A DNA stretch of 64,000 bases, taken from Arenibacter sp. P308M17 (GTDB lineage: Bacteria; Bacteroidota; Bacteroidia; Flavobacteriales; Flavobacteriaceae). Every line of letters starts with the position of its first letter. Position 1 is the stretch's first letter. This document shows positions 1 through 64,000 of the stretch, one piece after another. A program made the translations under genes and the position numbers. The notes under the pieces are model-generated. The model ran no database searches. It worked only from the letters and a program-made list of their open reading frames with translations, and was not told where the DNA came from. Location of the stretch: the NCBI RefSeq assembly GCF_003426735.1, contig NZ_QVON01000004.1:186001-250000 (forward strand), given 5' to 3'.

Positions 1-81
1 CATTGAATTAATAAAAGAGATCACATTTTTTAATCAATTTCCCATAACTTTATGGTTCTGTTACCTCCAGCACCTGATTAC

Positions 82-1461
82 ATGTACACCATTATTGACA
101 TTGAAACAACCGGAAACGGGATAAAAGGAAATAAGATTACAGAAATCTCCATTTTCAAATTCGACGGTCATGAAATAATTGATGAATATACTTCACTAGT
201 AAACCCGGAATGTGAAATTCCCTACTTTATAACGGGATTGACGGGTATCGACAATGATTTGGTGCGCCATTCCCCTACCTGGACACAAATAGCTGCAAAG
301 GTATTGGAAATAACGCAGGACACCATATTTGTGGCCCACAGTGTAAATTTTGATTACAACGTCATCAAAAATGAATTTCAAAATATAGGGATTCATTTTT
401 CCCGCAAAAAATTATGTACGGTACGACTGTCCAGAAAACTTATCCCCGGCCTAAACTCCTATAGCTTGGGAAAATTATGTACATCCCTGAATATTCCCCT
501 AACGGATCGCCATAGGGCCAAGGGAGACGCCCAAGCCACAGTTATTTTATTCAAAAAACTACTGAGGACCGAAGGCGCTGAAAAAGTGTTTAAAACCTTT
601 CTAAATTCGCGTTCACAAGAAGCCACTTTGCCACCTTTGTTGCCCAAGGAAATTTTTGAAAGTCTGCCCAATTCCCCAGGTATTTATTATTTTAAAGACG
701 CAAAGGGAAGCATTATATATGTGGGCAAAGCCATTGATATCAAAAAGAGGGTACTAGGCCATTTCTATGACAAGGCCGACAAGGAAATTTTAATGTGCAA
801 GGCCACGCACGACATTGATTATGAATTATCGGGGAACGAACTAATTGCCCTTTTAATGGAATCCGCAGCTATTAAACAGCATTTTCCTATATACAATCAG
901 AGTCAGAAACGTATGCCAACGGAATATGGCATTTTTACCTATGAGGACAGGAACGGAATACGACATCTGGCATACAACAAATTAAAATTGACCCCGAACC
1001 CCTTATCCACTTATAATACCATAACGGATTGTAGATTGCTTTTGGAGGAACTGTGCAAAAACTTCGGACTATGTCCTAAATTCTGTCATTTACAGGAAAA
1101 TATTGTTAGCTGTTCCCATTATACCATTGCCAACTGCAATGGTATATGCAGGGGAACGGAATCGCCAATGGAATATAATATTAAAGTACAAAACGCTATT
1201 GATGCCCTGAAGGACAAATACCGGAATTTAATAATCAGGGAAAAGGGCCGAAACCCCAAGGAAGAGGCCTTTGTTCTGATTATTGACAACAAATACAAAG
1301 GCTATGGATTCCTACCACGGCAGGAGCAAATAAATAGTATTGACGCTCTGGAAAATTTTTTGGAACTACAAAAGGAAAATATGGATACCAAACGGATTTT
1401 ATCGTGGTATTTAAGAAAATACCCGAACAAGGCCATTCAATTCTCCCCGCTTTCTATTTGA
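82..1461 (+). CDS. DEDDh exonuclease fused to GIY-YIG nuclease domain
   Basis: Predicted DNA repair or proofreading-type nuclease made of two catalytic modules. Residues about 1-165 are a DnaQ/epsilon-like 3'-5' exonuclease: the N-terminus has IDIETTG (first acidic pair), then AHSVNFDYN and HRAKGDAQAT (final Asp). From about residue 200 a GIY-YIG domain follows (GIYYF, then IIYVGKA), as in UvrC and Cho. This combination is known in bacteria as a DnaQ-UvrC/Cho-like fusion. The frame is open from 52, but the family normally begins directly at the MYTIIDIETTG segment, so I place the start at 82. The C-terminal 180 residues have cysteines in a CPKFCH...C pattern of unknown role. No operon partner is visible. 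Confidence 0.85.
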   Translation: MYTIIDIETTGNGIKGNKITEISIFKFDGHEIIDEYTSLVNPECEIPYFITGLTGIDNDLVRHSPTWTQIAAKVLEITQDTIFVAHSVNFDYNVIKNEFQNIGIHFSRKKLCTVRLSRKLIPGLNSYSLGKLCTSLNIPLTDRHRAKGDAQATVILFKKLLRTEGAEKVFKTFLNSRSQEATLPPLLPKEIFESLPNSPGIYYFKDAKGSIIYVGKAIDIKKRVLGHFYDKADKEILMCKATHDIDYELSGNELIALLMESAAIKQHFPIYNQSQKRMPTEYGIFTYEDRNGIRHLAYNKLKLTPNPLSTYNTITDCRLLLEELCKNFGLCPKFCHLQENIVSCSHYTIANCNGICRGTESPMEYNIKVQNAIDALKDKYRNLIIREKGRNPKEEAFVLIIDNKYKGYGFLPRQEQINSIDALENFLELQKENMDTKRILSWYLRKYPNKAIQFSPLSI

Positions 1462-1469
1462 ATTTAACC

Positions 1470-1641
1470 TCCCCCAGAACTGCCCGAAAAGGCAGTTCTG
1501 ACCCTGCCTACCGGCAAAGGCAGGCCCGTCCGAACGATCCGGGCGGACTCTCCCAAGGAGAGGTGAACCCGTCCCCGGCACGGGCGGATTGGTGAGCCAG
1601 AGGCAGATTCCCGTCCGAACGGCATACGGGCGGGCATCGGG
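1470..1641. repeat. GC-rich chain of short inverted repeats
   Basis: This stretch between two genes is strikingly GC-rich against AT-rich flanks and is built of consecutive small hairpins: a perfect 10-bp stem at 1475-1500 (CAGAACTGCC/GGCAGTTCTG), then CCTGCC/GGCAGG, CTCTCC/GGAGAG and CCCGT/ACGGG pairs. It holds no plausible protein. A smaller relative lies at 12634-12712. Its function is unknown; the first stem could serve as a transcription terminator for the exonuclease gene but has no T-run. Confidence 0.6.
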
Positions 1642-1676
1642 GAATTATTTAGTTTAAAAAAAGTGATATTTACGGC

Positions 1677-1805
1677 CTATTTTTTGTTACCACTGTTCAT
1701 CAACATCAACACGGCGGTAACCAGACCAACACAAACAGCGCCAAAAACGGAAATCATTATAATCCCATTGCTCCAATTTACTAATGGTAAATATTGTAAT
1801 ATCAT
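1677..1805 (-). CDS. 42-aa single-pass membrane protein, unknown function
   Basis: Small open frame whose product has one strong hydrophobic segment (about residues 14-37, beginning at GIIMISVFGAVC) followed by a short basic tail NSGNKK. The frame stays open further upstream to 1895, but that extension would run into the MBL gene, so the ATG at 1805 is preferred. An FNR-like palindrome lies at 1862-1873, 57 bp upstream of this ATG, with a weak -7-like TATATTTT/TATTTTAG between them. This matches the promoter architecture of the nos and copper operons in this window. I do not recognise the family. Coding status rests on a typical small-membrane-protein composition and the upstream site. Confidence 0.5.
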   Translation of the reverse strand: MILQYLPLVNWSNGIIMISVFGAVCVGLVTAVLMLMNSGNKK

Positions 1806-1861
1806 AGGTACTAATTTTAAGTATAGTAGGCTAAAATATATACAAAGAGGACTATAAAATA

Positions 1862-1873
1862 TGATAAATATCA
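1862..1873 (-). promoter_or_regulatory. FNR-like box TGAT-N4-ATCA before the 42-aa gene
   Basis: Perfect dyad TGATAAATATCA. It sits between the stop codon of the MBL-rhodanese gene and the 42-aa membrane protein gene, oriented to act on the latter. The half-site TGAT is the FNR/DNR type. A degenerate -7 (TATATTTT) follows about 27-29 bp from the dyad centre. Confidence 0.4.
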
Positions 1874-1876
1874 CTT

Positions 1877-3286
1877 TTAAAGCGTAGTAGGACAAACGTA
1901 GTCGGTTACCTTATATCCCGAAGCCTTTATTTGTTCAAAGCCACCTCCTATATCCACCAAGTTATGAAGGCCCCTACTTTTTAAAATGGATGCCGCTATA
2001 ACCGATCTATATCCTCCTGCACAATGCACATAAAAAGTATCCTCCTTAGGAAATTGGGCCATATGGTCGTTTAAAAAATCCAAAGGGGTATTGTTGGCAT
2101 TTTCCATATGCTCCGAAAGGTATTCGGTTTCCTTCCTAACATCAAAAACAGGAACTTCTTTGTTATCCAGGGTCTCTTTCAAATCCTTGGCGGAAATTGA
2201 GGTAATGCTATCATATTCCTTTCCCGAATCCTTCCAGGCCTTGAAACTTCCCTTTAGATATCCTATTGTGGCATCAAAACCAACCCTGGACAACCTTATA
2301 ATGGCCTCCTCCTCCCTTCCTTCGGGAGCTACCAGTAAAATAGACTGCTTGGTATCGGCAATGAGGGCCCCGACCCAAGGGGCAAAACTCCCATCCAAGC
2401 CTATAAAGATAGATCGGGGAACAAACCCCTTTACAAACTCGTCCTGATGCCTAACATCCAAAATTACCGCGTTAGTAGCATTGGCCGCCTCTTCAAATGC
2501 ATCCGGGGATAAAGCGGTAGTACCCCTTTCCAATACTTCCCCAATATCCTCATAACCTTCTTTGTTCATCCTTACGTTTAGAGGAAAATACTTTGGAGGT
2601 GGCAATAGTCCCTCCGTAACCTCCTTAACAAACTCCTCCTTGGTCATATTGGCACGTAGCGCATAATTCATTCTCTTTTGATTGCCCAAAGTATCGACGG
2701 TTTCCTTCATCATATTCTTTCCACAGGCGGAACCGGCTCCATGCGCGGGATAAACCACCACATCATCGGCCAAAGGCATAATTTTGTTTCTCAGACTGTG
2801 GAACAATAATCCCGCCAGATCTTCTTGGGACATATTGGCCGCCTTCTGCGCCAAATCCGGCCTGCCTACGTCACCTAAAAACAGGGTATCCCCAGAAAAT
2901 ATGGCAAAATCCTTCCCCTCTTCATCCCTCAACAAATAAGTGGTACTTTCCATGGTATGTCCCGGGGTATGCAGGGCTTTAATAGTGATATCCCCAAGCT
3001 TAAATTCCTGACCATCTTCGGCTATTATGGCATCGAAAGAAGGTTTGGCCGTGGGACCATATACTATGGGCGCAGCCGTTTTTTTGGACAGGGTAATGTG
3101 CCCACTCACAAAATCTGCATGAAAATGGGTTTCAAAAATATATTTAATATCCGCTTTATCGGTTTTGGCCCGCTTTATATAAGGTTCCACCTCGCGCAAG
3201 GGGTCGATAATGGCAACCTCTCCCTTACTTTCTATATAATACGCCCCCTGCGCCAAACATCCTGTGTAAATCTGTTCTATTTTCAT
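1877..3286 (-). CDS. MBL-fold hydrolase with two rhodanese domains (persulfide dioxygenase-like)
   Basis: Probable cytoplasmic sulfur-metabolism enzyme. The N-terminal metallo-beta-lactamase domain has the metal motif HFHADFVSGH (His54, His56, Asp58, His63), then HTPGHTMES and FSGDTLFLGDVGRPDL, which is the ETHE1/persulfide dioxygenase variant. Two rhodanese domains follow. The first (about residues 260-355) has APEGRE where the catalytic Cys loop should be, so it is probably non-catalytic. The second (about 365-465) has HCAGGYRS with the active-site Cys. Length (469 aa) is usual for the MBL-rhodanese family in Bacteroidota. A SulP anion transporter lies next upstream on the same strand, fitting persulfide oxidation to sulfite and anion movement. 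The ATG at 3286 gives the family's normal N-terminus. Confidence 0.88.
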   Translation of the reverse strand: MKIEQIYTGCLAQGAYYIESKGEVAIIDPLREVEPYIKRAKTDKADIKYIFETHFHADFVSGHITLSKKTAAPIVYGPTAKPSFDAIIAEDGQEFKLGDITIKALHTPGHTMESTTYLLRDEEGKDFAIFSGDTLFLGDVGRPDLAQKAANMSQEDLAGLLFHSLRNKIMPLADDVVVYPAHGAGSACGKNMMKETVDTLGNQKRMNYALRANMTKEEFVKEVTEGLLPPPKYFPLNVRMNKEGYEDIGEVLERGTTALSPDAFEEAANATNAVILDVRHQDEFVKGFVPRSIFIGLDGSFAPWVGALIADTKQSILLVAPEGREEEAIIRLSRVGFDATIGYLKGSFKAWKDSGKEYDSITSISAKDLKETLDNKEVPVFDVRKETEYLSEHMENANNTPLDFLNDHMAQFPKEDTFYVHCAGGYRSVIAASILKSRGLHNLVDIGGGFEQIKASGYKVTDYVCPTTL

Positions 3287-3492
3287 TTATTTAATTTTAT
3301 GGGTTATAAATTAACCGTCCCAATAGGTATAGGGAACAATTCCCCTAACGATATTTAGTTAGGCCCTTAAACTGTTAGGGCCCATTGCCTACTCCTTTTT
3401 CTTTGTAGGCAAATTAAAAATTAATCAAAATATTTTTAAACTAAAAATCCCTTGGACAAAGGTAAATAATATGGCGCTCCCCGAATGCAACT

Positions 3493-5217
3493 TTAGTTAC
3501 TTTGATTCTGATACGCTACCCTTTCCCTAAGCATGGGAATGGTATTGGGATCGTCATGGTAGGCCACTGCCTCCTTTATCTTTACAAAAAGATACTCTTT
3601 ATGAAGACAGTTGATAATTCCGCTCCTGAATATGATATCTCGAATAGGGCCCGTAGCACCCGAAATATAGAACCCGATATTCCTATTGTGGATTTCTCCA
3701 ATAACCTTGATCAACATGGCCGATGCACTGGCGTCTATATAATTAATGGCCTCAGCATTTAAAATCACAGCTTTCAAGGAAGGGCCTTTGGCATTGATAA
3801 AATTAAATAGTTGACTCTTAAAATAAGCCGAATTCCCAAAATATAGCTCAGAATCGAATCTCACTATCAGAATGTCCGGACGGATCTGGACCTCATCCCC
3901 AAAACGATCCACATTTTTGTAATAATCGGACCCTTTTATATTTCCCAAAACCGCAAAATGAGGTTTGGAGGTCCTGTAAACCATCAATAATAACGACATT
4001 AACACCCCGATAAGGATGCCATCTACAATTCCCAGCCCAAGCGTAATTATGAAGGTAACCAACAATACAAAAAATTCGTCCTTACTTTGGTTCCATAATT
4101 TTTTGGGATAGGAAAGGTCTATCAACCCAAAAACAGAAACCATAATAATGGAAGCCAGTGCCGCCTTTGGCAAATTGTAGAATAATGGGGTAAGAAACAA
4201 TAGCGTAATGGCCACCATAACAACACTGATCACCGAGGCAACGGTAGTTTTGGCACCTGCCTCGTAATTTATGGCCGAACGGGAAAAACTTGCGGTTACG
4301 GAGTAGGACTGAAAAAATGAACCTATCATATTTGAGGCCCCCAAAGCTATCAACTCCTGATTGGGGTCTATGGTTTCTACCTTATCTTTTTCTTCAAATG
4401 CCCGGCCAATGGAAATAGCTTCCAAATATCCGACCAAAGCCAATGTTAGGGCAATAGGCCATATTTCCCTAACCTTTTCCATGGTAAAATTATGGATGTT
4501 AAAAGATGGCAGGCCTGCCGGTACTTCTCCTACCACCTGGACGTCATAGGCTTCCAAATTAAAAAAGTAAACCACCAAGGTACTTAGCACAACAACCAAT
4601 AATATGGCAGGAAATCTTTGGAACCATTTTTTGAAGGAAGCAATGATCAGAATTCCTGTTATCCCGATCGAGAAATCATACATATTGGTTTCCGATAAAT
4701 GTTGAAAAGCATTTATGACCAACTGGTGAAATTTATTGCTATTAATAATATCCGCTCCCAACAAGTGTTTTAATTGACTAAATATAATGATTACGGCAGC
4801 AGCGGAGGTAAATCCACTAATTACAGGCCTGGACATAAAGTTTACCAGAAAGCCCATGCGCAAAAACCCAAATATCAACTGAAATGCCCCCACCATAAAG
4901 GACAGGAGCAACGCCATTACAATATAATTTTGCACACCTGATATGGCCAGGGTCCCCAATCCCGCAGCCACCAATAAAGAATCCATGGCCACAGGACCTA
5001 CGGCTATTTTCCTGGAAGTCCCCAGCAAAGCGTAAACCAAAACGGGTAACAAGGAAGCATATAGACCATATACCGGTGGCAGTCCGGCAATCATAGCATA
5101 GGCCATACCTTGGGGAATTAAAATGATACCCACGGTTATCCCCGCCATCAAATCTTTGCCAAAAAGATTTTTGTTATATTGTGGAAACCAGTCCAAGAAT
5201 GGTAAAAATCTCCTCAT
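3493..5217 (-). CDS. SulP family inorganic anion transporter with STAS domain
   Basis: Inner-membrane transporter of sulfate, bicarbonate or a related anion (the substrate cannot be told from sequence). The N-terminal half has the SulP signature region, including IPQGMAYAMIAGLPPVYGLY, followed by about 11-12 hydrophobic segments. The C-terminal portion (about residues 435-550) is a cytoplasmic STAS domain with the segment EAINYIDASA. Length (574 aa) is normal. It precedes the MBL-rhodanese gene on the same strand with a 206-bp gap, so the two may be co-regulated rather than tightly co-transcribed. A perfect TGTAAC-N4-GTTACA dyad lies 34 bp upstream of its start. Confidence 0.9.
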   Translation of the reverse strand: MRRFLPFLDWFPQYNKNLFGKDLMAGITVGIILIPQGMAYAMIAGLPPVYGLYASLLPVLVYALLGTSRKIAVGPVAMDSLLVAAGLGTLAISGVQNYIVMALLLSFMVGAFQLIFGFLRMGFLVNFMSRPVISGFTSAAAVIIIFSQLKHLLGADIINSNKFHQLVINAFQHLSETNMYDFSIGITGILIIASFKKWFQRFPAILLVVVLSTLVVYFFNLEAYDVQVVGEVPAGLPSFNIHNFTMEKVREIWPIALTLALVGYLEAISIGRAFEEKDKVETIDPNQELIALGASNMIGSFFQSYSVTASFSRSAINYEAGAKTTVASVISVVMVAITLLFLTPLFYNLPKAALASIIMVSVFGLIDLSYPKKLWNQSKDEFFVLLVTFIITLGLGIVDGILIGVLMSLLLMVYRTSKPHFAVLGNIKGSDYYKNVDRFGDEVQIRPDILIVRFDSELYFGNSAYFKSQLFNFINAKGPSLKAVILNAEAINYIDASASAMLIKVIGEIHNRNIGFYISGATGPIRDIIFRSGIINCLHKEYLFVKIKEAVAYHDDPNTIPMLRERVAYQNQSN

Positions 5218-5250
5218 TTACCAAATTTAGTATTAAATACCTTATTCCTA

Positions 5251-5266
5251 TGTAACGAAGGTTACA
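5251..5266 (-). promoter_or_regulatory. Candidate Crp/Fnr-family operator TGTAAC-N4-GTTACA
   Basis: A perfect 6+4+6 dyad lies 34 bp upstream of the SulP start codon. Its size and spacing match sites of Crp/Fnr-family dimers, although the half-site differs from E. coli CRP (TGTGA) and FNR (TTGAT). The Crp/Fnr regulator at 7751-8383 has Val where the canonical recognition-helix Glu sits, so an altered half-site is plausible. The link is inferred. Confidence 0.4.
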
Positions 5267-5303
5267 GAATTTCAACCTTTACAGATTTTATATATGTTGG
5301 TTT

Positions 5304-5454
5304 AGTACATGACAAAATTCCATCTCGCAAGATTTTCCTCAATTTTTGACCCCGACCCTAAAGGGAGAAATTAAGGAAAATCAGGCTCCCTTTAGGGTTT
5401 GGGGTAAAACGGATTTTCCGAGAAACCTTGTTAAGACGATTTTTGTCATGTACT
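5304..5454. mobile_element. 151-bp palindromic MITE-like element, family A copy 1
   Basis: Begins AGTACATGACAAAA and ends with its exact reverse complement (14/14). The interior contains a second inverted repeat (CCCTAAAGGGAG and CTCCCTTTAGGG). The same element, also 151 bp but in opposite orientation, is at 24779-24929; aligned in the same orientation the two are mostly identical along the whole length. It codes for nothing and fills most of the 305-bp gap between the divergent SulP and DUF1080 genes. It is probably a non-autonomous element or a mobile hairpin; no clear target duplication was found. Confidence 0.75.
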
Positions 5455-5522
5455 TAGATAAGTTGGTATTAATAATCATTTAATATTTTATCTTGTGCCC
5501 ATAAATCAAAAAACCCTGGAAC

Positions 5523-6401
5523 ATGCAAAAAATCCGCTCTATCCTAAGTGCCCTTATAACGGCTTTACTTCTTTGGCAATGCAGCACGGTAAAATCCGTT
5601 TCAGAAGAAAAAAACGAAGGATGGATCTCCTTGTTCAATGGAACGGATATAAATGATTGGACCACTAAAATTCACCATTATGAAGTTGGGGACAATTATG
5701 GCGACACCTTTAGGGTGGAAGACAGTATTATAAAAGTGCGCTATGACAACTATGAGGGCGATTTTAATGAGCGTTATGGACACCTATATTACAACACTCC
5801 CTATTCCTATTATCATTTGGTGGTAGAGTATCGATTTGTAGGGGAATTGCACCCTGGAGCCCCAAGTTATACCATAAAAAACAGTGGGGTAATGTTCCAT
5901 TCCCAGGACCCAAGGACCATGCCCAAGGAACAGGATTGGCCCATTTCTGTGGAAATGCAATTTTTGGCCGGATTGGAAGAGGGAAAATCACGGCCCACCG
6001 GAAACATGTGTTCCCCGGGAACAGATGTAGTTTATGAAGGTAAAATAGATCCAAGGCATTGTATCAATTCTACGTCCAAGACCTATTTTGGGGAACAATG
6101 GGTACGCGCCGAGGCCATTGTTTTGGGAGATTCCCTTGTGACCCATATAGTTAACGGTGAGGAGGTACTGCAATACACCAAGCCACAAATAGGGGGCGGT
6201 GTAGCTAACCGATATGATCCGGCCATCAAGATCGACGGTAAATTGTTAAAGGAAGGTTTTATAGCCTTACAAGCGGAAGGACAGCCGATAGACTTTAGAA
6301 AAGTGGAATTAAAAAACCTTAAGGGCTGTACGGACCCCAAAGCTTCCAACTATAGCAAGTATTATATAAAATCCGATCCAGAGGCTTGTAACTACAACTA
6401 A
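5523..6401 (+). CDS. DUF1080 lipoprotein (3-keto-disaccharide hydrolase-like)
   Basis: Probable surface or periplasmic carbohydrate-active lipoprotein. The N-terminus is a lipoprotein signal (hydrophobic run ending LLLWQCS, Cys at about residue 20). The body is the beta-jellyroll of DUF1080, recognisable from WISLFNGTDINDWTTK, the GVMFHSQDP region, and the C-terminal strand IDFRKVELKNL. Members of this family hydrolyse 3-keto-glycosides, the products of GMC-type glycoside 3-dehydrogenases, two of which lie at 28.9 and 32.5 kb. The tail (GCTDPKASNY...ACNYN) is a degenerate GCTDPxAxNY motif common at the end of Bacteroidota secreted proteins. Substrate unknown. Confidence 0.8.
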   Translation: MQKIRSILSALITALLLWQCSTVKSVSEEKNEGWISLFNGTDINDWTTKIHHYEVGDNYGDTFRVEDSIIKVRYDNYEGDFNERYGHLYYNTPYSYYHLVVEYRFVGELHPGAPSYTIKNSGVMFHSQDPRTMPKEQDWPISVEMQFLAGLEEGKSRPTGNMCSPGTDVVYEGKIDPRHCINSTSKTYFGEQWVRAEAIVLGDSLVTHIVNGEEVLQYTKPQIGGGVANRYDPAIKIDGKLLKEGFIALQAEGQPIDFRKVELKNLKGCTDPKASNYSKYYIKSDPEACNYN

Positions 6402-6419
6402 TTACAAGGCGTAAACCCT

Positions 6420-7604
6420 CTATTGGATATTTCCACCCACTGGCAACCCACTGGGAACTCTTTTGGGAATTTCCTTATCAAAATCTTCATCGTTAAGGGT
6501 ATTCAAAAAAGAAATGATCAAGGACATATCCTTAACACTGAGCTGAAGTTCCCTTACCAAGGGATCGAACATTTCCTTGGATACGGAGGGATTTCGTGTT
6601 TTCCCAAAGGAAATATCCTCGTAGAATTCCAGCACCTGCTTTAAATTTTGGAAGCTGCCATTGTGCATATAAGGTGCTGTAAAACGGAGGTTTCTAAGTG
6701 AGGCTGTCCTAAATGCGAAACTTTCCTGGAATCCACTATCCGGTTCCGGAACCTTCTTGTTCTCCGGCACTCCCAGAACGTGCAACTTATAATCGGAAAA
6801 CATAGGACCATTATGGCAATTGATGCAACCAACGGATTTAAAAAGCTCCATTCCTTCCTTTTCCGAATGGGATATGGCGTTTATATCTCCGGCCATATAT
6901 TGATCGAACCGGGAATTGTTGGCCACTAAAGTTCTTTCAAAAGAGGCAATGGCCATCCCGATATGAATACTGTCTATGGGGGCATCCGCACCGAAGGCTT
7001 CCGCAAAAAGATTTTTGTATTCTGGAATGGATTGAAGTCTTGCTGCCACCTCCCCTAAAATTTGGGACTTTGAAAAATGTAAACCTTTCATTTCCTCCAA
7101 AGTCTTTATGGGTTCGAGTGCCTGTTTTTCCAGACTCTTTACACGATCGTCCCAAAACATGGGAGCATTTTCCGGTTCATAATCATCCTTCCCGTGTATC
7201 CCATTATATGCCGTGTTTAAAATAGTGGGGGAATTCCTTTTCATTTGGGGAATATCATTGGGTTCCTTAAATGTCCTTTTACTTCCAAGGCCCTTACCAT
7301 TTGCACCTATGGACAGGTCCAAGAATTCGGCATACCCGGTGGTGGGGTGGTGACAACTGGCACAAGCAATGTCCTTGCCACCGGAAAGGATAGGGTCATA
7401 GAAAAGCAGTTTCCCCAAAAGTTCCTTCTCTTCGGAATTTGGATTTCCTATTGGAGTTTTTACAATCTTGGGCAGGGCGGATACTTTGGCAATCTCCTTA
7501 ACCCGGGGCCTATCCAATTCCTTCTTTTCGGGAGCATGACCACAACCCGCCAAAAATACGGATGTCACCATGAGATACTTACAAAAATCAATCTTCATAG
7601 ACAT
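6420..7604 (-). CDS. Di-haem cytochrome c peroxidase family lipoprotein
   Basis: Periplasmic di-haem peroxidase of the CcpA/MauG family, expected to reduce hydrogen peroxide with electrons from cytochrome c. A lipoprotein signal ends at LAGCG (Cys21). Two haem-attachment motifs are present: CASCH at residues 81-85 and CINCH at 260-264. The C-terminal family motif with APYMHNGSF is also present. Length 394 aa is a little above the usual 320-350 because of the N-terminal linker. The start could be Met1 or Met3. The only space for a promoter is the 146 bp shared with the heptamer array at 7640-7740; otherwise it is read from the Crp gene. Confidence 0.9.
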   Translation of the reverse strand: MSMKIDFCKYLMVTSVFLAGCGHAPEKKELDRPRVKEIAKVSALPKIVKTPIGNPNSEEKELLGKLLFYDPILSGGKDIACASCHHPTTGYAEFLDLSIGANGKGLGSKRTFKEPNDIPQMKRNSPTILNTAYNGIHGKDDYEPENAPMFWDDRVKSLEKQALEPIKTLEEMKGLHFSKSQILGEVAARLQSIPEYKNLFAEAFGADAPIDSIHIGMAIASFERTLVANNSRFDQYMAGDINAISHSEKEGMELFKSVGCINCHNGPMFSDYKLHVLGVPENKKVPEPDSGFQESFAFRTASLRNLRFTAPYMHNGSFQNLKQVLEFYEDISFGKTRNPSVSKEMFDPLVRELQLSVKDMSLIISFLNTLNDEDFDKEIPKRVPSGLPVGGNIQ

Positions 7605-7639
7605 TCAATTTATCAAGACCAGTGCAGCACATAAACTTC

Positions 7640-7740
7640 CAATTAGCAATTAGCAATTAGCAATTAGCAATTAGCAATTAGCAATTAGCAATTAGCAATT
7701 AGCAATTAGCAATTAGCAATTAGCAATTAGCAATTAGCAA
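7640..7740. repeat. Heptanucleotide tandem array (CAATTAG), about 14 copies
   Basis: An uninterrupted, essentially perfect 7-bp tandem repeat of about 14.4 units lies between the Crp/Fnr gene (ends 7751) and the peroxidase gene (ATG at 7604). On the peroxidase strand it reads as TTG every 7 bp with TAATTG between, resembling repeated weak -33/-7 Bacteroidota promoter elements. Related but degenerate heptamers are at 28151-28192 and 50781-50877. Confidence 0.95.
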
Positions 7741-7750
7741 AAATAAAAAA

Positions 7751-8383
7751 CTAAAGATCCAACACCTTTATCTGATTTCGATAAAGTGCTATCTTACCTT
7801 CATTTTCCATTTTTTTCAATAACCGGGATACCACCACTCGCGAAGTGTGAAGATCGTAGGCTATTTCCTGATGGGTAGCATATAGTACATCATCCTGGGT
7901 TACTTTGGCCTTGTCCTGCAAGTGTTTCAACAACCGTTCATCCATTCTTAGAAAAGCAAGCGTATCTATGGTTTCCATAAGCTCCATCATACGGGCATTA
8001 TAACTGTCCAATATAAACTTTTGCCATGATTTGTATTTTCCCATCCATATCTCCAGATATGCCACAGGGATCATCAATAAGTCGGTATCCGTTTCGGCCA
8101 CGGCCCTAATTCCACTAGTCCTATTCCCCATACAACAAGAAAAAGTCATGGCGCAGGTATCCCCTTTTTCCACGAAGTACAACAACAGTTCATTGCCCTC
8201 ATCATCTTCCCTTAAAACCTTAATGGCACCGCTCAGCAACAAGGGCATGGACTTGATATTGTCACCTATTTCCATTAGGGTTTGGCCTTGGCTAACTTTT
8301 TTATAACTACCTACTTTCCTTATTTCCTCTAACAACTCCGGTTCAAAAAGATAACCATAATGTAATTGTAATGCTTCCGTCAT
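7751..8383 (-). CDS. Crp/Fnr family transcriptional regulator
   Basis: DNA-binding regulator with an N-terminal cyclic-nucleotide-binding-type beta-barrel (about residues 20-140) and a C-terminal winged helix. The recognition helix reads HTSRVVVSRLLKKME: it keeps the SR pair of FNR but has Val where CRP and FNR have the base-contacting Glu, so its operator need not be TGTGA or TTGAT. It contains CAMTFSCCMG, a Cys-Cys pair that could be redox-active (speculative), and no FNR-type N-terminal Fe-S cysteine set. It lies 10 bp after the aldose-epimerase gene on the same strand, so probably co-transcribed with it. Candidate target: the TGTAAC-N4-GTTACA dyad at 5251. Confidence 0.88.
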   Translation of the reverse strand: MTEALQLHYGYLFEPELLEEIRKVGSYKKVSQGQTLMEIGDNIKSMPLLLSGAIKVLREDDEGNELLLYFVEKGDTCAMTFSCCMGNRTSGIRAVAETDTDLLMIPVAYLEIWMGKYKSWQKFILDSYNARMMELMETIDTLAFLRMDERLLKHLQDKAKVTQDDVLYATHQEIAYDLHTSRVVVSRLLKKMENEGKIALYRNQIKVLDL

Positions 8384-8393
8384 GCCTATCGTT

Positions 8394-9173
8394 TCAAATA
8401 TTAGGTTGAACTGTTACCGAAAAAATCCTTTCAGACCCATTTACAGTCTGAAATCCGTTGTGCAAATCTTTCTGGCCTACAGCATAGGGATAAAAGGAAA
8501 TTGGTTCTATACATATCATATTGGGCACCTCTGTCCACAACATAAAATTTCCGAAGCCTTCGGTTTTTAGACTAAGCTCTCCAACATCCCTTAGGGTAAG
8601 GAAATTACAGTCCATCACCGGCAAGGCCCTATTGCCCGCATTGAGCACTTCTTGAAGGCCAATGGTACGATCCGGAGTCCTTATGGAGGCTTTATCATAA
8701 TTTAGTTTAAAGGCCGGATGATATCCCAACATAAAGGGCATTCCTTCTTCTGCCTTAATTTTGAATTGAATTCTTAGACCGTTTTCCAAAATTTCGAAAG
8801 ACTTTGTAAATTCAAAGCTATAGGGCCATGATAAATATTCTTGGGTGGATTTCGCAGGAAATTTGGAGTTTTTTATAGGGGTGCCCGAAGTGTATTTTTT
8901 ATTAAAGACAAGCTTTGTCTTGGATTCGGAAACCAATTGGTAGGCCATTTCCCGCAATAGGCCATGTTGATCCTGTACCGCAGTACCTTTTGGGGTGGTA
9001 ACCCTAAAATCGGCTTCGTTCGTAGGCCCTATAATCGGAAACATTTCAGTGTCCGAGTTTCGCCATCCCGGACTACCTTTTTGGTGGATATACTCCTGTC
9101 CGAGGACCGAGTAGCCTACCAATTCCCCTTCATCTATTTTCACTATTTGATCATGTAATTCCAGATGTACCAT
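8394..9173 (-). CDS. Aldose 1-epimerase family protein
   Basis: Cytoplasmic galactose-mutarotase-like beta-sandwich protein, 259 aa, shorter than GalM (about 340 aa) and of the LacX/YeaD-like subgroup. Visible features are an early EYIHQKGSPGWRNSDTEMFP region, HGLLREM (substrate-binding His) and HPAFKL (second His) with the C-terminal CIEPIS. The substrate is probably a hexose or hexose phosphate. First gene of a likely two-gene unit with the Crp/Fnr regulator. Confidence 0.82.
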   Translation of the reverse strand: MVHLELHDQIVKIDEGELVGYSVLGQEYIHQKGSPGWRNSDTEMFPIIGPTNEADFRVTTPKGTAVQDQHGLLREMAYQLVSESKTKLVFNKKYTSGTPIKNSKFPAKSTQEYLSWPYSFEFTKSFEILENGLRIQFKIKAEEGMPFMLGYHPAFKLNYDKASIRTPDRTIGLQEVLNAGNRALPVMDCNFLTLRDVGELSLKTEGFGNFMLWTEVPNMICIEPISFYPYAVGQKDLHNGFQTVNGSERIFSVTVQPNI

Positions 9174-9244
9174 TTACTTTTACTTTTATGGAATAGCGTT
9201 ATCTCTTTTCCAATGATTCCAGATTTTAAAAAAATTACAAAATT

Positions 9245-10486
9245 CTATTCGAACTGTATGGCCTTTACCGGGGAAATTTTAGTAATGATATAGGAAGGCA
9301 GAAGCAGCATCAACAGACATAATATTAAAACCCCGATGTTGAGCAAGACCACGGTAACTACATCCAGGTGCACAGGAATATAATCTATATAATACTCCTT
9401 GGGATTGGGAAATTTGAACATTCGGAATTTATACTGCAACCCAATAATGCCCAATCCAATGATATTGCCCAGTAACAATCCAACACCTATCAAATAGGCG
9501 GCATTATACAGGAATATCTTGCGTATGCTCCAATTGGAGGACCCCAAGGCCTTTAAGATACCGATCATTTGGGTCCGTTCCAATATTAAAACGAGCAGGG
9601 CGGTGATCATATTGATGCCCCCTACAATGATCATTATACCTATAATCAATGCTATATTAAAATCGAAAAGACCAAGCCATTCAAAAATCCTGTAATACTT
9701 GTCCTTTATGGTCTGTGTATCCAGATTGGATAAGGTATTCCCATAAATTTCCTTGGCCTTGTTGTCCATGTCATCAAAATCATCAACAAAGATTTCAAAG
9801 TTTCCCACTTCATTATCGGCCCATTTATTCATGTGCTGAATGTGCCGAAGGTCAATGAAAATATAGGAACCATCCAACTCCTCAAAGCCACTGTCGTAAA
9901 TGCCCGTTATGGTAAATTTACGTTGATTGGGCATTTTGGATGCATCATTCTCCTTAAAAAAAATGGCAATAAAGGAGTCGCCCGTCTTTAAATTTAAACG
10001 ATTGGACAACACCTGGGATATCAATGTTCCATCATTGATTTCCCCTCCAAAATTGGGCAGGGCGCCATCCGTTAAAAACTCTTTAAAAACAGCCCAATTA
10101 TAATCCGGCCCGACACCTTTGGCCAAAATACCTTCAAAAGTCTCTTCGGTCCTTATTATCCCTGCCTTGGTAGCTACCCCCTGAATATGCCTTATACCGT
10201 TGACCGATTTAAATTCCGGATAAAATTCCTGATCAAGGGAAACAGGGACCATGGACACCTCGGAAGTGTTGTTGTCATAGTTATATATCTGGATGTGGCC
10301 GTTAAAGGCAGCGATCTTTTCCCGTATTTTGTGCTTAAGACCCACTCCCGTAGAAATGGCTACCAACATCATTATTACACCCAATGTAATTGCCGCAATA
10401 GCTATTTTTATTATTGGTGCAGATATACTAATTTTATGCTCCTTACCTGTAACAAGGCGTTTGGCGATAAAAAATTCTAAATTCAA
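9245..10486 (-). CDS. LolC/LolE-like ABC transporter permease (FtsX domain), TTG start
   Basis: Inner-membrane permease of the lipoprotein-release or MacB class. It has an N-terminal transmembrane helix (about residues 25-50), a MacB-like periplasmic core, then a C-terminal FtsX domain with three helices (GGINMITALLVLILERTQ, ILKALGSSNWSIRK). The usual flavobacterial N-terminus MNLEFFIAKRL begins here with a TTG codon; no ATG or GTG lies in frame between the upstream stop and residue 39. The start is only 3 bp from the ATG of the divergent NamZ-like gene, so each promoter must lie inside the neighbouring gene. No ATPase subunit is adjacent, normal for this family in Bacteroidota. Confidence 0.87.
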   Translation of the reverse strand: MNLEFFIAKRLVTGKEHKISISAPIIKIAIAAITLGVIMMLVAISTGVGLKHKIREKIAAFNGHIQIYNYDNNTSEVSMVPVSLDQEFYPEFKSVNGIRHIQGVATKAGIIRTEETFEGILAKGVGPDYNWAVFKEFLTDGALPNFGGEINDGTLISQVLSNRLNLKTGDSFIAIFFKENDASKMPNQRKFTITGIYDSGFEELDGSYIFIDLRHIQHMNKWADNEVGNFEIFVDDFDDMDNKAKEIYGNTLSNLDTQTIKDKYYRIFEWLGLFDFNIALIIGIMIIVGGINMITALLVLILERTQMIGILKALGSSNWSIRKIFLYNAAYLIGVGLLLGNIIGLGIIGLQYKFRMFKFPNPKEYYIDYIPVHLDVVTVVLLNIGVLILCLLMLLLPSYIITKISPVKAIQFE

Positions 10487-10489
10487 TTT

Positions 10490-11737
10490 ATGGCAGTTTT
10501 TTCCATTTTCAAAAATACAGTTTTATTATTGGTTTTTACACTTTCTTCTTGTGGAAACCATGGCAAATCACAGAATAAAGCACTCAACAAGGTAGTAGTG
10601 CGGGATACCCTTGACAACGATCTGCCTATAACCATAGCGGCCAACAGAATTGCCACTTACCTTCCTTTACTTGAGGGGAAGCGGGTTGGAATAGTAGCCA
10701 ATCAGACCAGTGTCCTCTTTAAGGATACCCAACCCTTGTCCTACACCCATATTGTGGATTCCCTTTTGGCCAAGCACATCAATATTAAACAAGTATTTGC
10801 CCCTGAACACGGGTTTCGGGGTGATGCCGATGCCGGGGAAAAGGTAAGTGATGGAAAGGACCATAAAACAGGACTCCCCATAATTTCCCTCTATGGAAAA
10901 AACCGTAAGCCTTCCAAAGAACAATTACGCGATCTAGATGTAATTCTGTTCGACATACAGGATGTGGGGGTACGTTTCTACACCTATATAGCTACCATGC
11001 AATTGGTCATGGAGGCGTGTGCGGAAAACAATATTCCTATAATTGTCTTGGACAGACCCAACCCGAACGGACATTACGTGGATGGTCCTAGCATGGAGAC
11101 CCAACATAGGGGCTTTTTGGGAATGACCAATATTCCCTTGGTCTATGGGATGACCATTGGGGAATATGCCAATATGATCAACAAAGAGGGCTGGCTGGAA
11201 AACAAAGTTGTAGCGGACCTGACGGTAATCCCGATGGAAAATTATAACCACTCTAAAGATTACATATTGCCTATCAGGCCCTCCCCCAACCTTCCCAATA
11301 TCACTTCTATTTATCTGTATCCCAGCCTGGGATTATTTGAAGGTACCAATGTAAATGCAGGTCGTGGAACAGAGTTTCAGTTTCAACGTTATGGCGCCTC
11401 CTTTTTGGACAGTACCCAATATGATTTTAAATATACCCCTGCTCCTAATTTTGGATCGAAGGACCCAAAGCAGAAAGATAAAATATGTTATGGAAAGGAC
11501 TTGTCCAAAACGCCCAAAATGAATACCGTGAATTTGGATTACCTATTGGATGCCTACAAGAACACCAAGGACAAGAGCCTATTTTTTAATACAAGTGGCT
11601 TTACCAAACATGCCGGCACCACAGAATTACAAAAACAGATCGAGGCCGGACTTTCCCAAGAAGAAATAAGGAAGACCTGGCAAAATGATATAGCCCAATT
11701 CAAAGAAATAAGGGCCAAATATCTAATCTACAATTGA
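10490..11737 (+). CDS. namZ: DUF1343 exo-beta-N-acetylmuramidase (NamZ-like) lipoprotein
   Basis: Predicted secreted enzyme removing N-acetylmuramic acid from peptidoglycan fragments. The N-terminus is a lipoprotein signal (LVFTLSSCGNHG, Cys about residue 21). The mature part carries the DUF1343 hallmarks: LEGKRVGIVANQTSV, FAPEHGFRGDADAGEKV, DVILFDIQDVGVRFYTYI, and GTNVNAGRGTEFQF. Length 415 aa fits NamZ. It starts 3 bp from the divergent permease gene and ends 10 bp inside the convergent desaturase gene, so it has essentially no private intergenic DNA. It pairs functionally with the N-acetylglucosamine kinase at 15.3 kb and nagB at 41.3 kb in cell-wall sugar recycling (inference). Confidence 0.85.
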   Translation: MAVFSIFKNTVLLLVFTLSSCGNHGKSQNKALNKVVVRDTLDNDLPITIAANRIATYLPLLEGKRVGIVANQTSVLFKDTQPLSYTHIVDSLLAKHINIKQVFAPEHGFRGDADAGEKVSDGKDHKTGLPIISLYGKNRKPSKEQLRDLDVILFDIQDVGVRFYTYIATMQLVMEACAENNIPIIVLDRPNPNGHYVDGPSMETQHRGFLGMTNIPLVYGMTIGEYANMINKEGWLENKVVADLTVIPMENYNHSKDYILPIRPSPNLPNITSIYLYPSLGLFEGTNVNAGRGTEFQFQRYGASFLDSTQYDFKYTPAPNFGSKDPKQKDKICYGKDLSKTPKMNTVNLDYLLDAYKNTKDKSLFFNTSGFTKHAGTTELQKQIEAGLSQEEIRKTWQNDIAQFKEIRAKYLIYN

Positions 11738-12579
11738 CCAGTGGATTTTATATCCATTTTTTCTGGCGATTTATAAGGCTTAAACGGAATTTTCAATAAA
11801 GCCCCGATATTGGAATTTTCCTTTGCATTGGGACAGGTATCCACACCGTATACAATTTCATTATTGGGCAATTTCATATAGGTTCCAAGGAGTCGATCCC
11901 ATATAGAAAATATATTCCCATAATTACTGTCCGTATAGGGTAATTTATAATGGTGGTGCACTTTGTGCATATCCGGTGAGACAATGACCCAACCCAATAT
12001 GTCATCCATCCTTTTTGGCAAGGAAATATTGGCATGGTTAAATTGTGACAGCACCACCGATAGGGCCTGATATATCATAATTATGGCTACCGGCGCACCT
12101 ACCACAAAGGTTCCAAAACACGTAAAGACAAATCGGACCACGCTTTCTACCGGATGGTGCCTATTGGCAGTGGTAGTATCCACTTCATGATCGGTATGAT
12201 GGACCAGGTGGAAGCCCCAGAGCACCTTCACCTTATGCTCTACCCAGTGGGCCAACCATGCGCTAAAAAAGTCGAGCATCATTACCCCCAACAACAGCTT
12301 GAGCCATAATGGGATTACCGGCAGCCACTGAAGGACCCCAAAATTATTGGCCAAGGTCCAATCACTGGTTTTCAGCAACAAAAAGGCCAAAGGAAAATTT
12401 ACAAGGATGGTCGTTAGGGTAAAAAAAATATTGGTACCCGCATGTCTCAGCTTGTTATATTGTAATTGAAACAGGGGAATTATGAACTCCAATATCCAAA
12501 AAAAGGCAATCCCGGACACCAATATGATACTCCGGTGCGCGGGAGGGATAGTTTCAAAATAGTTGTAAATGGCTTCCAT
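11728..12579 (-). CDS. Sterol desaturase / fatty acid hydroxylase family protein
   Basis: Integral-membrane di-iron hydroxylase or desaturase of 283 aa. Several transmembrane segments surround the conserved histidine clusters: HWVEH, HLVHHTD, NRHHPVE and HKVHHHY, the eight-His pattern of the FA_hydroxylase family. The substrate is a lipid of unknown kind. Its 3' end overlaps the convergent NamZ-like gene by 10 bp. Confidence 0.85.
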   Translation of the reverse strand: MEAIYNYFETIPPAHRSIILVSGIAFFWILEFIIPLFQLQYNKLRHAGTNIFFTLTTILVNFPLAFLLLKTSDWTLANNFGVLQWLPVIPLWLKLLLGVMMLDFFSAWLAHWVEHKVKVLWGFHLVHHTDHEVDTTTANRHHPVESVVRFVFTCFGTFVVGAPVAIIMIYQALSVVLSQFNHANISLPKRMDDILGWVIVSPDMHKVHHHYKLPYTDSNYGNIFSIWDRLLGTYMKLPNNEIVYGVDTCPNAKENSNIGALLKIPFKPYKSPEKMDIKSTGQL

Positions 12580-12633
12580 AGCCTAAATTTACAAAATAGT
12601 TTTAACATAAAATCTCGAGAAATTTTACATTTT

Positions 12634-12712
12634 ACCTCACCCGGGACTGCCGAAAAGGCAGATTGGAAGCCTTGTCTAAGGAACGGGCGGGTCCCACCAC
12701 ATGCGTTGGAGA
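12634..12712. repeat. Short GC-rich repeat related to 1470-1641
   Basis: Contains CTGCC-GAAAA-GGCAG at 12647-12661, the same stem and nearly the same loop as in 1470-1641, followed by ACGGGCGGG. It sits upstream of the desaturase and downstream of the YkgJ-type gene. No coding function seen. Confidence 0.45.
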
Positions 12713-12803
12713 ATCTTTAAACTAAGTAATTATGTGTGAAAAAAAATGAACTGATTCGATATGCAGTTGGCCGTTGACCATCAGGCTATATTTTTACCTT
12801 GGC

Positions 12804-13295
12804 CTACTTTATTAATTTTTTCATTTCCTCCACTATATTGTATGCAGCCGGACAAATGGCGACATTCTGTAGGGTCAGATTACTTATTTGCTGGAACTTT
12901 TTCCTATCGGTATGTGGAAATTCACGGCAGGCCTTAGGCCTTACCCCATAAATGGAACAATAATTATCAGGACCTAAAAAGGTACAGGGAACACTTTGCA
13001 GTACATAATCGTTCTCCTCGTCCACCCTCAAAAATTGATCTATAAATTTCTGGGGCTTCATACGGAGATGTTTGGCAATACGCTCTATATCCGCATTGGT
13101 AAAAAGGGGGCCGGTAGTCTTGCAACAATTGGCACATTTTAAACAATCGGTTCTCCTAAATTCCGCCCCGTGCAGGTCCTGCATTATATAATCCAGATCC
13201 TTTGGCGGTTTTTTCCGAAGCCTGCCAAAGAATTTCTTATTTTCATTATGCTTTTCCTGCGCTAACTTTGGAAGTTGCCTAATTACCTCATCCAT
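12804..13295 (-). CDS. YkgJ family cysteine cluster protein
   Basis: Putative zinc- or iron-chelating protein of 163 aa. The conserved cysteines appear as CLKCANCC, then PCTFL...YCSIYGVRPKACREFP, the UPF0153/CxxCxxCC pattern. The frame is open to 13400, but that would overlap the divergent methyltransferase; the ATG at 13295 (MDEVIRQLPKL) gives the usual family N-terminus. A perfect -7-type TAAATTTG lies on this strand at 13350-13357. Biochemical role unknown. Confidence 0.8.
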   Translation of the reverse strand: MDEVIRQLPKLAQEKHNENKKFFGRLRKKPPKDLDYIMQDLHGAEFRRTDCLKCANCCKTTGPLFTNADIERIAKHLRMKPQKFIDQFLRVDEENDYVLQSVPCTFLGPDNYCSIYGVRPKACREFPHTDRKKFQQISNLTLQNVAICPAAYNIVEEMKKLIK

Positions 13296-13358
13296 TATGG
13301 AATAAACTTTTAAAAGTTGGTTAAAAGTCCCACATTTGCATGTAAATAACAAATTTAA

Positions 13359-14072
13359 ATGGCTAAGGACATTTTGGGCAGGGCGCTTTTGGATTACCAA
13401 TCCGGTAAATATTCCGAAGATATCAAGACCTATTCCTCATTGGATGAGGAAGATATTATACCTATCCCCTACCTCTTTAGGGACTTTAGGAAAATGCCGC
13501 CCTTGGAACAAAAAGCGCTAAAGCTATGCAAGGGCAATATCCTGGATATTGGCTGCGGAGCGGGCAGCCACAGCCTCTATTTGCAAAAAAAAGGCTTCCC
13601 TGTTACCGCCCTGGACCAATCTCCCGGAGCTATTGAAACCTGCAAACTAAGGGGCATTAAAAACACTGTATTACAAGATGTTAAGCATTTTAATCTTCAA
13701 AAGTACGATACCCTCCTGATGCTCATGAACGGCATTGGGATAGTGGGGAAATTAAGGAACATAGACCCCTTTTTCTCCCATTTAAAATCGCTCTTAAAAC
13801 CAAACGGCCAGATACTCCTGGATTCCAGCGATATTATTTACATGTTCGAGGAGGATGAGGACGGGGGCTATTGGATTCCGGATGACCAGAATTACTACGG
13901 GGAGGTAACCTTTGTAATGGAATATAAAGGCGAGAAAAGTGAACCCTTGGATTGGTTGTATTTGGATTATAACACTTTGCAACGTGCGGCAAATGCAAAT
14001 AACTTAACTTGTGAGCTTGTAAGCAAAGGAAAGCATTATGACTATTTGGCCAAACTTACCGCAATTGGGTAA
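13359..14072 (+). CDS. Class I SAM-dependent methyltransferase
   Basis: Small-molecule-type methyltransferase, 237 aa. Motif I is ILDIGCGAGSHSLYL (about residues 63-78), followed by VTALDQSPGAIETC (motif II acidic residue) and a DTLLMLMNGIGIVG segment. The C-terminal half has a DWLYLDY motif. Substrate unknown. Divergent from the YkgJ-type gene over a 63-bp gap. Confidence 0.82.
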   Translation: MAKDILGRALLDYQSGKYSEDIKTYSSLDEEDIIPIPYLFRDFRKMPPLEQKALKLCKGNILDIGCGAGSHSLYLQKKGFPVTALDQSPGAIETCKLRGIKNTVLQDVKHFNLQKYDTLLMLMNGIGIVGKLRNIDPFFSHLKSLLKPNGQILLDSSDIIYMFEEDEDGGYWIPDDQNYYGEVTFVMEYKGEKSEPLDWLYLDYNTLQRAANANNLTCELVSKGKHYDYLAKLTAIG

Positions 14073-14132
14073 TACCATGCTATATTTGTCGTTATCATAA
14101 CAGTAAGGGTCCTTTAATAAAAACTGACAAGA

Positions 14133-14912
14133 ATGAAGAAAATATCCGTAGTACTTTTGGTGATCATGGCCTTGTTCCTAGGCTGTTCCAAGGACTCCAA
14201 CGACAGTGATGTCCTAAAGGTAGATAAAACGGCCAATCTTAAAGGTCCGGGCGATTCCGCAAACGATCTACTGTCCGACTCCAGTTTTAAAAACTTGGCC
14301 ATCGAAATTGCCTATGTAACCAATTTTGCCCCTACTGAAACAGCCGTTTCCAATTTTGTAGCCCTTTTGAACGAGCGTTCCCATAAAGATAATATAAGCA
14401 TTATATACAAGGAATTGGCCTCTCCCAAAAAGGATAGCCTTTCGATCCAAGAAGTATTTGAATTGGAAAAAGAGCATAGGACCGTATACAATAATGGGGA
14501 CACGCTGGGACTGTACATCTATTTTACCGATGCCACTTCCGGTAGCGATAAGCCCAATGAAGATCTGGTAACCCTGGGTGCCGTATACCGCAATACCTCT
14601 ATGGTCATTTACGAGGCTACTATTAGAAATTTGGCTTCGAGGAGTTCGTTGATCAGTACATCAACCGTGGAAGCGGCTACCTTAAGCCACGAGGCAGGGC
14701 ATTTATTTGGATTGGTAAACTTGGGAACGCCGTCTGTAAACGCACACGAAGACCCAGATGCCAAAAGCCATTGTAACGAACAGAGTTGCCTAATGCGGGC
14801 AGAACTCCAATTTGGATGGGGGATGGCCAAAATGTTAACGGCCAAAAATGGGGCGATACCCGGGTTTGGCACGGAGTGCCTCCTTGATCTAAAGGCCAAT
14901 GGAGGAAAATAA
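14133..14912 (+). CDS. Zincin-type metalloprotease lipoprotein
   Basis: Predicted envelope metalloprotease. The signal is ALFLGCSKDS with lipobox Cys at about residue 19. The catalytic motif SHEAGHLFGLVN (about residues 188-199) is an HExxHxxG zincin motif; a CLMRAE segment about 30 residues later could provide the Met-turn. Related flavobacterial proteins are annotated as membrane metalloprotease. Length 259 aa. Nothing visible indicates a substrate. It precedes ridA by 18 bp and is probably co-transcribed with it. Confidence 0.78.
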   Translation: MKKISVVLLVIMALFLGCSKDSNDSDVLKVDKTANLKGPGDSANDLLSDSSFKNLAIEIAYVTNFAPTETAVSNFVALLNERSHKDNISIIYKELASPKKDSLSIQEVFELEKEHRTVYNNGDTLGLYIYFTDATSGSDKPNEDLVTLGAVYRNTSMVIYEATIRNLASRSSLISTSTVEAATLSHEAGHLFGLVNLGTPSVNAHEDPDAKSHCNEQSCLMRAELQFGWGMAKMLTAKNGAIPGFGTECLLDLKANGGK

Positions 14913-14930
14913 TTACAAAAATTTATACGT

Positions 14931-15311
14931 ATGAAAAAAATAATCACCACTACAAACGCACCTGCACCAATAGGACCGTACAACCAAGCCATACTCGCAG
15001 GAAACACCTTGTATATCTCAGGGCAAATTCCTATTGATCCAAAAACCGGGGATTTGGTGTCCGGGGATATCAAAAAAGAAACCGAACAGTCCATGCAAAA
15101 TCTAAAAGCCATTCTTGCAGAGGCAGGAATGACTTTTGAAAATGTTGTTAAATCATCAATTTTCGTAAAGGATATGCACCAATTTTCACAAATTAACGAA
15201 GTATATGGTGCCTATTTTGATGCGGATACCGCTCCGGCCAGGGAAACCGTAGAAGTCGCCAATCTTCCCAAATTTGTAAATGTTGAAATATCTATGATTG
15301 CTATTCAATAG
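14931..15311 (+). CDS. ridA: RidA family reactive enamine/imine deaminase
   Basis: Cytoplasmic trimeric enzyme that hydrolyses reactive 2-aminoacrylate-type intermediates from PLP enzymes. At 126 aa it is full length. Hallmarks are PIGPYNQAI, LYISGQIP, the central QNLKAILAEAG helix, and the C-terminal APARETVEVANLPK with the catalytic Arg, then VEISMIA. It ends 11 bp inside the convergent kinase gene. Confidence 0.95.
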   Translation: MKKIITTTNAPAPIGPYNQAILAGNTLYISGQIPIDPKTGDLVSGDIKKETEQSMQNLKAILAEAGMTFENVVKSSIFVKDMHQFSQINEVYGAYFDADTAPARETVEVANLPKFVNVEISMIAIQ

Positions 15312-16155
15312 CGGCTTTATGAAATTCCACCAGGCCTTCAATGGGTCTTTGCCTTATAACGCCTAGAATCAGATCGTTTCTTTCTACTACGGTAGCCAGT
15401 TCCTCGCGTAGGTAATAGGCGATACTGCCCACAAAGCTTACGGGTACCTTTGTTGCCAATTCAAACTGCATAATGTAGTTGTTCACAAACTGCTGAAAGC
15501 CCTTGTCTATAACCCCTCTGCAATAGGGGTGATTTTTATTCTCAACAATGAATCTGGCAAAAGTGGCCAAATAGGTATTTGGATTGGGTTGTTTGTACAA
15601 ATTTTCCTTGATGACATCGGCATCCAAATTGTATTCCTTGGCAAACTTGGTTGCCAGGTCCATCGGGATTTTATTAAAGTAATAATCCCTTATCAACTTC
15701 CTTCCAAAAAAGTTACCACTGCCATCATCCATAGGAATATATCCCAAAGACGTAACCTTTTGGTGCAATATCTCACCGTCGTAATAGCTGCAATTGGAGC
15801 CCGTACCCAAAATACAGACAATTGCGTGCTGCCCTACTTTTGTGGTAGCAAATATGGCCGCATAGGTATCTTCCTTTACCTCTGCCTTGGCATTGGGAAA
15901 AAATTCATTAAAAATCTCGGTTAAAAACTTTTTCATCCTATCGGTACCACAACCGGCACCATAAAAGTACAAGTGGGTAACATCCTTCCTGTTCTTGGAA
16001 AGCTCAAAATTATTGGCCAATCGGTCTTCGATTACTGGGCGAGTCAATACTTCAGGACTTAATCCCAAAGTTTGGGTCATGAACAACTGCTTTCCCTTCC
16101 CATCCAAGGCAATCCAATCCGATTTGGTTGCACCACTATCTACAATCAATATCAT
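15301..16155 (-). CDS. BadF/BadG family N-acetylglucosamine kinase-like protein
   Basis: Sugar kinase of the ASKHA fold, 284 aa. The N-terminal phosphate loop is ILIVDSGATKSDW, the second nucleotide motif is VCILGTGSNCSYYDG, and GYIPMDDGSGNFFGRKLI is typical of the N-acetylglucosamine kinase branch. Probable role is phosphorylation of GlcNAc or MurNAc released from the wall, feeding NagB at 41.3 kb. An exact substrate cannot be assigned from sequence. Confidence 0.82.
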   Translation of the reverse strand: MILIVDSGATKSDWIALDGKGKQLFMTQTLGLSPEVLTRPVIEDRLANNFELSKNRKDVTHLYFYGAGCGTDRMKKFLTEIFNEFFPNAKAEVKEDTYAAIFATTKVGQHAIVCILGTGSNCSYYDGEILHQKVTSLGYIPMDDGSGNFFGRKLIRDYYFNKIPMDLATKFAKEYNLDADVIKENLYKQPNPNTYLATFARFIVENKNHPYCRGVIDKGFQQFVNNYIMQFELATKVPVSFVGSIAYYLREELATVVERNDLILGVIRQRPIEGLVEFHKAAIE

Positions 16156-16172
16156 ATAACAAGATTATTAAT

Positions 16173-16220
16173 AAAGAATCCTGAAAATAAACAAAATATT
16201 GCTTAATCTCAGGATTCTTT
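16173..16220 (-). terminator. Likely gapA terminator hairpin
   Basis: Stem AAAGAATCCTGA / TCAGGATTCTTT, 12 bp perfect, with a 24-nt loop, placed 20 bp after the gapA stop codon. The loop is long for an intrinsic terminator, so confidence is moderate. Confidence 0.5.
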
Positions 16221-16239
16221 TTATTATTACCCTAATAGA

Positions 16240-17259
<1,020 letters not shown>

Positions 17260-17264
17260 TTAAA

Positions 17265-18251
17265 TTACGTTGTCATGATATCGGAAACCCTCATAAGCTC
17301 CTTATCAATTTTTGTATGTCCTTTTATAGCCTTACTGATAGGTGTCAGGGTAATCGTATTATCCTGTATACCCACCATCAGGTTCGTTTTTCCTTCCAAT
17401 AATGCTTCCACGGCCTTAACACCCATTCTACTTGCCAAAACACGATCAAAACAGGATGGTGCCCCCCCTCTCTGCATATGTCCCAAAACGGAAACACGCA
17501 CATCATAAATAGGCAGGTGCTCTTCCACGTACTCCTTTAGTTCGAATACATTTTTACCGGTCTTGTCGCCTTCAGCCACCACCACAATACTGGATGATTT
17601 ACCGGATTGCTTACTACGCTTCAAAGATTCCAACAATCGTTCCAGTCCCAGATTTTCCTCTGGGATCAAAATCTCTTCCGCACCGGCACCAACACCTGCA
17701 TTCAAGGCAATATGGCCCACGTCCCGTCCCATTACCTCAACAAAGAAGAGCCTATTGTGGGAACTGGCCGTATCCCTAATTTTATCGATGCACTCTACGG
17801 CTGTATTCAAAGCCGTATCAAAACCTAAGGTATAGGTAGTACCGAATATATCGTTGTCTATGGTTCCCGGGATTCCGATGACCGGAAAATCAAATTCCTT
17901 GTTAAAGGTCAGAGCACCTGTAAAGCTGCCATCGCCCCCAATAACTACGAATGCATCTATACCTGCCTTCTTCAATTGATCGTATGCTATTTGACGGCCT
18001 TCCTTGGTCTTAAAAGGTAAGCAACGGGCAGATTTAAGGATGGTGCCCCCCTTGTTGATAATGTTGTTGACACTACGTGCATCCATTACCTTAAAATCAC
18101 CTTCCATCATGCCTTCATATCCCCTATAGATACCAACACATTCTACCTTTAAATAGGCACATGTACGCACTACTGCCCTAATGGCAGCATTCATTCCCGG
18201 AGAGTCTCCCCCTGATGTAAATACACCAATTTTTTTTATTGCTGAAGCCAT
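17265..18251 (-). CDS. pfkA: ATP-dependent 6-phosphofructokinase
   Basis: Key glycolytic enzyme, 328 aa. Visible motifs are GVFTSGGDSPGMNAAIR (ATP site), IGGDGSFTGA, GIPGTIDND (catalytic Asp), VEVMGRDVGHIAL and GHMQRGG. First gene of the likely pfkA-gapA operon. A perfect -7-type TAAGTTTG is on this strand at 18277-18284, 26 bp upstream of the ATG. Confidence 0.97.
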   Translation of the reverse strand: MASAIKKIGVFTSGGDSPGMNAAIRAVVRTCAYLKVECVGIYRGYEGMMEGDFKVMDARSVNNIINKGGTILKSARCLPFKTKEGRQIAYDQLKKAGIDAFVVIGGDGSFTGALTFNKEFDFPVIGIPGTIDNDIFGTTYTLGFDTALNTAVECIDKIRDTASSHNRLFFVEVMGRDVGHIALNAGVGAGAEEILIPEENLGLERLLESLKRSKQSGKSSSIVVVAEGDKTGKNVFELKEYVEEHLPIYDVRVSVLGHMQRGGAPSCFDRVLASRMGVKAVEALLEGKTNLMVGIQDNTITLTPISKAIKGHTKIDKELMRVSDIMTT

Positions 18252-18435
18252 AAAAATTTTAAAAAAACAAAACTAGCAAACTTATTTCAATAAATACCCC
18301 ACTTTGGCTTTAATTTGACAACAACGGAGCACTCCAACGTTTTCGTTAAATAATTTCTTGGAAATTGTTAAATTCGTAATTAATTCCTCAGGAAAAGCGA
18401 TTGTTTCGGGATTATCCGAAACTACCAAAAAAACC

Positions 18436-21400
18436 TTAATTTTTCCCTAAAATTTTACGTAGGAGCTGTTTAAAACTATCAAAGTCCACTTGATAGGAAA
18501 GTCCGACCCCCTGGGTATATCCCTGGCGATCTGCCAGAAATTGTTGGATTTCATTTTCCCGATTGAATATTTTGGCACTTAGGGTGCCTTCTTCATTCAG
18601 CAAAATCTGAACTTCCACATCCCCGGCCACTACGGTTTCCGATACGCCCCCTACAGGAACCCCTACCCTTCCGTTCAAAAGGACCCTTTCACTGATCTGT
18701 GTGGACAGGGTTACCCCCAATCTATTTTCGGTCTGTATATCCGTACTTCTATCCAGAATACCTTGTTCATAGGACAATCCAAAATTTAATTTGTCATTGT
18801 CTCCGGACAATAAGGAGTTGAGGAGTCCGGAAGCGGATTGAAGGAGGTTACCGGTAACCGCCTGTTGGTTAATGCCTGTCTGTTCATTTACAAAAGAGCC
18901 TTGTGCCAGAAGAAAAAGAGCATTTTTTTCGGCAATGGTAGGATCTTGCAACCTATATTCCAATTCGGACTTCACAATGGAATTGGTGCCGGGAAACTCT
19001 ATTCTCCAATCTATGACCGGGCTTTCCAACTCTCCGGTCAACCTTACCACTACATCGGTGGGAATGCGTCTGGTATACCCGGGATTGTCCAAGAGCGGAG
19101 CCGGGTTTGCATTTAAGGAATAGACGGCTTCCATATTCAATTGCGCCGCCAGGGGCTCCCGCTCCCAGGTAATATTACCTCCAGGTTTTACCTTAAAGGT
19201 CTTATCCACAATACCGCCAAACTTATAGCGAAACTGCCCCGTCACTACTACGAAATCCCCGTACATATTAAATTTTCCGTTGGTATTGATTTCAATAAAC
19301 AAAATTCCCGCACCTGTCCCTTTTAAGGAACTGCCTGTTTTGGTATCGACAACAATTTCAACTTCGGCATCCGGGGTAACATCCAGGTTAAAGGCCAACT
19401 CCAGGCCTTCTACCTCTTTTAATACCCGTTGTTCCCTATCCAAATCCTCCACTTTCTTTCCCACAAAATTGATAAAGGAAAAATCCCCAACACTGACCAC
19501 ATCACTTATCGGGATCTTTAAGGAGGTCCCCCTAGCGGTTTCCCCATCCACATTGATCGTAAGGGCATTGGTAGGTCCGAAAATCCTTCCAGTGCCATTT
19601 AAATACCCGGCACCGTAGTACAACACTTCTTCCTTAAATGGGGTATTGAGTATTAAGAAACGATCATTATTGGTATCTACATTCAAGTCCAGGCTCCAAT
19701 CCGTAAATAACTTATGGGTTATGGTACCATCCAAGGTTGCCTTGGTATTCATGGCCACATCGGTTAGATTGATCTTCTGAAAATCAAAGGTCTGGTCCAT
19801 TAATTTTACTCTGGAATACGGTGCAAAACTATAATCCACATTTAAATAGGGAATGGCAATACCAGCATCATTCAAAGACAGTACCCCGCTCCAATTGGGA
19901 TTGTTCACGGGCCCCTTTATAATGGCGCTTCCCTGTAGCAGGCCCCGTATATTGGTTATTACCCCCTCTCCCAAAGGACTGAAGGGCTCTAAATTAAACT
20001 TATTGAAATCTACTATGAGATTTGCCTGGGGAATCTTTTCCCTATTGGAGATATTCCCTACCACACTGAGCTTCTCGAAACCATTATCTTCCAAGGTGGT
20101 GTTCACCACAAAATCTGTCAAATCCCTATTGCCCACTATACCAATGGCCAAATCCCCCAATGTTATATTATTGATCCCAAAATTTTTAATATTCAAATTG
20201 GAGGACGGTAGATAAACGTTGTCCTTTTGCAAAACGTTCAAAGTTCCGTTCACCTCCCCATGCAGCTTAAGACTATCTATAGAGGGCGTAATCTTGCCCA
20301 AGGTAACAATCTTGAACTGAAGTTCAATATCCTTATAGGTCGAATCCGCCAGCTGTCCCCGTAACCTAATTTGTTCCTGTTCATTATTGTTCATTACCAC
20401 TTCCTCAATAGTAATACTATCCAATGTTTTATTGAGGATTACCTTGTTCTTGTTATTCCCGTCCTTGTTGAGTATCCATTTATTTCCTTTAAAATTTACA
20501 TCGGATGTTTTTAGACCAATAACGGATTTATTCTCCTTGTTAAAGGTGTGGTAGAAATTGAGATTGTAACTATCATTATATTCACTTCCACCTTTAAATT
20601 CCGTTCTAAAAAACAGGGTATCCTTTAAGGTAGTGTTGATCAGATTAAAATCCTTTACATCATAGTAGGGCGTTGCTAGATCCCCTATGGAGACGTAGGT
20701 ATTGAACAATGGGTTCTTATTATCTATCTTAATGTCTATACTATCCAATTCATTGCCATAGGCCACAATACTGGGCGACTTAAAAGTTAACTTAAAATCC
20801 CCTTCATCGGCAATGATATTGCCCCTAATAAAGGTATTGGGGTCAAACTTCACTTCCGGAAAAAACACGTCCACAATCTTGTTGTAAATTTTGAAATTAA
20901 ATGCCAATCTCTGATTTTCCGATATATTGAACGGTCTGTAATTGGTGTAGATACTCCCCAAGGAATTTTGCAGCAACCTGCCGAGTTCCCTGACTTTAAA
21001 ATTGCCCTTCAAATAACCCGTAATAATATCCGGTGAATTAATATCAATAATCCGTGTGCTGTCATTTTCAAAGGAAGAAGAGACCTTAAAATCTTCAAAG
21101 TAGTAGGTTTCGTTCTTGTTCTGATAATTGGTTTTGGTGAATTTTATATCCCCTACAATATTATCCAAGGAATTCCCAGTGATATCCATATTGATATCCC
21201 CTTTAAAAATGGATACGCTATCATTTATAAAATGTATCTTTTTAAGGTCGGCATAATCTACCGAAGCGATAAAATTGAAATTATTTCTGTTTTCCGCAAA
21301 ATCCGCCAAGCCCTTAAAGCTAAACTGAATATTTTCGTCACTGCACAACAGGGAACCATCAAAAAGCTGTTCCTTGATTATCCCCGATACGCTGATATCC

Positions 21401-22764
21401 TTATAGTCATAGCCATTGAAATTTATGGAATACACCTGCCCTATTACCTCGGTATTTAAATATTCCATGACCACTCCCTTGCCCTCCACATTAAAATCCA
21501 GATTTGTTATACCTACCTTATCGGATTCGATTAAATTTCCTAGGTCAAAATTAATAAGGGAGACAAAACCTTTGTAGGAGGCATCGTCTATATGATCAAT
21601 ATCGGTAAGTTCCAAGTCCACATAACTACTTCCAATGAGGGTATTAATATTGGCTTTGGTATCTATTGAAGATTCGGTGATAAGGGCATCGCCCCTAATC
21701 GTAAACTGGCCCAATTTCTGTATCGAAGAGGGCAGAACATCCAGGATATTGGGCAGCAAGGCCCGAAGTTCATAGTAGCTGGAGGTAACATTCTTCATAT
21801 TTGCCTCTAGAACAAAACCGAGGTCCTTGGTAAAAAGGTTCTTGAAATTGAAATCCCCACGAATCCCCGTATTGTCGGTTGTCAAAAACAAATCGTTCGT
21901 ATTCAAATCGTTCAGGACACCATCAACAACAGTGGAGAACGAAACAATTATATCACTCCCAAACTGATTGTAAAGTAGGTTGACTTCGTTCAAGGCCACG
22001 GTAGATTCAATAAACTCGGCATCAATTTTTACCTTGTTCAAAAAATCCTTAAAATCTTCCCGTTCGTAATCAAATACCACTTTGCCCAATATATGGGATT
22101 GGGGGGTCCTGATGCTCAGGGAATCAAAACGCATCTGCTGTTTGGTATATTTGAACTCAGTGGCCATTTCATTTACCTCCACTCCCCTAGTACTGCCAAA
22201 GGACATCTTCTGGATATTGGCCGAAACGTCCGGACCAACAATGGTAAAATCGGAAGCGGAAATATTAAGGTCCACAAAATTCAATACCTCCTCTGTCTCT
22301 CTATTCTTGTCTATGAGCTTAAATTTACTATCGCTAATTTCCACATCGGACGAAGAAAAATAAAAAGGCGGTGTCCCGGGCGCACGTGGTTTTTTATTGT
22401 CCAACTTGTCAATAAACACCTCAAGGTTAGTACTCTTGTCATCCTTATAGGTACTAAGCTTAAAATTGAGTCGCTCAATGGCAATGTCCCCAAACTCCAG
22501 TTTACCGTTCACCAAATTGCGTACGTTTAAGATAGAGGTACTTAAATTATCTATATAGAACAGGGTGTCCTTTCTGTAATCTTCAATATAAACGCCCTTA
22601 AGGGAGGTATCCCAGGAAATCAGGGAAACCCTTAGGCGATCTATATTAATATTGGTACCAAACTCCTTATTGATCTCGGTTGTGGCATACTTGGCAAAAC
22701 GGGTTTGGACAAATGGCAATGAAAGTATTACACTGCCCAAAACACAAATAAGAACGAGTACCAA
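18436..22764 (-). CDS. tamB: TamB-like translocation/assembly (AsmA-related) giant protein
   Basis: Envelope-spanning protein of at least 1442 aa, expected to link inner and outer membrane in outer-membrane biogenesis or lipid transport. One N-terminal transmembrane helix is followed by a long beta-rich region, ending in the DUF490/TamB domain (about residues 1090-1440; segments GTGAGILFIEINTNGKF and FGLSYEQGILDRSTDIQTENRLGVTLSTQ are at its end). The frame given begins at a TTG codon inside the transmembrane helix. The expected basic N-terminus (KKLRKILVRVF) is encoded in frame just upstream to 22800, where an ATC stands in place of ATG (see findings). Divergent from tsaD. Confidence 0.88.
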   Translation of the reverse strand: MVLVLICVLGSVILSLPFVQTRFAKYATTEINKEFGTNINIDRLRVSLISWDTSLKGVYIEDYRKDTLFYIDNLSTSILNVRNLVNGKLEFGDIAIERLNFKLSTYKDDKSTNLEVFIDKLDNKKPRAPGTPPFYFSSSDVEISDSKFKLIDKNRETEEVLNFVDLNISASDFTIVGPDVSANIQKMSFGSTRGVEVNEMATEFKYTKQQMRFDSLSIRTPQSHILGKVVFDYEREDFKDFLNKVKIDAEFIESTVALNEVNLLYNQFGSDIIVSFSTVVDGVLNDLNTNDLFLTTDNTGIRGDFNFKNLFTKDLGFVLEANMKNVTSSYYELRALLPNILDVLPSSIQKLGQFTIRGDALITESSIDTKANINTLIGSSYVDLELTDIDHIDDASYKGFVSLINFDLGNLIESDKVGITNLDFNVEGKGVVMEYLNTEVIGQVYSINFNGYDYKDISVSGIIKEQLFDGSLLCSDENIQFSFKGLADFAENRNNFNFIASVDYADLKKIHFINDSVSIFKGDINMDITGNSLDNIVGDIKFTKTNYQNKNETYYFEDFKVSSSFENDSTRIIDINSPDIITGYLKGNFKVRELGRLLQNSLGSIYTNYRPFNISENQRLAFNFKIYNKIVDVFFPEVKFDPNTFIRGNIIADEGDFKLTFKSPSIVAYGNELDSIDIKIDNKNPLFNTYVSIGDLATPYYDVKDFNLINTTLKDTLFFRTEFKGGSEYNDSYNLNFYHTFNKENKSVIGLKTSDVNFKGNKWILNKDGNNKNKVILNKTLDSITIEEVVMNNNEQEQIRLRGQLADSTYKDIELQFKIVTLGKITPSIDSLKLHGEVNGTLNVLQKDNVYLPSSNLNIKNFGINNITLGDLAIGIVGNRDLTDFVVNTTLEDNGFEKLSVVGNISNREKIPQANLIVDFNKFNLEPFSPLGEGVITNIRGLLQGSAIIKGPVNNPNWSGVLSLNDAGIAIPYLNVDYSFAPYSRVKLMDQTFDFQKINLTDVAMNTKATLDGTITHKLFTDWSLDLNVDTNNDRFLILNTPFKEEVLYYGAGYLNGTGRIFGPTNALTINVDGETARGTSLKIPISDVVSVGDFSFINFVGKKVEDLDREQRVLKEVEGLELAFNLDVTPDAEVEIVVDTKTGSSLKGTGAGILFIEINTNGKFNMYGDFVVVTGQFRYKFGGIVDKTFKVKPGGNITWEREPLAAQLNMEAVYSLNANPAPLLDNPGYTRRIPTDVVVRLTGELESPVIDWRIEFPGTNSIVKSELEYRLQDPTIAEKNALFLLAQGSFVNEQTGINQQAVTGNLLQSASGLLNSLLSGDNDKLNFGLSYEQGILDRSTDIQTENRLGVTLSTQISERVLLNGRVGVPVGGVSETVVAGDVEVQILLNEEGTLSAKIFNRENEIQQFLADRQGYTQGVGLSYQVDFDSFKQLLRKILGKN

Positions 22765-22794
22765 AAATACTCTGACCAGAATTTTTCTTAATTT

Positions 22795-22822
22795 TTTGAT
22801 AGGGCTTTATGTTTTACCTTTG
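22795..22822 (+). promoter_or_regulatory. Predicted tsaD promoter
   Basis: A TTTG (-33 type) at 22795-22798 and a perfect TACCTTTG (TAnnTTTG, -7 type) at 22815-22822, 26 bp before the GTG start of tsaD. The 16-bp spacer is a little short. The -33 overlaps the 5' end of the divergent tamB-like gene. Confidence 0.45.
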
Positions 22823-22848
22823 TACATTCAAATTTTATTCCAAACAAA

Positions 22849-23874
22849 GTGGATAATAAAACTATTTATATTTTAGCCATTGAGTCCTCGTGCGATGACA
22901 CTTCTGCCGCCGTATTGTGTGGCAATAGGACACTAAGCAATATTGTGGCCACGCAAAAAATACATGAGGAGTATGGCGGGGTTGTTCCCGAACTCGCCTC
23001 AAGGGCGCACCAACAAAATATTGTCCCTGTGGTACACCAAGCATTAGCCAAAGCAAATATCGATAAAAAACAGTTATCCGCCATAGCTTTTACACGTGGA
23101 CCGGGACTTATGGGATCTTTATTGGTAGGAACCTCCTTTGCCAAATCCCTGTCCTTGGGATTGGACATTCCCTTAATTGAGGTAAACCACATGCAGGCCC
23201 ATATTTTATCGCACTTTATTGAGGAAGAAAATTACAGCATGCCCTCCTTCCCCTTTTTAGCAATGACCATTAGTGGAGGACATACGCAAATAGTACTGGT
23301 CAAGGATTTCTTTGATATGGAAATTTTAGGGGAGTCCCTGGATGATGCGGTGGGGGAAGCCTATGACAAAAGCGCAAAAATCTTGGGACTTCCGTATCCT
23401 GGTGGACCCTTGGTAGACAAATATGCCCAATTGGGAAATCCCAAAGCCTTTCCATTTCCCAAGCCCAAGGTGGACGGATTGAATTTTAGCTTTAGCGGTC
23501 TAAAGACCAGTATTCTGTATTTTATACAACGGGAAACCAAAAACAACCCCAATTTTATTGCTGAAAACCTGAACGATATCTGTGCTTCCATCCAAGATAC
23601 CATTATCAATATTCTAATGGATAAAATAAAGAGGGCCGTAAAGCAGACAGGGATAACACAAATAGCTATTGGTGGTGGCGTCTCGGCAAACTCGGGCATT
23701 AGATTGGCCCTTAAAAAAGCTGAGGAAAAATGGGGATGGAATACCTATATCCCTAAATTTGAATATTGTACGGACAATGCAGCCATGATAGGTATTGTAG
23801 GCTATTTGAAATATAGGGAATTGGACTTTGTAGATCAAAGTATTACCGCCAAGGCGAGATATGTGATCCGATAA
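22849..23874 (+). CDS. tsaD: tRNA N6-adenosine threonylcarbamoyltransferase
   Basis: Universal tRNA-modifying enzyme that transfers the threonylcarbamoyl group to A37 of ANN-decoding tRNAs. 341 aa, full length. Motifs are LAIESSCDDTSAAV (nucleotide fold), HMQAHILSHF (metal-binding His pair), MTISGGHTQIVLV, GEAYDKSAKILGLPYPGGP, GGGVSANSGIR, and TDNAAMIG. The start is GTG; it directly precedes the conserved N-terminus. Confidence 0.97.
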   Translation: MDNKTIYILAIESSCDDTSAAVLCGNRTLSNIVATQKIHEEYGGVVPELASRAHQQNIVPVVHQALAKANIDKKQLSAIAFTRGPGLMGSLLVGTSFAKSLSLGLDIPLIEVNHMQAHILSHFIEEENYSMPSFPFLAMTISGGHTQIVLVKDFFDMEILGESLDDAVGEAYDKSAKILGLPYPGGPLVDKYAQLGNPKAFPFPKPKVDGLNFSFSGLKTSILYFIQRETKNNPNFIAENLNDICASIQDTIINILMDKIKRAVKQTGITQIAIGGGVSANSGIRLALKKAEEKWGWNTYIPKFEYCTDNAAMIGIVGYLKYRELDFVDQSITAKARYVIR

Positions 23875-23964
23875 CAGGGTTCAAAGTTTAAGAGGGACAA
23901 TCATGGGTTTGGGATAGGTAAACACCAAAAAAAATAAACGAATTGTAAATTTCATAACCAGCGC

Positions 23965-24669
23965 ATGCAACTTTTCTACCATCCCGAATTGGATAAGCAA
24001 ACGGACCAATTTATTTTTCCTCCAGATGAAAGTCGGCACATTTCCAAAGTATTGCGGAAAAGTTCGGGCGATATTTTGCAGGTCACCAACGGAAAAGGGC
24101 TCTGGATTGAAGCCGAGATTTTGATCCCGGACCATAAAAAATGTAGGGCAAAAATAATTTCGCTGACCCAAGTCCCGCAAAAACCGTATCAACTCCATAT
24201 GGTGGTGGCACCAACAAAACTTAACGACCGTTTCGAGTGGTTTTTGGAGAAGGCCACAGAAATAGGGGTCCATCAGATTACACCCATAATTTGTGAACGT
24301 TCCGAAAGAAGGGTAATTAAAATGGATAGAATGGAAAAGGTTGTCCATGCTGCCATGAAGCAATCCCTACAATCCTATCTGCCACAATTACATCCTGCCA
24401 TTTCCTTTAAGGAATACATGGCCCAACCCCAGAGTGGGGGACTGTACATTGCACATTGCGAGGAAGATCATAAAACAGAACTTTACCATTGTGCCACTGC
24501 CAAAAAAAATACCACCATATTAATTGGTCCGGAGGGGGATTTCTCCCCTGAAGAGATCCAATTGGCAATGGACAAAGGCTTTAGGGCGGTTGCCTTGGGA
24601 AATACAAGGTTGCGTACGGAAACTGCGGCCATTGTGGCCTGTACCACCATGGCCATGCTTAATGTATAA
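23965..24669 (+). CDS. rsmE: 16S rRNA (uracil1498-N3)-methyltransferase
   Basis: SPOUT-class rRNA methyltransferase, 234 aa. The N-terminal PUA-like domain begins MQLFYHPEL; the C-terminal trefoil knot has ILIGPEGDFSPEEI and LGNTRLRTETAAI. Follows tsaD by 90 bp on the same strand. Confidence 0.95.
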   Translation: MQLFYHPELDKQTDQFIFPPDESRHISKVLRKSSGDILQVTNGKGLWIEAEILIPDHKKCRAKIISLTQVPQKPYQLHMVVAPTKLNDRFEWFLEKATEIGVHQITPIICERSERRVIKMDRMEKVVHAAMKQSLQSYLPQLHPAISFKEYMAQPQSGGLYIAHCEEDHKTELYHCATAKKNTTILIGPEGDFSPEEIQLAMDKGFRAVALGNTRLRTETAAIVACTTMAMLNV

Positions 24670-24778
24670 TACTCCATTGGGCATATCTTGTTAATATAGA
24701 CTTTAATAAATCTTTGAATGGCCATGTTTAACATTCCAGGGGAACACATGGCCATTTTAGTTATAGAATCCGTTATTT

Positions 24779-24929
24779 AGTACATGACAAAAATCGTCTT
24801 TTCAAGGCTTCTCTGAAAATCAGCTATACCCCAAGCCCTAAAGGGAGCCTGATTTTCCTCGATTTCACCCTTTAGGGTTGGGGCCGAAAATTGAGGAAAA
24901 TTTTGCGGAATTGAATTTTGTCATGTACT
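24779..24929. mobile_element. 151-bp palindromic MITE-like element, family A copy 2
   Basis: Same length and same perfect 14-bp terminal inverted repeats as 5304-5454, but inserted in the opposite orientation. It shares the internal CCCTAAAGGG palindromes and the GCCTGATTTTCCTC segment. It lies between rsmE and the DUF4159 gene and fills about half of that 311-bp gap; the rest shows nothing recognisable. A TA follows the right end and precedes the left end, but copy 1 does not share this exactly. Confidence 0.75.
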
Positions 24930-24980
24930 AAGAACCCGTTAATATTCTTACATTTGAATACCGCCATTATCCAAGTGTAT

Positions 24981-25631
24981 ATGAAGCAGCTAGTTGTAAT
25001 ACTATTGATATTCCATTTTCATTTGACCGAAAATGTACAGGGGCAGGAAATCGCCGTTTTAAAATACGGGGGCGGAGGCGATTGGTACGCCAACCCTACC
25101 GGGCTTCCCAACCTAATAAAATTCTGTAATCAACAACTTAGGACTACCTTGGACCCCAAGCCGCAAACAGTAGAGGTAGGCAGCCCAAATATTTATCAAT
25201 TCCCATTTGTACATATGACCGGGCATGGAAATATTTTTTTTTCAGCGGAGGAAGCGGCCAACCTAAGGACCTATTTACTGGCAGGAGGATTTCTGCACAT
25301 AGATGATAATTACGGGATGGAACCCTATCTGCGCAAAGAACTCGCCAAAGTATTTCCGGACAAGGAGCTTACGGAATTGGGTGCAGACCATCCCATTTTT
25401 CGGGAACAATTCCAATTTCCAAATGGTTTGCCCAAGATACATGAACATGATGGCAAACGGCCCCAGGCCTTTGGTATCTTCGAACAAAACCGGCTGATCC
25501 TTCTTTTTACCTTTGAAAGCGATCTCGGGGACGGATGGGAAGACCCTGAAGTGCACAACGACCCCCAAGAAGTCCGTTTAAAGGCCTTACAAATGGGGGC
25601 CAATATCATCTCCTACGCTTTTAAAAGCTAA
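24981..25631 (+). CDS. DUF4159 domain-containing exported protein
   Basis: Protein of 216 aa with an N-terminal signal peptide (MKQLVVILLIFHFHL... cleavage near NVQGQ). The mature part is the DUF4159 domain, which adopts a class I glutamine-amidotransferase-like fold: KYGGGGDWYANPTGLPNL, MTGHGNIFFSAEEAANLR, LHIDDNYGMEPYLRKEL, and HPIFREQFQF. The frame is open back to 24918, but that would begin inside the mobile element; the ATG at 24981 starts a proper signal peptide. Function in the cell is not established for the family. The next two loci (pseudogene, methyltransferase) follow on the same strand. Confidence 0.85.
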   Translation: MKQLVVILLIFHFHLTENVQGQEIAVLKYGGGGDWYANPTGLPNLIKFCNQQLRTTLDPKPQTVEVGSPNIYQFPFVHMTGHGNIFFSAEEAANLRTYLLAGGFLHIDDNYGMEPYLRKELAKVFPDKELTELGADHPIFREQFQFPNGLPKIHEHDGKRPQAFGIFEQNRLILLFTFESDLGDGWEDPEVHNDPQEVRLKALQMGANIISYAFKS

Positions 25632-25635
25632 TAGT

Positions 25636-25831
25636 ATGACATCAAAGACCATTGCGGAAGGTATATTAAACGCACCCCTTGGAGATTTTTCTGATCATCA
25701 TTATCGGAGGTTTGCTCCTAGGGGTTACGGGAATGATTATAGCGGTACCTTGCAATACGGCCATAAAAGTAGTCTTAAAAGAATTTTTTAACAAGAATAA
25801 AATTGTAAAGTCCCTTACAAAAAATTTATAA
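25636..25831 (+). pseudogene. Remnant of an AI-2E family transporter (internal deletion)
   Basis: From the ATG at 25636 the frame begins MTSKTIAEGIL, resembling the start of flavobacterial AI-2E family permeases. In another frame from about 25685 the DNA encodes EIFLIIIIGGLLLGVTGM then IIAVPCNTAIKVVLKEFF to a stop at 25831, which is the typical last helix and tail of the same family. About 300 residues that should lie between them are missing, and the two ends are out of frame. The intact family usually sits between DUF4159 and the THUMP-like methyltransferase in related genomes (from memory), exactly this position. Confidence 0.7.
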
Positions 25832-25838
25832 CCCTCCC

Positions 25839-27017
25839 TTGAACAAGAATATTCTAACATCTGAAATTCAAGATTTTATAATTCAAAATTTAAGAACCGA
25901 TCTTATGGCCCTTTTGTTAAGGCCATTAAATTTTGATGGTGTAACCAGCAAGGAGATCGTGGAACAAATAGAAGCTAGGAACAGGTGCAGGGACAAGCTT
26001 CCCACTTGGTACGGCACCTCCTATATTTACTACCCCAACAAATTGAACATAGAACAGACTTCCTCTGAAAACGCTGCCCAGTATAAAGCAGGGCTAATAA
26101 ATGGGAATGTATTATTGGACATGACCGGTGGCTTTGGGGTGGACAGTTATTTTTTCAGCAGCAAAATGGAACAGGTACACCATTGTGAAATAAACAGGGA
26201 TCTTTCGGAAATCGCTGCCCATAATTATAAAATTATGGGGAAGGACAATATATATTGCCATGCCATGGACGGCATGGATTTTCTAAGAACCTCGGACATT
26301 GATTTCGATTGGGTATTCATAGATCCTTCCCGTAGGCATGATGCCAAGGGAAAGGTTTTTTTACTGTCTGATTGTATGCCGAATGTCCCTGATCATCTAG
26401 AAATTATTTTGGGAAAGACGAAAAAAATTATGATAAAAACCGCTCCGCTTCTAGACCTGTCGGCCGGCCAAAGGGAATTGCGCTTCGTTAAGGAAATCCA
26501 TATTGTTGCCGTTAAAAATGAGGTAAAGGAAATCCTTTGGTTATTGGAACGGGATTATGAAAATGAAGTATTGGTAAAAACGGTAAACCTAAGTGAATCA
26601 TCAATGGAAAAGTTCAGCTTTTCCCTAAATGATGAAAAATTGGTCCTCTCCACCTACTCGGATCCCTTGGAATACTTATACGAACCCAATTCGGCCATCC
26701 TAAAATCGGGGGGCTTTAAAACCGTGGGGGATACATTCAAGATGTACAAGTTACATGATCACTCACATTTATACACAAATAACCAACTATCGGAATTTCC
26801 GGGCAGGAGATTTAAGGTGGTCAGGACCATTCCCTTCAATAAAAAAAGAATACAACAACTAGCGCTTAAAAAAGCAAATATTACCGTTCGAAATTTTCCG
26901 ATAAGCGTATCGGAAATAAGGAAAAAGTATAAAATTAAGGATGGGGGGGATGACTATTTATTTTTCACCACCAATCCCGATGGCGAAAAAATAGTGGTTC
27001 AATGCATCAAGATCTAG
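25839..27017 (+). CDS. THUMP-like class I SAM-dependent methyltransferase, TTG start
   Basis: 392-aa protein. SAM motif I is LLDMTGGFGVDSYFFS (about residues 93-108), then the acidic residue in CEINRDL and a catalytic-type VFIDPSRRHDAKGK. The C-terminal region from about residue 300 is the THUMP-domain-like module typical of this flavobacterial family. Target unknown, probably RNA. The start codon is TTG at 25839, 7 bp after the pseudogene stop; no ATG fits the N-terminus better. Confidence 0.82.
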   Translation: MNKNILTSEIQDFIIQNLRTDLMALLLRPLNFDGVTSKEIVEQIEARNRCRDKLPTWYGTSYIYYPNKLNIEQTSSENAAQYKAGLINGNVLLDMTGGFGVDSYFFSSKMEQVHHCEINRDLSEIAAHNYKIMGKDNIYCHAMDGMDFLRTSDIDFDWVFIDPSRRHDAKGKVFLLSDCMPNVPDHLEIILGKTKKIMIKTAPLLDLSAGQRELRFVKEIHIVAVKNEVKEILWLLERDYENEVLVKTVNLSESSMEKFSFSLNDEKLVLSTYSDPLEYLYEPNSAILKSGGFKTVGDTFKMYKLHDHSHLYTNNQLSEFPGRRFKVVRTIPFNKKRIQQLALKKANITVRNFPISVSEIRKKYKIKDGGDDYLFFTTNPDGEKIVVQCIKI

Positions 27018-27120
27018 TGTCCTGTCAACCCTACTTTAGCCATCGGGAGCCCATGCTTCGCTCTGTCGAAGTGACTACTCCTAGAATTACGCAAAAGATC
27101 CGGAAAGCATTGAAACACCT

Positions 27121-27879
27121 TTAATCACAATCCCATTTAAAATTGGCCACTTTGTCATTGGACGCTGTACCTAAATTGTAATGCCACCACTCCGTTCTAA
27201 TGGACCAGAAGCCGTATTTTTCCATCGTTTCCTTTAGCAACGACCTATTATCCAAAATAGGTTTGGGCAGCTGCAAATTGTCATGATAGGCCCTTTTTCC
27301 AAAAAAATCAAAATCGGTTCCCATATCCAACTCCTCCCCGTTCAAAGTTACCAAAGTAATATCAACCGCACCGCCCTTGTTATGTATGGATCCTTTAACA
27401 GGATTTGCCACATATTGGGGGTTGGGGACTATGGCCCACATTTTATACTGTACATCATTGGGACGATAACAATCGAAGAACTTTATTTTAAATCCTTTGT
27501 CCATAAATTCTTTATTGGCCAACAGCAATGCTCTGGCGGTTTTGACCCGCGTATAGCATTCGGCGCAATCGTACACCTTGGCCTTTAAAAAATTATTTTC
27601 GGTAGCATAACGTAGGTCGTATTCAAAATCTTCGCTATAATCGGCCAGGCGCACGAACAAAGTATCGGCCAGACCGTCCAGGGATTTAAACTTGGGTTCT
27701 GGCACCCCATTTTTATTAACAATATTGATCTTTAAGGAATCCCCTGCCCCTATTTCCTTTTCAACGGTATTCTTTGCTTTCTTGGTTACGGCTACCTCCT
27801 TACAACCAAAAAGAACGGCCATTGCCAAAATGGCCATTCCCCTACATACAACTATACTTTTATTCATTTTATTCCGCAC
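27121..27879 (-). CDS. M15D D-alanyl-D-alanine dipeptidase (VanX/DdpX-like) lipoprotein
   Basis: Predicted periplasmic zinc dipeptidase. The signal ends VLFGCKE (lipobox). Zinc-site motifs are GSIHNKGGAVDITLV (His, Asp) and EWWHYNLG (Glu, His). The segment KIKFFDCYRPNDVQ carries the family's conserved YRP. Length 252 aa. Role probably in cell-wall D-Ala-D-Ala turnover, not vancomycin resistance, since no VanHA genes are near. The start could also be Met5 (27867). Confidence 0.87.
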   Translation of the reverse strand: MRNKMNKSIVVCRGMAILAMAVLFGCKEVAVTKKAKNTVEKEIGAGDSLKINIVNKNGVPEPKFKSLDGLADTLFVRLADYSEDFEYDLRYATENNFLKAKVYDCAECYTRVKTARALLLANKEFMDKGFKIKFFDCYRPNDVQYKMWAIVPNPQYVANPVKGSIHNKGGAVDITLVTLNGEELDMGTDFDFFGKRAYHDNLQLPKPILDNRSLLKETMEKYGFWSIRTEWWHYNLGTASNDKVANFKWDCD

Positions 27880-27980
27880 TAATACTATATTACAATAGGT
27901 TATACAAAGCTATTCATTTCATTGAAACCAAATAAAAGGTATTAAACCTCAGGGCAAGACCTGAACCCGATAATAGGATT

Positions 27981-28079
27981 CGACCCAAGGGTCGAGGTAT
28001 TCAGCCTAGATCCCGCCGAAAAAGGCGGGATTAGTTCAACTTTCAATTTTGAGCGCGTCTTACCGACTTCTCAAAATTG
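27981..28079. repeat. Three consecutive inverted repeats in a 319-bp gap
   Basis: CGACCCAAGGGTCG at 27981-27994, ATCCCGCC/GGCGGGAT at 28010-28031 (loop GAAAAA), and CAATTTTGAG/CTCAAAATTG at 28044-28079. They lie between the GMC-operon end and the dipeptidase gene. Any may end transcription; no gene fits here. Confidence 0.5.
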
Positions 28080-28097
28080 AGTTTCACTAATAAACAA

Positions 28098-28122
28098 AAA
28101 AGCCCCGAAATAGGGACTTCTT
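28098..28122 (-). terminator. Possible terminator after the first GMC operon
   Basis: On the minus strand AAGTCCC / GGGGCTT (one G-T pair) is followed by TTTTTT. It lies 77 bp after the subunit 3 stop codon. Confidence 0.5.
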
Positions 28123-28150
28123 TAAACTTTTAATAAGTAAAGCAATGACC

Positions 28151-28192
28151 ATTGCTCATTGCTCACTGCTAATTGTTCATTGTTTATTGTTA
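28151..28192. repeat. Degenerate heptamer repeat (ATTGCTC type), 6 units
   Basis: Six contiguous 7-bp units: ATTGCTC twice, then ACTGCTA, ATTGTTC, ATTGTTT, ATTGTTA. An inverted unit AGCAATG precedes at 28141-28147. The reverse complement AGCAATN matches the heptamer at 7640-7740. It lies 6 bp after the stop of the subunit 3 gene. Confidence 0.7.
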
Positions 28193-28198
28193 TAGTCC

Positions 28199-28918
28199 TT
28201 AAGTTAAAAGGTTGCCCTTTTCGTCCCAGGTGGCGATTTCGTTTCTAGTGCTCTGATCGATGCATTTGGCCACCCATTCCGGATCGTAGGCCACGCCGTG
28301 CTGATCCAAAACATCCTGCGGAACGCCATCCCAAACGTTGGGGGTATTTCCCTTATAGCCCAGTTCGGCAACTCCTACTTTGGAGGAATAATAGCCACAT
28401 ACCGTTAATCCGCGCATCAAATAAAAAAATTGTATTTCGAGCGGTTGCGTGTCCAACGGTTTTTCTATATCATGATAACAAATGGCATCCAATATCTGTT
28501 TTTGCTGATCCAGGGCAGCCAATTTAAATTCGGTCCCAAAATCGGTATTGCTCCTATGGTCCAGCCACATTAACCCTCCTTTAAGTGTCAGCTGTAGCTC
28601 TGGGATATCCTTGCCCATAAATTCTATAAATTCAGGAACTTCCGCCTCTATTGGGCCTCCATTAGGTTCTTTGGGAGGGAGTATAATGGTACTCAATACC
28701 GCTATGGTCTCCATTTCATGTTCCGTAAAGAGCTGTTCGGCATTCAGTTTTTCAATCAGCTCCAACTCCTCAGGGGTACGTCCAAAATAAGGGGTGTTTT
28801 CCGCAGTGGCTATGGCTTCCTTTGCTGTATCGGGTCCATCTGTCTTGCAGCCGTGAAAGGCCAGAGCGGATGCGCCCGCACCAAAAATTATTGTCTGTAT
28901 ACTCTTTCTTCTATCCAT
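28199..28918 (-). CDS. Gluconate 2-dehydrogenase subunit 3 family protein (copy 1)
   Basis: Small subunit partner of a GMC dehydrogenase, 239 aa. The N-terminus DRRKSIQTIIFGAGASA is a Tat signal (twin Arg) ending in a HGCK lipobox-like Cys. Exported with its partner, it would place the complex in the periplasm. Body similarity to its paralogue at 31832-32539 is high (FIEFMGKDIP, GGLMWLDH, NTPNVWDGVP, WVAKCIDQS). It follows the GMC gene by 3 bp. Homologous pairs act as glucoside/lactose 3-dehydrogenases in other bacteria. Confidence 0.88.
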   Translation of the reverse strand: MDRRKSIQTIIFGAGASALAFHGCKTDGPDTAKEAIATAENTPYFGRTPEELELIEKLNAEQLFTEHEMETIAVLSTIILPPKEPNGGPIEAEVPEFIEFMGKDIPELQLTLKGGLMWLDHRSNTDFGTEFKLAALDQQKQILDAICYHDIEKPLDTQPLEIQFFYLMRGLTVCGYYSSKVGVAELGYKGNTPNVWDGVPQDVLDQHGVAYDPEWVAKCIDQSTRNEIATWDEKGNLLT

Positions 28919-28921
28919 GGT

Positions 28922-30643
28922 CTAGATATTTTGCTGTTTTAACTGTTCAATGATATAATCGCTTGCGCGCCAAGACAATGCCAAAATGGTCCAAGTACAG
29001 TTCTTGTCCGCTTGGGAGGTAAATGGTCCGGCATCTACAATAAAGACATTGTCCACATCGTGCAATTGATTGAATTTATTGGTGACCGATGTTTTGGGGT
29101 CATTGCCCATTCTGGTGGTCCCCACTTCATGGATAATACGTCCAGGAGCTTCCAGCCCATAATCGCGATCTTTGCCCGGCTTCTCCCCTAAAGGCTCCGC
29201 CCCTATATTATGAAAGATTTCCTCAAAGGTATCCTGCATATGCTTGGCCTGATTTTTCTCAAAATCGGACCATTTATAATTAAACTTCAATACCGGGATG
29301 CCAAATTGATCTACGGTGGTAGGGTCTATTTCACAATAATTCTCCTTGCGGGCAATACCCTCTCCCCTTCCAGCAACCCCTAATACGGAACCGTAGTACT
29401 TCTTTACATCATCCCTCAAGCTGTCGCCGTAACCACCCACCTTGAGCCCAAAGAACTTATTGAACTCATTGGGGTTAAAACTAAATCCATAACCCGGCAT
29501 CCTCATTCCCCCACCTACTTCGATATGATACCCCCTTGGGAAATCCAACTTGGAATTATCTCCCCACCAAGGAGAATAGACATGGTTACTGCCTACGCCG
29601 TCCTCATTATAGGATACTTTTCTGTTCATCAATGCAGGCACAAAAGCGGCCCTGCTTGCCCCGGTGGAGTCGTGCAGATATTTGCCCACCACATCACTGC
29701 TATTTCCCAATCCGTTAGGATGTTGTTTACTTTTCGAATTCAAAAGAATACGGGCGGAACTGCAGGCGGAAGCCGCCAAAACCACCACCCTCGCCTTTAA
29801 TTGGTACTCCTTTCTATCGTCCTTACTAATGTAGGACACTCCTGTTGCCTTGCCCTCTTCATTGGTGGTTACCTCCCTGACTACGCAGTTGACGAACAAT
29901 TTGATCCGCCCCCCATTTTTTTGTGCAGGGAAAATAAGACAACTTCCAGATGAGAAATCGGCATAAACGGAACAGGAACGCGAACATTGTCCGCAGTAAA
30001 AACACACCCCCCGTTCCGTATTGATTCTTTTGGTGAGCATGGAAAGTCTACCCGGAATAGTAGGTATTCCTGCCTTTTTTGCCCCATTAATATAAAATAG
30101 CTCATGCAGTCTCGGTTTTGGGGGAGGAAGAAAAAAACCATCCGGATCGTTTTCCAAGCCTTCATTGGTGCCAAACACCCCGATAAGCTTATCTACCTTG
30201 TCGTAATACGGCTTTACATCCTCATAACCTATAGGCCAGTCCTCACCATGGCCGTCCCGGGTCTTCCCCTTAAAATCCTTTGGTCCAAAACGCAGGGAAA
30301 TCCTTCCCCAGTGGTTTGTGCGTCCCCCCAGCATATGGGATCGAAACCAATCAAACTCGGTGCCGGGCTCACGGGTATAAGGTTCCCCTTCAATCTCCCA
30401 ACCGCCATATGCAGCATCAAACTCCCCAAATGCCCTAGTAGTATTGGCTCCCCTTCTGGGAGATTCGTAATTCCATTTTAGCTGATTCATGGTTTTCGGG
30501 TCTGCCGGATCAAAAAATGGGCCCGCCTCTACCACCGCAACATTAAGGCCGGCGTCTGCCAATTGCTTTGTGGCCATACCGCCACCTGCGCCCGAACCAA
30601 CAATTATTACATCATAAATTTCTGAAGATTCTTTTATCTGCAT
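28922..30643 (-). CDS. GMC family FAD oxidoreductase (copy 1)
   Basis: Catalytic subunit of a predicted periplasmic sugar or glycoside dehydrogenase, 573 aa. The FAD-binding loop is VIIVGSGAGGGMATKQL near the N-terminus; LGGRTNHWGR is the GMC signature area; HEVGTTRMG and the final SQADKNCTWTILALSWR complete the fold. A Cys cluster at about residues 215-230 (CFYCGQCSRSC) resembles the region that holds a 3Fe-4S cluster in FAD-dependent glucose dehydrogenase. It has no signal peptide and presumably leaves the cell with the Tat-tagged small subunit. No dedicated cytochrome subunit is adjacent. Confidence 0.92.
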   Translation of the reverse strand: MQIKESSEIYDVIIVGSGAGGGMATKQLADAGLNVAVVEAGPFFDPADPKTMNQLKWNYESPRRGANTTRAFGEFDAAYGGWEIEGEPYTREPGTEFDWFRSHMLGGRTNHWGRISLRFGPKDFKGKTRDGHGEDWPIGYEDVKPYYDKVDKLIGVFGTNEGLENDPDGFFLPPPKPRLHELFYINGAKKAGIPTIPGRLSMLTKRINTERGVCFYCGQCSRSCSVYADFSSGSCLIFPAQKNGGRIKLFVNCVVREVTTNEEGKATGVSYISKDDRKEYQLKARVVVLAASACSSARILLNSKSKQHPNGLGNSSDVVGKYLHDSTGASRAAFVPALMNRKVSYNEDGVGSNHVYSPWWGDNSKLDFPRGYHIEVGGGMRMPGYGFSFNPNEFNKFFGLKVGGYGDSLRDDVKKYYGSVLGVAGRGEGIARKENYCEIDPTTVDQFGIPVLKFNYKWSDFEKNQAKHMQDTFEEIFHNIGAEPLGEKPGKDRDYGLEAPGRIIHEVGTTRMGNDPKTSVTNKFNQLHDVDNVFIVDAGPFTSQADKNCTWTILALSWRASDYIIEQLKQQNI

Positions 30644-30957
30644 AATGGAATAAATTAATTTTAATTATAAACTTCAATATATATTTAAAACGAAGTCAAA
30701 TTAGAATTTTTTGTCCAAACAACCTTAAAATTCATGTATTTTGATATGAAACCATTAATAAATGATAATATCCTATTAGAAGAGGTAAATCCATAATAAT
30801 AAACAATCGGACAAGTGCTTCAGATCCGCGGTTAAAAATTCCATGGAACAGTATAGGTTGGATGGTTATGCCGGCAGGTCTACCTACTTAGGCCAAAAAA
30901 TCAAAAAGGCCTCCTTTCGGAAGCCTTTACGATACATTTCCATAAATGGTATCCGGA
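30644..30957 (-). promoter_or_regulatory. Upstream region of GMC operon 1, with block shared with operon 2
   Basis: This 314-bp gap holds a conserved block at 30705-30751 that matches 34318-34364 upstream of the second GMC gene, including AACAACCT and AAAATTCATGTA. It lies 60-110 bp before the GMC start and is a likely promoter or operator. The remainder holds the terminator at 30903-30928 and is otherwise featureless. Confidence 0.55.
30903..30928 (-). terminator. Terminator of the sugar isomerase gene
   Basis: On the minus strand AAAGGCTTCC / GGAGGCCTTT with a 4-nt loop (GAAA), followed by a T-rich run, 30 bp after the isomerase stop codon. Confidence 0.7.
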
Positions 30958-31800
30958 TTATTTTAAACTTTCCAGATACTTTAAACTTTCGGGTACTTGT
31001 TTTACAACCCTGGAACACTCGTCCTCTATGAACATATACTTGATCCCCAATTTTTTGGCTTCGGCCACAACACCGGCTATATCCACTTCCCCGGTTCCCA
31101 AAACCACATTGGTCTCCACATCTGCATGGCCGGTATTATCTTTTTTAGTGCCTTTTTCCATATCCTTTAAATGCAATAAAATGAATTTGGATGGATACTT
31201 TCTTAGCAATTTCAAGGGGTCCTCCCCTCCATGGTGTACCCAATAGACATCCATTTCAAAATCGAAATATTTGGCATTCTGTGCCATATAATCAAATAGG
31301 GTACCGTCCTTATAGGGCCTAAACTCAAATCCATGGGCATGATAGGCCAATTGTATTCCATTTTCCCTTAATAGCTTACCCGCCTTATTAAAAACGGCAA
31401 CCGCCTTTTGGGTATCCACGATATCAAAATTGTTGCCGTCATGTGGGATCCATGCACACATTACATAGGAAGCACCGTAACTTTTGGCCTTCTTCACCAC
31501 CTCTTGGGGGGAATTGGCCAAGTCCTCGAAGCCTGCCCCAACACTAACAACGTTCAATTTGTTTTTGGCGAGCAATTCCTTAAACTTCTCCTCTGGCATC
31601 CCATAGGAATCGCCTCCCTCCAAAACGGTAATACCCCAGTCCTGTATTAATTTTAAGGTACCGGGGATATCTTCCTTAAACTGATTTCTAAGACTGTACA
31701 GTTGTAGCCCTACCTCTTGGGCAGTTACCTTTGTGGTTTCGAGAAAAATAAAGGCAATTAAAAATAGCCATAGTAGTTGTAATTTTTTCATCTTGTCCAA
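30958..31800 (-). CDS. Secreted sugar phosphate isomerase/epimerase (xylose isomerase-like TIM barrel)
   Basis: 280-aa TIM-barrel protein of the AP-endonuclease-2/xylose-isomerase-like family, with an N-terminal signal peptide (LLWLFLIAFIFLETTKVTAQ). Metal and active-site segments are VGLQLYSLRNQF, LAYHAHGFEFRP, DFEMDVYWVHHGGEDP, and FILLHLKDM. In other Bacteroidota such proteins cluster with GMC dehydrogenases and 3-keto-sugar pathways. Its position between the two GMC pairs suggests a periplasmic step on oxidised sugars. Substrate unproven. The start may be Met1 or Met4. Confidence 0.85.
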   Translation of the reverse strand: MDKMKKLQLLWLFLIAFIFLETTKVTAQEVGLQLYSLRNQFKEDIPGTLKLIQDWGITVLEGGDSYGMPEEKFKELLAKNKLNVVSVGAGFEDLANSPQEVVKKAKSYGASYVMCAWIPHDGNNFDIVDTQKAVAVFNKAGKLLRENGIQLAYHAHGFEFRPYKDGTLFDYMAQNAKYFDFEMDVYWVHHGGEDPLKLLRKYPSKFILLHLKDMEKGTKKDNTGHADVETNVVLGTGEVDIAGVVAEAKKLGIKYMFIEDECSRVVKQVPESLKYLESLK

Positions 31801-31831
31801 AGTTATTTTTAACGGCTACAACTTAACAAAT

Positions 31832-32539
31832 TTAGGTCAACAAATTTCCTTCGGCATCCCATTCCGCCATGTCGTTACGTTTGCTTTGATCCACGCATTT
31901 GGCCAACCATTTGGGGTCATAGGATTTGCCGTGCTTTGCCAAAACATCTTCCGGAACACCATCCCAAACGTTGGGGGAATTACCTTTATAGCCCAAATCT
32001 TCAATACCTTCCTTGGAGGTATAATATCCCGTTACGGTTAAATTGCGGATCAGGGAAAAGAATTGTTGCTCGTAAGTTGGATTTTCCTTGTCCGGAAAGG
32101 CAATGGCATCCAAAATCTCTTTTTGCTGTGCCTCGGTAGCCGTTTTAAATTCCGTTCCGTAATCCTTATTGCTCTTGTGATCCAACCACATGAGACCGCC
32201 TTGTAACGGGGTTTGGTAAGCAGGGATATCCTTGGCCATGAATTCGATAAAATCGGGTACCCCGGCATCGGTAGCACTACCATAGGTGCCATTGGAAGGT
32301 AATATCAGGGCACATAATACTCCTAGAGTAACCATTTGATGTTCATCAAAAAACTGTTCGGCATAAAGTTTTTTAAGTAACTCCTTTTCCTCCGGGGTCC
32401 TCCCAAAATGTTTTTCTTCCTGTACCAGGGCCTCTGCGGTTCCAGCCTCCCCTTCCGTTCCGGGCTTACATCCATTTATTGCCAATCCTCCTGCTACACC
32501 ACCAAGGATAATGGATTTTATACTTTTTCTTCTATCCAT
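31832..32539 (-). CDS. Gluconate 2-dehydrogenase subunit 3 family protein (copy 2)
   Basis: 235-aa paralogue of 28199-28918, with Tat signal DRRKSIKSIILGGVAGG and lipobox-like NGCK. Conserved blocks include HFGRTPEE, GGLMWLDHKSNKDYGTEF and GNSPNVWDGVPEDVL. Separated by 4 bp from the GMC gene of the second pair and 31 bp from the isomerase, so a GMC-subunit 3-isomerase operon is likely. Confidence 0.88.
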   Translation of the reverse strand: MDRRKSIKSIILGGVAGGLAINGCKPGTEGEAGTAEALVQEEKHFGRTPEEKELLKKLYAEQFFDEHQMVTLGVLCALILPSNGTYGSATDAGVPDFIEFMAKDIPAYQTPLQGGLMWLDHKSNKDYGTEFKTATEAQQKEILDAIAFPDKENPTYEQQFFSLIRNLTVTGYYTSKEGIEDLGYKGNSPNVWDGVPEDVLAKHGKSYDPKWLAKCVDQSKRNDMAEWDAEGNLLT

Positions 32540-32543
32540 AATT

Positions 32544-34262
32544 CTAGATATTTTGTTTTTTCAATTGCTCCACTATATAATCCGATGTTCTCCAGGCCAA
32601 GGCCAAGATGGTCCAAGTAGGGTTCTTATCCGCTTGGGAAACAAAGGGTCCCGCATCCACAATAAAAACATTGTCCACATCGTGCATTTGTTCCCACTTG
32701 TTGACCACCGATGTTCTGGGATTGTCCCCCATCCTTGTGGTACCCACCTCATGGATTATTTCCCCAGGGTTGAGCAGGCCATAATCCCTATCTTCTCCTG
32801 CCTTTCTACCCAAGACCTGTCCCCCCATATTGTGTATTATTTCCTCAAAGGTGTCTTGCATATGTTTGGCCTGTAGACGTTCGTGATCGGACCATTGGTA
32901 ATTAAAGCGCAATATCGGAATCCCAAATTCGTCCACCTTTCCCGGGTCAATTTCACAATAGTTGCTTTCCAGAGCAATAGATTCGCCACGACCGGCAAAA
33001 CCGATCATTGCCCCATAATATTTCTTTACATCCTCCCTTAGTACATTGCCATAGCCTCCAACTTTTTCACCAAAGAACTCATTGAGGGCATTTGCGTTAA
33101 ATCCGAACCCGTAGCTCGGCATTCCCATTCCTCCCCATACTTCTATATGATATCCTCTTGCAAAATCGAGATTTTTATTGTCCAACCACCAAGGCGTATA
33201 GACATGCATCCCCCCTACACCATCTTCATTGTATGTCTTTCTGTTCATAAGGTCAGGGACAAACCCTGTCATTCCACCCCCTGTGGAATCGTGCAGGTAC
33301 TTCCCTACCACACCACTGCTGTTGCCCAATCCGGCCGGATGTTGCTTACTTTTGGAATTTAAAAGAATTCTTGCGGTACTACAGGCCGATGCCGCCAGAA
33401 CAACAATTTTTCCCTTTAGCCCATATTCCTTACGATCCTCCTTGTTTATATAAAGCACCCCCGTGGCCTTACCTTCCTCATTGGTAGTGACCTCCCGTAC
33501 CATGGCGTTTACAAAAAGGTCTATCTGGCCCCCGTTCTTTTGGGCAGGGAAGATCAAACAGCTACCTGCCGAAAAATCGGCATATATCTGACAAGACCTA
33601 CCGCATTGTCCGCAGTAAAAACACACCCCTCGATCGTTGTTTATTTTTTTGGTAACCATGGACATCCTTGAGGGAATGACCGGAATATTAGATTTCTTGG
33701 CCCCGTCTATATAGTACAATTCATGCAATCTAGGTTTTGGCGCAGGAAGGAAAAATCCGTCCGGTTCGTTTTCCAAACCTTCTTTTGACCCAAAAACACC
33801 GATAAGCTTGTCTACCTTGTCATAATATGGCTTTACATCTTCGTATCCAATAGGCCAGTTTTCCCCAAGACCATCAATATCCTTATGTTTAAAATCGCGT
33901 TGACTAAAACGTAGGGAAATACGTCCCCAGTGATTTGTCCTACCCCCCAGCATACGTGACCTGAACCATGAAAATTTTGATCCATTTTTTTGGGTATAGG
34001 GTTCTCCCTCAATTTCCCAACCGCCATATGCAGCATCAAATTCCCCAAAGGCCCTAGTGGTACTTGCTCCTCTCCCAGGAGATTCGTATGGCCATTTCAA
34101 TTGGGTAATCTGTTCCGGATTTTTAGGGTCGAAAAACGGGCCCGCTTCTACCACGGCCACTTTAAGCCCTGCTTCGGACAGTACTTTTGTGGCCATACCG
34201 CCACCGGCACCGGACCCAACTATGATCACATCATAAATAGTTGATGTTTCTTTTATCTGCAT
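32544..34262 (-). CDS. GMC family FAD oxidoreductase (copy 2)
   Basis: 572-aa paralogue of 28922-30643, closely similar along the whole length. FAD loop VIIVGSGAGGGMATKVL, signature LGGRTNHWGR, Cys cluster CFYCGQCGRSC, and C-terminal SQADKNPTWTILALAWR are all present, so both copies look catalytically intact. First gene of the second operon. Differences between the copies are concentrated in the central substrate-side region (e.g. WWLDNKNLDF against WWGDNSKLDF), compatible with different glycoside preference. Confidence 0.92.
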   Translation of the reverse strand: MQIKETSTIYDVIIVGSGAGGGMATKVLSEAGLKVAVVEAGPFFDPKNPEQITQLKWPYESPGRGASTTRAFGEFDAAYGGWEIEGEPYTQKNGSKFSWFRSRMLGGRTNHWGRISLRFSQRDFKHKDIDGLGENWPIGYEDVKPYYDKVDKLIGVFGSKEGLENEPDGFFLPAPKPRLHELYYIDGAKKSNIPVIPSRMSMVTKKINNDRGVCFYCGQCGRSCQIYADFSAGSCLIFPAQKNGGQIDLFVNAMVREVTTNEEGKATGVLYINKEDRKEYGLKGKIVVLAASACSTARILLNSKSKQHPAGLGNSSGVVGKYLHDSTGGGMTGFVPDLMNRKTYNEDGVGGMHVYTPWWLDNKNLDFARGYHIEVWGGMGMPSYGFGFNANALNEFFGEKVGGYGNVLREDVKKYYGAMIGFAGRGESIALESNYCEIDPGKVDEFGIPILRFNYQWSDHERLQAKHMQDTFEEIIHNMGGQVLGRKAGEDRDYGLLNPGEIIHEVGTTRMGDNPRTSVVNKWEQMHDVDNVFIVDAGPFVSQADKNPTWTILALAWRTSDYIVEQLKKQNI

Positions 34263-34317
34263 ACTTTAAAGAATTTATTTTGACGCTCAATATAAGTTTA
34301 AAATGATATTAAATTAA

Positions 34318-34364
34318 AATTTTTTATTCGAACAACCTGAAAATTCATGTAATTTGACACAAAA
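34318..34364 (-). promoter_or_regulatory. Promoter-region block shared with GMC operon 1
   Basis: Matches 30705-30751 over about 47 bp with few changes. Lies 56-102 bp upstream of the second GMC start, the same place as in copy 1. Confidence 0.5.
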
Positions 34365-34458
34365 TCAGGAGTAATTGATAAATATTTTTAGGGAATGACA
34401 CGGGATACCCAAAGTTTATAGAAACCATTCCCTATAAACTTGGATACAGAGGGTCTTC

Positions 34459-36570
34459 TTAAAAATTCTCCAATTGTTCCAAAACCTCTTCGACAGTGGA
34501 CACCGGAAGCTTACAAGTATGGTCCTGGCAAACATAAATATAAGTCCCATCATCCGAATAGCGCCCTTTAAACAAAGGCATTCCACTATCTTTATTACTG
34601 CCTACGATTAACGTATTGGGCAAATTATGATATTGTAGTTCTGCCAATAATTGCCCGGCATCATTGCCTACGACAGCAATTTCATAAAAGGGGTATGCCG
34701 TTTTCAACAACAGGGAATTCCATTTGGAATAATTATAGGCATTTTCCTCCAAAACGGAAATCATGGAAGAAAGCATGGACCTGGACTTTAACATGGCCGC
34801 CTTATCATAATCTATATGTCCCAAAAGAAACAGATTTTCCGCCATAACCGAATTGGGCGAAGGCAATACCCCATCATCGGTCTTGATTATTTTTGCAATT
34901 AATTCGTCGGTGGAGTTAAAACTGTACATCCCGGAATTTTCATCCGAAAATTTATACTGTGCCATTTTGTTCATTTTCTTGGCAAAGTCCAAATAGGAAT
35001 TGGACATTGTTGTACTGTACAGTTTTAAGGAGGCACTGGTCAAAAAGGAATAATCCTCCAAAAATCCATCGCTTTTTTTACTGTCCGTTTTGTAGGTATG
35101 TACCAACTGATCCTTGTCCAGACTATTTTTTTCAATAAAACGAAACACTTCCTCTGCTTTTTCCAAATAGGCAGCTTCCTTAAAAACATTATAGGCATCC
35201 ACAAATCCGTTGATCAACAGGGCGTTCCATGAGGTAATGATCTTATCGTCCGTATTGGGCCTGGTTCTTTTGTCCCGGGCCTTTAAAATTTTCCTATGCC
35301 ACTGTGCCTGATACTCCGCCCATTCTTCTTGGGAGATATCATTCTCCTTAATAAATGCTTCGTCCCCGCTGGTCCTAAAAAGAATATAGGAATCATTTTC
35401 CCAAATGTTGGACCGATCAATATTGTAATATTTGGCAAAAATATCGAAATCGGATCCCAAAACGGACCTTAATTCCTCTTCCTTCCAAACGTAAAATTTA
35501 CCTTCCCCACCATCACTATCGGCATCAATGGCCGCATAATAGCCGCCATCCGGATGCTTCATCTCCCTATCCAAAAAAGCAATGGTCCCTTCCACCACTT
35601 TTTTATACATCGGTTCCTTATAAACTTTATAGGCCTTGGAATAAAGGCTCAATAATTGCGCATTGTCATACAGCATTTTTTCAAAATGCGGTACCTTCCA
35701 TTGCGCATCGGTACTATACCTATAGAATCCGCCGGCAATATGATCGTACACACCTCCCCAGGCCATTCTGTCCAAGGTGGTTTTAACAAAATCACGGGCT
35801 TCTTCATCCTCGGTCAATACGGCATAATCCAAAAGAAAATCCAGATTAACGGGGATCATAAATTTCTCAGACCCTTGGTTTCCGCCCCATTTTAGGTCCC
35901 AATTATCCTTCCATTTTTCAACACTGGTCTTTAGGGCCTCCGGAGTCAACCTCCCCAAATCGGAGACTGGCTGTATTATATTTACTTCCTGTATTCCTTG
36001 GGCCACCATATCGGCATAGTCATTGGCTTTTTTGGGATCATCCTTATATAATTTGCTAACTTGGGACAGCACTTTGCTCCATTGTTCCTTGGTGTGGTAA
36101 GTACCCCCATAAATTGGCTTACCGTTGGGCAGGGCAATTATATTTAAGGGCCAGCCTCCACTCCCTTTTATTAACTGCAGGGCCGTCATATACACATGGT
36201 CCACATCCGGTCTTTCCTCCCTATCTACCTTTATATTTATGAAGTTTTCATTCATCAATTTGGCCACTTCCACATCCTCGAAGGTCTCTTCTTCCATTAC
36301 GTGGCACCAATGGCAGGAAGAATACCCAACACTCACCAATACCAACTTATCCTCCTTTTTGGCTTCTTCCAAAGCACTAGGGCTCCATGGCCTCCAATTT
36401 ACAGGATTATGGGCATGTTGCAATAAATAAGGACTGGTTTCATTAATCAGGTCATTGGTATATTTATGCCCGCTTTTCTGGCCTTTTATATCGGAGCAGG
36501 AAAACAAGATCATAAAAAATAGATTGCAAAAAGAAAGTCTAAGACACATACTTCGGGTCATAAAGTACAA
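34459..36570 (-). CDS. DUF255 thioredoxin-domain protein (YyaL/SSP411-like) lipoprotein
   Basis: 703-aa protein with a lipoprotein signal (FMILFSCSD). The N-terminal DUF255 thioredoxin-like domain has [16 protein letters not shown] and the redox motif [12 protein letters not shown]; the rest is an alpha/alpha six-hairpin barrel as in glycosidases ([40 protein letters not shown]). Biochemical activity is unknown for the family. Met1, Met4 or Met8 could start. A 163-bp mobile element begins 5 bp upstream, so the native promoter has been displaced or replaced. Confidence 0.88.
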
Positions 36571-36574
36571 ATAT

Positions 36575-36737
36575 TGAAGTGATTTAAACTTTTAGGATTG
36601 ATGCGAAAATTGATGGTTTTGAACCCATATGAAGGTTTTTTTGAGCTGCATAGCTAGGCTACGGAGCAAAAAAAAGACAAAATAGGGGTACAAAACGGCG
36701 ATTTTTTAGCCAATTCGGAAAAATTTAAATCACTTCA
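36575..36737. mobile_element. 163-bp palindromic MITE-like element, family B copy 1
   Basis: Ends are inverted repeats (TGAAGTGATTTAAA, 14/14). The centre holds a conserved hairpin region GAGCTGCATAGCTAGGC next to A-runs, then AAAAAGACAAAAT. The element at 56559-56720 has the same length, the same order of blocks and related ends (TGAACTCATCTT), in reverse orientation. It contains no gene. It lies between two genes on the minus strand, abutting the DUF255 start. Confidence 0.65.
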
Positions 36738-36813
36738 TTGTTCAGTTTTGAAAAATACAACAATTGATTTCAATAATCGTAGCAATAAATAAAGTTCTAC
36801 GCCCTTAAAACTG

Positions 36814-37572
36814 TTAATTTTTAGTCGGATCCTGCTTTTTCTGTGCTAAAAACCAATCGTATAGCTCATTATTTCCGTAGGCCCTGTCCCAAGAATTATG
36901 GCCTACTCCCTCGTAAACAGTAAAATCCACCTGGTATCCCATCTCCCTTAATTTGGCCACCATTTCTATGGATTCCGATATGGGGATCGACTTATCCTGA
37001 TCGCCATGAAAGACCTTAATGGGCATATTTTTATTTATCCATGAGGCATAGGGCACTGGGGTCATTCCACATACCACGGCCAAAGCGGCAAATTTATCGG
37101 GATATTGCACCGCCATTTCCCAAGCCGCACCCCCACCCCTGCTAAGACCTGTAAGGTATATTCTATTTGGATCCACCTTGTTGGTGGCAATAACGCTATC
37201 CAAAAGCTGATTTACGGCCCTGGTATTCCACCACATTTTTTCTTCCGGATTCTGTGGGGCCAAAATCAGAAATGGAAATTTTTTGCCCCCGGAAATTAAT
37301 TTAGGAGGTCCGTTTCGCTTTACTGATTTTAAATTCCCCCCAGATTCTCCCCCGCCATGTAAAAAAAGTAACAGAGGGAACTTTTCCTCAGTATCTACCT
37401 CATAATTCATCGGGTAATACAGATAATATTTCAAGGTTTCGGAAGTAACCACCTCCATTTCGGAATTGATAAGTTCCGGTGAGGACTGGGAAGCGCAGCC
37501 TTCAAATATAAATAGGCAGCAAAATAGTATTACTATTGTTTTCACACGTTTAAATTTTTGTAATCGATTCAT
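36814..37572 (-). CDS. Alpha/beta hydrolase lipoprotein (esterase/peptidase-like)
   Basis: 252-aa exported hydrolase. Lipoprotein signal LFCCLFIFEGCASQ; oxyanion region LLLFLHGGGESGGN; nucleophile elbow TGLSRGGGAAW (Ser); then HGDQDKSIPI (Asp) and GVGHNSWDRAY (His), so the triad is complete. It resembles prolyl-oligopeptidase/PHB-depolymerase-like esterases often linked to polysaccharide degradation. The frame extends up to 37650, but the ATG at 37572 begins the signal peptide. Confidence 0.82.
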   Translation of the reverse strand: MNRLQKFKRVKTIVILFCCLFIFEGCASQSSPELINSEMEVVTSETLKYYLYYPMNYEVDTEEKFPLLLFLHGGGESGGNLKSVKRNGPPKLISGGKKFPFLILAPQNPEEKMWWNTRAVNQLLDSVIATNKVDPNRIYLTGLSRGGGAAWEMAVQYPDKFAALAVVCGMTPVPYASWINKNMPIKVFHGDQDKSIPISESIEMVAKLREMGYQVDFTVYEGVGHNSWDRAYGNNELYDWFLAQKKQDPTKN

Positions 37573-37990
37573 CAATAAATTAATTAAAAAACCCGCCTGA
37601 ACGACTGTTCGGGCAGGTTGAGAACGTGTGTAACCACTCCGTTCCCACATTAAGAAATTTAAACATTCCCTTTTGTGAAGTAATTTATAAATTTCTTAAT
37701 GTTCGTTTCATTTTCTCAATTAAGTTTTTGGGTGGGATTTCCTATCTTCATCAAAGGCCTTATCCCAGAAATATCTTTAATATCAATCCGTATTCCAAAT
37801 TGGGTGAAAAGCCGCAAATTGATGCATTTTTATTTAACTTATCCCCAGTTTATACTTTTATTTAACATTCAAGGTCAGAACTCATTCCTTAAACAAAAAA
37901 TAAAATAAAAGTTATAAATATCCAAAAGTGTTTTCATTTCGGGTTTTCGTTTTACTTTGGTACTTTTATCGGGCAAACAATAAATTAAGT
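37573..37990. other. Divergent intergenic region with a 15-bp inverted repeat
   Basis: 418 bp between the esterase and kdgK. It contains a perfect inverted repeat (ACATTAAGAAATTTA at 37647-37661, its complement at 37688-37702, 26 bp apart) and an imperfect GC-rich hairpin near 37590-37620 (CCCGCCTGAAC / GTTCGGGCAGG). No convincing gene was found. Confidence 0.5.
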
Positions 37991-39013
37991 ATGAAGAAAG
38001 TGATCACTTTCGGGGAGATCCTCCTAAGATTATCTACCGAAAGACACCTTAGGTTTTCACAGGCTACCAATTTTAATGCCACCTATGGGGGTGGAGAGTT
38101 TAACGTGGCGGTATCCCTGGCCAATTACGGGTTTGATGCGGAATTCGTTACCCGTTTGCCAAAGAACGACATTGGTGAATGTGCCCTACAGGAAATTAGA
38201 AAGCACAAGGTGGCCACTACCAATATACAGTTTGGGGGAAACCGTCTGGGCATTTATTTTTTGGAAACAGGTGCCGGTACCAGGGGAAGCAAGGTTGTTT
38301 ATGATAGGGCCAACAGTGCCATTGCAGAAATAGAGCCGAACACCATAGATTGGAAAGCCGTGTTTACGGATGCCGATTGGTTTCATTGGAGCGGGGTTAC
38401 CCCTGCAATTTCCGCTAAAGCTGCGGCTGTTTGCCTGGAAGCGGTCAAGGCAGCCCATCAAATGGGAATTACCATTTCATCCGATTTGAACTATCGTTCC
38501 AAATTATGGAAATACGGGAAAGAGCCAAAAGATATCATGCCCGAACTATTAAAGTACAGCAATATTATTTTAGGGGATCTGGATACCGCTTTTTTTATGA
38601 CCGGGCTAGATCGGAAAGATCCGGATTATCAGGATATGGACTCCTTACCCGAACTATACGACCTGCTTTATAAGGGCTCCCCCAATCTAAGTTATGTGGC
38701 CACCACCCTGCGATATTCGGTAAATGCATCGCATCAAAAAATAGGTGGAATCCTCTATGACGGCAAAAAAATACACTATGCAAAAATCAGGGAGGTAACC
38801 CCTGTGGTGGACCGGGTAGGGAGTGGCGATGCCTTTATGGGCGGATTGATTTACGGGCTCCTACAAGATAAAATAGACCATCAAAAAACAATCGATTTTG
38901 CTGCGGCCGCCTGCTGTTTTAAACATACGATTACGGGCGATTTCAACTTGGCTACCCTTGAAGAAATTGAGCAGTTGGCAGGAGGAAATTCCTCAGGAAA
39001 AGTAAGCAGATAA
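37991..39013 (+). CDS. kdgK: 2-keto-3-deoxygluconate kinase (PfkB family)
   Basis: Phosphorylates KDG to KDPG in uronate degradation. 340 aa. The N-terminus VITFGEILLRLS and YGGGEFNVAVSLA are the sugar-binding part of PfkB kinases; VVDRVGSGDAFMGGLIYG is the catalytic Asp/anion-hole signature. The start at 37991 (MKKVITFGE) is chosen over the upstream open frame, which adds an improbable hydrophobic leader. KDG rather than fructose or ribose is inferred from the adjacent eda (14 bp downstream) and uxuA. Confidence 0.88.
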   Translation: MKKVITFGEILLRLSTERHLRFSQATNFNATYGGGEFNVAVSLANYGFDAEFVTRLPKNDIGECALQEIRKHKVATTNIQFGGNRLGIYFLETGAGTRGSKVVYDRANSAIAEIEPNTIDWKAVFTDADWFHWSGVTPAISAKAAAVCLEAVKAAHQMGITISSDLNYRSKLWKYGKEPKDIMPELLKYSNIILGDLDTAFFMTGLDRKDPDYQDMDSLPELYDLLYKGSPNLSYVATTLRYSVNASHQKIGGILYDGKKIHYAKIREVTPVVDRVGSGDAFMGGLIYGLLQDKIDHQKTIDFAAAACCFKHTITGDFNLATLEEIEQLAGGNSSGKVSR

Positions 39014-39027
39014 AACAAATACACTCT

Positions 39028-39696
39028 ATGTCACAATTTTCAAGAATTGAAGTAGCCGCATTAATGAACGAAACAGGGCTTGTGCCCCTGTTCTATCATC
39101 CGGATGTGGACTTGGGAAAGAAAATATTAAAAGCCTGCTATGATGGTGGTGCGCGATTAATCGAATTTACGGCCCGTGGGGATTTTGCCCATGAGGTCTT
39201 TGCCGAACTGAACAAATTTGTCATTAAGGAATTACCTGAAATGGCCGTTGGCGTGGGATCTGTAACCGATGCTGCAGCGGCATCGCTCTATATGCAAATG
39301 GGTGCCAATTTCATTGTAACCCCTTCCTTGCGCGAAGATATTGCCATGGTCTGCAACAGAAGAAAAGTATTATGGAGTCCAGGATGCGGCTCGCTAACGG
39401 AAATAAACAGGGCGGAAGAATTGGGCTGTGAAATCATAAAATTATTCCCTGGCGCCAATTTTGGGCCGGACTTTGTAAAGGCCATCAAAGGGCCACAACC
39501 GTGGACAAGTGTTATGCCGACCGGTGGCGTAACCCTGGAGGAATCCAATTTAAAGGGATGGTTCAATGCAGGGGTTAGCTGTGTAGGTATGGGTTCCAAC
39601 CTCATCAGCAAAACGATATTGGAGAACAGGGATTACAGTGGCCTGGAGAAATCCGTAAGGGAAACCCTGGCCCTTATCCAAAGAATACGGAACTAG
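39028..39696 (+). CDS. eda: KDPG / 4-hydroxy-2-oxoglutarate aldolase
   Basis: Class I aldolase splitting KDPG into pyruvate and glyceraldehyde 3-phosphate, 222 aa. The Schiff-base Lys is in EIIKLFPGANFGPDF; VGVGSVTDA, NFIVTPSL and VMPTGGV are the phosphate-site and barrel motifs. Co-transcribed with kdgK. The product enters the glycolytic step encoded by gapA at 16.2 kb. Confidence 0.94.
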   Translation: MSQFSRIEVAALMNETGLVPLFYHPDVDLGKKILKACYDGGARLIEFTARGDFAHEVFAELNKFVIKELPEMAVGVGSVTDAAAASLYMQMGANFIVTPSLREDIAMVCNRRKVLWSPGCGSLTEINRAEELGCEIIKLFPGANFGPDFVKAIKGPQPWTSVMPTGGVTLEESNLKGWFNAGVSCVGMGSNLISKTILENRDYSGLEKSVRETLALIQRIRN

Positions 39697-39734
39697 AATC
39701 CTTCATTTACCTATCCGTTTCGTATTATAATAGT

Positions 39735-39771
39735 AAAAACCTCCGATTTTGAGAAAATCGGAGGTTTTTTT
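39735..39771. terminator. Bidirectional terminator between eda and uxuA
   Basis: A 16-bp perfect stem (AAAAACCTCCGATTTT with its complement) closes a 3-nt GAG loop, with T-runs on both strands. It lies between convergent genes. Confidence 0.95.
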
Positions 39772-39807
39772 AATGAACCCATCTTTTTCGGATCCTCTTA
39801 ACAGGCC

Positions 39808-41001
39808 CTAGAGGGACAGGGATTTCCTTATTCCCAATTCCAGTCCCCTCAACTCTGCCAGCCCCCTAAGCCTTCCTATGGCGGAATATCCCGGGTTTGT
39901 CCTTTTCCTAAGATCGTCCAACATTTTATGGCCGTGATCCGGCCGCATGGGCATCCTCAGATCTTTTCTACCTGCGGCACTTCTCTTTTGCTGTTCTTCC
40001 ACCAAGGCCTTTAGCACTCCGAACATATCCACGTCCCCGGCCAAATGATCTGCCTCGTGAAAATTACCTTTGTCATCGCGCTGCGTACTTCTAAGGTGCA
40101 TGAAATGTATCCGGTGGCCCAGACGCTTTACCATACCCACCAAATCATTGTCCGCCCTAACGCCAAAAGATCCGGTACAAAAAGTAAGACCATTGTTGGG
40201 ACTATCTACCGCCTTATATAGATCAAGAATATCCTGCTCCGTACTTACTACCCTTGGCAATCCCAAAATTGGATATGGAGGATCATCGGGATGTACGCAC
40301 ATACGCACCCCTGCTTTTTCCGCAATTGGAATTATGCTCTGCAAAAAGGAGAACAGATGTTGCTTTAGTTCCTTTGCACCAATATTGTCATAGGTTGCCA
40401 AAATCTCATTGAACTCCTTTAAACTATAGCCTTCTTCGGCACCTGGAAGCCCTGCTATAATATTCTGCACCAATTTCTTCCTATCCTTTTCCGAAGTTTT
40501 ATCATAGTACGCCTTGGCCGCTTTGCGCTCTTCCATTGTATATGATTTTTCTGCCCCGGGACGTTTCAATAAAAAAAGTTCAAAGGCCGCAAAAGCGTCC
40601 TTTTCAAACCTCAAAGCCGTAGATCCGTCCTCCAGCTCAAAATCAAGATTGGTTCGCGTCCAATCCAGTACGGGCATAAAATTATAACAAATAGTATCGA
40701 TCCCAGAGGAACCCAAATTGGTAATGGTGGTCTTATAATTTTCAATATACTTCTGAAAATTGCCTTGTCGCGTCTTAATATTTTCATGTATGGGAACACT
40801 TTCTACTACAGACCAGCTAAGGCCCACCGCCTCTATTTCCGCTTTTCTCTTTTTAATTTCGTCCACTGGCCAAATTTCCCCATTGGAAATATGATGTAGG
40901 GCCGTAACCACACCGGTTGCCCCGGACTGCTTAATGTCCCATAAGGAAACAGGGTCTTTTGGCCCGTACCATCTCCACGTATTTTCTAAAGTCAAACTCA
41001 T
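39808..41001 (-). CDS. uxuA: Mannonate dehydratase
   Basis: Dehydrates D-mannonate to 2-keto-3-deoxygluconate, feeding KdgK and Eda. 397 aa, TIM barrel. Family segments are [25 protein letters not shown] (quoted in part; residues about 8-33), [44 protein letters not shown] and MRPDHGH. Convergent with the kdgK-eda pair, so transcribed separately. Confidence 0.95.
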
Positions 41002-41319
41002 TACTATTATTTTTATACATAAAACATTACTCCAATGGCGGCCATATTATTTTAATCCACCTTCCCCCCATAGTAAATCTACCCCGGGGAATGCCCGCCC
41101 GCAACGGATTATTCAAATTCCACTTAATGGACAAATAATTTGCCAAGATATTAATTTTAAAAGTATTGTACAGCCCATTTTGGAAAAGATTAAAATTGTA
41201 TCAATAAATCTATTTTATTCTTAAACTTGCGTAAAATTCCTTATCTTTTTTAGGCATTTAAATACTTTGTACTACTTTTATCGATTCAACCAAAAATGAA
41301 CAAAAAAATCTAACTCTCC
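41002..41319. other. Divergent regulatory gap between uxuA and nagB
   Basis: 318 bp. A CCCCGGGG palindrome is present near 41090 and a TACTTTG -7-like motif is near 41270 in front of nagB. No operator pattern or gene could be supported. Confidence 0.3.
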
Positions 41320-43248
41320 ATGATTAAAAGTAAAATCGACAAGGTTACCAGTTTTGAAAAACGGTTTGAAAAAATCAATACGGTCATCTTCGAATCTTCA
41401 GAGGTTGCGTCCAAGGCAGCAGCTGCTGAAATAGGGTTGTTAATTAAGAAAAAACAAAAGGCAAAGGAGATGTGCATTCTTGGACTGGCCACTGGTTCCA
41501 CGCCAAAAAGGCTGTATGCCGAACTGGTCCGCCTGCACAGGGAAGAAGGTCTTAGTTTTAAAAATGTGATCGCCTTCAATTTGGACGAGTATTATCCTAT
41601 GGAGCCGGATGCCATACAAAGTTATGTGCGCTTCATGAAAGAATTGCTCTTTAATCATGTGGATATAGAACCTGAAAACTTTCATATTCCGGACGGAACC
41701 CTATCCAAAAAGGATATTGCCAATTACTGTAAGGAGTACGAGGCCAAAATAGATGCGTTGGGCGGCATCGATCTACAAATTTTGGGAATTGGCGGCAACG
41801 GGCATATAGGTTTTAACGAATCAGGCTCCCTGCCCAATTCCAAAACCAGACTCGTTACCTTGGATCATATTACAAGAGTGGCGGCCAGTAAAGATTTCCA
41901 AGGCCTGAACAATACCCCAAAAACAGCGATCACTCTTGGTATAAAGCAAATAATGCAGGCCAAGCAAGTTATCCTCATGGCCTGGGGGGAAGGAAAATCT
42001 TCCATCATCAAGGCTTCTGTAGAGGGCCCTATAACAGAGCAGGTGCCGGCGTCCTACTTACAGGACCACCCCAACAGTGTATTTATCCTTGACAAAGGAT
42101 CTTGCTCAAAACTTACCAGGGTAAATACCCCGTGGATCGTTGAAAAGGTCGATTGGGATGAGAAAATGATCAAGAAAGCCGTTGTTGGACTGGCGCTAAG
42201 ATTGGAGAAACCGGTATTAATGCTGACAGAGGCCGACTATATTGAAAACGGTATGAGCGATCTGTTGACCGAGGTTGGGGATGCCTACGATATCAACATT
42301 AGAATTTTCAACAAACTACAGCACACCATTACCGGTTGGCCAGGAGGAAAGCCCAACGCCGATGATAGCAATAGACCGGAAAGGGCAAATCCGGCCAAAA
42401 AACGCGTACTTATTTTTAGTCCGCACCCGGACGATGATATCATTAGTATGGGAGGTACGTTCATGCGCCTGCAAAACCAAGGCCATGAAGTACACGTTGC
42501 CTATCAGACTTCCGGAAATATAGCGGTGGCAGATGACGAAGCCCTGCGCTTCTCGGATTTCGTGATCGATTATAACCGTTCCTTTGGTCTGGACAACAAA
42601 AAATCCATTGAGATATACCAAAAGGCTACCGAGTTCATCAAGAACAAAAAAACCAGTGAAATAGACATAGAAGAAGTAAGGAACATAAAGGGCCTAATTA
42701 GAAGAAGTGAGGCCAGGGCCACGAGTTATTACGTTGGACTTACCGATGAGCAGATACATTTTAACGATCTGCCCTTCTATGAAACCGGTACCATTGAGAA
42801 AAATCCTCCAGGAGAGGAAGATATCAAAATCACTATGGATCTAATAGAAAAAATTAAACCGCACCAAATTTATGCAGCGGGCGATTTGGCAGATCCACAT
42901 GGTACCCATAAGGTGTGTCTGGACATTATTTTTGAGGCCCTAAAACGATTAAAGACCAAATCTTACATGAAGGATTGTTGGTTATGGCTGTACCGTGGAG
43001 CATGGCAAGAGTGGGATATAGAGGATATTGAAATGGCCGTACCCATGAGCCCAAGTCAGGTTTTGGCCAAGCGATACGGAATTTTTAAACACCAATCCCA
43101 AAAAGACGGAGTGGTGTTCCAAGGGTCGGATTCGCGCGAATTCTGGCAACGAGCAGAAGACAGGAACAAGGAAACGGCAACCAAATACGATGAATTGGGA
43201 TTGGCACATTACGCTGCCATGGAAGCATTTGTGAGGTACCATTTTTAA
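41320..43248 (+). CDS. nagB: Glucosamine-6-phosphate deaminase fused to PIG-L domain
   Basis: Bifunctional-looking 642-aa protein. Residues about 1-290 are NagB/SIS-like deaminase: LGLATGSTPKRLYAEL, VIAFNLDEYYPM, and GIGGNGHIGFNESGS with the catalytic Asp-His-Glu region. Residues about 355-642 are a PIG-L/LmbE deacetylase-like domain with the metal motif FSPHPDDDIISMGGTF and DLADPHGTHKVC. This fusion is standard in Bacteroidota. It converts GlcN-6-P to fructose 6-P; the second domain may deacetylate GlcNAc-6-P or a related sugar (not proven). It complements the kinase at 15.3 kb and NamZ at 10.5 kb. Confidence 0.93.
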   Translation: MIKSKIDKVTSFEKRFEKINTVIFESSEVASKAAAAEIGLLIKKKQKAKEMCILGLATGSTPKRLYAELVRLHREEGLSFKNVIAFNLDEYYPMEPDAIQSYVRFMKELLFNHVDIEPENFHIPDGTLSKKDIANYCKEYEAKIDALGGIDLQILGIGGNGHIGFNESGSLPNSKTRLVTLDHITRVAASKDFQGLNNTPKTAITLGIKQIMQAKQVILMAWGEGKSSIIKASVEGPITEQVPASYLQDHPNSVFILDKGSCSKLTRVNTPWIVEKVDWDEKMIKKAVVGLALRLEKPVLMLTEADYIENGMSDLLTEVGDAYDINIRIFNKLQHTITGWPGGKPNADDSNRPERANPAKKRVLIFSPHPDDDIISMGGTFMRLQNQGHEVHVAYQTSGNIAVADDEALRFSDFVIDYNRSFGLDNKKSIEIYQKATEFIKNKKTSEIDIEEVRNIKGLIRRSEARATSYYVGLTDEQIHFNDLPFYETGTIEKNPPGEEDIKITMDLIEKIKPHQIYAAGDLADPHGTHKVCLDIIFEALKRLKTKSYMKDCWLWLYRGAWQEWDIEDIEMAVPMSPSQVLAKRYGIFKHQSQKDGVVFQGSDSREFWQRAEDRNKETATKYDELGLAHYAAMEAFVRYHF

Positions 43249-43268
43249 GCACCAAGAGATTATAATAC

Positions 43269-43299
43269 AAAAAAGGCTGCCAAATAGGTAGCCTTTTTT
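43269..43299. terminator. Terminator between nagB and the copper lipoprotein gene
   Basis: AAAAAAGGCTGCC / GGTAGCCTTTTTT with a 5-nt loop and one G-T pair. Convergent genes flank it. Confidence 0.9.
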
Positions 43300-43317
43300 A
43301 TGTCCTTACAGTCCTTT

Positions 43318-44181
43318 CTATAATTCCAGTTCAAAGTATAGACTACTGGCGTCGTTTTCTTCGGTAACATCTTCTCCTTTCAAGACTTCTCCCGTACTGT
43401 TCAACAGTTTTAGATTAAGTTTCCAATACCCCGTCATGGTCAAGGACAATTTACCTTTATAGGATTTGGATGCGGCATCGAAGGTTAAATCTTCATTGTT
43501 CGGGGAACTGTGATTGCCCATACCGGGCATTCGTGGATCCAATGTTACCGTATAATCTTCCACAAGCGTAAAGTTCACCATACTTTCCATTTTAAACAGC
43601 TGGGCCCGTATATCATTAACGGCAACCTCTGGATACGTTGGCTCAACCATTGCCAGAACATACCTAACATCATCACTTCCCATAAATGTAGCAACGGTTT
43701 GTTTACCATTGCTGGGTGCTGTAACGTCTATGGTTTCCGTTACTGAAAATTCCTGTCCCCCTACCTTATAGGTAAAGGTTATGTCCCAAAATTCATCGGC
43801 ATTGCCAGGCATCTGAAATACAATATAGCCCTTGGCCACGGTGTTGTAACCATCCGAAATACTTAGTTCTGATATGGGACAGGAATGGTTCATACCCATC
43901 ATATGCATTACGGGCATCCATGTAATTTCCGGATGGGCATAATAATTATTATCGGCATTATTTTTTATACGGATAAAAATTTCGTTGTATCCGGTGGTAA
44001 AACCGGTTCTCCCTTCGGAATACAGTTCCAAACTATGGCCGTTGGCCTCAATATTGGTTAACAAATTATATCCGTCCATAGGATTTTCTTCGATTTTTGA
44101 TGAATCGTCCCCATCGGATGAACAGGATGACAATCCTATGACGGCTATAAATATTATTAGAAAAAAATTTATTGTTTTCAT
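43318..44181 (-). CDS. Met/His-rich lipoprotein linked to copper receptor
   Basis: 287-aa lipoprotein (VIGLSSCSSDG). Two beta-domain-like halves are suggested by GRTGFTTGYNEIFIRIKN and the later ARAQLFKME region. A striking metal-binding-type stretch, WMPVMHMMGMNHSCPIS (about residues 87-103), has four Met, two His and one Cys. YtkA/FixH-like domain similarity is suspected but not certain. It is the last gene of the operon with the TonB receptor (13 bp gap), so a role in copper capture at the cell surface or periplasm is inferred. Confidence 0.7.
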   Translation of the reverse strand: MKTINFFLIIFIAVIGLSSCSSDGDDSSKIEENPMDGYNLLTNIEANGHSLELYSEGRTGFTTGYNEIFIRIKNNADNNYYAHPEITWMPVMHMMGMNHSCPISELSISDGYNTVAKGYIVFQMPGNADEFWDITFTYKVGGQEFSVTETIDVTAPSNGKQTVATFMGSDDVRYVLAMVEPTYPEVAVNDIRAQLFKMESMVNFTLVEDYTVTLDPRMPGMGNHSSPNNEDLTFDAASKSYKGKLSLTMTGYWKLNLKLLNSTGEVLKGEDVTEENDASSLYFELEL

Positions 44182-44194
44182 ATGATTATTGTTA

Positions 44195-46258
44195 TTAATT
44201 AATTGAATAAGAAAGTGTTAAAAAGAAGTTTCGCCCCATTCTTGGGATATTTTTCCAATCGGTATAGGTGGAGTAGTTTTCGTCAAAAATATTCTCTACC
44301 CCGAACTTCACGTACATGGAATCGTTGTTAAATTTAAAAGTCTTGCCAAAGGTTAAGGAACAAACCGTATAGGCCTGTGTTTGATCTTCCCCGAATTCGG
44401 GGTTGTAATTCATTTGTTTTCCAGCTCCGGTTAACCTTAAAGCAACCGAAAATGACCTATTATCAAATTGAAGACCGGATCGGTAAGAAAATGGACTTAT
44501 AAAGGGTATGTTGATACCATTGTTGTCGGTACCACGATGATAGGAGATCAATCCGGACCATTTCAGTTCCGGTAGAATGGCGTACTCTATATCCAAGGAA
44601 GAGTTGAGCAAATTGGCATACTCCAGGTTCTTGTAGATCTTTACTCCCTCTGCCCCTATGGTCATTACACTAAGGGAAGGATCAATTTCCCCAATGATAT
44701 AATCGGCGATATGGAAAAAATTGGCCTCGGCACTTAGTTTTAGCTTGGATTTTTCCCAAGAGATCTTGGTATTGGCCTCCATAGATTTTTCGGTGGCAAG
44801 GCCTGGATCTCCAATATAGTCATGGTTATCAAAACTGTTGAACAAATAAAACCCATAGCCTTCGGTAACGGAAGGTGCCCTATCCCCGTAGGAAAGTCCA
44901 GCATTAAAATGCCATGGCATCCACATTTTGTGCCATTGCCCAGAAATACTTTTTAGGAACCTTGTTTTGGATTTCTCCATCTCCGGGTAAAAAATCCTTA
45001 GACTGTTCAATCCAAACTCGTCCGCCACATTTTGATTCTGAACGGTCATCCTGGTCGCGATTTTAAGAAAACTGCCATTTAGATCCAGCTCATCTTCCGC
45101 ATAGACCCCGCCATTGGCGGTGCGAACATCGGGCCAAGTAAGCATAAACATGGGCAACTCGTCCGGGTCATTGGGATACATGGTCATTTCTGCCAAGGAT
45201 ATATTGTAATACCCGTCTACCTTAAATAAAAATTGATGTTTTTTGGCCTGTAATACTGCTTGTGAATAAAAGCCATAGGTATTGCTCCAACCGGGCATAT
45301 CCATATGGATAGGTACATCTGGCCGTTTAGTATCGTCCATGACATGGGTTACCTTATTAAAATATAGCTTGGATTTCCAATTGCTTAAACTGCCACATAG
45401 AGCATCCTGCTCAAAACCCACCGATGCAATGATGGCCCTTGCCAAGGAAACGTCCATAGTCAATGCAGGATAACCTACATCCCTTGCCTCATCGTAAATA
45501 AGACTTGCTGTCAGTGCTTGATCTTCAGCAATTTTATAGCCCCCATTGGCGGAGAAATTATATTTCTCAAATTGGGAGAACTCAACTTCTTCATCGCCCC
45601 CAGCAAAATAATTCTCTGCCTTGCGATAAATAATATCCGTATCCACGTAGAAATTGGAATTGGAATAATTAAGTTCGGCCCCAACAACACTCATTTGGTT
45701 GTTGCTCTCAAAACCCGTTTCCACTCCCCCATATAGTCCCGTTTCCTTAAAATTACCCCTGTCCAGCTCCAAATTAATGGCCCCACCAATGGTGTTTCCG
45801 TGTTCGGTGCCCTGCTGGCCCGAAGCAATATGCGCCTGTGATAAATTGGACACATCCACATAGGAAGTTACAGGGTCCATCTTGTCCGTACAGGCACCAA
45901 AAATCCTCATTCCATCTATAGTTACCGAAAGTCGTTCCGAAAACATATTGTTCAAAGTAGGTTCCCAGGCATAGGCGCCCCGTTTCACCATATCCACCTT
46001 TTTGGAGGATTCCAGATACTCGTCCAAAGTAGAAAGGGGCTTAGGCTGGTGGTGGTAATCCAAAGTCTTCCGGGCCGAAATAAGAATTACTTCGTCCAAG
46101 TTTATGGTTATGATCGAATCCTTTGGCAAGACCAGTTCCTGTGCATTACTGCCGATGGGAAAAATAAATATTCCCAATATAAACATCCACCAGTTTATAG
46201 GTCTACTAGCTGCCATAAGTATTGCGCATACCTTTTGGACACACTTAATAATGTTCAT
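44195..46258 (-). CDS. TonB-dependent copper receptor, OprC/NosA-like
   Basis: 687-aa outer-membrane receptor: signal peptide ending near SNAQ, plug domain (about 55-170) with a GNTIGGAINLEL beta motif, then a beta-barrel ending ...NFFLTLSYSIN with terminal aromatic pattern. The plug has GMRIFGACTDKMDPVTSYV (Cys123, Met127), the CxxxM copper motif of Pseudomonas OprC and NosA; HMDM at 318-321 may be the counterpart of the second copper-binding motif. NosA was named for supplying copper to NosZ, and a nosZ operon lies 10 kb away. Confidence 0.82.
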   Translation of the reverse strand: MNIIKCVQKVCAILMAASRPINWWMFILGIFIFPIGSNAQELVLPKDSIITINLDEVILISARKTLDYHHQPKPLSTLDEYLESSKKVDMVKRGAYAWEPTLNNMFSERLSVTIDGMRIFGACTDKMDPVTSYVDVSNLSQAHIASGQQGTEHGNTIGGAINLELDRGNFKETGLYGGVETGFESNNQMSVVGAELNYSNSNFYVDTDIIYRKAENYFAGGDEEVEFSQFEKYNFSANGGYKIAEDQALTASLIYDEARDVGYPALTMDVSLARAIIASVGFEQDALCGSLSNWKSKLYFNKVTHVMDDTKRPDVPIHMDMPGWSNTYGFYSQAVLQAKKHQFLFKVDGYYNISLAEMTMYPNDPDELPMFMLTWPDVRTANGGVYAEDELDLNGSFLKIATRMTVQNQNVADEFGLNSLRIFYPEMEKSKTRFLKSISGQWHKMWMPWHFNAGLSYGDRAPSVTEGYGFYLFNSFDNHDYIGDPGLATEKSMEANTKISWEKSKLKLSAEANFFHIADYIIGEIDPSLSVMTIGAEGVKIYKNLEYANLLNSSLDIEYAILPELKWSGLISYHRGTDNNGINIPFISPFSYRSGLQFDNRSFSVALRLTGAGKQMNYNPEFGEDQTQAYTVCSLTFGKTFKFNNDSMYVKFGVENIFDENYSTYTDWKNIPRMGRNFFLTLSYSIN

Positions 46259-46340
46259 TTGATATATTTAGATAATACAATTCCTTTAAGACGTCATGGC
46301 TTAGCAAAAAGGACTTGGCTTTCCATTGACGATAACTGAA

Positions 46341-46718
46341 TTATCCCAGTTCTGGTGGCTGTGCAATATCTGTGGTATAAAGACCGGGGATCAAAGTTTG
46401 GATTCCCTTATAATTATTTTGAACGGTACCATCGTATTCATTGGTCGACCCAAGAACTGGTAATAGGTAGAATGAAGAAATGTACTGAATTTCCAAATTG
46501 GAACGTTTACCCTCAAAAGGATTTTTGTCGCTTCCCTCCGATTCTTTGGCCAATTGTTTGGCCAAATAACATTTCCCATCGCAATGGAGGGAAGGAGTAT
46601 CCCTATTTTCGCAAAGGTTCTCTACGATATAGTCATAATTTATAGCATATTCAGCTATAGGCCAAAGTGGCTTTATCAGCATGATTATTGCAACAAATAG
46701 AACTACATGTTTCATCAT
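46341..46718 (-). CDS. Small CxGKC protein upstream of copper receptor
   Basis: 125-aa protein with an N-terminal hydrophobic segment (HVVLFVAIIMLIKPLWPI) as signal or anchor, then the motif HCDGKCYLAKQLAK (about residues 45-58), a conserved pair of cysteines seen in short flavobacterial proteins preceding metal-related TonB receptors. The C-terminus ends in PPELG. First gene of the copper operon; an FNR-like box and a TATATTTG -7 lie upstream. Function unknown; a metal-sensing or metal-handoff role is conjecture. Confidence 0.75.
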   Translation of the reverse strand: MMKHVVLFVAIIMLIKPLWPIAEYAINYDYIVENLCENRDTPSLHCDGKCYLAKQLAKESEGSDKNPFEGKRSNLEIQYISSFYLLPVLGSTNEYDGTVQNNYKGIQTLIPGLYTTDIAQPPELG

Positions 46719-46735
46719 TTATTTCTTATTGGGAA

Positions 46736-46779
46736 CAAATATAATACCGAATCAAAATATAAAAAGATGATATTTGTCA
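46736..46779 (-). promoter_or_regulatory. FNR-like box and -7 element of the copper operon
   Basis: On the minus strand the dyad TGACAAATATCA (plus-strand 46768-46779) is followed by a perfect TATATTTG (plus-strand 46736-46743). The dyad centre is 30.5 bp from the start of the -7 motif, i.e. near -41 from the expected transcription start, the class II activator position. Confidence 0.6.
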
Positions 46780-46857
46780 TGAACGTTAAATTGTTATGGC
46801 TATAGCTAAACTCTAAAAAATATTTTTAACGGTTAGGATCATTTTATTTAGGATAAT

Positions 46858-46889
46858 TTTGTCCGAAATAAAAATATGTATTATCTTTG
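46858..46889 (+). promoter_or_regulatory. Predicted promoter of the Rrf2 gene
   Basis: TTTG at 46858-46861, 20-bp spacer, and TATCTTTG at 46882-46889: a near-consensus Bacteroidota -33/-7 pair, 25 bp before the ATG at 46914. The FNR-like box at 46768 lies 80 bp upstream and could also act here. Confidence 0.65.
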
Positions 46890-46913
46890 TAAAGATTTTA
46901 ATAATGAATCAAT

Positions 46914-47348
46914 ATGTTTTCAAAGGCCTGCGAGTACGGAATTAAAGCTACCATATATATAGCCGTAAAATCTATGAGACAAGAGCGCGTAAGCCTTAAA
47001 GAGATAGCGGAAGAGGTAAATTCCCCTGTGGCATTTACCGCAAAAATATTGCAGTCCCTGGCCAAAAGCGGAATTATAGATTCCCATAAGGGCCCAACAG
47101 GTGGATTCCAGATCGAAGAAGCTAAAATAGACACTATTAAATTGCACGATATAGTGCACGCCATAGACGGTGATAAAATATTCGTGGGCTGTGGTCTGGG
47201 CCTGGAACAATGTGATGCCAATCAACCCTGTCCCGTTCATGATAAATTTGTGGGTATCAGGAACAATCTAAAGGTAATGTTGCAAAACACAAGCCTTTAT
47301 GAATTGGCCACAGGACTTGATATTGGTCTGACCCACTTAAAAAGATAA
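46914..47348 (+). CDS. Rrf2 family transcriptional regulator (IscR/NsrR-like)
   Basis: 144-aa winged-helix regulator. The N-terminus MFSKACEYGIKATIYIA and VNSPVAFTAKILQSLAKSGIIDS are the Rrf2 DNA-binding part. Three cysteines (93, 100, 106; CGLGLEQCDANQPC) are placed as in the Fe-S-binding loop of IscR and NsrR, though with C-x6-C-x5-C spacing instead of C-x5-C-x5-C. Being first in a run of NO-stress genes (RIC, hemerythrin, truncated haemoglobin) and next to the nos operon, an NO- or Fe-S-sensing role is likely. Confidence 0.85.
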   Translation: MFSKACEYGIKATIYIAVKSMRQERVSLKEIAEEVNSPVAFTAKILQSLAKSGIIDSHKGPTGGFQIEEAKIDTIKLHDIVHAIDGDKIFVGCGLGLEQCDANQPCPVHDKFVGIRNNLKVMLQNTSLYELATGLDIGLTHLKR

Positions 47349-47449
47349 AATTTTAAATTAATAAAAGATAAAAAGGTATTAAACTATTAAATAAGATGGA
47401 TCTCGAACAAACCATGTTATCCATAATATCATCAAATCCATAGCAATCC

Positions 47450-48412
47450 ATGTTAAACGTCATCAACAAGTTAACAGAAAAATACCAAGCCCTTGGGGAA
47501 AATCCCGACACCTACTTGGAGGGCCTACTTCACGCAAAGCCCATCACTTATTGGGATTATATTGAAGTAGAGACCTTGCTTTCCCTGCAAAGACCTCGGA
47601 CCAATTTTAAGGATGAGTCCATTTTTATCATGTACCACCAGGTAACCGAACTGTACCTGAAAATGATGCTGCATGAATTAGGGCAGATAGTGGATGAAAA
47701 AATACCTACCACCAGTTTTCTTATTAATAAAGTGGACCGACTTGTACATTACACCTCCATGCTGATCAGTTCATTTGATATTATGAAGGTAGGAATGGAC
47801 TATGAGGATTACAATACCTTTCGAAAAACCTTAACCCCTGCCAGCGGCTTTCAATCCGCTCAATTCCGTTTTATAGAATTACATTGTACCTCCCTGCTAA
47901 ACTTATTTAGCCATAGATTTAAAGAAGAACGCTCCAACGATCCGGATTTAAGGGAATGCTTTGAACATATATATTGGAAAGATGCCGGAACGGAACCCAA
48001 AACCGGCAGAAAAACTTTGACCCTTCAACTTTTTGAGGAAAAATACCTCTCTGCCTTGATGGAAACAGCCAAAAATGTAATGGGCCGTACCCTGGAAGAC
48101 AAGTTAGGCCTACTGCCCTATATCCCGGATGCACTTAGGAACCGACTTCGCACCTTCGACAGGCTATACAACATTGAATGGCCCATGGTCCATTTAAGCA
48201 CTGCCGAACACTATTTGGACAAAAAAGGGGAAAATAAACAGGCCACTGGGGGTTCGGATTGGAAAAAATACCTCCATCCAAAATATCAGCAACGCAAATT
48301 CTTTCCAAGTTTATGGACGGAAAGCGAAAAACAAAATTGGGGAAACAATCATAAAAACGAACATTATGGAAGTATTGAACAGACCACAATTGACACACCT
48401 ACAAGTAGGTGA
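47450..48412 (+). CDS. Tryptophan 2,3-dioxygenase family haem protein
   Basis: 320-aa protein of the TDO family, which oxidises tryptophan to N-formylkynurenine at a haem. Conserved parts are LLSLQRP, FIMYHQVTELYLKMMLHELGQI, LTPASGFQSAQFRFIE, and the C-terminal haem-ligand region WPMVHLSTAEHYL followed by ATGGSDWKKYL and KFFPSLW. The usual GTGGSSG loop is altered to ATGGSDW. No other kynurenine-pathway gene is adjacent. It lies directly between the Rrf2 regulator and the RIC gene, so an NO- or redox-linked function is worth considering. Its end overlaps the cupin gene by 47 bp. Confidence 0.85.
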   Translation: MLNVINKLTEKYQALGENPDTYLEGLLHAKPITYWDYIEVETLLSLQRPRTNFKDESIFIMYHQVTELYLKMMLHELGQIVDEKIPTTSFLINKVDRLVHYTSMLISSFDIMKVGMDYEDYNTFRKTLTPASGFQSAQFRFIELHCTSLLNLFSHRFKEERSNDPDLRECFEHIYWKDAGTEPKTGRKTLTLQLFEEKYLSALMETAKNVMGRTLEDKLGLLPYIPDALRNRLRTFDRLYNIEWPMVHLSTAEHYLDKKGENKQATGGSDWKKYLHPKYQQRKFFPSLWTESEKQNWGNNHKNEHYGSIEQTTIDTPTSR

Positions 48413-48662
48413 AAACCTAAAAATATTACAAATTGAGGCCTTGGCCAATAAGGGGATGCCAGAACACAACAGTTCCCATGAAGCGGTAATTGTTGTCCAA
48501 GAAGGTGAAGCCATACTCAAAACCAAGGATGTTACATATGTTTTAAAGAAAGGCACCACTATGGTGGTCCCGGCGGGCTTGAAGCATAGCCTTAGCGCAA
48601 TAAAGGATTTTAAAGCCGTTGCCATCATGGCAACGGATTCAATTATAAATTTTAAAAATTAA
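48366..48662 (+). CDS. Small cupin-domain protein
   Basis: 98-aa single-domain cupin. The first cupin motif is seen as MPEHNSSHEAVIVVQEGEAIL and the second as GTTMVVPAGLKHSLSAI, supplying His residues for a metal site. It starts 47 bp inside the TDO-family gene in a different frame, and RIC starts 6 bp after its end, so it is translationally packed into this operon. Role unknown. Confidence 0.82.
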   Translation: MEVLNRPQLTHLQVGENLKILQIEALANKGMPEHNSSHEAVIVVQEGEAILKTKDVTYVLKKGTTMVVPAGLKHSLSAIKDFKAVAIMATDSIINFKN

Positions 48663-48667
48663 TACCC

Positions 48668-49393
48668 ATGGAAAATTTAATGACCAAGAATATTGGCGAA
48701 ATAGTGGCAGAAAACTATCGTACGGCACAAGTATTCAAAAATCATAAAATAGATTTTTGTTGTAAGGGAAACCGGAGTATTGTAGAAGTAGCCGAAAAAA
48801 GTCAGCTGGATGCCAATCTCCTTTTAAAAGAAATTGAAACGGTACAGCATCAAACCAATGATGACAACATTGATTTTAAAACATGGCCCTTGGACCTATT
48901 GGCAGATTATATAGAGAAAAAGCATCATAGGTATGTTGAGGCACAAATACCTGTTCTAAATCAGTATCTGGCCAAACTATGCCGGGTCCATGGCGACCGG
49001 CACCCCGAGCTTTATGAAATTATGGAGCATTTCAATAAATGCGCAGGTGAACTGGCCATGCACATGAAAAAAGAGGAACTCATCGTCTTCCCCGCCGTAC
49101 GTAAAATGATTCAGAGCAAACAATACGGTAAAACCATGGAAAGACAACATTTTGGCACTATTCAAAACCCCATCCAAATGATGATGCAGGAACATGAGAA
49201 CGAAGGGGACCGATTTAGACTGATAGAGGAGTTGAGCAATAACTATAATCCACCTGCCGATGCCTGCAATACCTACAAGGTTACGTTTTCCCTACTACAA
49301 GAGTTTGAAGAGGATCTACATAGGCATATTCATTTGGAGAATAACATTCTCTTTCCAAAAGCAATAGCTCTGGAGAAGGAATTAAGTGCATGA
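48668..49393 (+). CDS. ric: Iron-sulfur cluster repair di-iron protein (RIC/ScdA/YtfE)
   Basis: 241-aa protein repairing Fe-S clusters damaged by NO or oxidants. The N-terminal ScdA_N domain has KNHKIDFCCKGN (Cys pair); the hemerythrin-like domain supplies His/Glu ligands (KKHHRYVE, HGDRHPE, HMKKEELIVFP, QEHENEGD, HRHIHLENNILFP). Full length. The NO link of this family supports the interpretation of the whole plus-strand run as nitrosative defence. Confidence 0.95.
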   Translation: MENLMTKNIGEIVAENYRTAQVFKNHKIDFCCKGNRSIVEVAEKSQLDANLLLKEIETVQHQTNDDNIDFKTWPLDLLADYIEKKHHRYVEAQIPVLNQYLAKLCRVHGDRHPELYEIMEHFNKCAGELAMHMKKEELIVFPAVRKMIQSKQYGKTMERQHFGTIQNPIQMMMQEHENEGDRFRLIEELSNNYNPPADACNTYKVTFSLLQEFEEDLHRHIHLENNILFPKAIALEKELSA

Positions 49394-49584
49394 TGGTTAC
49401 CTGAACAACCTATAAACCTTTTTCCAAACGACCAATTTTGTAAGCAATAAGGTGCGGCACAATACTTTAAAAAGTCTCCCCCCGCCGTGCCTCATTGGAT
49501 TACGAAGCACTTAACTATAAAATTTTAAAACACAAATGGAATGACCATTTAAAATTGGATTTAACCATACAAAAACAAGTTAAA

Positions 49585-50046
49585 ATGACAGTGACACCTA
49601 TAAAAAGACATAAGGCCATACAACCTTTGAGCCGGGAACACCATCAAGGTTTATTGCTATCATGGAAAATTAGGACCGGTCTCTCCAAAGGAGTATCTAC
49701 AGATCGGATAAAGACCTACGCAGATTGGTTTTACAGAACTTATTTGACCCCACATTTCGAAGAGGAGGAAAAACACCTCTTTCCCATTCTCGGAAACGAT
49801 AACGTCTTGGTAAAAAAGGCCATTGCACAACACCGGAGACTAGAACGCCTTTTTAAGAGCACTTCCGAATTGGAAAAATCCCTAAACCATATAGAGGAAG
49901 AATTGGAACAACATATCCGATTTGAGGAAAGGATACTGTTCAATGAAATTCAAAAAGTGGCCAACGAACAACAATTGCAATCCATTTTGGAACATCACAA
50001 GGAAACCAAATTTTTGGAAAGTACTACGGATTGGTTTTGGGAGTAA
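49585..50046 (+). CDS. Hemerythrin domain-containing protein
   Basis: 153-aa four-helix protein. Ligand-type residues are SREHHQGLL, TPHFEEEEKHLFP, AQHRRLERL and EQHIRFEERILF, the HHE pattern. The frame opens earlier at a TTG (49495), but the ATG at 49585 begins where the family begins. Possibly binds O2 or NO at a di-iron site. Follows ric by 191 bp and precedes the small membrane protein by 12 bp. Confidence 0.82.
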   Translation: MTVTPIKRHKAIQPLSREHHQGLLLSWKIRTGLSKGVSTDRIKTYADWFYRTYLTPHFEEEEKHLFPILGNDNVLVKKAIAQHRRLERLFKSTSELEKSLNHIEEELEQHIRFEERILFNEIQKVANEQQLQSILEHHKETKFLESTTDWFWE

Positions 50047-50058
50047 TACTAAAATACG

Positions 50059-50349
50059 ATGACTATGAGACTTTACGATCAGCTATTGAACGAATTTAAA
50101 AGGGAACAAACAGGATATTCCACCATTGCCATTATTGGCCAAAGTTGTATTGGATCTATTGCCGCCATGCTGGTCCTAATGAACCATATGCCTACAGCAA
50201 TCAAGTTGACCTTGCTTTTTCTGGTGACTATTTTATGCATGGCCTACAACGGCGCCGTTTTGGCCAGATTAACTGCCAAAACTACTTTTAACCTATTAGT
50301 TTTAAGCGTCCTTTTCAGTATCTTGACCATTGTAGGGATTCTTATTTAG
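50059..50349 (+). CDS. 96-aa three-helix membrane protein, unknown
   Basis: Hydrophobic protein with about three transmembrane segments (STIAIIGQSCIGSIAAMLVL, LTLLFLVTILCMAYNGAVLA, LLVLSVLFSILTIVGILI) after a short charged N-terminus. I do not recognise the family. Coding is supported by the tight packing: 12 bp after the hemerythrin gene and 6 bp before the ferredoxin gene. Confidence 0.72.
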   Translation: MTMRLYDQLLNEFKREQTGYSTIAIIGQSCIGSIAAMLVLMNHMPTAIKLTLLFLVTILCMAYNGAVLARLTAKTTFNLLVLSVLFSILTIVGILI

Positions 50350-50355
50350 AAATAA

Positions 50356-50697
50356 ATGAAGCCGGAACCCTACACTTTTACTTATATAGACGAATTTGGG
50401 GATACCAATTCCGCCATTTGTACGCAAAACGAATACCATAACCTCATGGAGCTTCTTTTTGACAAATACTCGCAGGAATGGGGAGATTGTAAGGGTAGGG
50501 CCTGGTGTGGAACATGTCATATACAAATTCTTGAAGGCTCTTTAGGGTCAAAAATGCAGCGCGATGAAAAACATACCTTGTCCCAACTGGACGATGCCTC
50601 CCCCCAAAGCAGATTGGCATGCCAAATTCCCATCAATGCCGAACTACATAATTTAGTTTTCAAAATAATAAACGAAAATGATTTTGGATTAAAATAG
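50356..50697 (+). CDS. [2Fe-2S] ferredoxin-like protein
   Basis: 113-aa electron carrier. Cluster cysteines 45, 51 and 54 (GDCKGRAWCGTCHI) and 89 (RLACQIP) give C-x5-C-x2-C...C, the adrenodoxin-type spacing rather than the plant type (C-x4-C-x2-C). Last gene of the packed run before the heptamer repeat. Possible electron donor to the hemerythrin/RIC or haemoglobin functions nearby (inference). Confidence 0.85.
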   Translation: MKPEPYTFTYIDEFGDTNSAICTQNEYHNLMELLFDKYSQEWGDCKGRAWCGTCHIQILEGSLGSKMQRDEKHTLSQLDDASPQSRLACQIPINAELHNLVFKIINENDFGLK

Positions 50698-50780
50698 GCC
50701 GGTTACAGGAAAGCAAAAAATGTTAGGGACGGCAAAGGCAGGGGCTTTTGAAACGGAATGGAATTCCTTGGCGGGGACTG

Positions 50781-50877
50781 AGCAATAACTGGGCAGTAAG
50801 CAGTAAGCAGTAATCAGTAAGCAAAAAACGGATTTCTATGCCCACTGCCTTTTGCCAACTGTGGACTGCCAAAGTTT
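50781..50877. repeat. Degenerate heptamer repeats facing each other
   Basis: Left part (50781-50822): AGCAATA, ACTGGGC, AGTAAGC twice, AGTAATC, AGTAAGC. Right part (about 50842-50869): CACTGCC, TTTTGCC, AACTGTG, GACTGCC, the inverted sense. Together they can fold as a hairpin. Related to the perfect array at 7640-7740. They occupy part of the 370-bp gap between ferredoxin and truncated haemoglobin genes, which otherwise shows nothing. Confidence 0.65.
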
Positions 50878-51067
50878 TTGGAAACTAATCCCGATGAGCA
50901 TAGGGAGCAGGGTTCTAATAAACCGTAAACAACAAAGTTGAAATAAATTATAACCTGCATGTGTGGGTTTGCACGATTGCCAATACCCTTATTGCATGGC
51001 CAATTAGTATAAAATTAAATTCAACGGACTACCTTTCCGGTATTCCCTGAGCAAACGGATTAAACTT

Positions 51068-51466
51068 ATGTTGATAAAATCGGAAATTAAGGAAAGAAAG
51101 GATGTGAACCTATTGGTGATTCGTTTTTATGCCAAGATCAGGGAGCACCAAATATTGGGGCCCATTTTTAATGGCATAATAAAAGACTGGGACAGTCACT
51201 TGGAGCTATTGACCGATTTTTGGGAGAGTCAATTACTCTTAAAACGAAAATATATAGGCAACCCCATTACCGTTCACCAGGAGGTGGACAAGAAAATGAA
51301 CCATAGTATTACCCCGGAACATTTTGGACTTTGGCTAAACGAATGGTTTGCCACAATAGATGAGCTTTTTGAAGGGGAAGTGGCCTGGATTGCAAAAAAT
51401 AGGGCCCAGAAAATGTCCACTATGTTATATATGAACATTTACCAACACAGGCAAAAAGGCCATTAG
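51068..51466 (+). CDS. Group III truncated haemoglobin
   Basis: 132-aa haem protein of the 2-on-2 globin family. Recognisable segments are RFYAKIREHQILGPIFNG, HLELLTDFWESQLL, and the proximal-His helix area NHSITPEHFGLWLNEWFATIDELF. Group III members are often linked to NO or microaerobic metabolism. Overlaps the convergent membrane-protein gene by 4 bp. Confidence 0.9.
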   Translation: MLIKSEIKERKDVNLLVIRFYAKIREHQILGPIFNGIIKDWDSHLELLTDFWESQLLLKRKYIGNPITVHQEVDKKMNHSITPEHFGLWLNEWFATIDELFEGEVAWIAKNRAQKMSTMLYMNIYQHRQKGH

Positions 51467-52680
51467 ACCCTTCGCTTTGCACTTTTGCCCATGGATTGTC
51501 TAAGCATCACTAGTATAGCGATAGGAATCAAAATACTGCCAAGGGCCAGGTATTTGGAATAATCTTCGAACAAGGGCCATCCCAACCATGCGGCCATCCC
51601 TCTAAAGAAAATAAGGGCTTCCGTGAGCAGAAAACCGATCAAATACAGGGTTATGGCCATTTTGGACAGTTTCATCAATCCAAAAAATTGGAGAAAGAAA
51701 AATAACCCTAGGCTAATGACCCCCAAAAAGGTCCAATGTAAATAGCCAATAGTAAAATCCAAAACCGTAGCTGCCAAGTTTGCAAAGAAGGGCCAGGCGG
51801 TGAGCCATTGCAAAATCATTTTAATTAGTAAAAGTAAAGCCACCAATTTCAAAATATTGAACTGAGGCCGGGACAGTCCAGATTTCAATGCAGCCTTATT
51901 TTCCAGGAATATCCTTATCAGAATCCCAAAGCCCATCAATTGCAATAAAGCCCCCAGGCCTCCCAAAAAATAGTATATGGGTTCTGGAGCCGTCCACAGG
52001 GTCGACAGAAAAAAACTCAGAATAATTCCCAGGACCGTAGTCCGAAAAAAATAACTAAATATCTTGTCGGAAACATTGGCTCCAAGTTGTTCCAACAGGT
52101 AAAAAAAGAGTCCCAACAGTGCCAAAATCATCCAACCGTTATACTGAAAATGCAAATAGAAATAGATTGCCAACCGGTACCATATGGATTCAGGTCCCAA
52201 AACCGTCATTATGGCCCCTAAAGCCCAAGGACCTATACTGGAGCCTATCATGAACCAGAGGGCATATTTTAAACAGCTATAGGCCTTTGTACCTTTGAAG
52301 GATTGCGGCGCGTATTTTAAAAAAAAAGCGGAAAACCAATAGGAGGCCAACAGGAAAAGAGTGGAAAATAGAATGGAAAACAAGGCATACCCCTGAAAGG
52401 GAAAGGATAACAACATGCCTATTAAACAGATTTGGGTAAACCAAAAAATTTGACGATACTTCCTCTCCACCGCCTGCTTGTCCAAAAAAAGATGGTACAA
52501 CAAAGTGGTCAACGCAATGTACACCCAGCCCAAAAGGGCTATATGGGAATGGGTATGCACAAAAAACCGGTAATTGATGGGTATTGGGGCAATTACAAAA
52601 GTCCGCAATACAACACCAAGCAGGGCGGCCAATAAAAAATAGCCCAAGGATACTTTAATATGGGATTTGGTAACTATCAC
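51463..52680 (-). CDS. Haem-copper oxidase subunit I-like membrane protein, GTG start
   Basis: 405-aa protein with about 12 transmembrane segments. Histidines that resemble haem ligands of NorB/CcoN-type subunits are FFVHTHSHIALLGWVYIA (helix 2), YFYLHFQYNGW and IGYLHWTFLG. The full set for a catalytic centre (six His in the usual positions) is not apparent, so it may be a haem protein without oxidase or NO-reductase activity, or an NnrS-like protein. It follows nosY by 31 bp and appears to end the nos operon. Family assignment is tentative. Confidence 0.65.
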   Translation of the reverse strand: MIVTKSHIKVSLGYFLLAALLGVVLRTFVIAPIPINYRFFVHTHSHIALLGWVYIALTTLLYHLFLDKQAVERKYRQIFWFTQICLIGMLLSFPFQGYALFSILFSTLFLLASYWFSAFFLKYAPQSFKGTKAYSCLKYALWFMIGSSIGPWALGAIMTVLGPESIWYRLAIYFYLHFQYNGWMILALLGLFFYLLEQLGANVSDKIFSYFFRTTVLGIILSFFLSTLWTAPEPIYYFLGGLGALLQLMGFGILIRIFLENKAALKSGLSRPQFNILKLVALLLLIKMILQWLTAWPFFANLAATVLDFTIGYLHWTFLGVISLGLFFFLQFFGLMKLSKMAITLYLIGFLLTEALIFFRGMAAWLGWPLFEDYSKYLALGSILIPIAILVMLRQSMGKSAKRRV

Positions 52681-52711
52681 GCAATGATATGTAATTCAGC
52701 TAAAGGTACTA

Positions 52712-53494
52712 TTAAAAATCCTTTCTTTTGGAAACATAGCCTAAACGCCAAATGGGGATGATGGTCCAAAGGAACAGCATAAAAATGGACATAAACAGTC
52801 CCAAATTAGTCCCAAAAAACTGCTTAAAAATAGCGCCTGTATACCCCAAAAGAGCCGAAATATCCAGTTTTAACAAAATTAAGGTCCTGGAAAGGTCTAT
52901 GGGATTAAACATCGTGGCGATCAAGGAAAGGTTATCCAAGGGGTAATCCTCAAAAACGATCAATGACATTAGAAATAATCCGTCATAAATTACTGCCAAA
53001 AACAACCAGGCCAGGACGGCATATCCAAAACCTTTTATCTTATTCTCGTTGGCCAAGGCTATATTAAAGGCAACAGCAGTAAAGATCAGCGTTAAAAATG
53101 CTCCCGTTATCAATAATAGTGAAAAATCCCATATGGCATTACTTTGGAACAATCCATATAAGATAAAGGGAATGCCCAGGCCCAATACCAAGCTAACCGT
53201 CAACGAACCGGCAACTCCGAAATATTGGCCCAAAAAAATGGACGATCTTTTAATGGGCTGTGCCAAAAGTAGTTCTGTAAATTCCTTGGAATTGTAGTAA
53301 TACATTACACCAAAAATAATCCCGATCAAGGGTACCAGAACAATAATAACGTTCATTAAGGTAATAACGGCCTTGGAGAGCTCATTGTTCAAAAACAACA
53401 ATACAAAGCCCAACAACAGATAGAACAGAAAATAAACGTAACTCCAACGGCTACGCATTAGATCGTAGAAACTATACTTTAATATCTTAATCAT
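52712..53494 (-). CDS. nosY: NosY-like ABC-2 permease
   Basis: 260-aa, six-helix permease of the NosDFY system required for NosZ maturation. It starts MIKILKYSFYDLMRSRWSYVYF; the sequence has the typical YYNSKEFTELLLAQPIKRS cytoplasmic loop. The ATG at 53494 overlaps nosF by 8 bp, the normal arrangement; a longer frame to 53533 adds a non-conserved leader. Confidence 0.92.
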   Translation of the reverse strand: MIKILKYSFYDLMRSRWSYVYFLFYLLLGFVLLFLNNELSKAVITLMNVIIVLVPLIGIIFGVMYYYNSKEFTELLLAQPIKRSSIFLGQYFGVAGSLTVSLVLGLGIPFILYGLFQSNAIWDFSLLLITGAFLTLIFTAVAFNIALANENKIKGFGYAVLAWLFLAVIYDGLFLMSLIVFEDYPLDNLSLIATMFNPIDLSRTLILLKLDISALLGYTGAIFKQFFGTNLGLFMSIFMLFLWTIIPIWRLGYVSKRKDF

Positions 53495-54197
53495 GATTGT
53501 TGTGGGTTGATATAGCCGCAATGGCATGTTCAAAATTGCTTTGTCCGGTTTTGGTCTTTAATTCCTCAATACTGCCCTTAAAGTAAATTTTACCTTCAAG
53601 TAGGTAGACGATCTGGTCGGAAACCTCTTCTACAAACTGCATAATATGGGAGGTTATCAAAAAGGTCTTCCCTTTTGCCTTTTCTTCAAAAATAAGTTCC
53701 TTTAGACGGATCAGCGCCAAGGGATCCAGACCATTGGTGGGTTCGTCCAAAATTATCAAGGGACTGTTGAACATAAAGGCCAGTACAATATTTACCTTTT
53801 GCTTGGTTCCCCCGGAAAGGTTGCTCAATTTTTTATCTAAAAAAGACTCCAATCCAAATAGGCCTATCAACTTAAGTTCGTCGCTCGGTTTTTGCCTAAT
53901 ATCCTTTATCATGGCTATTAATTCCTTGACCTTGAGGTTTCCCGGGAAATTGGCAATTTGGGGAAGGTAATTTATGTCTTGGCGATACTTCCATTTATCT
54001 CGAACAGATGAATCCATTACGGATATGGTTCCTTTATTGGGAAGTACCATCCCCAGCACTGTTTTTATCAAAGTTGTTTTACCGGAACCATTGGGTCCCA
54101 GGACAGCAAAAATTCCGCCTTGGTCAATATGGAGTTCCAACTCGGCCAATACCACATTTTTACCAAACTTCTTATGTAGGTTTTCAACCTGTATCAT
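53487..54197 (-). CDS. nosF: NosF-like ABC ATP-binding protein
   Basis: 236-aa ATPase. Walker A GPNGSGKTT, signature LSGGTKQKV, Walker B LIILDEPTNGLDP and the switch His in ITSHIM are intact. Overlaps nosD by 4 bp and nosY by 8 bp. Works with NosD/NosY in delivery of sulfur or copper species to the NosZ CuZ site. Confidence 0.94.
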   Translation of the reverse strand: MIQVENLHKKFGKNVVLAELELHIDQGGIFAVLGPNGSGKTTLIKTVLGMVLPNKGTISVMDSSVRDKWKYRQDINYLPQIANFPGNLKVKELIAMIKDIRQKPSDELKLIGLFGLESFLDKKLSNLSGGTKQKVNIVLAFMFNSPLIILDEPTNGLDPLALIRLKELIFEEKAKGKTFLITSHIMQFVEEVSDQIVYLLEGKIYFKGSIEELKTKTGQSNFEHAIAAISTHNNHD

Positions 54198-55432
54198 TTA
54201 ATTTTTTTCATTAAGGGTTTTGCATCAACTAATTCGTCCAGGGTAAAAACTGGGGACACTTTTTCTGAAAAATCGATAATGTCCATAAATAGACTGCGTA
54301 ACAGAATAATAGTTTCGGGGGTTCTGTTTACGATATAGGAAAATAATTTTACCGGTCTGTAGGGGATATCGCCAGTGCCGTTCCTATCCAGATCGTAACC
54401 TGTATAGCCACTCCAATAATTTTCCTCAAAAATATTGTCGTTCAAATTGCTGTTGTAGGCCAGATCAAAGGAATTGTACATAAAATTATTATGGATAAAA
54501 GTATTGGTATAACAGGCTCCACGAACCTTTATGGCCCATCCATTTCTAATAAAATTATTTTTTGAATAAATTATCCGATTGGAGCCTTCAATACTGATAC
54601 CCACAGTATTATCTTCAAAGGTATTGCCCGTAAGCTCCGCATCATTGATCTCTTTCAACAACACCCCAAAGGAAGTGGTGCCCCAATTTTTTTTAAAGGT
54701 ATTGCCCAGCATTTTTATCCTTTTGGAAAACATGACCGCTACCCCTGCCCCATTATTCTCAAAGGTATTGTCCTTATAAATGTCATCATTGGAGAACATA
54801 AAGTGCAGCCCGTAGCGAAGGTTGTCCGAACTAATATTGTTCTCTATGGTAATATTGTCCGAGAATTCCAAGTAGATACCATCCCTTACATGTTGAACAA
54901 TATTGCGCTCCACAACTATATTCTGTGAGTACCATAATTGAATGCCGTTCCCCGAATTGTATTCATCCACGGCATCGCCTATGATTTTATTGTGGTAGAC
55001 CTTTCCGTTCTTGCTTTTCTCCAAATAGATTCCAAAAAACAGCTTTTCCAGCACTACGTTCTGTATTAAAAAGTTTTCGCTCTGCACCACCCTGATAGCG
55101 GCATAATCGGCCGTATAACTAGTGCCCACGTTTATGATGAAAAGACCGTCTATAGTAACATTGTTCGAAACTATGGTCATGATCTCCCCCTTATCTTCGC
55201 CATCGATCACGGGATAGTTCTCCCCAATAATGGTCAAGGGTTTGGTTACTTGAATATTAAATTCCCTATAGGTTCCTTTTTTGATCAAGATTGTGTCAAA
55301 ATCGGCTGCCACGGCTATCCCCTTCTTGATGGATTTCACCTCACAGGAATTACAGACCGTGATGGTCCCTGCCCATAAATGATTCCCAAAAAGACATATT
55401 AAAAACCAGAAAATTATTTTTATCCTGCCCAT
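54194..55432 (-). CDS. nosD: NosD periplasmic copper/maturation protein
   Basis: 412-aa right-handed beta-helix protein with signal peptide (IIFWFLICLFGNHLWAG). Repeated Asn-containing turns (e.g. NNVTIDGLFI, NITIENNISSDN, GNTFEDNTVGI) and the C-terminal NYWSGYTGYDLDRNGTGD motif are typical of NosD. Partner of NosFY. Confidence 0.94.
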   Translation of the reverse strand: MGRIKIIFWFLICLFGNHLWAGTITVCNSCEVKSIKKGIAVAADFDTILIKKGTYREFNIQVTKPLTIIGENYPVIDGEDKGEIMTIVSNNVTIDGLFIINVGTSYTADYAAIRVVQSENFLIQNVVLEKLFFGIYLEKSKNGKVYHNKIIGDAVDEYNSGNGIQLWYSQNIVVERNIVQHVRDGIYLEFSDNITIENNISSDNLRYGLHFMFSNDDIYKDNTFENNGAGVAVMFSKRIKMLGNTFKKNWGTTSFGVLLKEINDAELTGNTFEDNTVGISIEGSNRIIYSKNNFIRNGWAIKVRGACYTNTFIHNNFMYNSFDLAYNSNLNDNIFEENYWSGYTGYDLDRNGTGDIPYRPVKLFSYIVNRTPETIILLRSLFMDIIDFSEKVSPVFTLDELVDAKPLMKKIK

Positions 55433-55448
55433 TTTCTTAAGGGGATTT

Positions 55449-55883
55449 CTATTGTTTAAACCTTAGTTTCAATTGCTCCCAGGTAAAGAGATCCCCCCCA
55501 TTCGTCATTAAGGCATCCACTGCTTCCTGCTCCGTCTTAAAGGCCGTTAAAAATTCCCCCATGGGACTGGGAATACGCTCGCTGATCATATAGATTGCCT
55601 CTTTGGCATCTATCAATTTCCCTGGTTGATTGTAGTCGTTCACCAAATAAAGGGCAATCTGATTCCGGTCTATCTCCTTAAGATGATTCATCATGCATTC
55701 ACTGGAATCAAACTTAAAGACCTTGCCTTTATCCGTAACAATTTCAGCGGCATGTTGCCGATCCACAATGGTCATACTACAAAAATGACATCCATCGGAC
55801 CCATAGGCAATAGGTTTAGGGCCAACACTGCAGGACGTTGCCAACAATAAAAACAAAAACACTACTATTCTATAGTTCGCCAT
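55449..55883 (-). CDS. nosL: NosL copper chaperone lipoprotein
   Basis: 144-aa lipoprotein (LLLATSCSVG). Copper-site motif DGCHFCSMTI and SSECMMNHL are visible, then a conserved AKEAIYMISERIPSPMGEFLTAF stretch (cited only in part; about residues 96-118). Supplies Cu(I) to NosZ assembly. Confidence 0.93.
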   Translation of the reverse strand: MANYRIVVFLFLLLATSCSVGPKPIAYGSDGCHFCSMTIVDRQHAAEIVTDKGKVFKFDSSECMMNHLKEIDRNQIALYLVNDYNQPGKLIDAKEAIYMISERIPSPMGEFLTAFKTEQEAVDALMTNGGDLFTWEQLKLRFKQ

Positions 55884-55892
55884 ATCTTAAAA

Positions 55893-56537
55893 TTATGTAG
55901 TGGCCGGTTTTTTGGATGGCCGGTTTGCGCTTAATCCCGTGCTCTTCCATCCCATAGAGAATGCTACCAATGTAAGTGACATTCCAATAAACATCATGTA
56001 GGCACCGGTACTGGGAAGGGAGGTTACATCAAAATTCAACATTTTTTGGTATCCCAACAGGGGTGGTTTATAGGTCATAGGGGTTCCATCCTCATTGACA
56101 ACCTTGATAATGGCATGTGGATCTAGGTTGGAACCATAATCGGTAAGCCATTCATTAAAGTCGTACATGCCCAAAATTCCTAAAACGGACATGAGAACAA
56201 ACCAGCCCAAGAACCATTTAAAATCTACTTTTCCCAAGAATCCCAATAGTCCTATAAGTACTCCAAGTACCACCATTCCTATAATAACTTTGGGAAAAAC
56301 ATCAAATTCCCACATTTCCCCAGATTTGGGTATGGTCTTCATACCAATATAGTGATTTAATCCGTCTATATTCTGAAGATCAAATTCCGAGACTCCCTCT
56401 ATTCCAGAAATATGGATATTCATGCCCAATGGTTCTGGATATTGAGGTGCTCCCAGCATAATGTTCCATAGGGGAAAGGCAAACAGTCCCAAAAGAAGTA
56501 ATGGACCAACGATCATTAGTATACTTGCGTTTTTCAT
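55893..56537 (-). CDS. Nos-cluster membrane protein, unknown
   Basis: 214-aa protein with four hydrophobic segments: near the N-terminus (ILMIVGPLLLLGLFAFPLW), VIIGMVVLGVLIGLLGFLG, WFLGWFVLMSVLGILGM, and near the C-terminus (YMMFIGMSLTLVAFSMGW). Between the first two is a periplasmic-type loop with NIDGLNHYIGMKTIP, seen in other Bacteroidota proteins next to nosL. Position between nosZ and nosL (10 bp from nosL) suggests a role in NosZ maturation or electron supply. A mobile element starts 22 bp upstream of its ATG. Confidence 0.82.
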   Translation of the reverse strand: MKNASILMIVGPLLLLGLFAFPLWNIMLGAPQYPEPLGMNIHISGIEGVSEFDLQNIDGLNHYIGMKTIPKSGEMWEFDVFPKVIIGMVVLGVLIGLLGFLGKVDFKWFLGWFVLMSVLGILGMYDFNEWLTDYGSNLDPHAIIKVVNEDGTPMTYKPPLLGYQKMLNFDVTSLPSTGAYMMFIGMSLTLVAFSMGWKSTGLSANRPSKKPATT

Positions 56538-56558
56538 TTCCTATTGTCATTTTATTAT

Positions 56559-56720
56559 TGAACTCATCTTAACTTTTTCTATTACCTGTAAAATCATCAT
56601 TTTGCATCCTAATTTTGTCTTTTTCTCTCACCGTAGCGCTGCTATGCTGCTCCAAAAAGGCTTCATTAGGATACAAAGGCATAACTTTTTGGTTGAAAAC
56701 AAAAAGTCAAGATGAGTTCA
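56559..56720. mobile_element. 162-bp palindromic MITE-like element, family B copy 2
   Basis: Imperfect inverted-repeat ends (TGAACTCATCTTAACTTTTT; right end reads TGAACTCATCTTGACTTTTT on the other strand). The core CCGTAGCGCTGCTATGCTGC is the counterpart of the core in 36575-36737. It lies within the nos operon, between the nosZ terminator and the membrane-protein gene, and probably separates their transcription. Confidence 0.65.
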
Positions 56721-56770
56721 TTTACAAATCGAACAATGTTCTGGATGGTCGTCCCTTTCTTCAACTTGTT

Positions 56771-56809
56771 AAAAAAGCGGGCAGTTTCTTAAACCAGACC
56801 CGCTTTTTA
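56771..56809 (-). terminator. Terminator directly after nosZ
   Basis: AAAAAGCGGG / CCCGCTTTTT with an internal loop, 26 bp after the nosZ stop. It may reduce read-through to the maturation genes. Confidence 0.75.
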
Positions 56810-56834
56810 TGCTAAAAACCAATAATAAGTAGCC

Positions 56835-58796
56835 TTAATCGCCTAGGGACCAGGAAAGTTCCAAATTGGAATTTGCCGGTGATACCCTAACATAGCCCTG
56901 CATCTCTTGGTGAAGCGCGGAACAGAAATCGGTACAATAGAACGGCCATACCCCAACTTGCTTGGGCTCCCAAACAATGGTCTTGGTCTGACCCGGCATT
57001 ACCAACAATTCCGAAGTGTTGGCTCCTATTATGGCAAAACCGTGCGGTACATCAAAATCCTGCTCTTGGTTCGTTATATGAAAATATACTTTGTCTCCCA
57101 CCTTGACTCCTTCAATATTATCCGGTGTAAAATGGCTTCGGATGGTTGACATATAAACGTGTACATCCTTACCTTCACGCACTACTTTGGAATCGGCCGC
57201 CCCTAAGGTGGCGTAAGGGTGCTTGTTATCTGCCAGTTTATAAAACTTTTTAGATTTGGGAGCTAAAAGTTCAGCTGGGATTCCTGCCGCGTAATGTGGC
57301 TCGCCATGGGTGGGGAAATCATAAAGAAGTTCCATTTTTTCGCCAGAGATATCATAAATCTGAGCCGAGTGTTCCATCTCCGGCCCAACTGGCAAATATC
57401 TATCCTTGGTAATCTTATTAAGCGCCACTACGTACTTACCAAAAGGCTTTCTTGAATTTCCACCTGGAATCATCAAGTGACCTACAGAGTAATAGGTAGG
57501 TTTTCTATCGATCACCTCCCATGTCCCTAGTTTCCATTTTACAACTTCGGAAGAAATAAAGAATGTGGTATATGCATTCCCTTCAGCATCAAACTCGGTA
57601 TGCAATGGTCCAAGACCCCCACTTTTTACGGTTCCGGCCAGCACATCCTCAAATTTAAGGATGGGAATGCCATAGGCCTCCCCATCAAACTTTTTATCCT
57701 CAATGGCAGCAATCATATTATCAAAGGAATGTACCGTTAGGTCCGCAGATAATTTACCATTACCAATGATATATTGTCCAGAAGGATCTACGTCACAACC
57801 GTGGGGCGATTTTGGAGTTGGCAAAAAGAATACGGCACCGGGTACATCTAAGGGGTTTACGGTAAGAACTTCCTTTTTCATGGTACTTGTTGCGGTATGC
57901 GTAGACTCATCATATACATTATGTGCATAGTTGGCGGGCATTTTTGTTCCTCCACCGTTGTTAACATACGCTTCAATTTTTTTCCAGTTTATGGCGGCAA
58001 TAAAATCCTTATCGTTCTGGGAAGAATTCACTTCTTGCAAGGTACTGGCCTCTTCGGTATTATACGTAGTAAAGAAGAACCAACCATGGGATTTACCACG
58101 TCCAGGATGCGAAAGATCATAATTAAACCCGGGCATTATGATCTGGAATTTAATATCCATACTACCGTGTTCCGGCTCAACACTAATGAAAGACAAAGCT
58201 CCTTGAAAGTTTCCTTTATATTCGTTTATGGGGATATCACGCTGTGGAATAGGCACTGAAAAACGCGTTCCGGCCACCACATACTCAGAATTCTCAGTAA
58301 CAAAGGATGAACTGTGGTTACCGGCACTATTGGGTACCTCAATGATTTCTTCTGTTTCAAAGGTAGTGAGGCTTATCCTTGCAATCCTCGGTGTGTTATT
58401 CCCATTTATAAAGATCCATCTTCCATCCAATTCACCATTGGTCTGACTAATATCAGGGTGATGGGCGTCATCCCATGGCACAAACCCGTGAGAGGTATTT
58501 AACATAGGCTTTGTTTCTTCAGAATAGCCGTAGCCCGAGGTGGCAAATTGTGAGAATACGGGAATTTCCTTGAACATACGTCCGGAAGGCAAGCCGTAGA
58601 CGGTTAGGTTGCCACTATATCCCCCGGAAAAAAAGGCGTAAAACTCGTCATGTTCCCCAGGGGCCACATAAACTTTTTCGGCATTGCTCGAATTTAATGC
58701 TCCTGAAGAACTTTTGCCCTGATTCCCGTTACCGCAACCGGTCAATAAGGCGGCAAAGCCCAAGAGTCCCAATACTAAATAGGTATGCTTTTTCAT
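56835..58796 (-). CDS. nosZ: Clade II, Sec-type nitrous oxide reductase
   Basis: 653-aa multicopper enzyme reducing N2O to N2. The N-terminus is a Sec/lipoprotein signal (FAALLTGCGNGN, Cys21) with no twin-Arg motif, a clade II trait. The beta-propeller supplies CuZ histidines (e.g. DDAHHPD, DLSHPGRGKSHGW, PKSPHGCDV, GPLHTEFD, GEPHYA). The C-terminal cupredoxin holds the CuA site: VPHGFAI and FYCTDFCSALHQEMQGY, with two Cys, His and Met ligands. All expected residues appear present. Downstream genes encode its maturation system. Confidence 0.97.
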   Translation of the reverse strand: MKKHTYLVLGLLGFAALLTGCGNGNQGKSSSGALNSSNAEKVYVAPGEHDEFYAFFSGGYSGNLTVYGLPSGRMFKEIPVFSQFATSGYGYSEETKPMLNTSHGFVPWDDAHHPDISQTNGELDGRWIFINGNNTPRIARISLTTFETEEIIEVPNSAGNHSSSFVTENSEYVVAGTRFSVPIPQRDIPINEYKGNFQGALSFISVEPEHGSMDIKFQIIMPGFNYDLSHPGRGKSHGWFFFTTYNTEEASTLQEVNSSQNDKDFIAAINWKKIEAYVNNGGGTKMPANYAHNVYDESTHTATSTMKKEVLTVNPLDVPGAVFFLPTPKSPHGCDVDPSGQYIIGNGKLSADLTVHSFDNMIAAIEDKKFDGEAYGIPILKFEDVLAGTVKSGGLGPLHTEFDAEGNAYTTFFISSEVVKWKLGTWEVIDRKPTYYSVGHLMIPGGNSRKPFGKYVVALNKITKDRYLPVGPEMEHSAQIYDISGEKMELLYDFPTHGEPHYAAGIPAELLAPKSKKFYKLADNKHPYATLGAADSKVVREGKDVHVYMSTIRSHFTPDNIEGVKVGDKVYFHITNQEQDFDVPHGFAIIGANTSELLVMPGQTKTIVWEPKQVGVWPFYCTDFCSALHQEMQGYVRVSPANSNLELSWSLGD

Positions 58797-58830
58797 TGTT
58801 TTTGATTTAATTGATTATTGAGTTCTATAA

Positions 58831-59412
58831 TTATTCTGTTGGGGGCAATATTACCTTGTCTACCACATGTACTATTCCATTGCCCGCAGGTACACTGGCT
58901 AAAATTTTGGCGCCCCCTACAAAAACATCGTCCCCAACTACCTCAACGGCAACGTTCTGATCATTGGCCTGCCCCAATTTTTTAAACTTCATTAAAAATT
59001 CCTTGCTGTAATTGCCGGCGGTAACATGATATTTTAGAATATTGGCCAAAGCATCTTTGTTCTCCGGTTTTAAAAGATCTTCCACTGTGCCTGCAGGCAA
59101 GGCCGCAAACGCTTCATTGGTGGGCGCAAATACCATCAAGGGACCTGCATTTACCAGGGCGTTTTCCAATTCCGCGGCCTGCACCGCTGCCACCAAGGTG
59201 GAATGGTCTGGGGAACCCATAGCAATCTGCAGAACATTGGGGGTGGAACCATCATCGGCGATAAAGGCCTGGCCCTGCTGCTCAACTTCCTTTGTTACGG
59301 CTTTACCATTAGTAGGGGCCGTTGCCGTCTTTGGTTCGTTTTTACAACTGAACAAAACGCCCAGCATCAGAAACGATACTATCAATGTTTTTAAATTGGT
59401 TGTCGGGAACAT
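58831..59412 (-). CDS. Fasciclin (FAS1) domain lipoprotein
   Basis: 193-aa lipoprotein (LGVLFSCKNE) with a single FAS1 domain (about residues 55-190): VQAAELENAL, GPLMVFAPTNEAFAAL, ANILKYHVTAG and GIVHVVDKVILP. FAS1 proteins of this size recur in Bacteroidota nos operons; a role is not known. It lies 34 bp upstream of nosZ on the same strand. Confidence 0.88.
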   Translation of the reverse strand: MFPTTNLKTLIVSFLMLGVLFSCKNEPKTATAPTNGKAVTKEVEQQGQAFIADDGSTPNVLQIAMGSPDHSTLVAAVQAAELENALVNAGPLMVFAPTNEAFAALPAGTVEDLLKPENKDALANILKYHVTAGNYSKEFLMKFKKLGQANDQNVAVEVVGDDVFVGGAKILASVPAGNGIVHVVDKVILPPTE

Positions 59413-59430
59413 AATGCTATGTATTTTTGG

Positions 59431-59937
59431 TTATAAGGTTCTAAAGAATTCCAATACTGCCCGGGCCTCTTCTTCGGTCAGACTTTGATTGGCCATGGGT
59501 GCGCCGTTAAATTCCGCTAATAGAGCTTTGGCCAAAGGATCCTCCTTTACCATGACCTCAGGGTTCAATATCATATTCATGACCCATTCCGGACTACGTC
59601 TTTCCAATATGCCTTTTGGGGCTGGCCCTATAAATTTTTTATCTACCCTATGGCAGGCCAAACACATTTGATTATACACTTCCTCTCCCTTTTTGGCCAT
59701 TTCCTGGTCCACCTCGGCGGTCAAACTTACTGAGGTAATGGGCCCCACTCCCTTGTTGGTCAAATCGATGGTTTCAGAGGGTTTTGTATCCGAGGTGGTA
59801 GGTGCCGGTGATGCTTGTTCCGTTGTGGTTTTTGCCCTGTCCACACTAAAACCTTCTTTTTTCTTTTCTTCCTTACCACCACAGCCCATCATCAAAACAG
59901 AAAAAAGAACTGCGCTACTTTTTAAAATTATTTTCAT
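59431..59937 (-). CDS. Monohaem cytochrome c lipoprotein of nos operon
   Basis: 168-aa lipoprotein (LMMGCGGKE) with an acidic/charged linker and a C-terminal class I cytochrome c domain: MCLACHRVDKKFIGPAPKGI (haem at CLACH) and a later Met (about EVMVKEDP region) as candidate axial ligand. Probable electron donor to NosZ. The ATG at 59937 begins the signal; the frame open to 60030 adds a non-signal leader. First gene of the nos operon, preceded by a strong promoter architecture. Confidence 0.88.
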   Translation of the reverse strand: MKIILKSSAVLFSVLMMGCGGKEEKKKEGFSVDRAKTTTEQASPAPTTSDTKPSETIDLTNKGVGPITSVSLTAEVDQEMAKKGEEVYNQMCLACHRVDKKFIGPAPKGILERRSPEWVMNMILNPEVMVKEDPLAKALLAEFNGAPMANQSLTEEEARAVLEFFRTL

Positions 59938-60040
59938 ATATAAATATTTATTGTTTTTAATGGTCGTTTTTATTGGTTTTGAACCTTGGTCATAAGTATG
60001 ATTTTCTGCATAGCTTGTAATTTTTAACAATTTATTGGGA

Positions 60041-60083
60041 CAAAATTAGCCTTGGATAGAAACAAAAAATATGATAAAAATCA
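60041..60083 (-). promoter_or_regulatory. FNR-like box and -7 element of the nos operon
   Basis: On the minus strand the dyad TGATTTTTATCA (plus-strand 60072-60083; the symmetry extends to AATATGAT/ATCATATT) is followed by a perfect TAATTTTG (plus-strand 60041-60048). The dyad centre is 29.5 bp from the -7 motif, almost identical to the copper operon. The start codon of the first gene is about 100 bp further on. Confidence 0.65.
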
Positions 60084-60088
60084 TATTA

Positions 60089-60114
60089 AAGGATAAAAAC
60101 ATCTTTTTATCCTT
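60089..60114. promoter_or_regulatory. Second perfect inverted repeat upstream of nos
   Basis: AAGGATAAAAA and its exact complement, 11 bp each, 4-nt spacer. It adjoins the FNR-like box. It may be a further operator or a terminator. The remainder of the 526-bp gap to 60463 contains additional GATAAAA motifs (e.g. near 60130 and 60175) and no convincing gene. Confidence 0.45.
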
Positions 60115-60463
60115 ATTTTTTTTACAATAAGATAAAATACCTTGCCCTTTTACACCAAATAATCCGTTAAAAACAGATAAAATATTGATTATCATTATGC
60201 TGCATGATTCATTCTTTAAACCCTATGATTGCCGATCAACAGGAAAAAGTCCCGACTCCTTTGCCTTTTAAATCTTTTACATATCTTAGTAAAAACACTT
60301 CAACGGAAACAATGGCGCTATGGGACTTGATAATTTTGTGGCCCGTTTTAAATTACTTCGATCTTAAAATTGAAGGTCCAAGAGTGGGATAGGGTTAGAT
60401 TTGCAATAATATTGAAGGGTCCATTGCCGACCACTTAGCCTAATTTTGAATCGATAACAGCAT

Positions 60464-61324
60464 ATGGGCAATTTAGAAGAACTTATACAATTACTAAGTT
60501 TAGAACGCATAAACGATAATACCTTTGTGGGACAAAACTATCAGGCACCCTGGGGCAGGGTCTTTGGAGGGCAGGTATTGGGACAGTCTTTGCATGCCGC
60601 CTACCAAACGGTTACCGATGATCGGACTGCACACTCCATGCACGGGTATTTCCTTTTGGGGGGCGACCTGAGCATTCCCATTACCTATGAAGTAGATTTT
60701 TTAAGGAACGGCCGTAGTTTTACCACCCGCAGGGTGGTTGCCAAGCAGAAGGGAAAGGCCATTTTTAACATGGCAGCCTCCTTTCAGGTCAGGGAGGATG
60801 GTGTAGAGCACCAAATAACCATGCCCAACCTGATAACCCCTAAAAAGTTGATGAACAGTTTGGAGCAGATAGAAGAGTTGAAAAAAACGGATCCGGACTC
60901 CTATAACCTTATAAAGCTCACCCATCCCAAAGTATTCGAGTTTAAGCCCGTGGAACGGTTAACCTCCCTGCTTTCTAAAGATGGCCCTCCATTTAACCAT
61001 ATGTGGATGCGCGCTACGGAAAAGGTAAGGGGCAATTTGCCCCTGCAGCAGCAATTGTTGGCCTATGTCTCCGACTACAACATCCTAACGACCGCTTCCC
61101 TTCCCCATCGTGAAGCCCTCAGAAAAGGAAAGACATTTTATGCCAGTATAGACCATGCCCTATGGTTCCACCGCAGTTTTAAGATAGACGAATGGCTGTT
61201 GTACACTATGGACAGTCCCAGTGCCAGCAATTCCAGAGGTTTTTCCAGGGGCAGTATTTTTGACAGAAATGGGGCTCTAGTGGCCTCTGTGGCACAGGAG
61301 GGGTTAATGCGCAGCACAGGGTAA
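60464..61324 (+). CDS. tesB: Acyl-CoA thioesterase II
   Basis: 286-aa double-hotdog thioesterase hydrolysing acyl-CoA. Characteristic parts are RVFGGQVLGQSLHAAYQTV, HSMHGYFLLGGD, IFNMAASFQV, DYNILTTASLPH, SIDHALWFHR and the final GALVASVAQEGLMR. Full length. Stands alone. Confidence 0.94.
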   Translation: MGNLEELIQLLSLERINDNTFVGQNYQAPWGRVFGGQVLGQSLHAAYQTVTDDRTAHSMHGYFLLGGDLSIPITYEVDFLRNGRSFTTRRVVAKQKGKAIFNMAASFQVREDGVEHQITMPNLITPKKLMNSLEQIEELKKTDPDSYNLIKLTHPKVFEFKPVERLTSLLSKDGPPFNHMWMRATEKVRGNLPLQQQLLAYVSDYNILTTASLPHREALRKGKTFYASIDHALWFHRSFKIDEWLLYTMDSPSASNSRGFSRGSIFDRNGALVASVAQEGLMRSTG

Positions 61325-61682
61325 ACTTCATAACACCACCATATTATCTGAAAATGGACCAATCCCTATTTTTTGGCCCAATTATTTATGGACAAACCCA
61401 AAACCATTCTTTTTGAAAGGTATTCTTTTAGGCCAAACTTACTCAAACATTCTATAAATAGGGTTAGACAGATGAGCTTCCCATCGACCAATTACCAATA
61501 TCACCTTTAAGATAACATTTGCGCCATTGCAGGCATCTGCGGTTTATCCTTGGTAAATTACCGTTTGTCCGCACAAAAATATTCCTCTCGTTTTTCAACC
61601 ATTTTTTTCTCCTTTTTGACCACTAAATTTCTGTTTGGGGCAAGACCGGTCGAACTTTGTCCTATAATTTTAAACAAAAAGT
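61325..61682. other. 358-bp intergenic region
   Basis: AT-rich sequence between tesB and the 56-aa membrane protein. No gene, repeat or clear promoter could be supported; the presumed promoter of the small gene must lie in its last 100 bp. Confidence 0.4.
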
Positions 61683-61853
61683 ATGAAAACAATTTTACTC
61701 GTAAAAGAAATTTATGCCGAAGGATTCAAAAACCTAGGGAACATTATTGTTAAAAATTATTTCAAAGCGTTCATGTGGTTCAGCGTGGCTATGTTTGCCG
61801 TAGTGTTGTACGCTTTCATATTTAGATTGACCACTGGATTCGTTTGGGATTAA
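61683..61853 (+). CDS. 56-aa membrane protein (DUF6747-like)
   Basis: Begins MKTILLVKEIYAEGFKNLGN, with an amphipathic N-terminal part, then one transmembrane segment (FMWFSVAMFAVVLYAFIF), ending TTGFVWD. This resembles a short conserved flavobacterial family, DUF6747 (from memory, not searched). Function unknown. Confidence 0.7.
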   Translation: MKTILLVKEIYAEGFKNLGNIIVKNYFKAFMWFSVAMFAVVLYAFIFRLTTGFVWD

Positions 61854-61983
61854 TAAGCAAAAGTGCAATAGCATGAAACGGACCATGATTTTTTTGGGAC
61901 ATAAACAAAATTGAAGATTCAAGAAAATCGGAATCCGACCAAAGGGATTGTGGGTAAAGTGTATTGGCGAATTGCATCTGACT

Positions 61984-61999
61984 CCCGATAATTATCGGG
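61984..61999. terminator. Perfect 16-bp palindrome CCCGATAATTATCGGG
   Basis: Self-complementary site 131 bp after the 56-aa gene and 25 bp before the 48-aa gene. Could end transcription of the former, but no strong T-run follows. Confidence 0.35.
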
Positions 62000-62023
62000 G
62001 TTAAAAACAATAAAACTAATCAG

Positions 62024-62170
62024 ATGAAAGGTATGGAATATTTAAGGGAATTATTGGTGGGGAAAAGTGATGGGATCGAGGTTCCAATGACACTAAAATT
62101 ATTATTGATCTTGGTCTTCCTATGCTTTTTCCTGGCCTTGTTCTCCATTTTGTTATACACTTTTGAATAA
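62024..62170 (+). CDS. 48-aa membrane protein, unknown
   Basis: Starts MKGMEYLRELLVGKSDG, then one transmembrane segment (LKLLLILVFLCFFLALFSIL) and a short tail YTFE. Its build (short amphipathic front, one helix, few residues after) matches the preceding 56-aa protein. No clear homology recognised; coding inferred from composition and a clean ATG. Confidence 0.55.
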   Translation: MKGMEYLRELLVGKSDGIEVPMTLKLLLILVFLCFFLALFSILLYTFE

Positions 62171-62942
62171 CATGGCATTGTTGCAGAATCATGGGATTCC
62201 GCAACCCTGAATACTGTACTGTTTTTTTTGATGGTTTGTAGGGATCAATCCCTAAAGCTGTGTGTACAAAAAGATAGAATTTGCTATCCAAATACATGCT
62301 CTGTTCATTTTTTGCATCGCCAAAAAAACGACCAGGGCCGAAGAACCAAGGTACAGTGTACCTTGGTTAGAGGAGCCAGCTATGGCCTGGGCTAGGCTGA
62401 TTTTATATTCCTTTTGAAAATTGTCTGCAAGGCCCGATGCTGGGTTCATCTTCTTCCGTAGTGGAGATGGCATGGCCGTAGAGAATTATTGAAGCCTTGG
62501 AAATAATTTAGGCCATGGCATCGGTCCTTAAAATCCAGAGATTTTAGGGACCACATAGTGAAGAAGGGTCTTTTCTCCTGCCCGACGGCAAGGCGGGTTT
62601 GTTTCGTTTTATTCATTGCCCCTCTATTTTGGAAAAAGGTATTCATGAACCTCCTGCGTCGGTTTCTTTGGACAAGCAAAGAAAATGAAAAATGATTTAA
62701 ATATAAATTTCAATCGATTCTTTCCATGAATTAAAATGAAGGCAATTTATTGTAATTACAATTTTTGCCTGAACACAACGAATAGACATTATTCTTTTAT
62801 TATTTTCCCACTTGAACAATCTAAGCCTGACAGATTTTTTTTATTGGTCCAAGAATAAAATTGATCTTAAAATAAATTATGGATTTTATCCAATATATTG
62901 GAAATATTCCATAATTTAGCATACCTTTTTTTTAGGTATGCC
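62171..62942. other. 772-bp gene-free region with several strong hairpins
   Basis: Contains three notable stems: 62345-62369 (11 bp, 3-nt loop), 62466-62522 (12 bp with one mismatch plus an inner AATTATT/AATAATT stem), and 62523-62552 (13 bp, one G-T pair, 4-nt loop). The last two are directly adjacent. Open frames here are short and composed of improbable protein sequence. A structured RNA or decayed mobile element is possible. Confidence 0.4.
62890..62941 (+). promoter_or_regulatory. Stacked palindromes in front of dinB
   Basis: CCAATATATTGG at 62890-62901, GGAAATATTCC at 62900-62910, and GCATACCT/AGGTATGC (7-nt T-rich spacer) at 62919-62941, which ends 1 bp before the dinB ATG. Likely operator(s) for damage control of dinB. 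Confidence 0.5.
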
Positions 62943-64000
62943 ATGAACAAAACAATACTTCATTTGGATTTGGATACCTTTTTTGTATCCGTAGAGCGAC
63001 TTCAGGACCGTAAATTGGAGCATAGGCCCATACTTGTTGGCGGGGTTGGCAACAGAGGGGTGGTAGCCGCATGTAGCTACGAGACCAGAGGTTTTGGGGT
63101 ACATTCCGGCATGCCCATGAAAATGGCCAAAGAACTCTGTCCGGAGGCCTTTGTCATAAAAGGGAATGCGGGAACCTACAGCAAACATTCGGATATAGTG
63201 GCCGATATTATCAAGGAGCAGGTACCGGTCTTCGAAAAATCGAGCATAGATGAATTTTATGCAGATCTTACGGGAATGGACCGTTTTTATGGTTGCCATC
63301 AATTCTCCACCGAACTGCGCCATAAAATTATCAAGGAAACCGGACTTCCCCTTTCCTTTGGCCTATCGGTAAACAAGGTAGTATCCAAAGTAGCTACCAA
63401 TGAGGCCAAACCCAACAATCAACTAAAAATAGAAATAGGCCAGGAAAAATCTTTTTTGGCGCCCTTATCCATTAAAAAAATACCAATGGTAGGTGACAAG
63501 ACCTATCAGACCCTCCGCAATTTGGGATTGCGTCAAATAAAGACCATCCAAGAAATGCCCATGGAAATGATGCAACGGGTATTGGGCGCCAATGGGGGCG
63601 TAATATGGAAACGGGCCAATGGTATAGACAACACCCCTGTTATTCCTTTTTCCGAACGCAAATCCATTTCCACCGAACGTACTTTTGATAGGGACACCAT
63701 AGATGTGGTTAAATTAAGGGGAATCCTTATAGCTATGACCGAGAATCTGGCCTATCAGTTGCGAAGGGGAAAAAAACTTACGGCCTGCATTGCCGTTAAG
63801 ATCCGCTATTCGGATTTTAACACCTATTCCAAACAATTGAAGATTCCGTACACCAGTGCGGACCATATCCTGATTCCCCAAATTTTGGACCTTTTCAATA
63901 CATTGTACAACAAAAGGTTGTTGATCAGGCTTATCGGTATTCGTTTCAGCCATCTGGTACATGGCAATTACCAGATAGATCTATTTGATGATACCGAAGA
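62943..64000 (+). CDS. dinB: DNA polymerase IV (Y-family), 3' end beyond window
   Basis: Translesion DNA polymerase; about 352 residues are visible, and the gene runs off the window edge. N-terminus KTILHLDLDTFFVSVERLQD with catalytic Asp, VAACSYETRGFGVHSGMP, EKSSIDEFYADLTGMD with the second acidic pair, LSFGLSVNKVVSKVATNEAKP, and the little-finger domain starting near RKSISTERTFD. A palindrome abuts the start codon, suggesting tight repression. Confidence 0.95.
   Translation, partial: MNKTILHLDLDTFFVSVERLQDRKLEHRPILVGGVGNRGVVAACSYETRGFGVHSGMPMKMAKELCPEAFVIKGNAGTYSKHSDIVADIIKEQVPVFEKSSIDEFYADLTGMDRFYGCHQFSTELRHKIIKETGLPLSFGLSVNKVVSKVATNEAKPNNQLKIEIGQEKSFLAPLSIKKIPMVGDKTYQTLRNLGLRQIKTIQEMPMEMMQRVLGANGGVIWKRANGIDNTPVIPFSERKSISTERTFDRDTIDVVKLRGILIAMTENLAYQLRRGKKLTACIAVKIRYSDFNTYSKQLKIPYTSADHILIPQILDLFNTLYNKRLLIRLIGIRFSHLVHGNYQIDLFDDTE

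Follow-up and report, generated by a model that had tools for sequence, protein, structure and literature searches.

The nos operon, which encodes nitrous oxide reductase, and an operon for a predicted copper importer belong, we consider quite probable, to one low-oxygen regulon under an Fnr-type activator, with an Rrf2-family regulator as a second input at nos. Both operons lie on the minus strand of the window, the 64,000-nucleotide stretch from the marine bacterium Arenibacter sp. P308M17 that was analysed (Table 1). The motifs, their spacing and conservation, the gene content, the linkage of receptor and nosZ, and the conserved copper ligands and cysteines were all observed directly in the sequences. 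Flavobacteria carry many Sec-dependent (clade II) nosZ genes, and N2O is a greenhouse gas. A 2018 paper called information on nos regulation outside Proteobacteria limited (PMC6264515). For one genome, a probable activator can now be named together with its site, where that site lies, 19 strict-match promoters and a further candidate operator. Because the promoter signal is shared and recurs in relatives, control of N2O removal becomes directly testable; the prediction of a joint rise in copper supply and N2O reduction bears on when these bacteria act as N2O sinks. Among the matches listed from the open-licence literature, judged by title and opening of the abstract, we recognised neither a flavobacterial Fnr regulon with such spacing nor an Rrf2-Fnr tandem at nos.

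Table 1. Promoter elements and genes of the nos and copper operons in the window.
Feature	Coordinates	Strand	Remark
nos Fnr-type dyad TGATTTTTATCA	60072..60083 (60083-60072)	minus	predicted centre -41.5
nos -7 element TAATTTTG	60041..60048 (60048-60041)	minus	predicted +1 near 60036
Second nos palindrome AGATGTTTTTATCC, candidate Rrf2 site	60091..60104	minus	two mismatches to GGAYA-N4-TRTCC
Copper-operon Fnr-type dyad TGACAAATATCA	46768..46779 (46779-46768)	minus	predicted centre -42.5
Copper-operon -7 element TATATTTG	46736..46743 (46743-46736)	minus	predicted +1 near 46731
GGATAATTTTGTCC / GGACAAAATTATCC palindrome, rrf2-copper intergenic	46851..46864	.	candidate Rrf2 autoregulatory operator
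Cytochrome c lipoprotein, first nos-operon gene	59431..59937	minus	
Fasciclin-domain lipoprotein, nos operon	58831..59412	minus	
NosZ, Sec-dependent nitrous-oxide reductase	56835..58796	minus	TIGR04246 932.6 bits, cut-off 625
214-aa membrane-like protein, nos operon	55893..56537	minus	family search without match
NosL	55449..55883	minus	
NosD	54194..55432	minus	
ABC ATPase, NosF by position	53487..54197	minus	
ABC-2 membrane protein, NosY by position	52712..53533	minus	20.8 bits, Pfam cut-off 25 not reached
Small CDGKC protein, first copper-operon gene	46341..46718	minus	family search without match
OprC/NosA-like TonB-dependent receptor	44195..46258	minus	CxxxM + HxM
Met/His-containing lipoprotein, copper module	43318..44181	minus	family search without match
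Rrf2-family regulator, divergent from copper operon	46914..47348	plus	C-x6-C-x5-C-x2-H

Promoter motifs of the two operons

The initial annotation had placed a dyad and a TAnnTTTG -7 element before each operon, and both pairs were found on the minus strand at those positions. Its dyad type, TGAT-N4-(A/G)TCA, fits the nos site; the copper dyad reads TGAC-N4-ATCA (minus strand, 5' to 3') and therefore TGAY-N4-RTCA was taken as the working consensus. Both are palindromic with TGA half-sites, as at FNR class II promoters. At the class II promoters of Proteobacteria (E. coli and A. fischeri FNR, FnrL, ANR) the dyad is centred at -41.5. The gap between dyad and -7 element is 23 at nos and 24 at the copper operon, and in Flavobacterium johnsoniae the first T of TAnnTTTG is at -12 (PMC6847099). 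With this register the dyads would be centred at -41.5 (nos) and -42.5 (copper) relative to the predicted starts, which agrees with the class II position suggested at the outset.

Each fixed-gap pattern occurred once in the window, compared with means of 0.00 (nos) and 0.01 (copper) in 100 dinucleotide-preserving shuffles of the whole window, intergenic and other DNA together. A scan of the 5.04-Mb genome for the consensus followed by TAnnTTTG at gaps of 8-38 bp gave 29 matches (15 and 14 by strand), while the reversed pattern gave 4 (2 + 2). Fifteen matches had gap 23 and four had gap 24, with 10 across the other 29 gaps; taking these 10 as background, the excess at gap 23 had a Poisson P of ~6e-20 and that at gap 24 one of ~4e-4. 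Allowing one mismatch at gap 23 raised the number to 53, against 6 for the reversed pattern. Summed over 19 same-family genomes there were 175 sites versus 4 reversed-pattern matches, and one same-family genome (G021) had zero sites.

Upstream of nosZ, the pair was present in 77 of the 80 relatives kept from 374 found, many of which are Flavobacteriaceae. The gap was 23 in 76 and 24 in one, five pairs had one mismatch in the -7 element, and the three loci without a pair are truncated contigs. The copper-operon dyad was kept in 16 of 16 same-genus genomes, with a strict -7 element at gap 24 in 13 and one mismatch in 3; in an alignment of copper promoters cut around the dyad, the clearest runs of invariant columns were the dyad and the -7 element. 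Both motif halves are short and AT-rich, as expected if the pairs had arisen by chance or from the base composition of AT-rich promoters, but the shuffle, reversed-pattern and spacing controls and the conservation at nos loci refute this explanation at the level of sequence statistics, and we give it practically no credence. The initial observation was confirmed and is stronger than two sites.

The regulon and its candidate activator

The code that the initial annotation described for nos and copper is not restricted to these two operons; it marks a broad low-oxygen-like regulon. Sites precede nirK, hemN and a B12-dependent ribonucleotide reductase (RNR) gene, all with family scores above cut-offs, and an fnr-like gene and a Usp protein gene, among others. 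FNR-type regulons of Proteobacteria similarly contain hemN, denitrification and alternative RNR genes. The fnr gene (G000:C1:764809, in the same genome outside the window) carries its own site: a single dyad in the interval shared with a heavy-metal P-type ATPase gene is followed in each direction by a -7 element at gap 23, which on the ATPase side has one mismatch. The ATPase resembles copper types.

The encoded protein has a Crp-type helix-turn-helix (PF13545, 55.8 bits) and is homologous to FNR (PDB 5cvr/5e44, E 8.3e-22); its best PDB chain was 2gau, another Crp/Fnr protein (E 6.8e-26). Among the 30 top-scoring proteins retrieved, 29 have four cysteines in the same columns. Counterparts of the FNR ligands C20, C23 and C122 were found in 29/30; C29 is absent, and the conserved fourth cysteine is at the position of A70. 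The likely regulator is this Fnr, whose four invariant cysteines are arranged in a variant manner; should this set bind a cluster, it would represent an alternative design for an Fnr sensor. A Crp-type activator, the -41.5 dyad, the similar regulon and the three ligand counterparts are shared with proteobacterial FNR class II control. Here, however, the -7 element is TAnnTTTG, the nos sites of relatives are mostly ATGAY-N4-RTCAT (the proteobacterial site is TTGAT-N4-ATCAA), the cysteine set is altered, and the score falls below the NCBIfam Fnr cut-off (NF008365, 102.2 bits vs 228). A structure prediction for the Fnr of L069 with L045 was too poor for cysteine geometry (pLDDT averaging 59.6 and low in the beta-roll). 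No Fnr relatives were found in viral contigs.

The 29 genomes with the four-cysteine Fnr had 4-24 gap-23 sites each, and 9 of the 11 genomes without it had 0 or 1, a comparison in which Fnr absence is confounded with small genome size and the relatives are not independent. G028 had 6 sites, and its best Fnr match was without the cysteines. G024, with nosZ and a nos site, had 10 sites genome-wide and no close match to the four-cysteine Fnr; its best match (26% identity, E 1.7e-21) lies in an open frame of 352 aa. The helix ATExxIR is common to three Crp/Fnr proteins of the Arenibacter genome. The two larger ones (363 and 354 aa) look by eye like REC-Crp fusions, and their genes sit in a region with many sites, where PAS sensor kinases are encoded as well. 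A CRP/FNR homologue of Flavobacteriales was assigned to carbon sensing in one report (PMC8510549).

A second palindrome at nos promoters

In the Arenibacter nos promoter, AGATGTTTTTATCC begins 21 nt upstream of the dyad, is weak in this genome and is enclosed by a 26-bp inverted repeat (60089-60114). Among the 19 strict-site promoters, nos was the only one in which a sequence near -20 matched the palindrome with two mismatches or fewer. Most nos promoters of relatives (L075, lacking upstream sequence, was left out of this count) have a second palindrome at about -60.5, whereas the copper promoters are without one at the corresponding place; to this extent the promoter code that the initial annotation described as shared differs between the operons.

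The Rrf2 protein of the window scored 91.8 bits against PF02082 and has three cysteines and a further ligand in a C-x6-C-x5-C-x2-H pattern, which was found in 82 of 84 Rrf2 tblastn hits and resembles the ligand set of IscR. Rrf2 domain and pattern are like those of the IscR/NsrR-type Fe-S regulators. The IscR and NsrR cut-offs were not reached, and the candidate operator, GGAYA-N4-TRTCC in tandem with the Fnr site at nos, sets the protein apart. Of the hits, 79 were scored for upstream sequence (five were omitted because it was missing), and 56 of the 79 are no more than 250 bp from a nos dyad. The palindrome, with at most one mismatch, was found 58-61 bp before 20 of 21 Rrf2 genes more than 3 kb from nosZ (L195 and L198 were grouped in this count as Rrf2 genes beside nos), compared with a frequency of 3-10% in 200-bp control stretches. 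At the position of the palindrome between rrf2 and the copper operon, 5 of 16 same-genus copper loci have a perfect copy. RIC/ScdA and hemerythrin genes adjoin this rrf2 gene. An Rrf2 regulator is the probable occupant of the second nos palindrome at about -60.5.

A genome-wide role of GGAYAWWWWTRTCC was rejected, the 11 matches being equal to the 11 of the reversed pattern. One match is the rrf2-copper site; of five others checked, four fall inside ORFs (70 aa or longer) and the fifth is located between ORFs. The palindrome regained interest only through its constant location in nos promoters and in front of Rrf2 genes.

Predicted copper import and alternative explanations

The receptor looks like an OprC/NosA-like outer-membrane importer, with copper as its predicted substrate. 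The CxxxM motif of OprC was present in 23 of 23 receptors, and the window protein has an HxM that aligns with the one in OprC. It differs from known OprC/NosA receptors in falling below the TIGR01778 cut-off (129.4 bits vs 472.45) and in belonging to a three-gene module; the best PDB match covered residues 70-324 of 687 (E 3.8e-13). Published work describes anaerobic expression of OprC/NosA (PMC8610252), and for Brucella an outer-membrane copper receptor was predicted to be under the control of an FNR-family regulator (Rodionov 2005, PMC1274295). NnrR/DNR regulons with nosA likewise join such a regulator to such a receptor, but in another phylum, with another promoter type and a distant receptor, whereas the sensor candidate here has four cysteines.

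At 33% identity or more, a limit chosen after inspection of the list, the receptor was found in 19 of the 25 genomes with nosZ and in none of the 15 that lack it (P 1.4e-6), the relatives not being independent; counted by genus, the numbers were 4/8 vs 0/15 (P 0.008). Without the limit they were 22/25 vs 1/15, and L145, a weak second match in G007, was left out of the receptor counts. The same-genus genomes G008 and G011 have nosZ and gave no receptor match, and the nosZ-less G036 has a distant receptor (23%). In G030 the copper module and nosZ form one row behind one site; in G022 they form two rows, a site before each, with the receptor ~8 kb off; in G026 they adjoin, and the strict site is absent at both.

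We propose that Fnr would bind TGAY-N4-RTCA at -41.5/-42.5 and, placed as a class II activator, stimulate the Bacteroidetes-type RNA polymerase at TAnnTTTG promoters. A fall in oxygen may then induce, through the same activator, N2O reductase, copper nitrite reductase, other functions and the putative copper importer, so that copper supply would rise with the copper enzymes. The Rrf2 Fe-S regulator at about -60.5 may provide the second input at nos. A more specific reading, which we advance tentatively as possible rather than probable, is a tandem promoter for flavobacterial N2O respiration: a variant Fnr holding its cluster through the CxxC, V[YF]C and C122-counterpart cysteines, not C29, at -41.5, and the Rrf2 protein at about -60.5, two Fe-S sensors deciding nos jointly, with copper import under the Fnr branch alone.

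The idea that one Crp/Fnr protein couples copper import to N2O respiration gained from the conserved class II layout common to both operons, from the receptor-nosZ linkage and from the candidate Fe-S Fnr; its "one" is weakened by the three ATExxIR proteins and by G024. Indeed, the sites could be real and their main activator at nos and copper a larger REC-Crp-like protein, or several Crp/Fnr proteins could share them, with a sensor kinase providing the signal. The shared helix and the neighbourhood of the larger genes would fit, as would the 352-aa frame of G024, but every genome with the four-cysteine Fnr has at least 4 sites, fnr carries a site itself, and in L045 and L069 an fnr gene is found less than 10 kb from nosZ; we regard this as unlikely. 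Nitric oxide might instead be the main coupling signal, with Rrf2 or an NO-sensing DNR/NnrR-like protein driving both operons and low oxygen secondary. The rrf2 gene beside the copper operon, its RIC/ScdA and hemerythrin neighbours, the Rrf2 genes near nos dyads and the palindrome near -60.5 point that way. Against it, the Fnr-type code is also at hemN and the B12-dependent RNR, which are not known to have a special NO role, nos alone of the 19 promoters approaches the palindrome, and Fnr has its four conserved cysteines; this explanation appears quite unlikely.

It is somewhat doubtful, to return to the preferred Fnr-type regulon, that the copper operon is just one of many low-oxygen operons, its receptor serving NirK and cbb3 oxidase generally without a special tie to N2O. 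The regulon does include nirK and, by one imperfect site, the heavy-metal P-type ATPase that resembles copper types; OprC is also present in bacteria that do not denitrify, and in one case a nosA knockout left NosZ unchanged (PMC8610252). A general role is less easily reconciled with the restriction of the receptor, at the 33% limit, to nosZ genomes and with its place in the nosZ row, adjacent to it or ~8 kb from it in the three genomes described above.

A promoter class with a preferred spacing

Both pairs of an Fnr-type dyad (TGAY-N4-RTCA) and a -7 element (TAnnTTTG) reported by the initial annotation were confirmed at the stated positions; the dyad end is separated from the -7 element by 23 bp (nos operon) or 24 bp (copper operon). 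In shuffled versions of the window, the mean numbers of matches were 0.00 and 0.01 for the two motif pairs. A scan of the 5.04-Mb genome with TGAYN4RTCA-N{8,38}-TAnnTTTG gave 29 matches, compared with 4 for the reversed pattern; 15 were at gap 23, 4 at gap 24, and 10 across 29 other gaps. Using these last 10 as the Poisson background, P was about 6e-20 for the peak at gap 23 and about 4e-4 for the four matches at gap 24. When one mismatch was allowed at gap 23, 53 matches were found versus 6 for the reversed pattern. The pair marks a class of promoters rather than two sites that coincide by chance.

At class II promoters of E. coli, FNR and CRP are centered at -41.5. According to a study on F. 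johnsoniae, the -7 element has the fixed bases T-12, A-11, T-8, T-7, T-6 and G-5 (PMC6847099). Taking this register, the dyad centers were calculated at -41.5 for gap 23 (nos) and -42.5 for gap 24 (copper).

The 19 sites of the own genome at gap 23 or 24 were taken as the promoter set, and their gene content resembles a low-oxygen regulon. The genes at loci L013 and L024 had no match in the family search. At locus L029, no clear gene was found 3' of the site on its strand, and the dyad has an imperfect -7 element facing the opposite strand. Between the fnr gene and the gene of a heavy-metal P-type ATPase, one dyad is flanked on either side by a -7 element at gap 23, with one mismatch on the ATPase side; copper models scored this ATPase below their cut-offs.

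Features of the promoter set and neighboring observations (positions in window coordinates unless a locus L or genome G is named; G000, own genome)
Feature	Position	Strand	Remarks
nos operon, dyad	60072-60083	-	Among the 19 sites
nos operon, -7 element	60041-60048	-	
Copper operon, dyad	46768-46779	-	Among the 19 sites
Copper operon, -7 element	46736-46743	-	
NirK, HemN, B12-dependent ribonucleotide reductase			Downstream of gap 23/24 sites; each above NCBIfam cut-off
Usp protein, pyridoxamine-oxidase-like, YtxH-like, PAS sensor kinase, patatin, glycogen-binding-module protein			Downstream of gap 23/24 sites
Fnr-like gene	G000:C1:764809		Downstream of gap 23/24 site
HYC_CC_PP gene	L154 7893-8470	-	Fnr site at gap 23
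HYC_CC_PP gene	L154 15177-15721	+	Fnr site at gap 23; divergent from siderophore-like TonB receptor (below that model's cut-off)
Usp-like gene	L017		By eye
Usp-like gene	L005		By eye; no NCBIfam match
Stretch resembling a dormancy or hypoxia island	G000:C12:783000-827000 (L149-L151)		Dense Fnr sites, several usp-like genes, PAS kinases, two REC-Crp-like genes; genes resembling pta, ackA, ppsA (by eye)
Fnr-type dyad TGATATTTATCA, imperfect -7 TATTTTAG	1831-1873	-	Gap 23
42-aa membrane-like ORF	1677-1805	-	Preceded by this dyad; read by eye
Likely NO or Fe-S stress cluster	46914-50697	+	Consecutive genes: Rrf2, short tryptophan-dioxygenase-like, cupin-like (by eye), RIC/ScdA, hemerythrin, ferredoxin
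Rrf2 palindrome and Fnr site	L203 (G004), about 3196-3258	-	Directly before nadA/nadB lookalikes (by eye)
Distant NosZ-like protein (37%)	G025:C136:1869-5987		Beside another NosZ-like stretch, which was matched as two pieces

Conservation at the nos and copper operons

For nosZ, the best 80 of 374 relatives found in named genomes were compared. The strict pair was present at 72 of the 80 loci, of which 71 have gap 23 and L109 has gap 24, and five more carried it at gap 23 with one -7 mismatch. The loci are related, 10 being from Arenibacter and many others from Allomuricauda/Flagellimonas, so the 77 do not count as independent events. The remaining three (L053, L107 and L113) had just 6, 623 and 1110 bases of upstream sequence. 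The bases from the dyad to the -7 element vary widely between genera. Seven of eight additional nosZ stretches had the site before nos or before a copper-nos row, and no site was found before nos in the eighth (genome G026, L195). Across the phylum, 84 of 198 genomes had a gap-23 match, including 19/19 of the same family (175 sites vs 4 control); 28 genomes from other families of the class had 91 sites vs 7 control. In the set of 40 relatives, sites were found in 24 of 25 same-family genomes, G021 having none.

The copper receptor scored 129 bits with TIGR01778 (TonB-copper), below the cut-off of 472, and matched OprC in the PDB with an E of 3.8e-13. In the alignment, GACTDKMDP corresponds to the CxxxM site of OprC and HVM to its HxM; CxxxM was kept in 23/23 receptors, one per genome. 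A receptor match was found in 23 of the 40 genomes searched, own included: 22 of 25 with nosZ and 1 of 15 without. At no less than 33% identity the counts were 19/25 versus 0/15 (Fisher P 1.4e-6), 16 of the 19 being one genus; counted by genus they were 4/8 versus 0/15 (P 0.008). Six nosZ genomes lacked the closer receptor, three having none (G008, G011, G024) and three a distant one (G018, G023, G025).

All 16 same-genus copper loci had the dyad, with a strict -7 element at gap 24 in 13 and one mismatch in three (L128, L135, L137). Among seven more distant receptor loci, a gap-23 pair was found within 1500 bases in two (L140, L142) and in none of the other five; in G022, one of these five, a longer stretch (L197) shows a strict site shortly beyond the first stretch and ahead of the complete copper module. 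This module and nosZ form two rows in G022, each with its own gap-23 site. In G030, one strict site precedes a single row made up of the small protein, the lipoprotein, the receptor, a cytochrome c and nosZ, and in G026 the module adjoins nosZ with an Rrf2 gene between and no strict site. These arrangements raise the possibility that nos and the copper operon in the window are a split form of one functional unit, with the same promoter on each half.

A second palindrome and Rrf2

A palindrome, GGAYA-N4-TRTCC, begins 20 nt upstream of the dyad and is centered at -60.5. It was present without mismatch in 14, with at most one in 49 and with at most two in 62 of 77 nos promoters (76 relatives and the window; L075 left out), while other offsets gave a mean of 0.04 palindromes with at most two mismatches (maximum 4, at +32). 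On its own, the window copy, at -21 from the dyad with two mismatches, is weak; the -7 element there overlaps a match at +32 that has one mismatch. L061 and L105 have a perfect copy between dyad and -7 element. Of 79 Rrf2 genes scored, 56 lay within 250 bp of a nos dyad. For the 21 Rrf2 genes more than 3 kb from nosZ, the palindrome was found 58-61 bp before the start in 20 with at most one mismatch and in all with at most two, compared with 3-10% of control stretches (at most one mismatch). This nearness and the palindromes before remote genes make an Rrf2 protein the likely binder.

Of the own genome's 19 Fnr promoters, nos alone was within two mismatches near -20, followed by L026 with three. 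The 16 copper promoters had three or more mismatches near -20; five of them carry a perfect palindrome ahead of rrf2, some 85 bp upstream. The combined Rrf2-Fnr pattern was detected in 17 of 40 genomes (reversed control, 1): in 15 genomes at nos (of 25 with nosZ) and once before nadA-nadB-like genes in G004, which suggests that NAD synthesis there is under the same regulator pair. A match in one nosZ-less genome looks like chance, and the strict combined pattern was absent from the window's own genome.

The candidate regulator and the overall reading

Six own-genome proteins matched PF13545, five above the cut-off. The helix ATExxIR is common to three proteins, the 229-aa Fnr and two larger ones that look like REC-Crp fusions. 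Cysteines at the C20, C23 and C122 positions of E. coli FNR, plus a fourth at A70, were found in 29 of the 30 best-scoring among the Fnr matches listed from 40 genomes, the exception being L186 (G028); C29 was absent from all 29. Aligning the own-genome Fnr to FNR from the PDB gave the same columns. The 29 genomes with a four-Cys Fnr had 4 to 24 gap-23 sites; among the 11 counted without it, of which G024, G032 and G038 carry weaker Fnr matches, seven had 0, two had 1, G028 had 6 and G024 had 10. This association is confounded, since many site-free genomes are small, and G024 suggests that another Crp-type protein is able to use such sites.

The initial annotation proposed that one Crp/Fnr protein couples the two operons. 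This interpretation was supported in part: the class II-like layout is present at both, but the pair is not confined to them, with 19 sites in the genome. A regulon of Fnr class II type that includes nos and the copper operon is the best overall explanation, and we consider it probable. On checking, our confidence in it was lowered slightly because Fnr scored 102 bits with the NCBIfam Fnr model, below its cut-off of 228, and because G026 has no site. The system would operate in the manner of an Fnr class II regulon; its candidate sensor has a variant cysteine set, and nos adds a probable site of a second Fe-S regulator.

The coupling idea is not new, since an earlier study predicted for Brucella that an FNR-family regulator controls a copper receptor (PMC1274295). 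Among the papers listed in literature searches, we recognised none that describes the present Fnr-type regulon or the Rrf2-Fnr tandem. In an anammox community study, a Flavobacteriales CRP/FNR homologue was assigned to carbon sensing (PMC8510549), which differs from the present picture; that protein may be another paralogue. In sediment metagenomes, scaffolds with nosZ were noted to carry Rrf2 as well as Crp/Fnr genes (PMC6264515).
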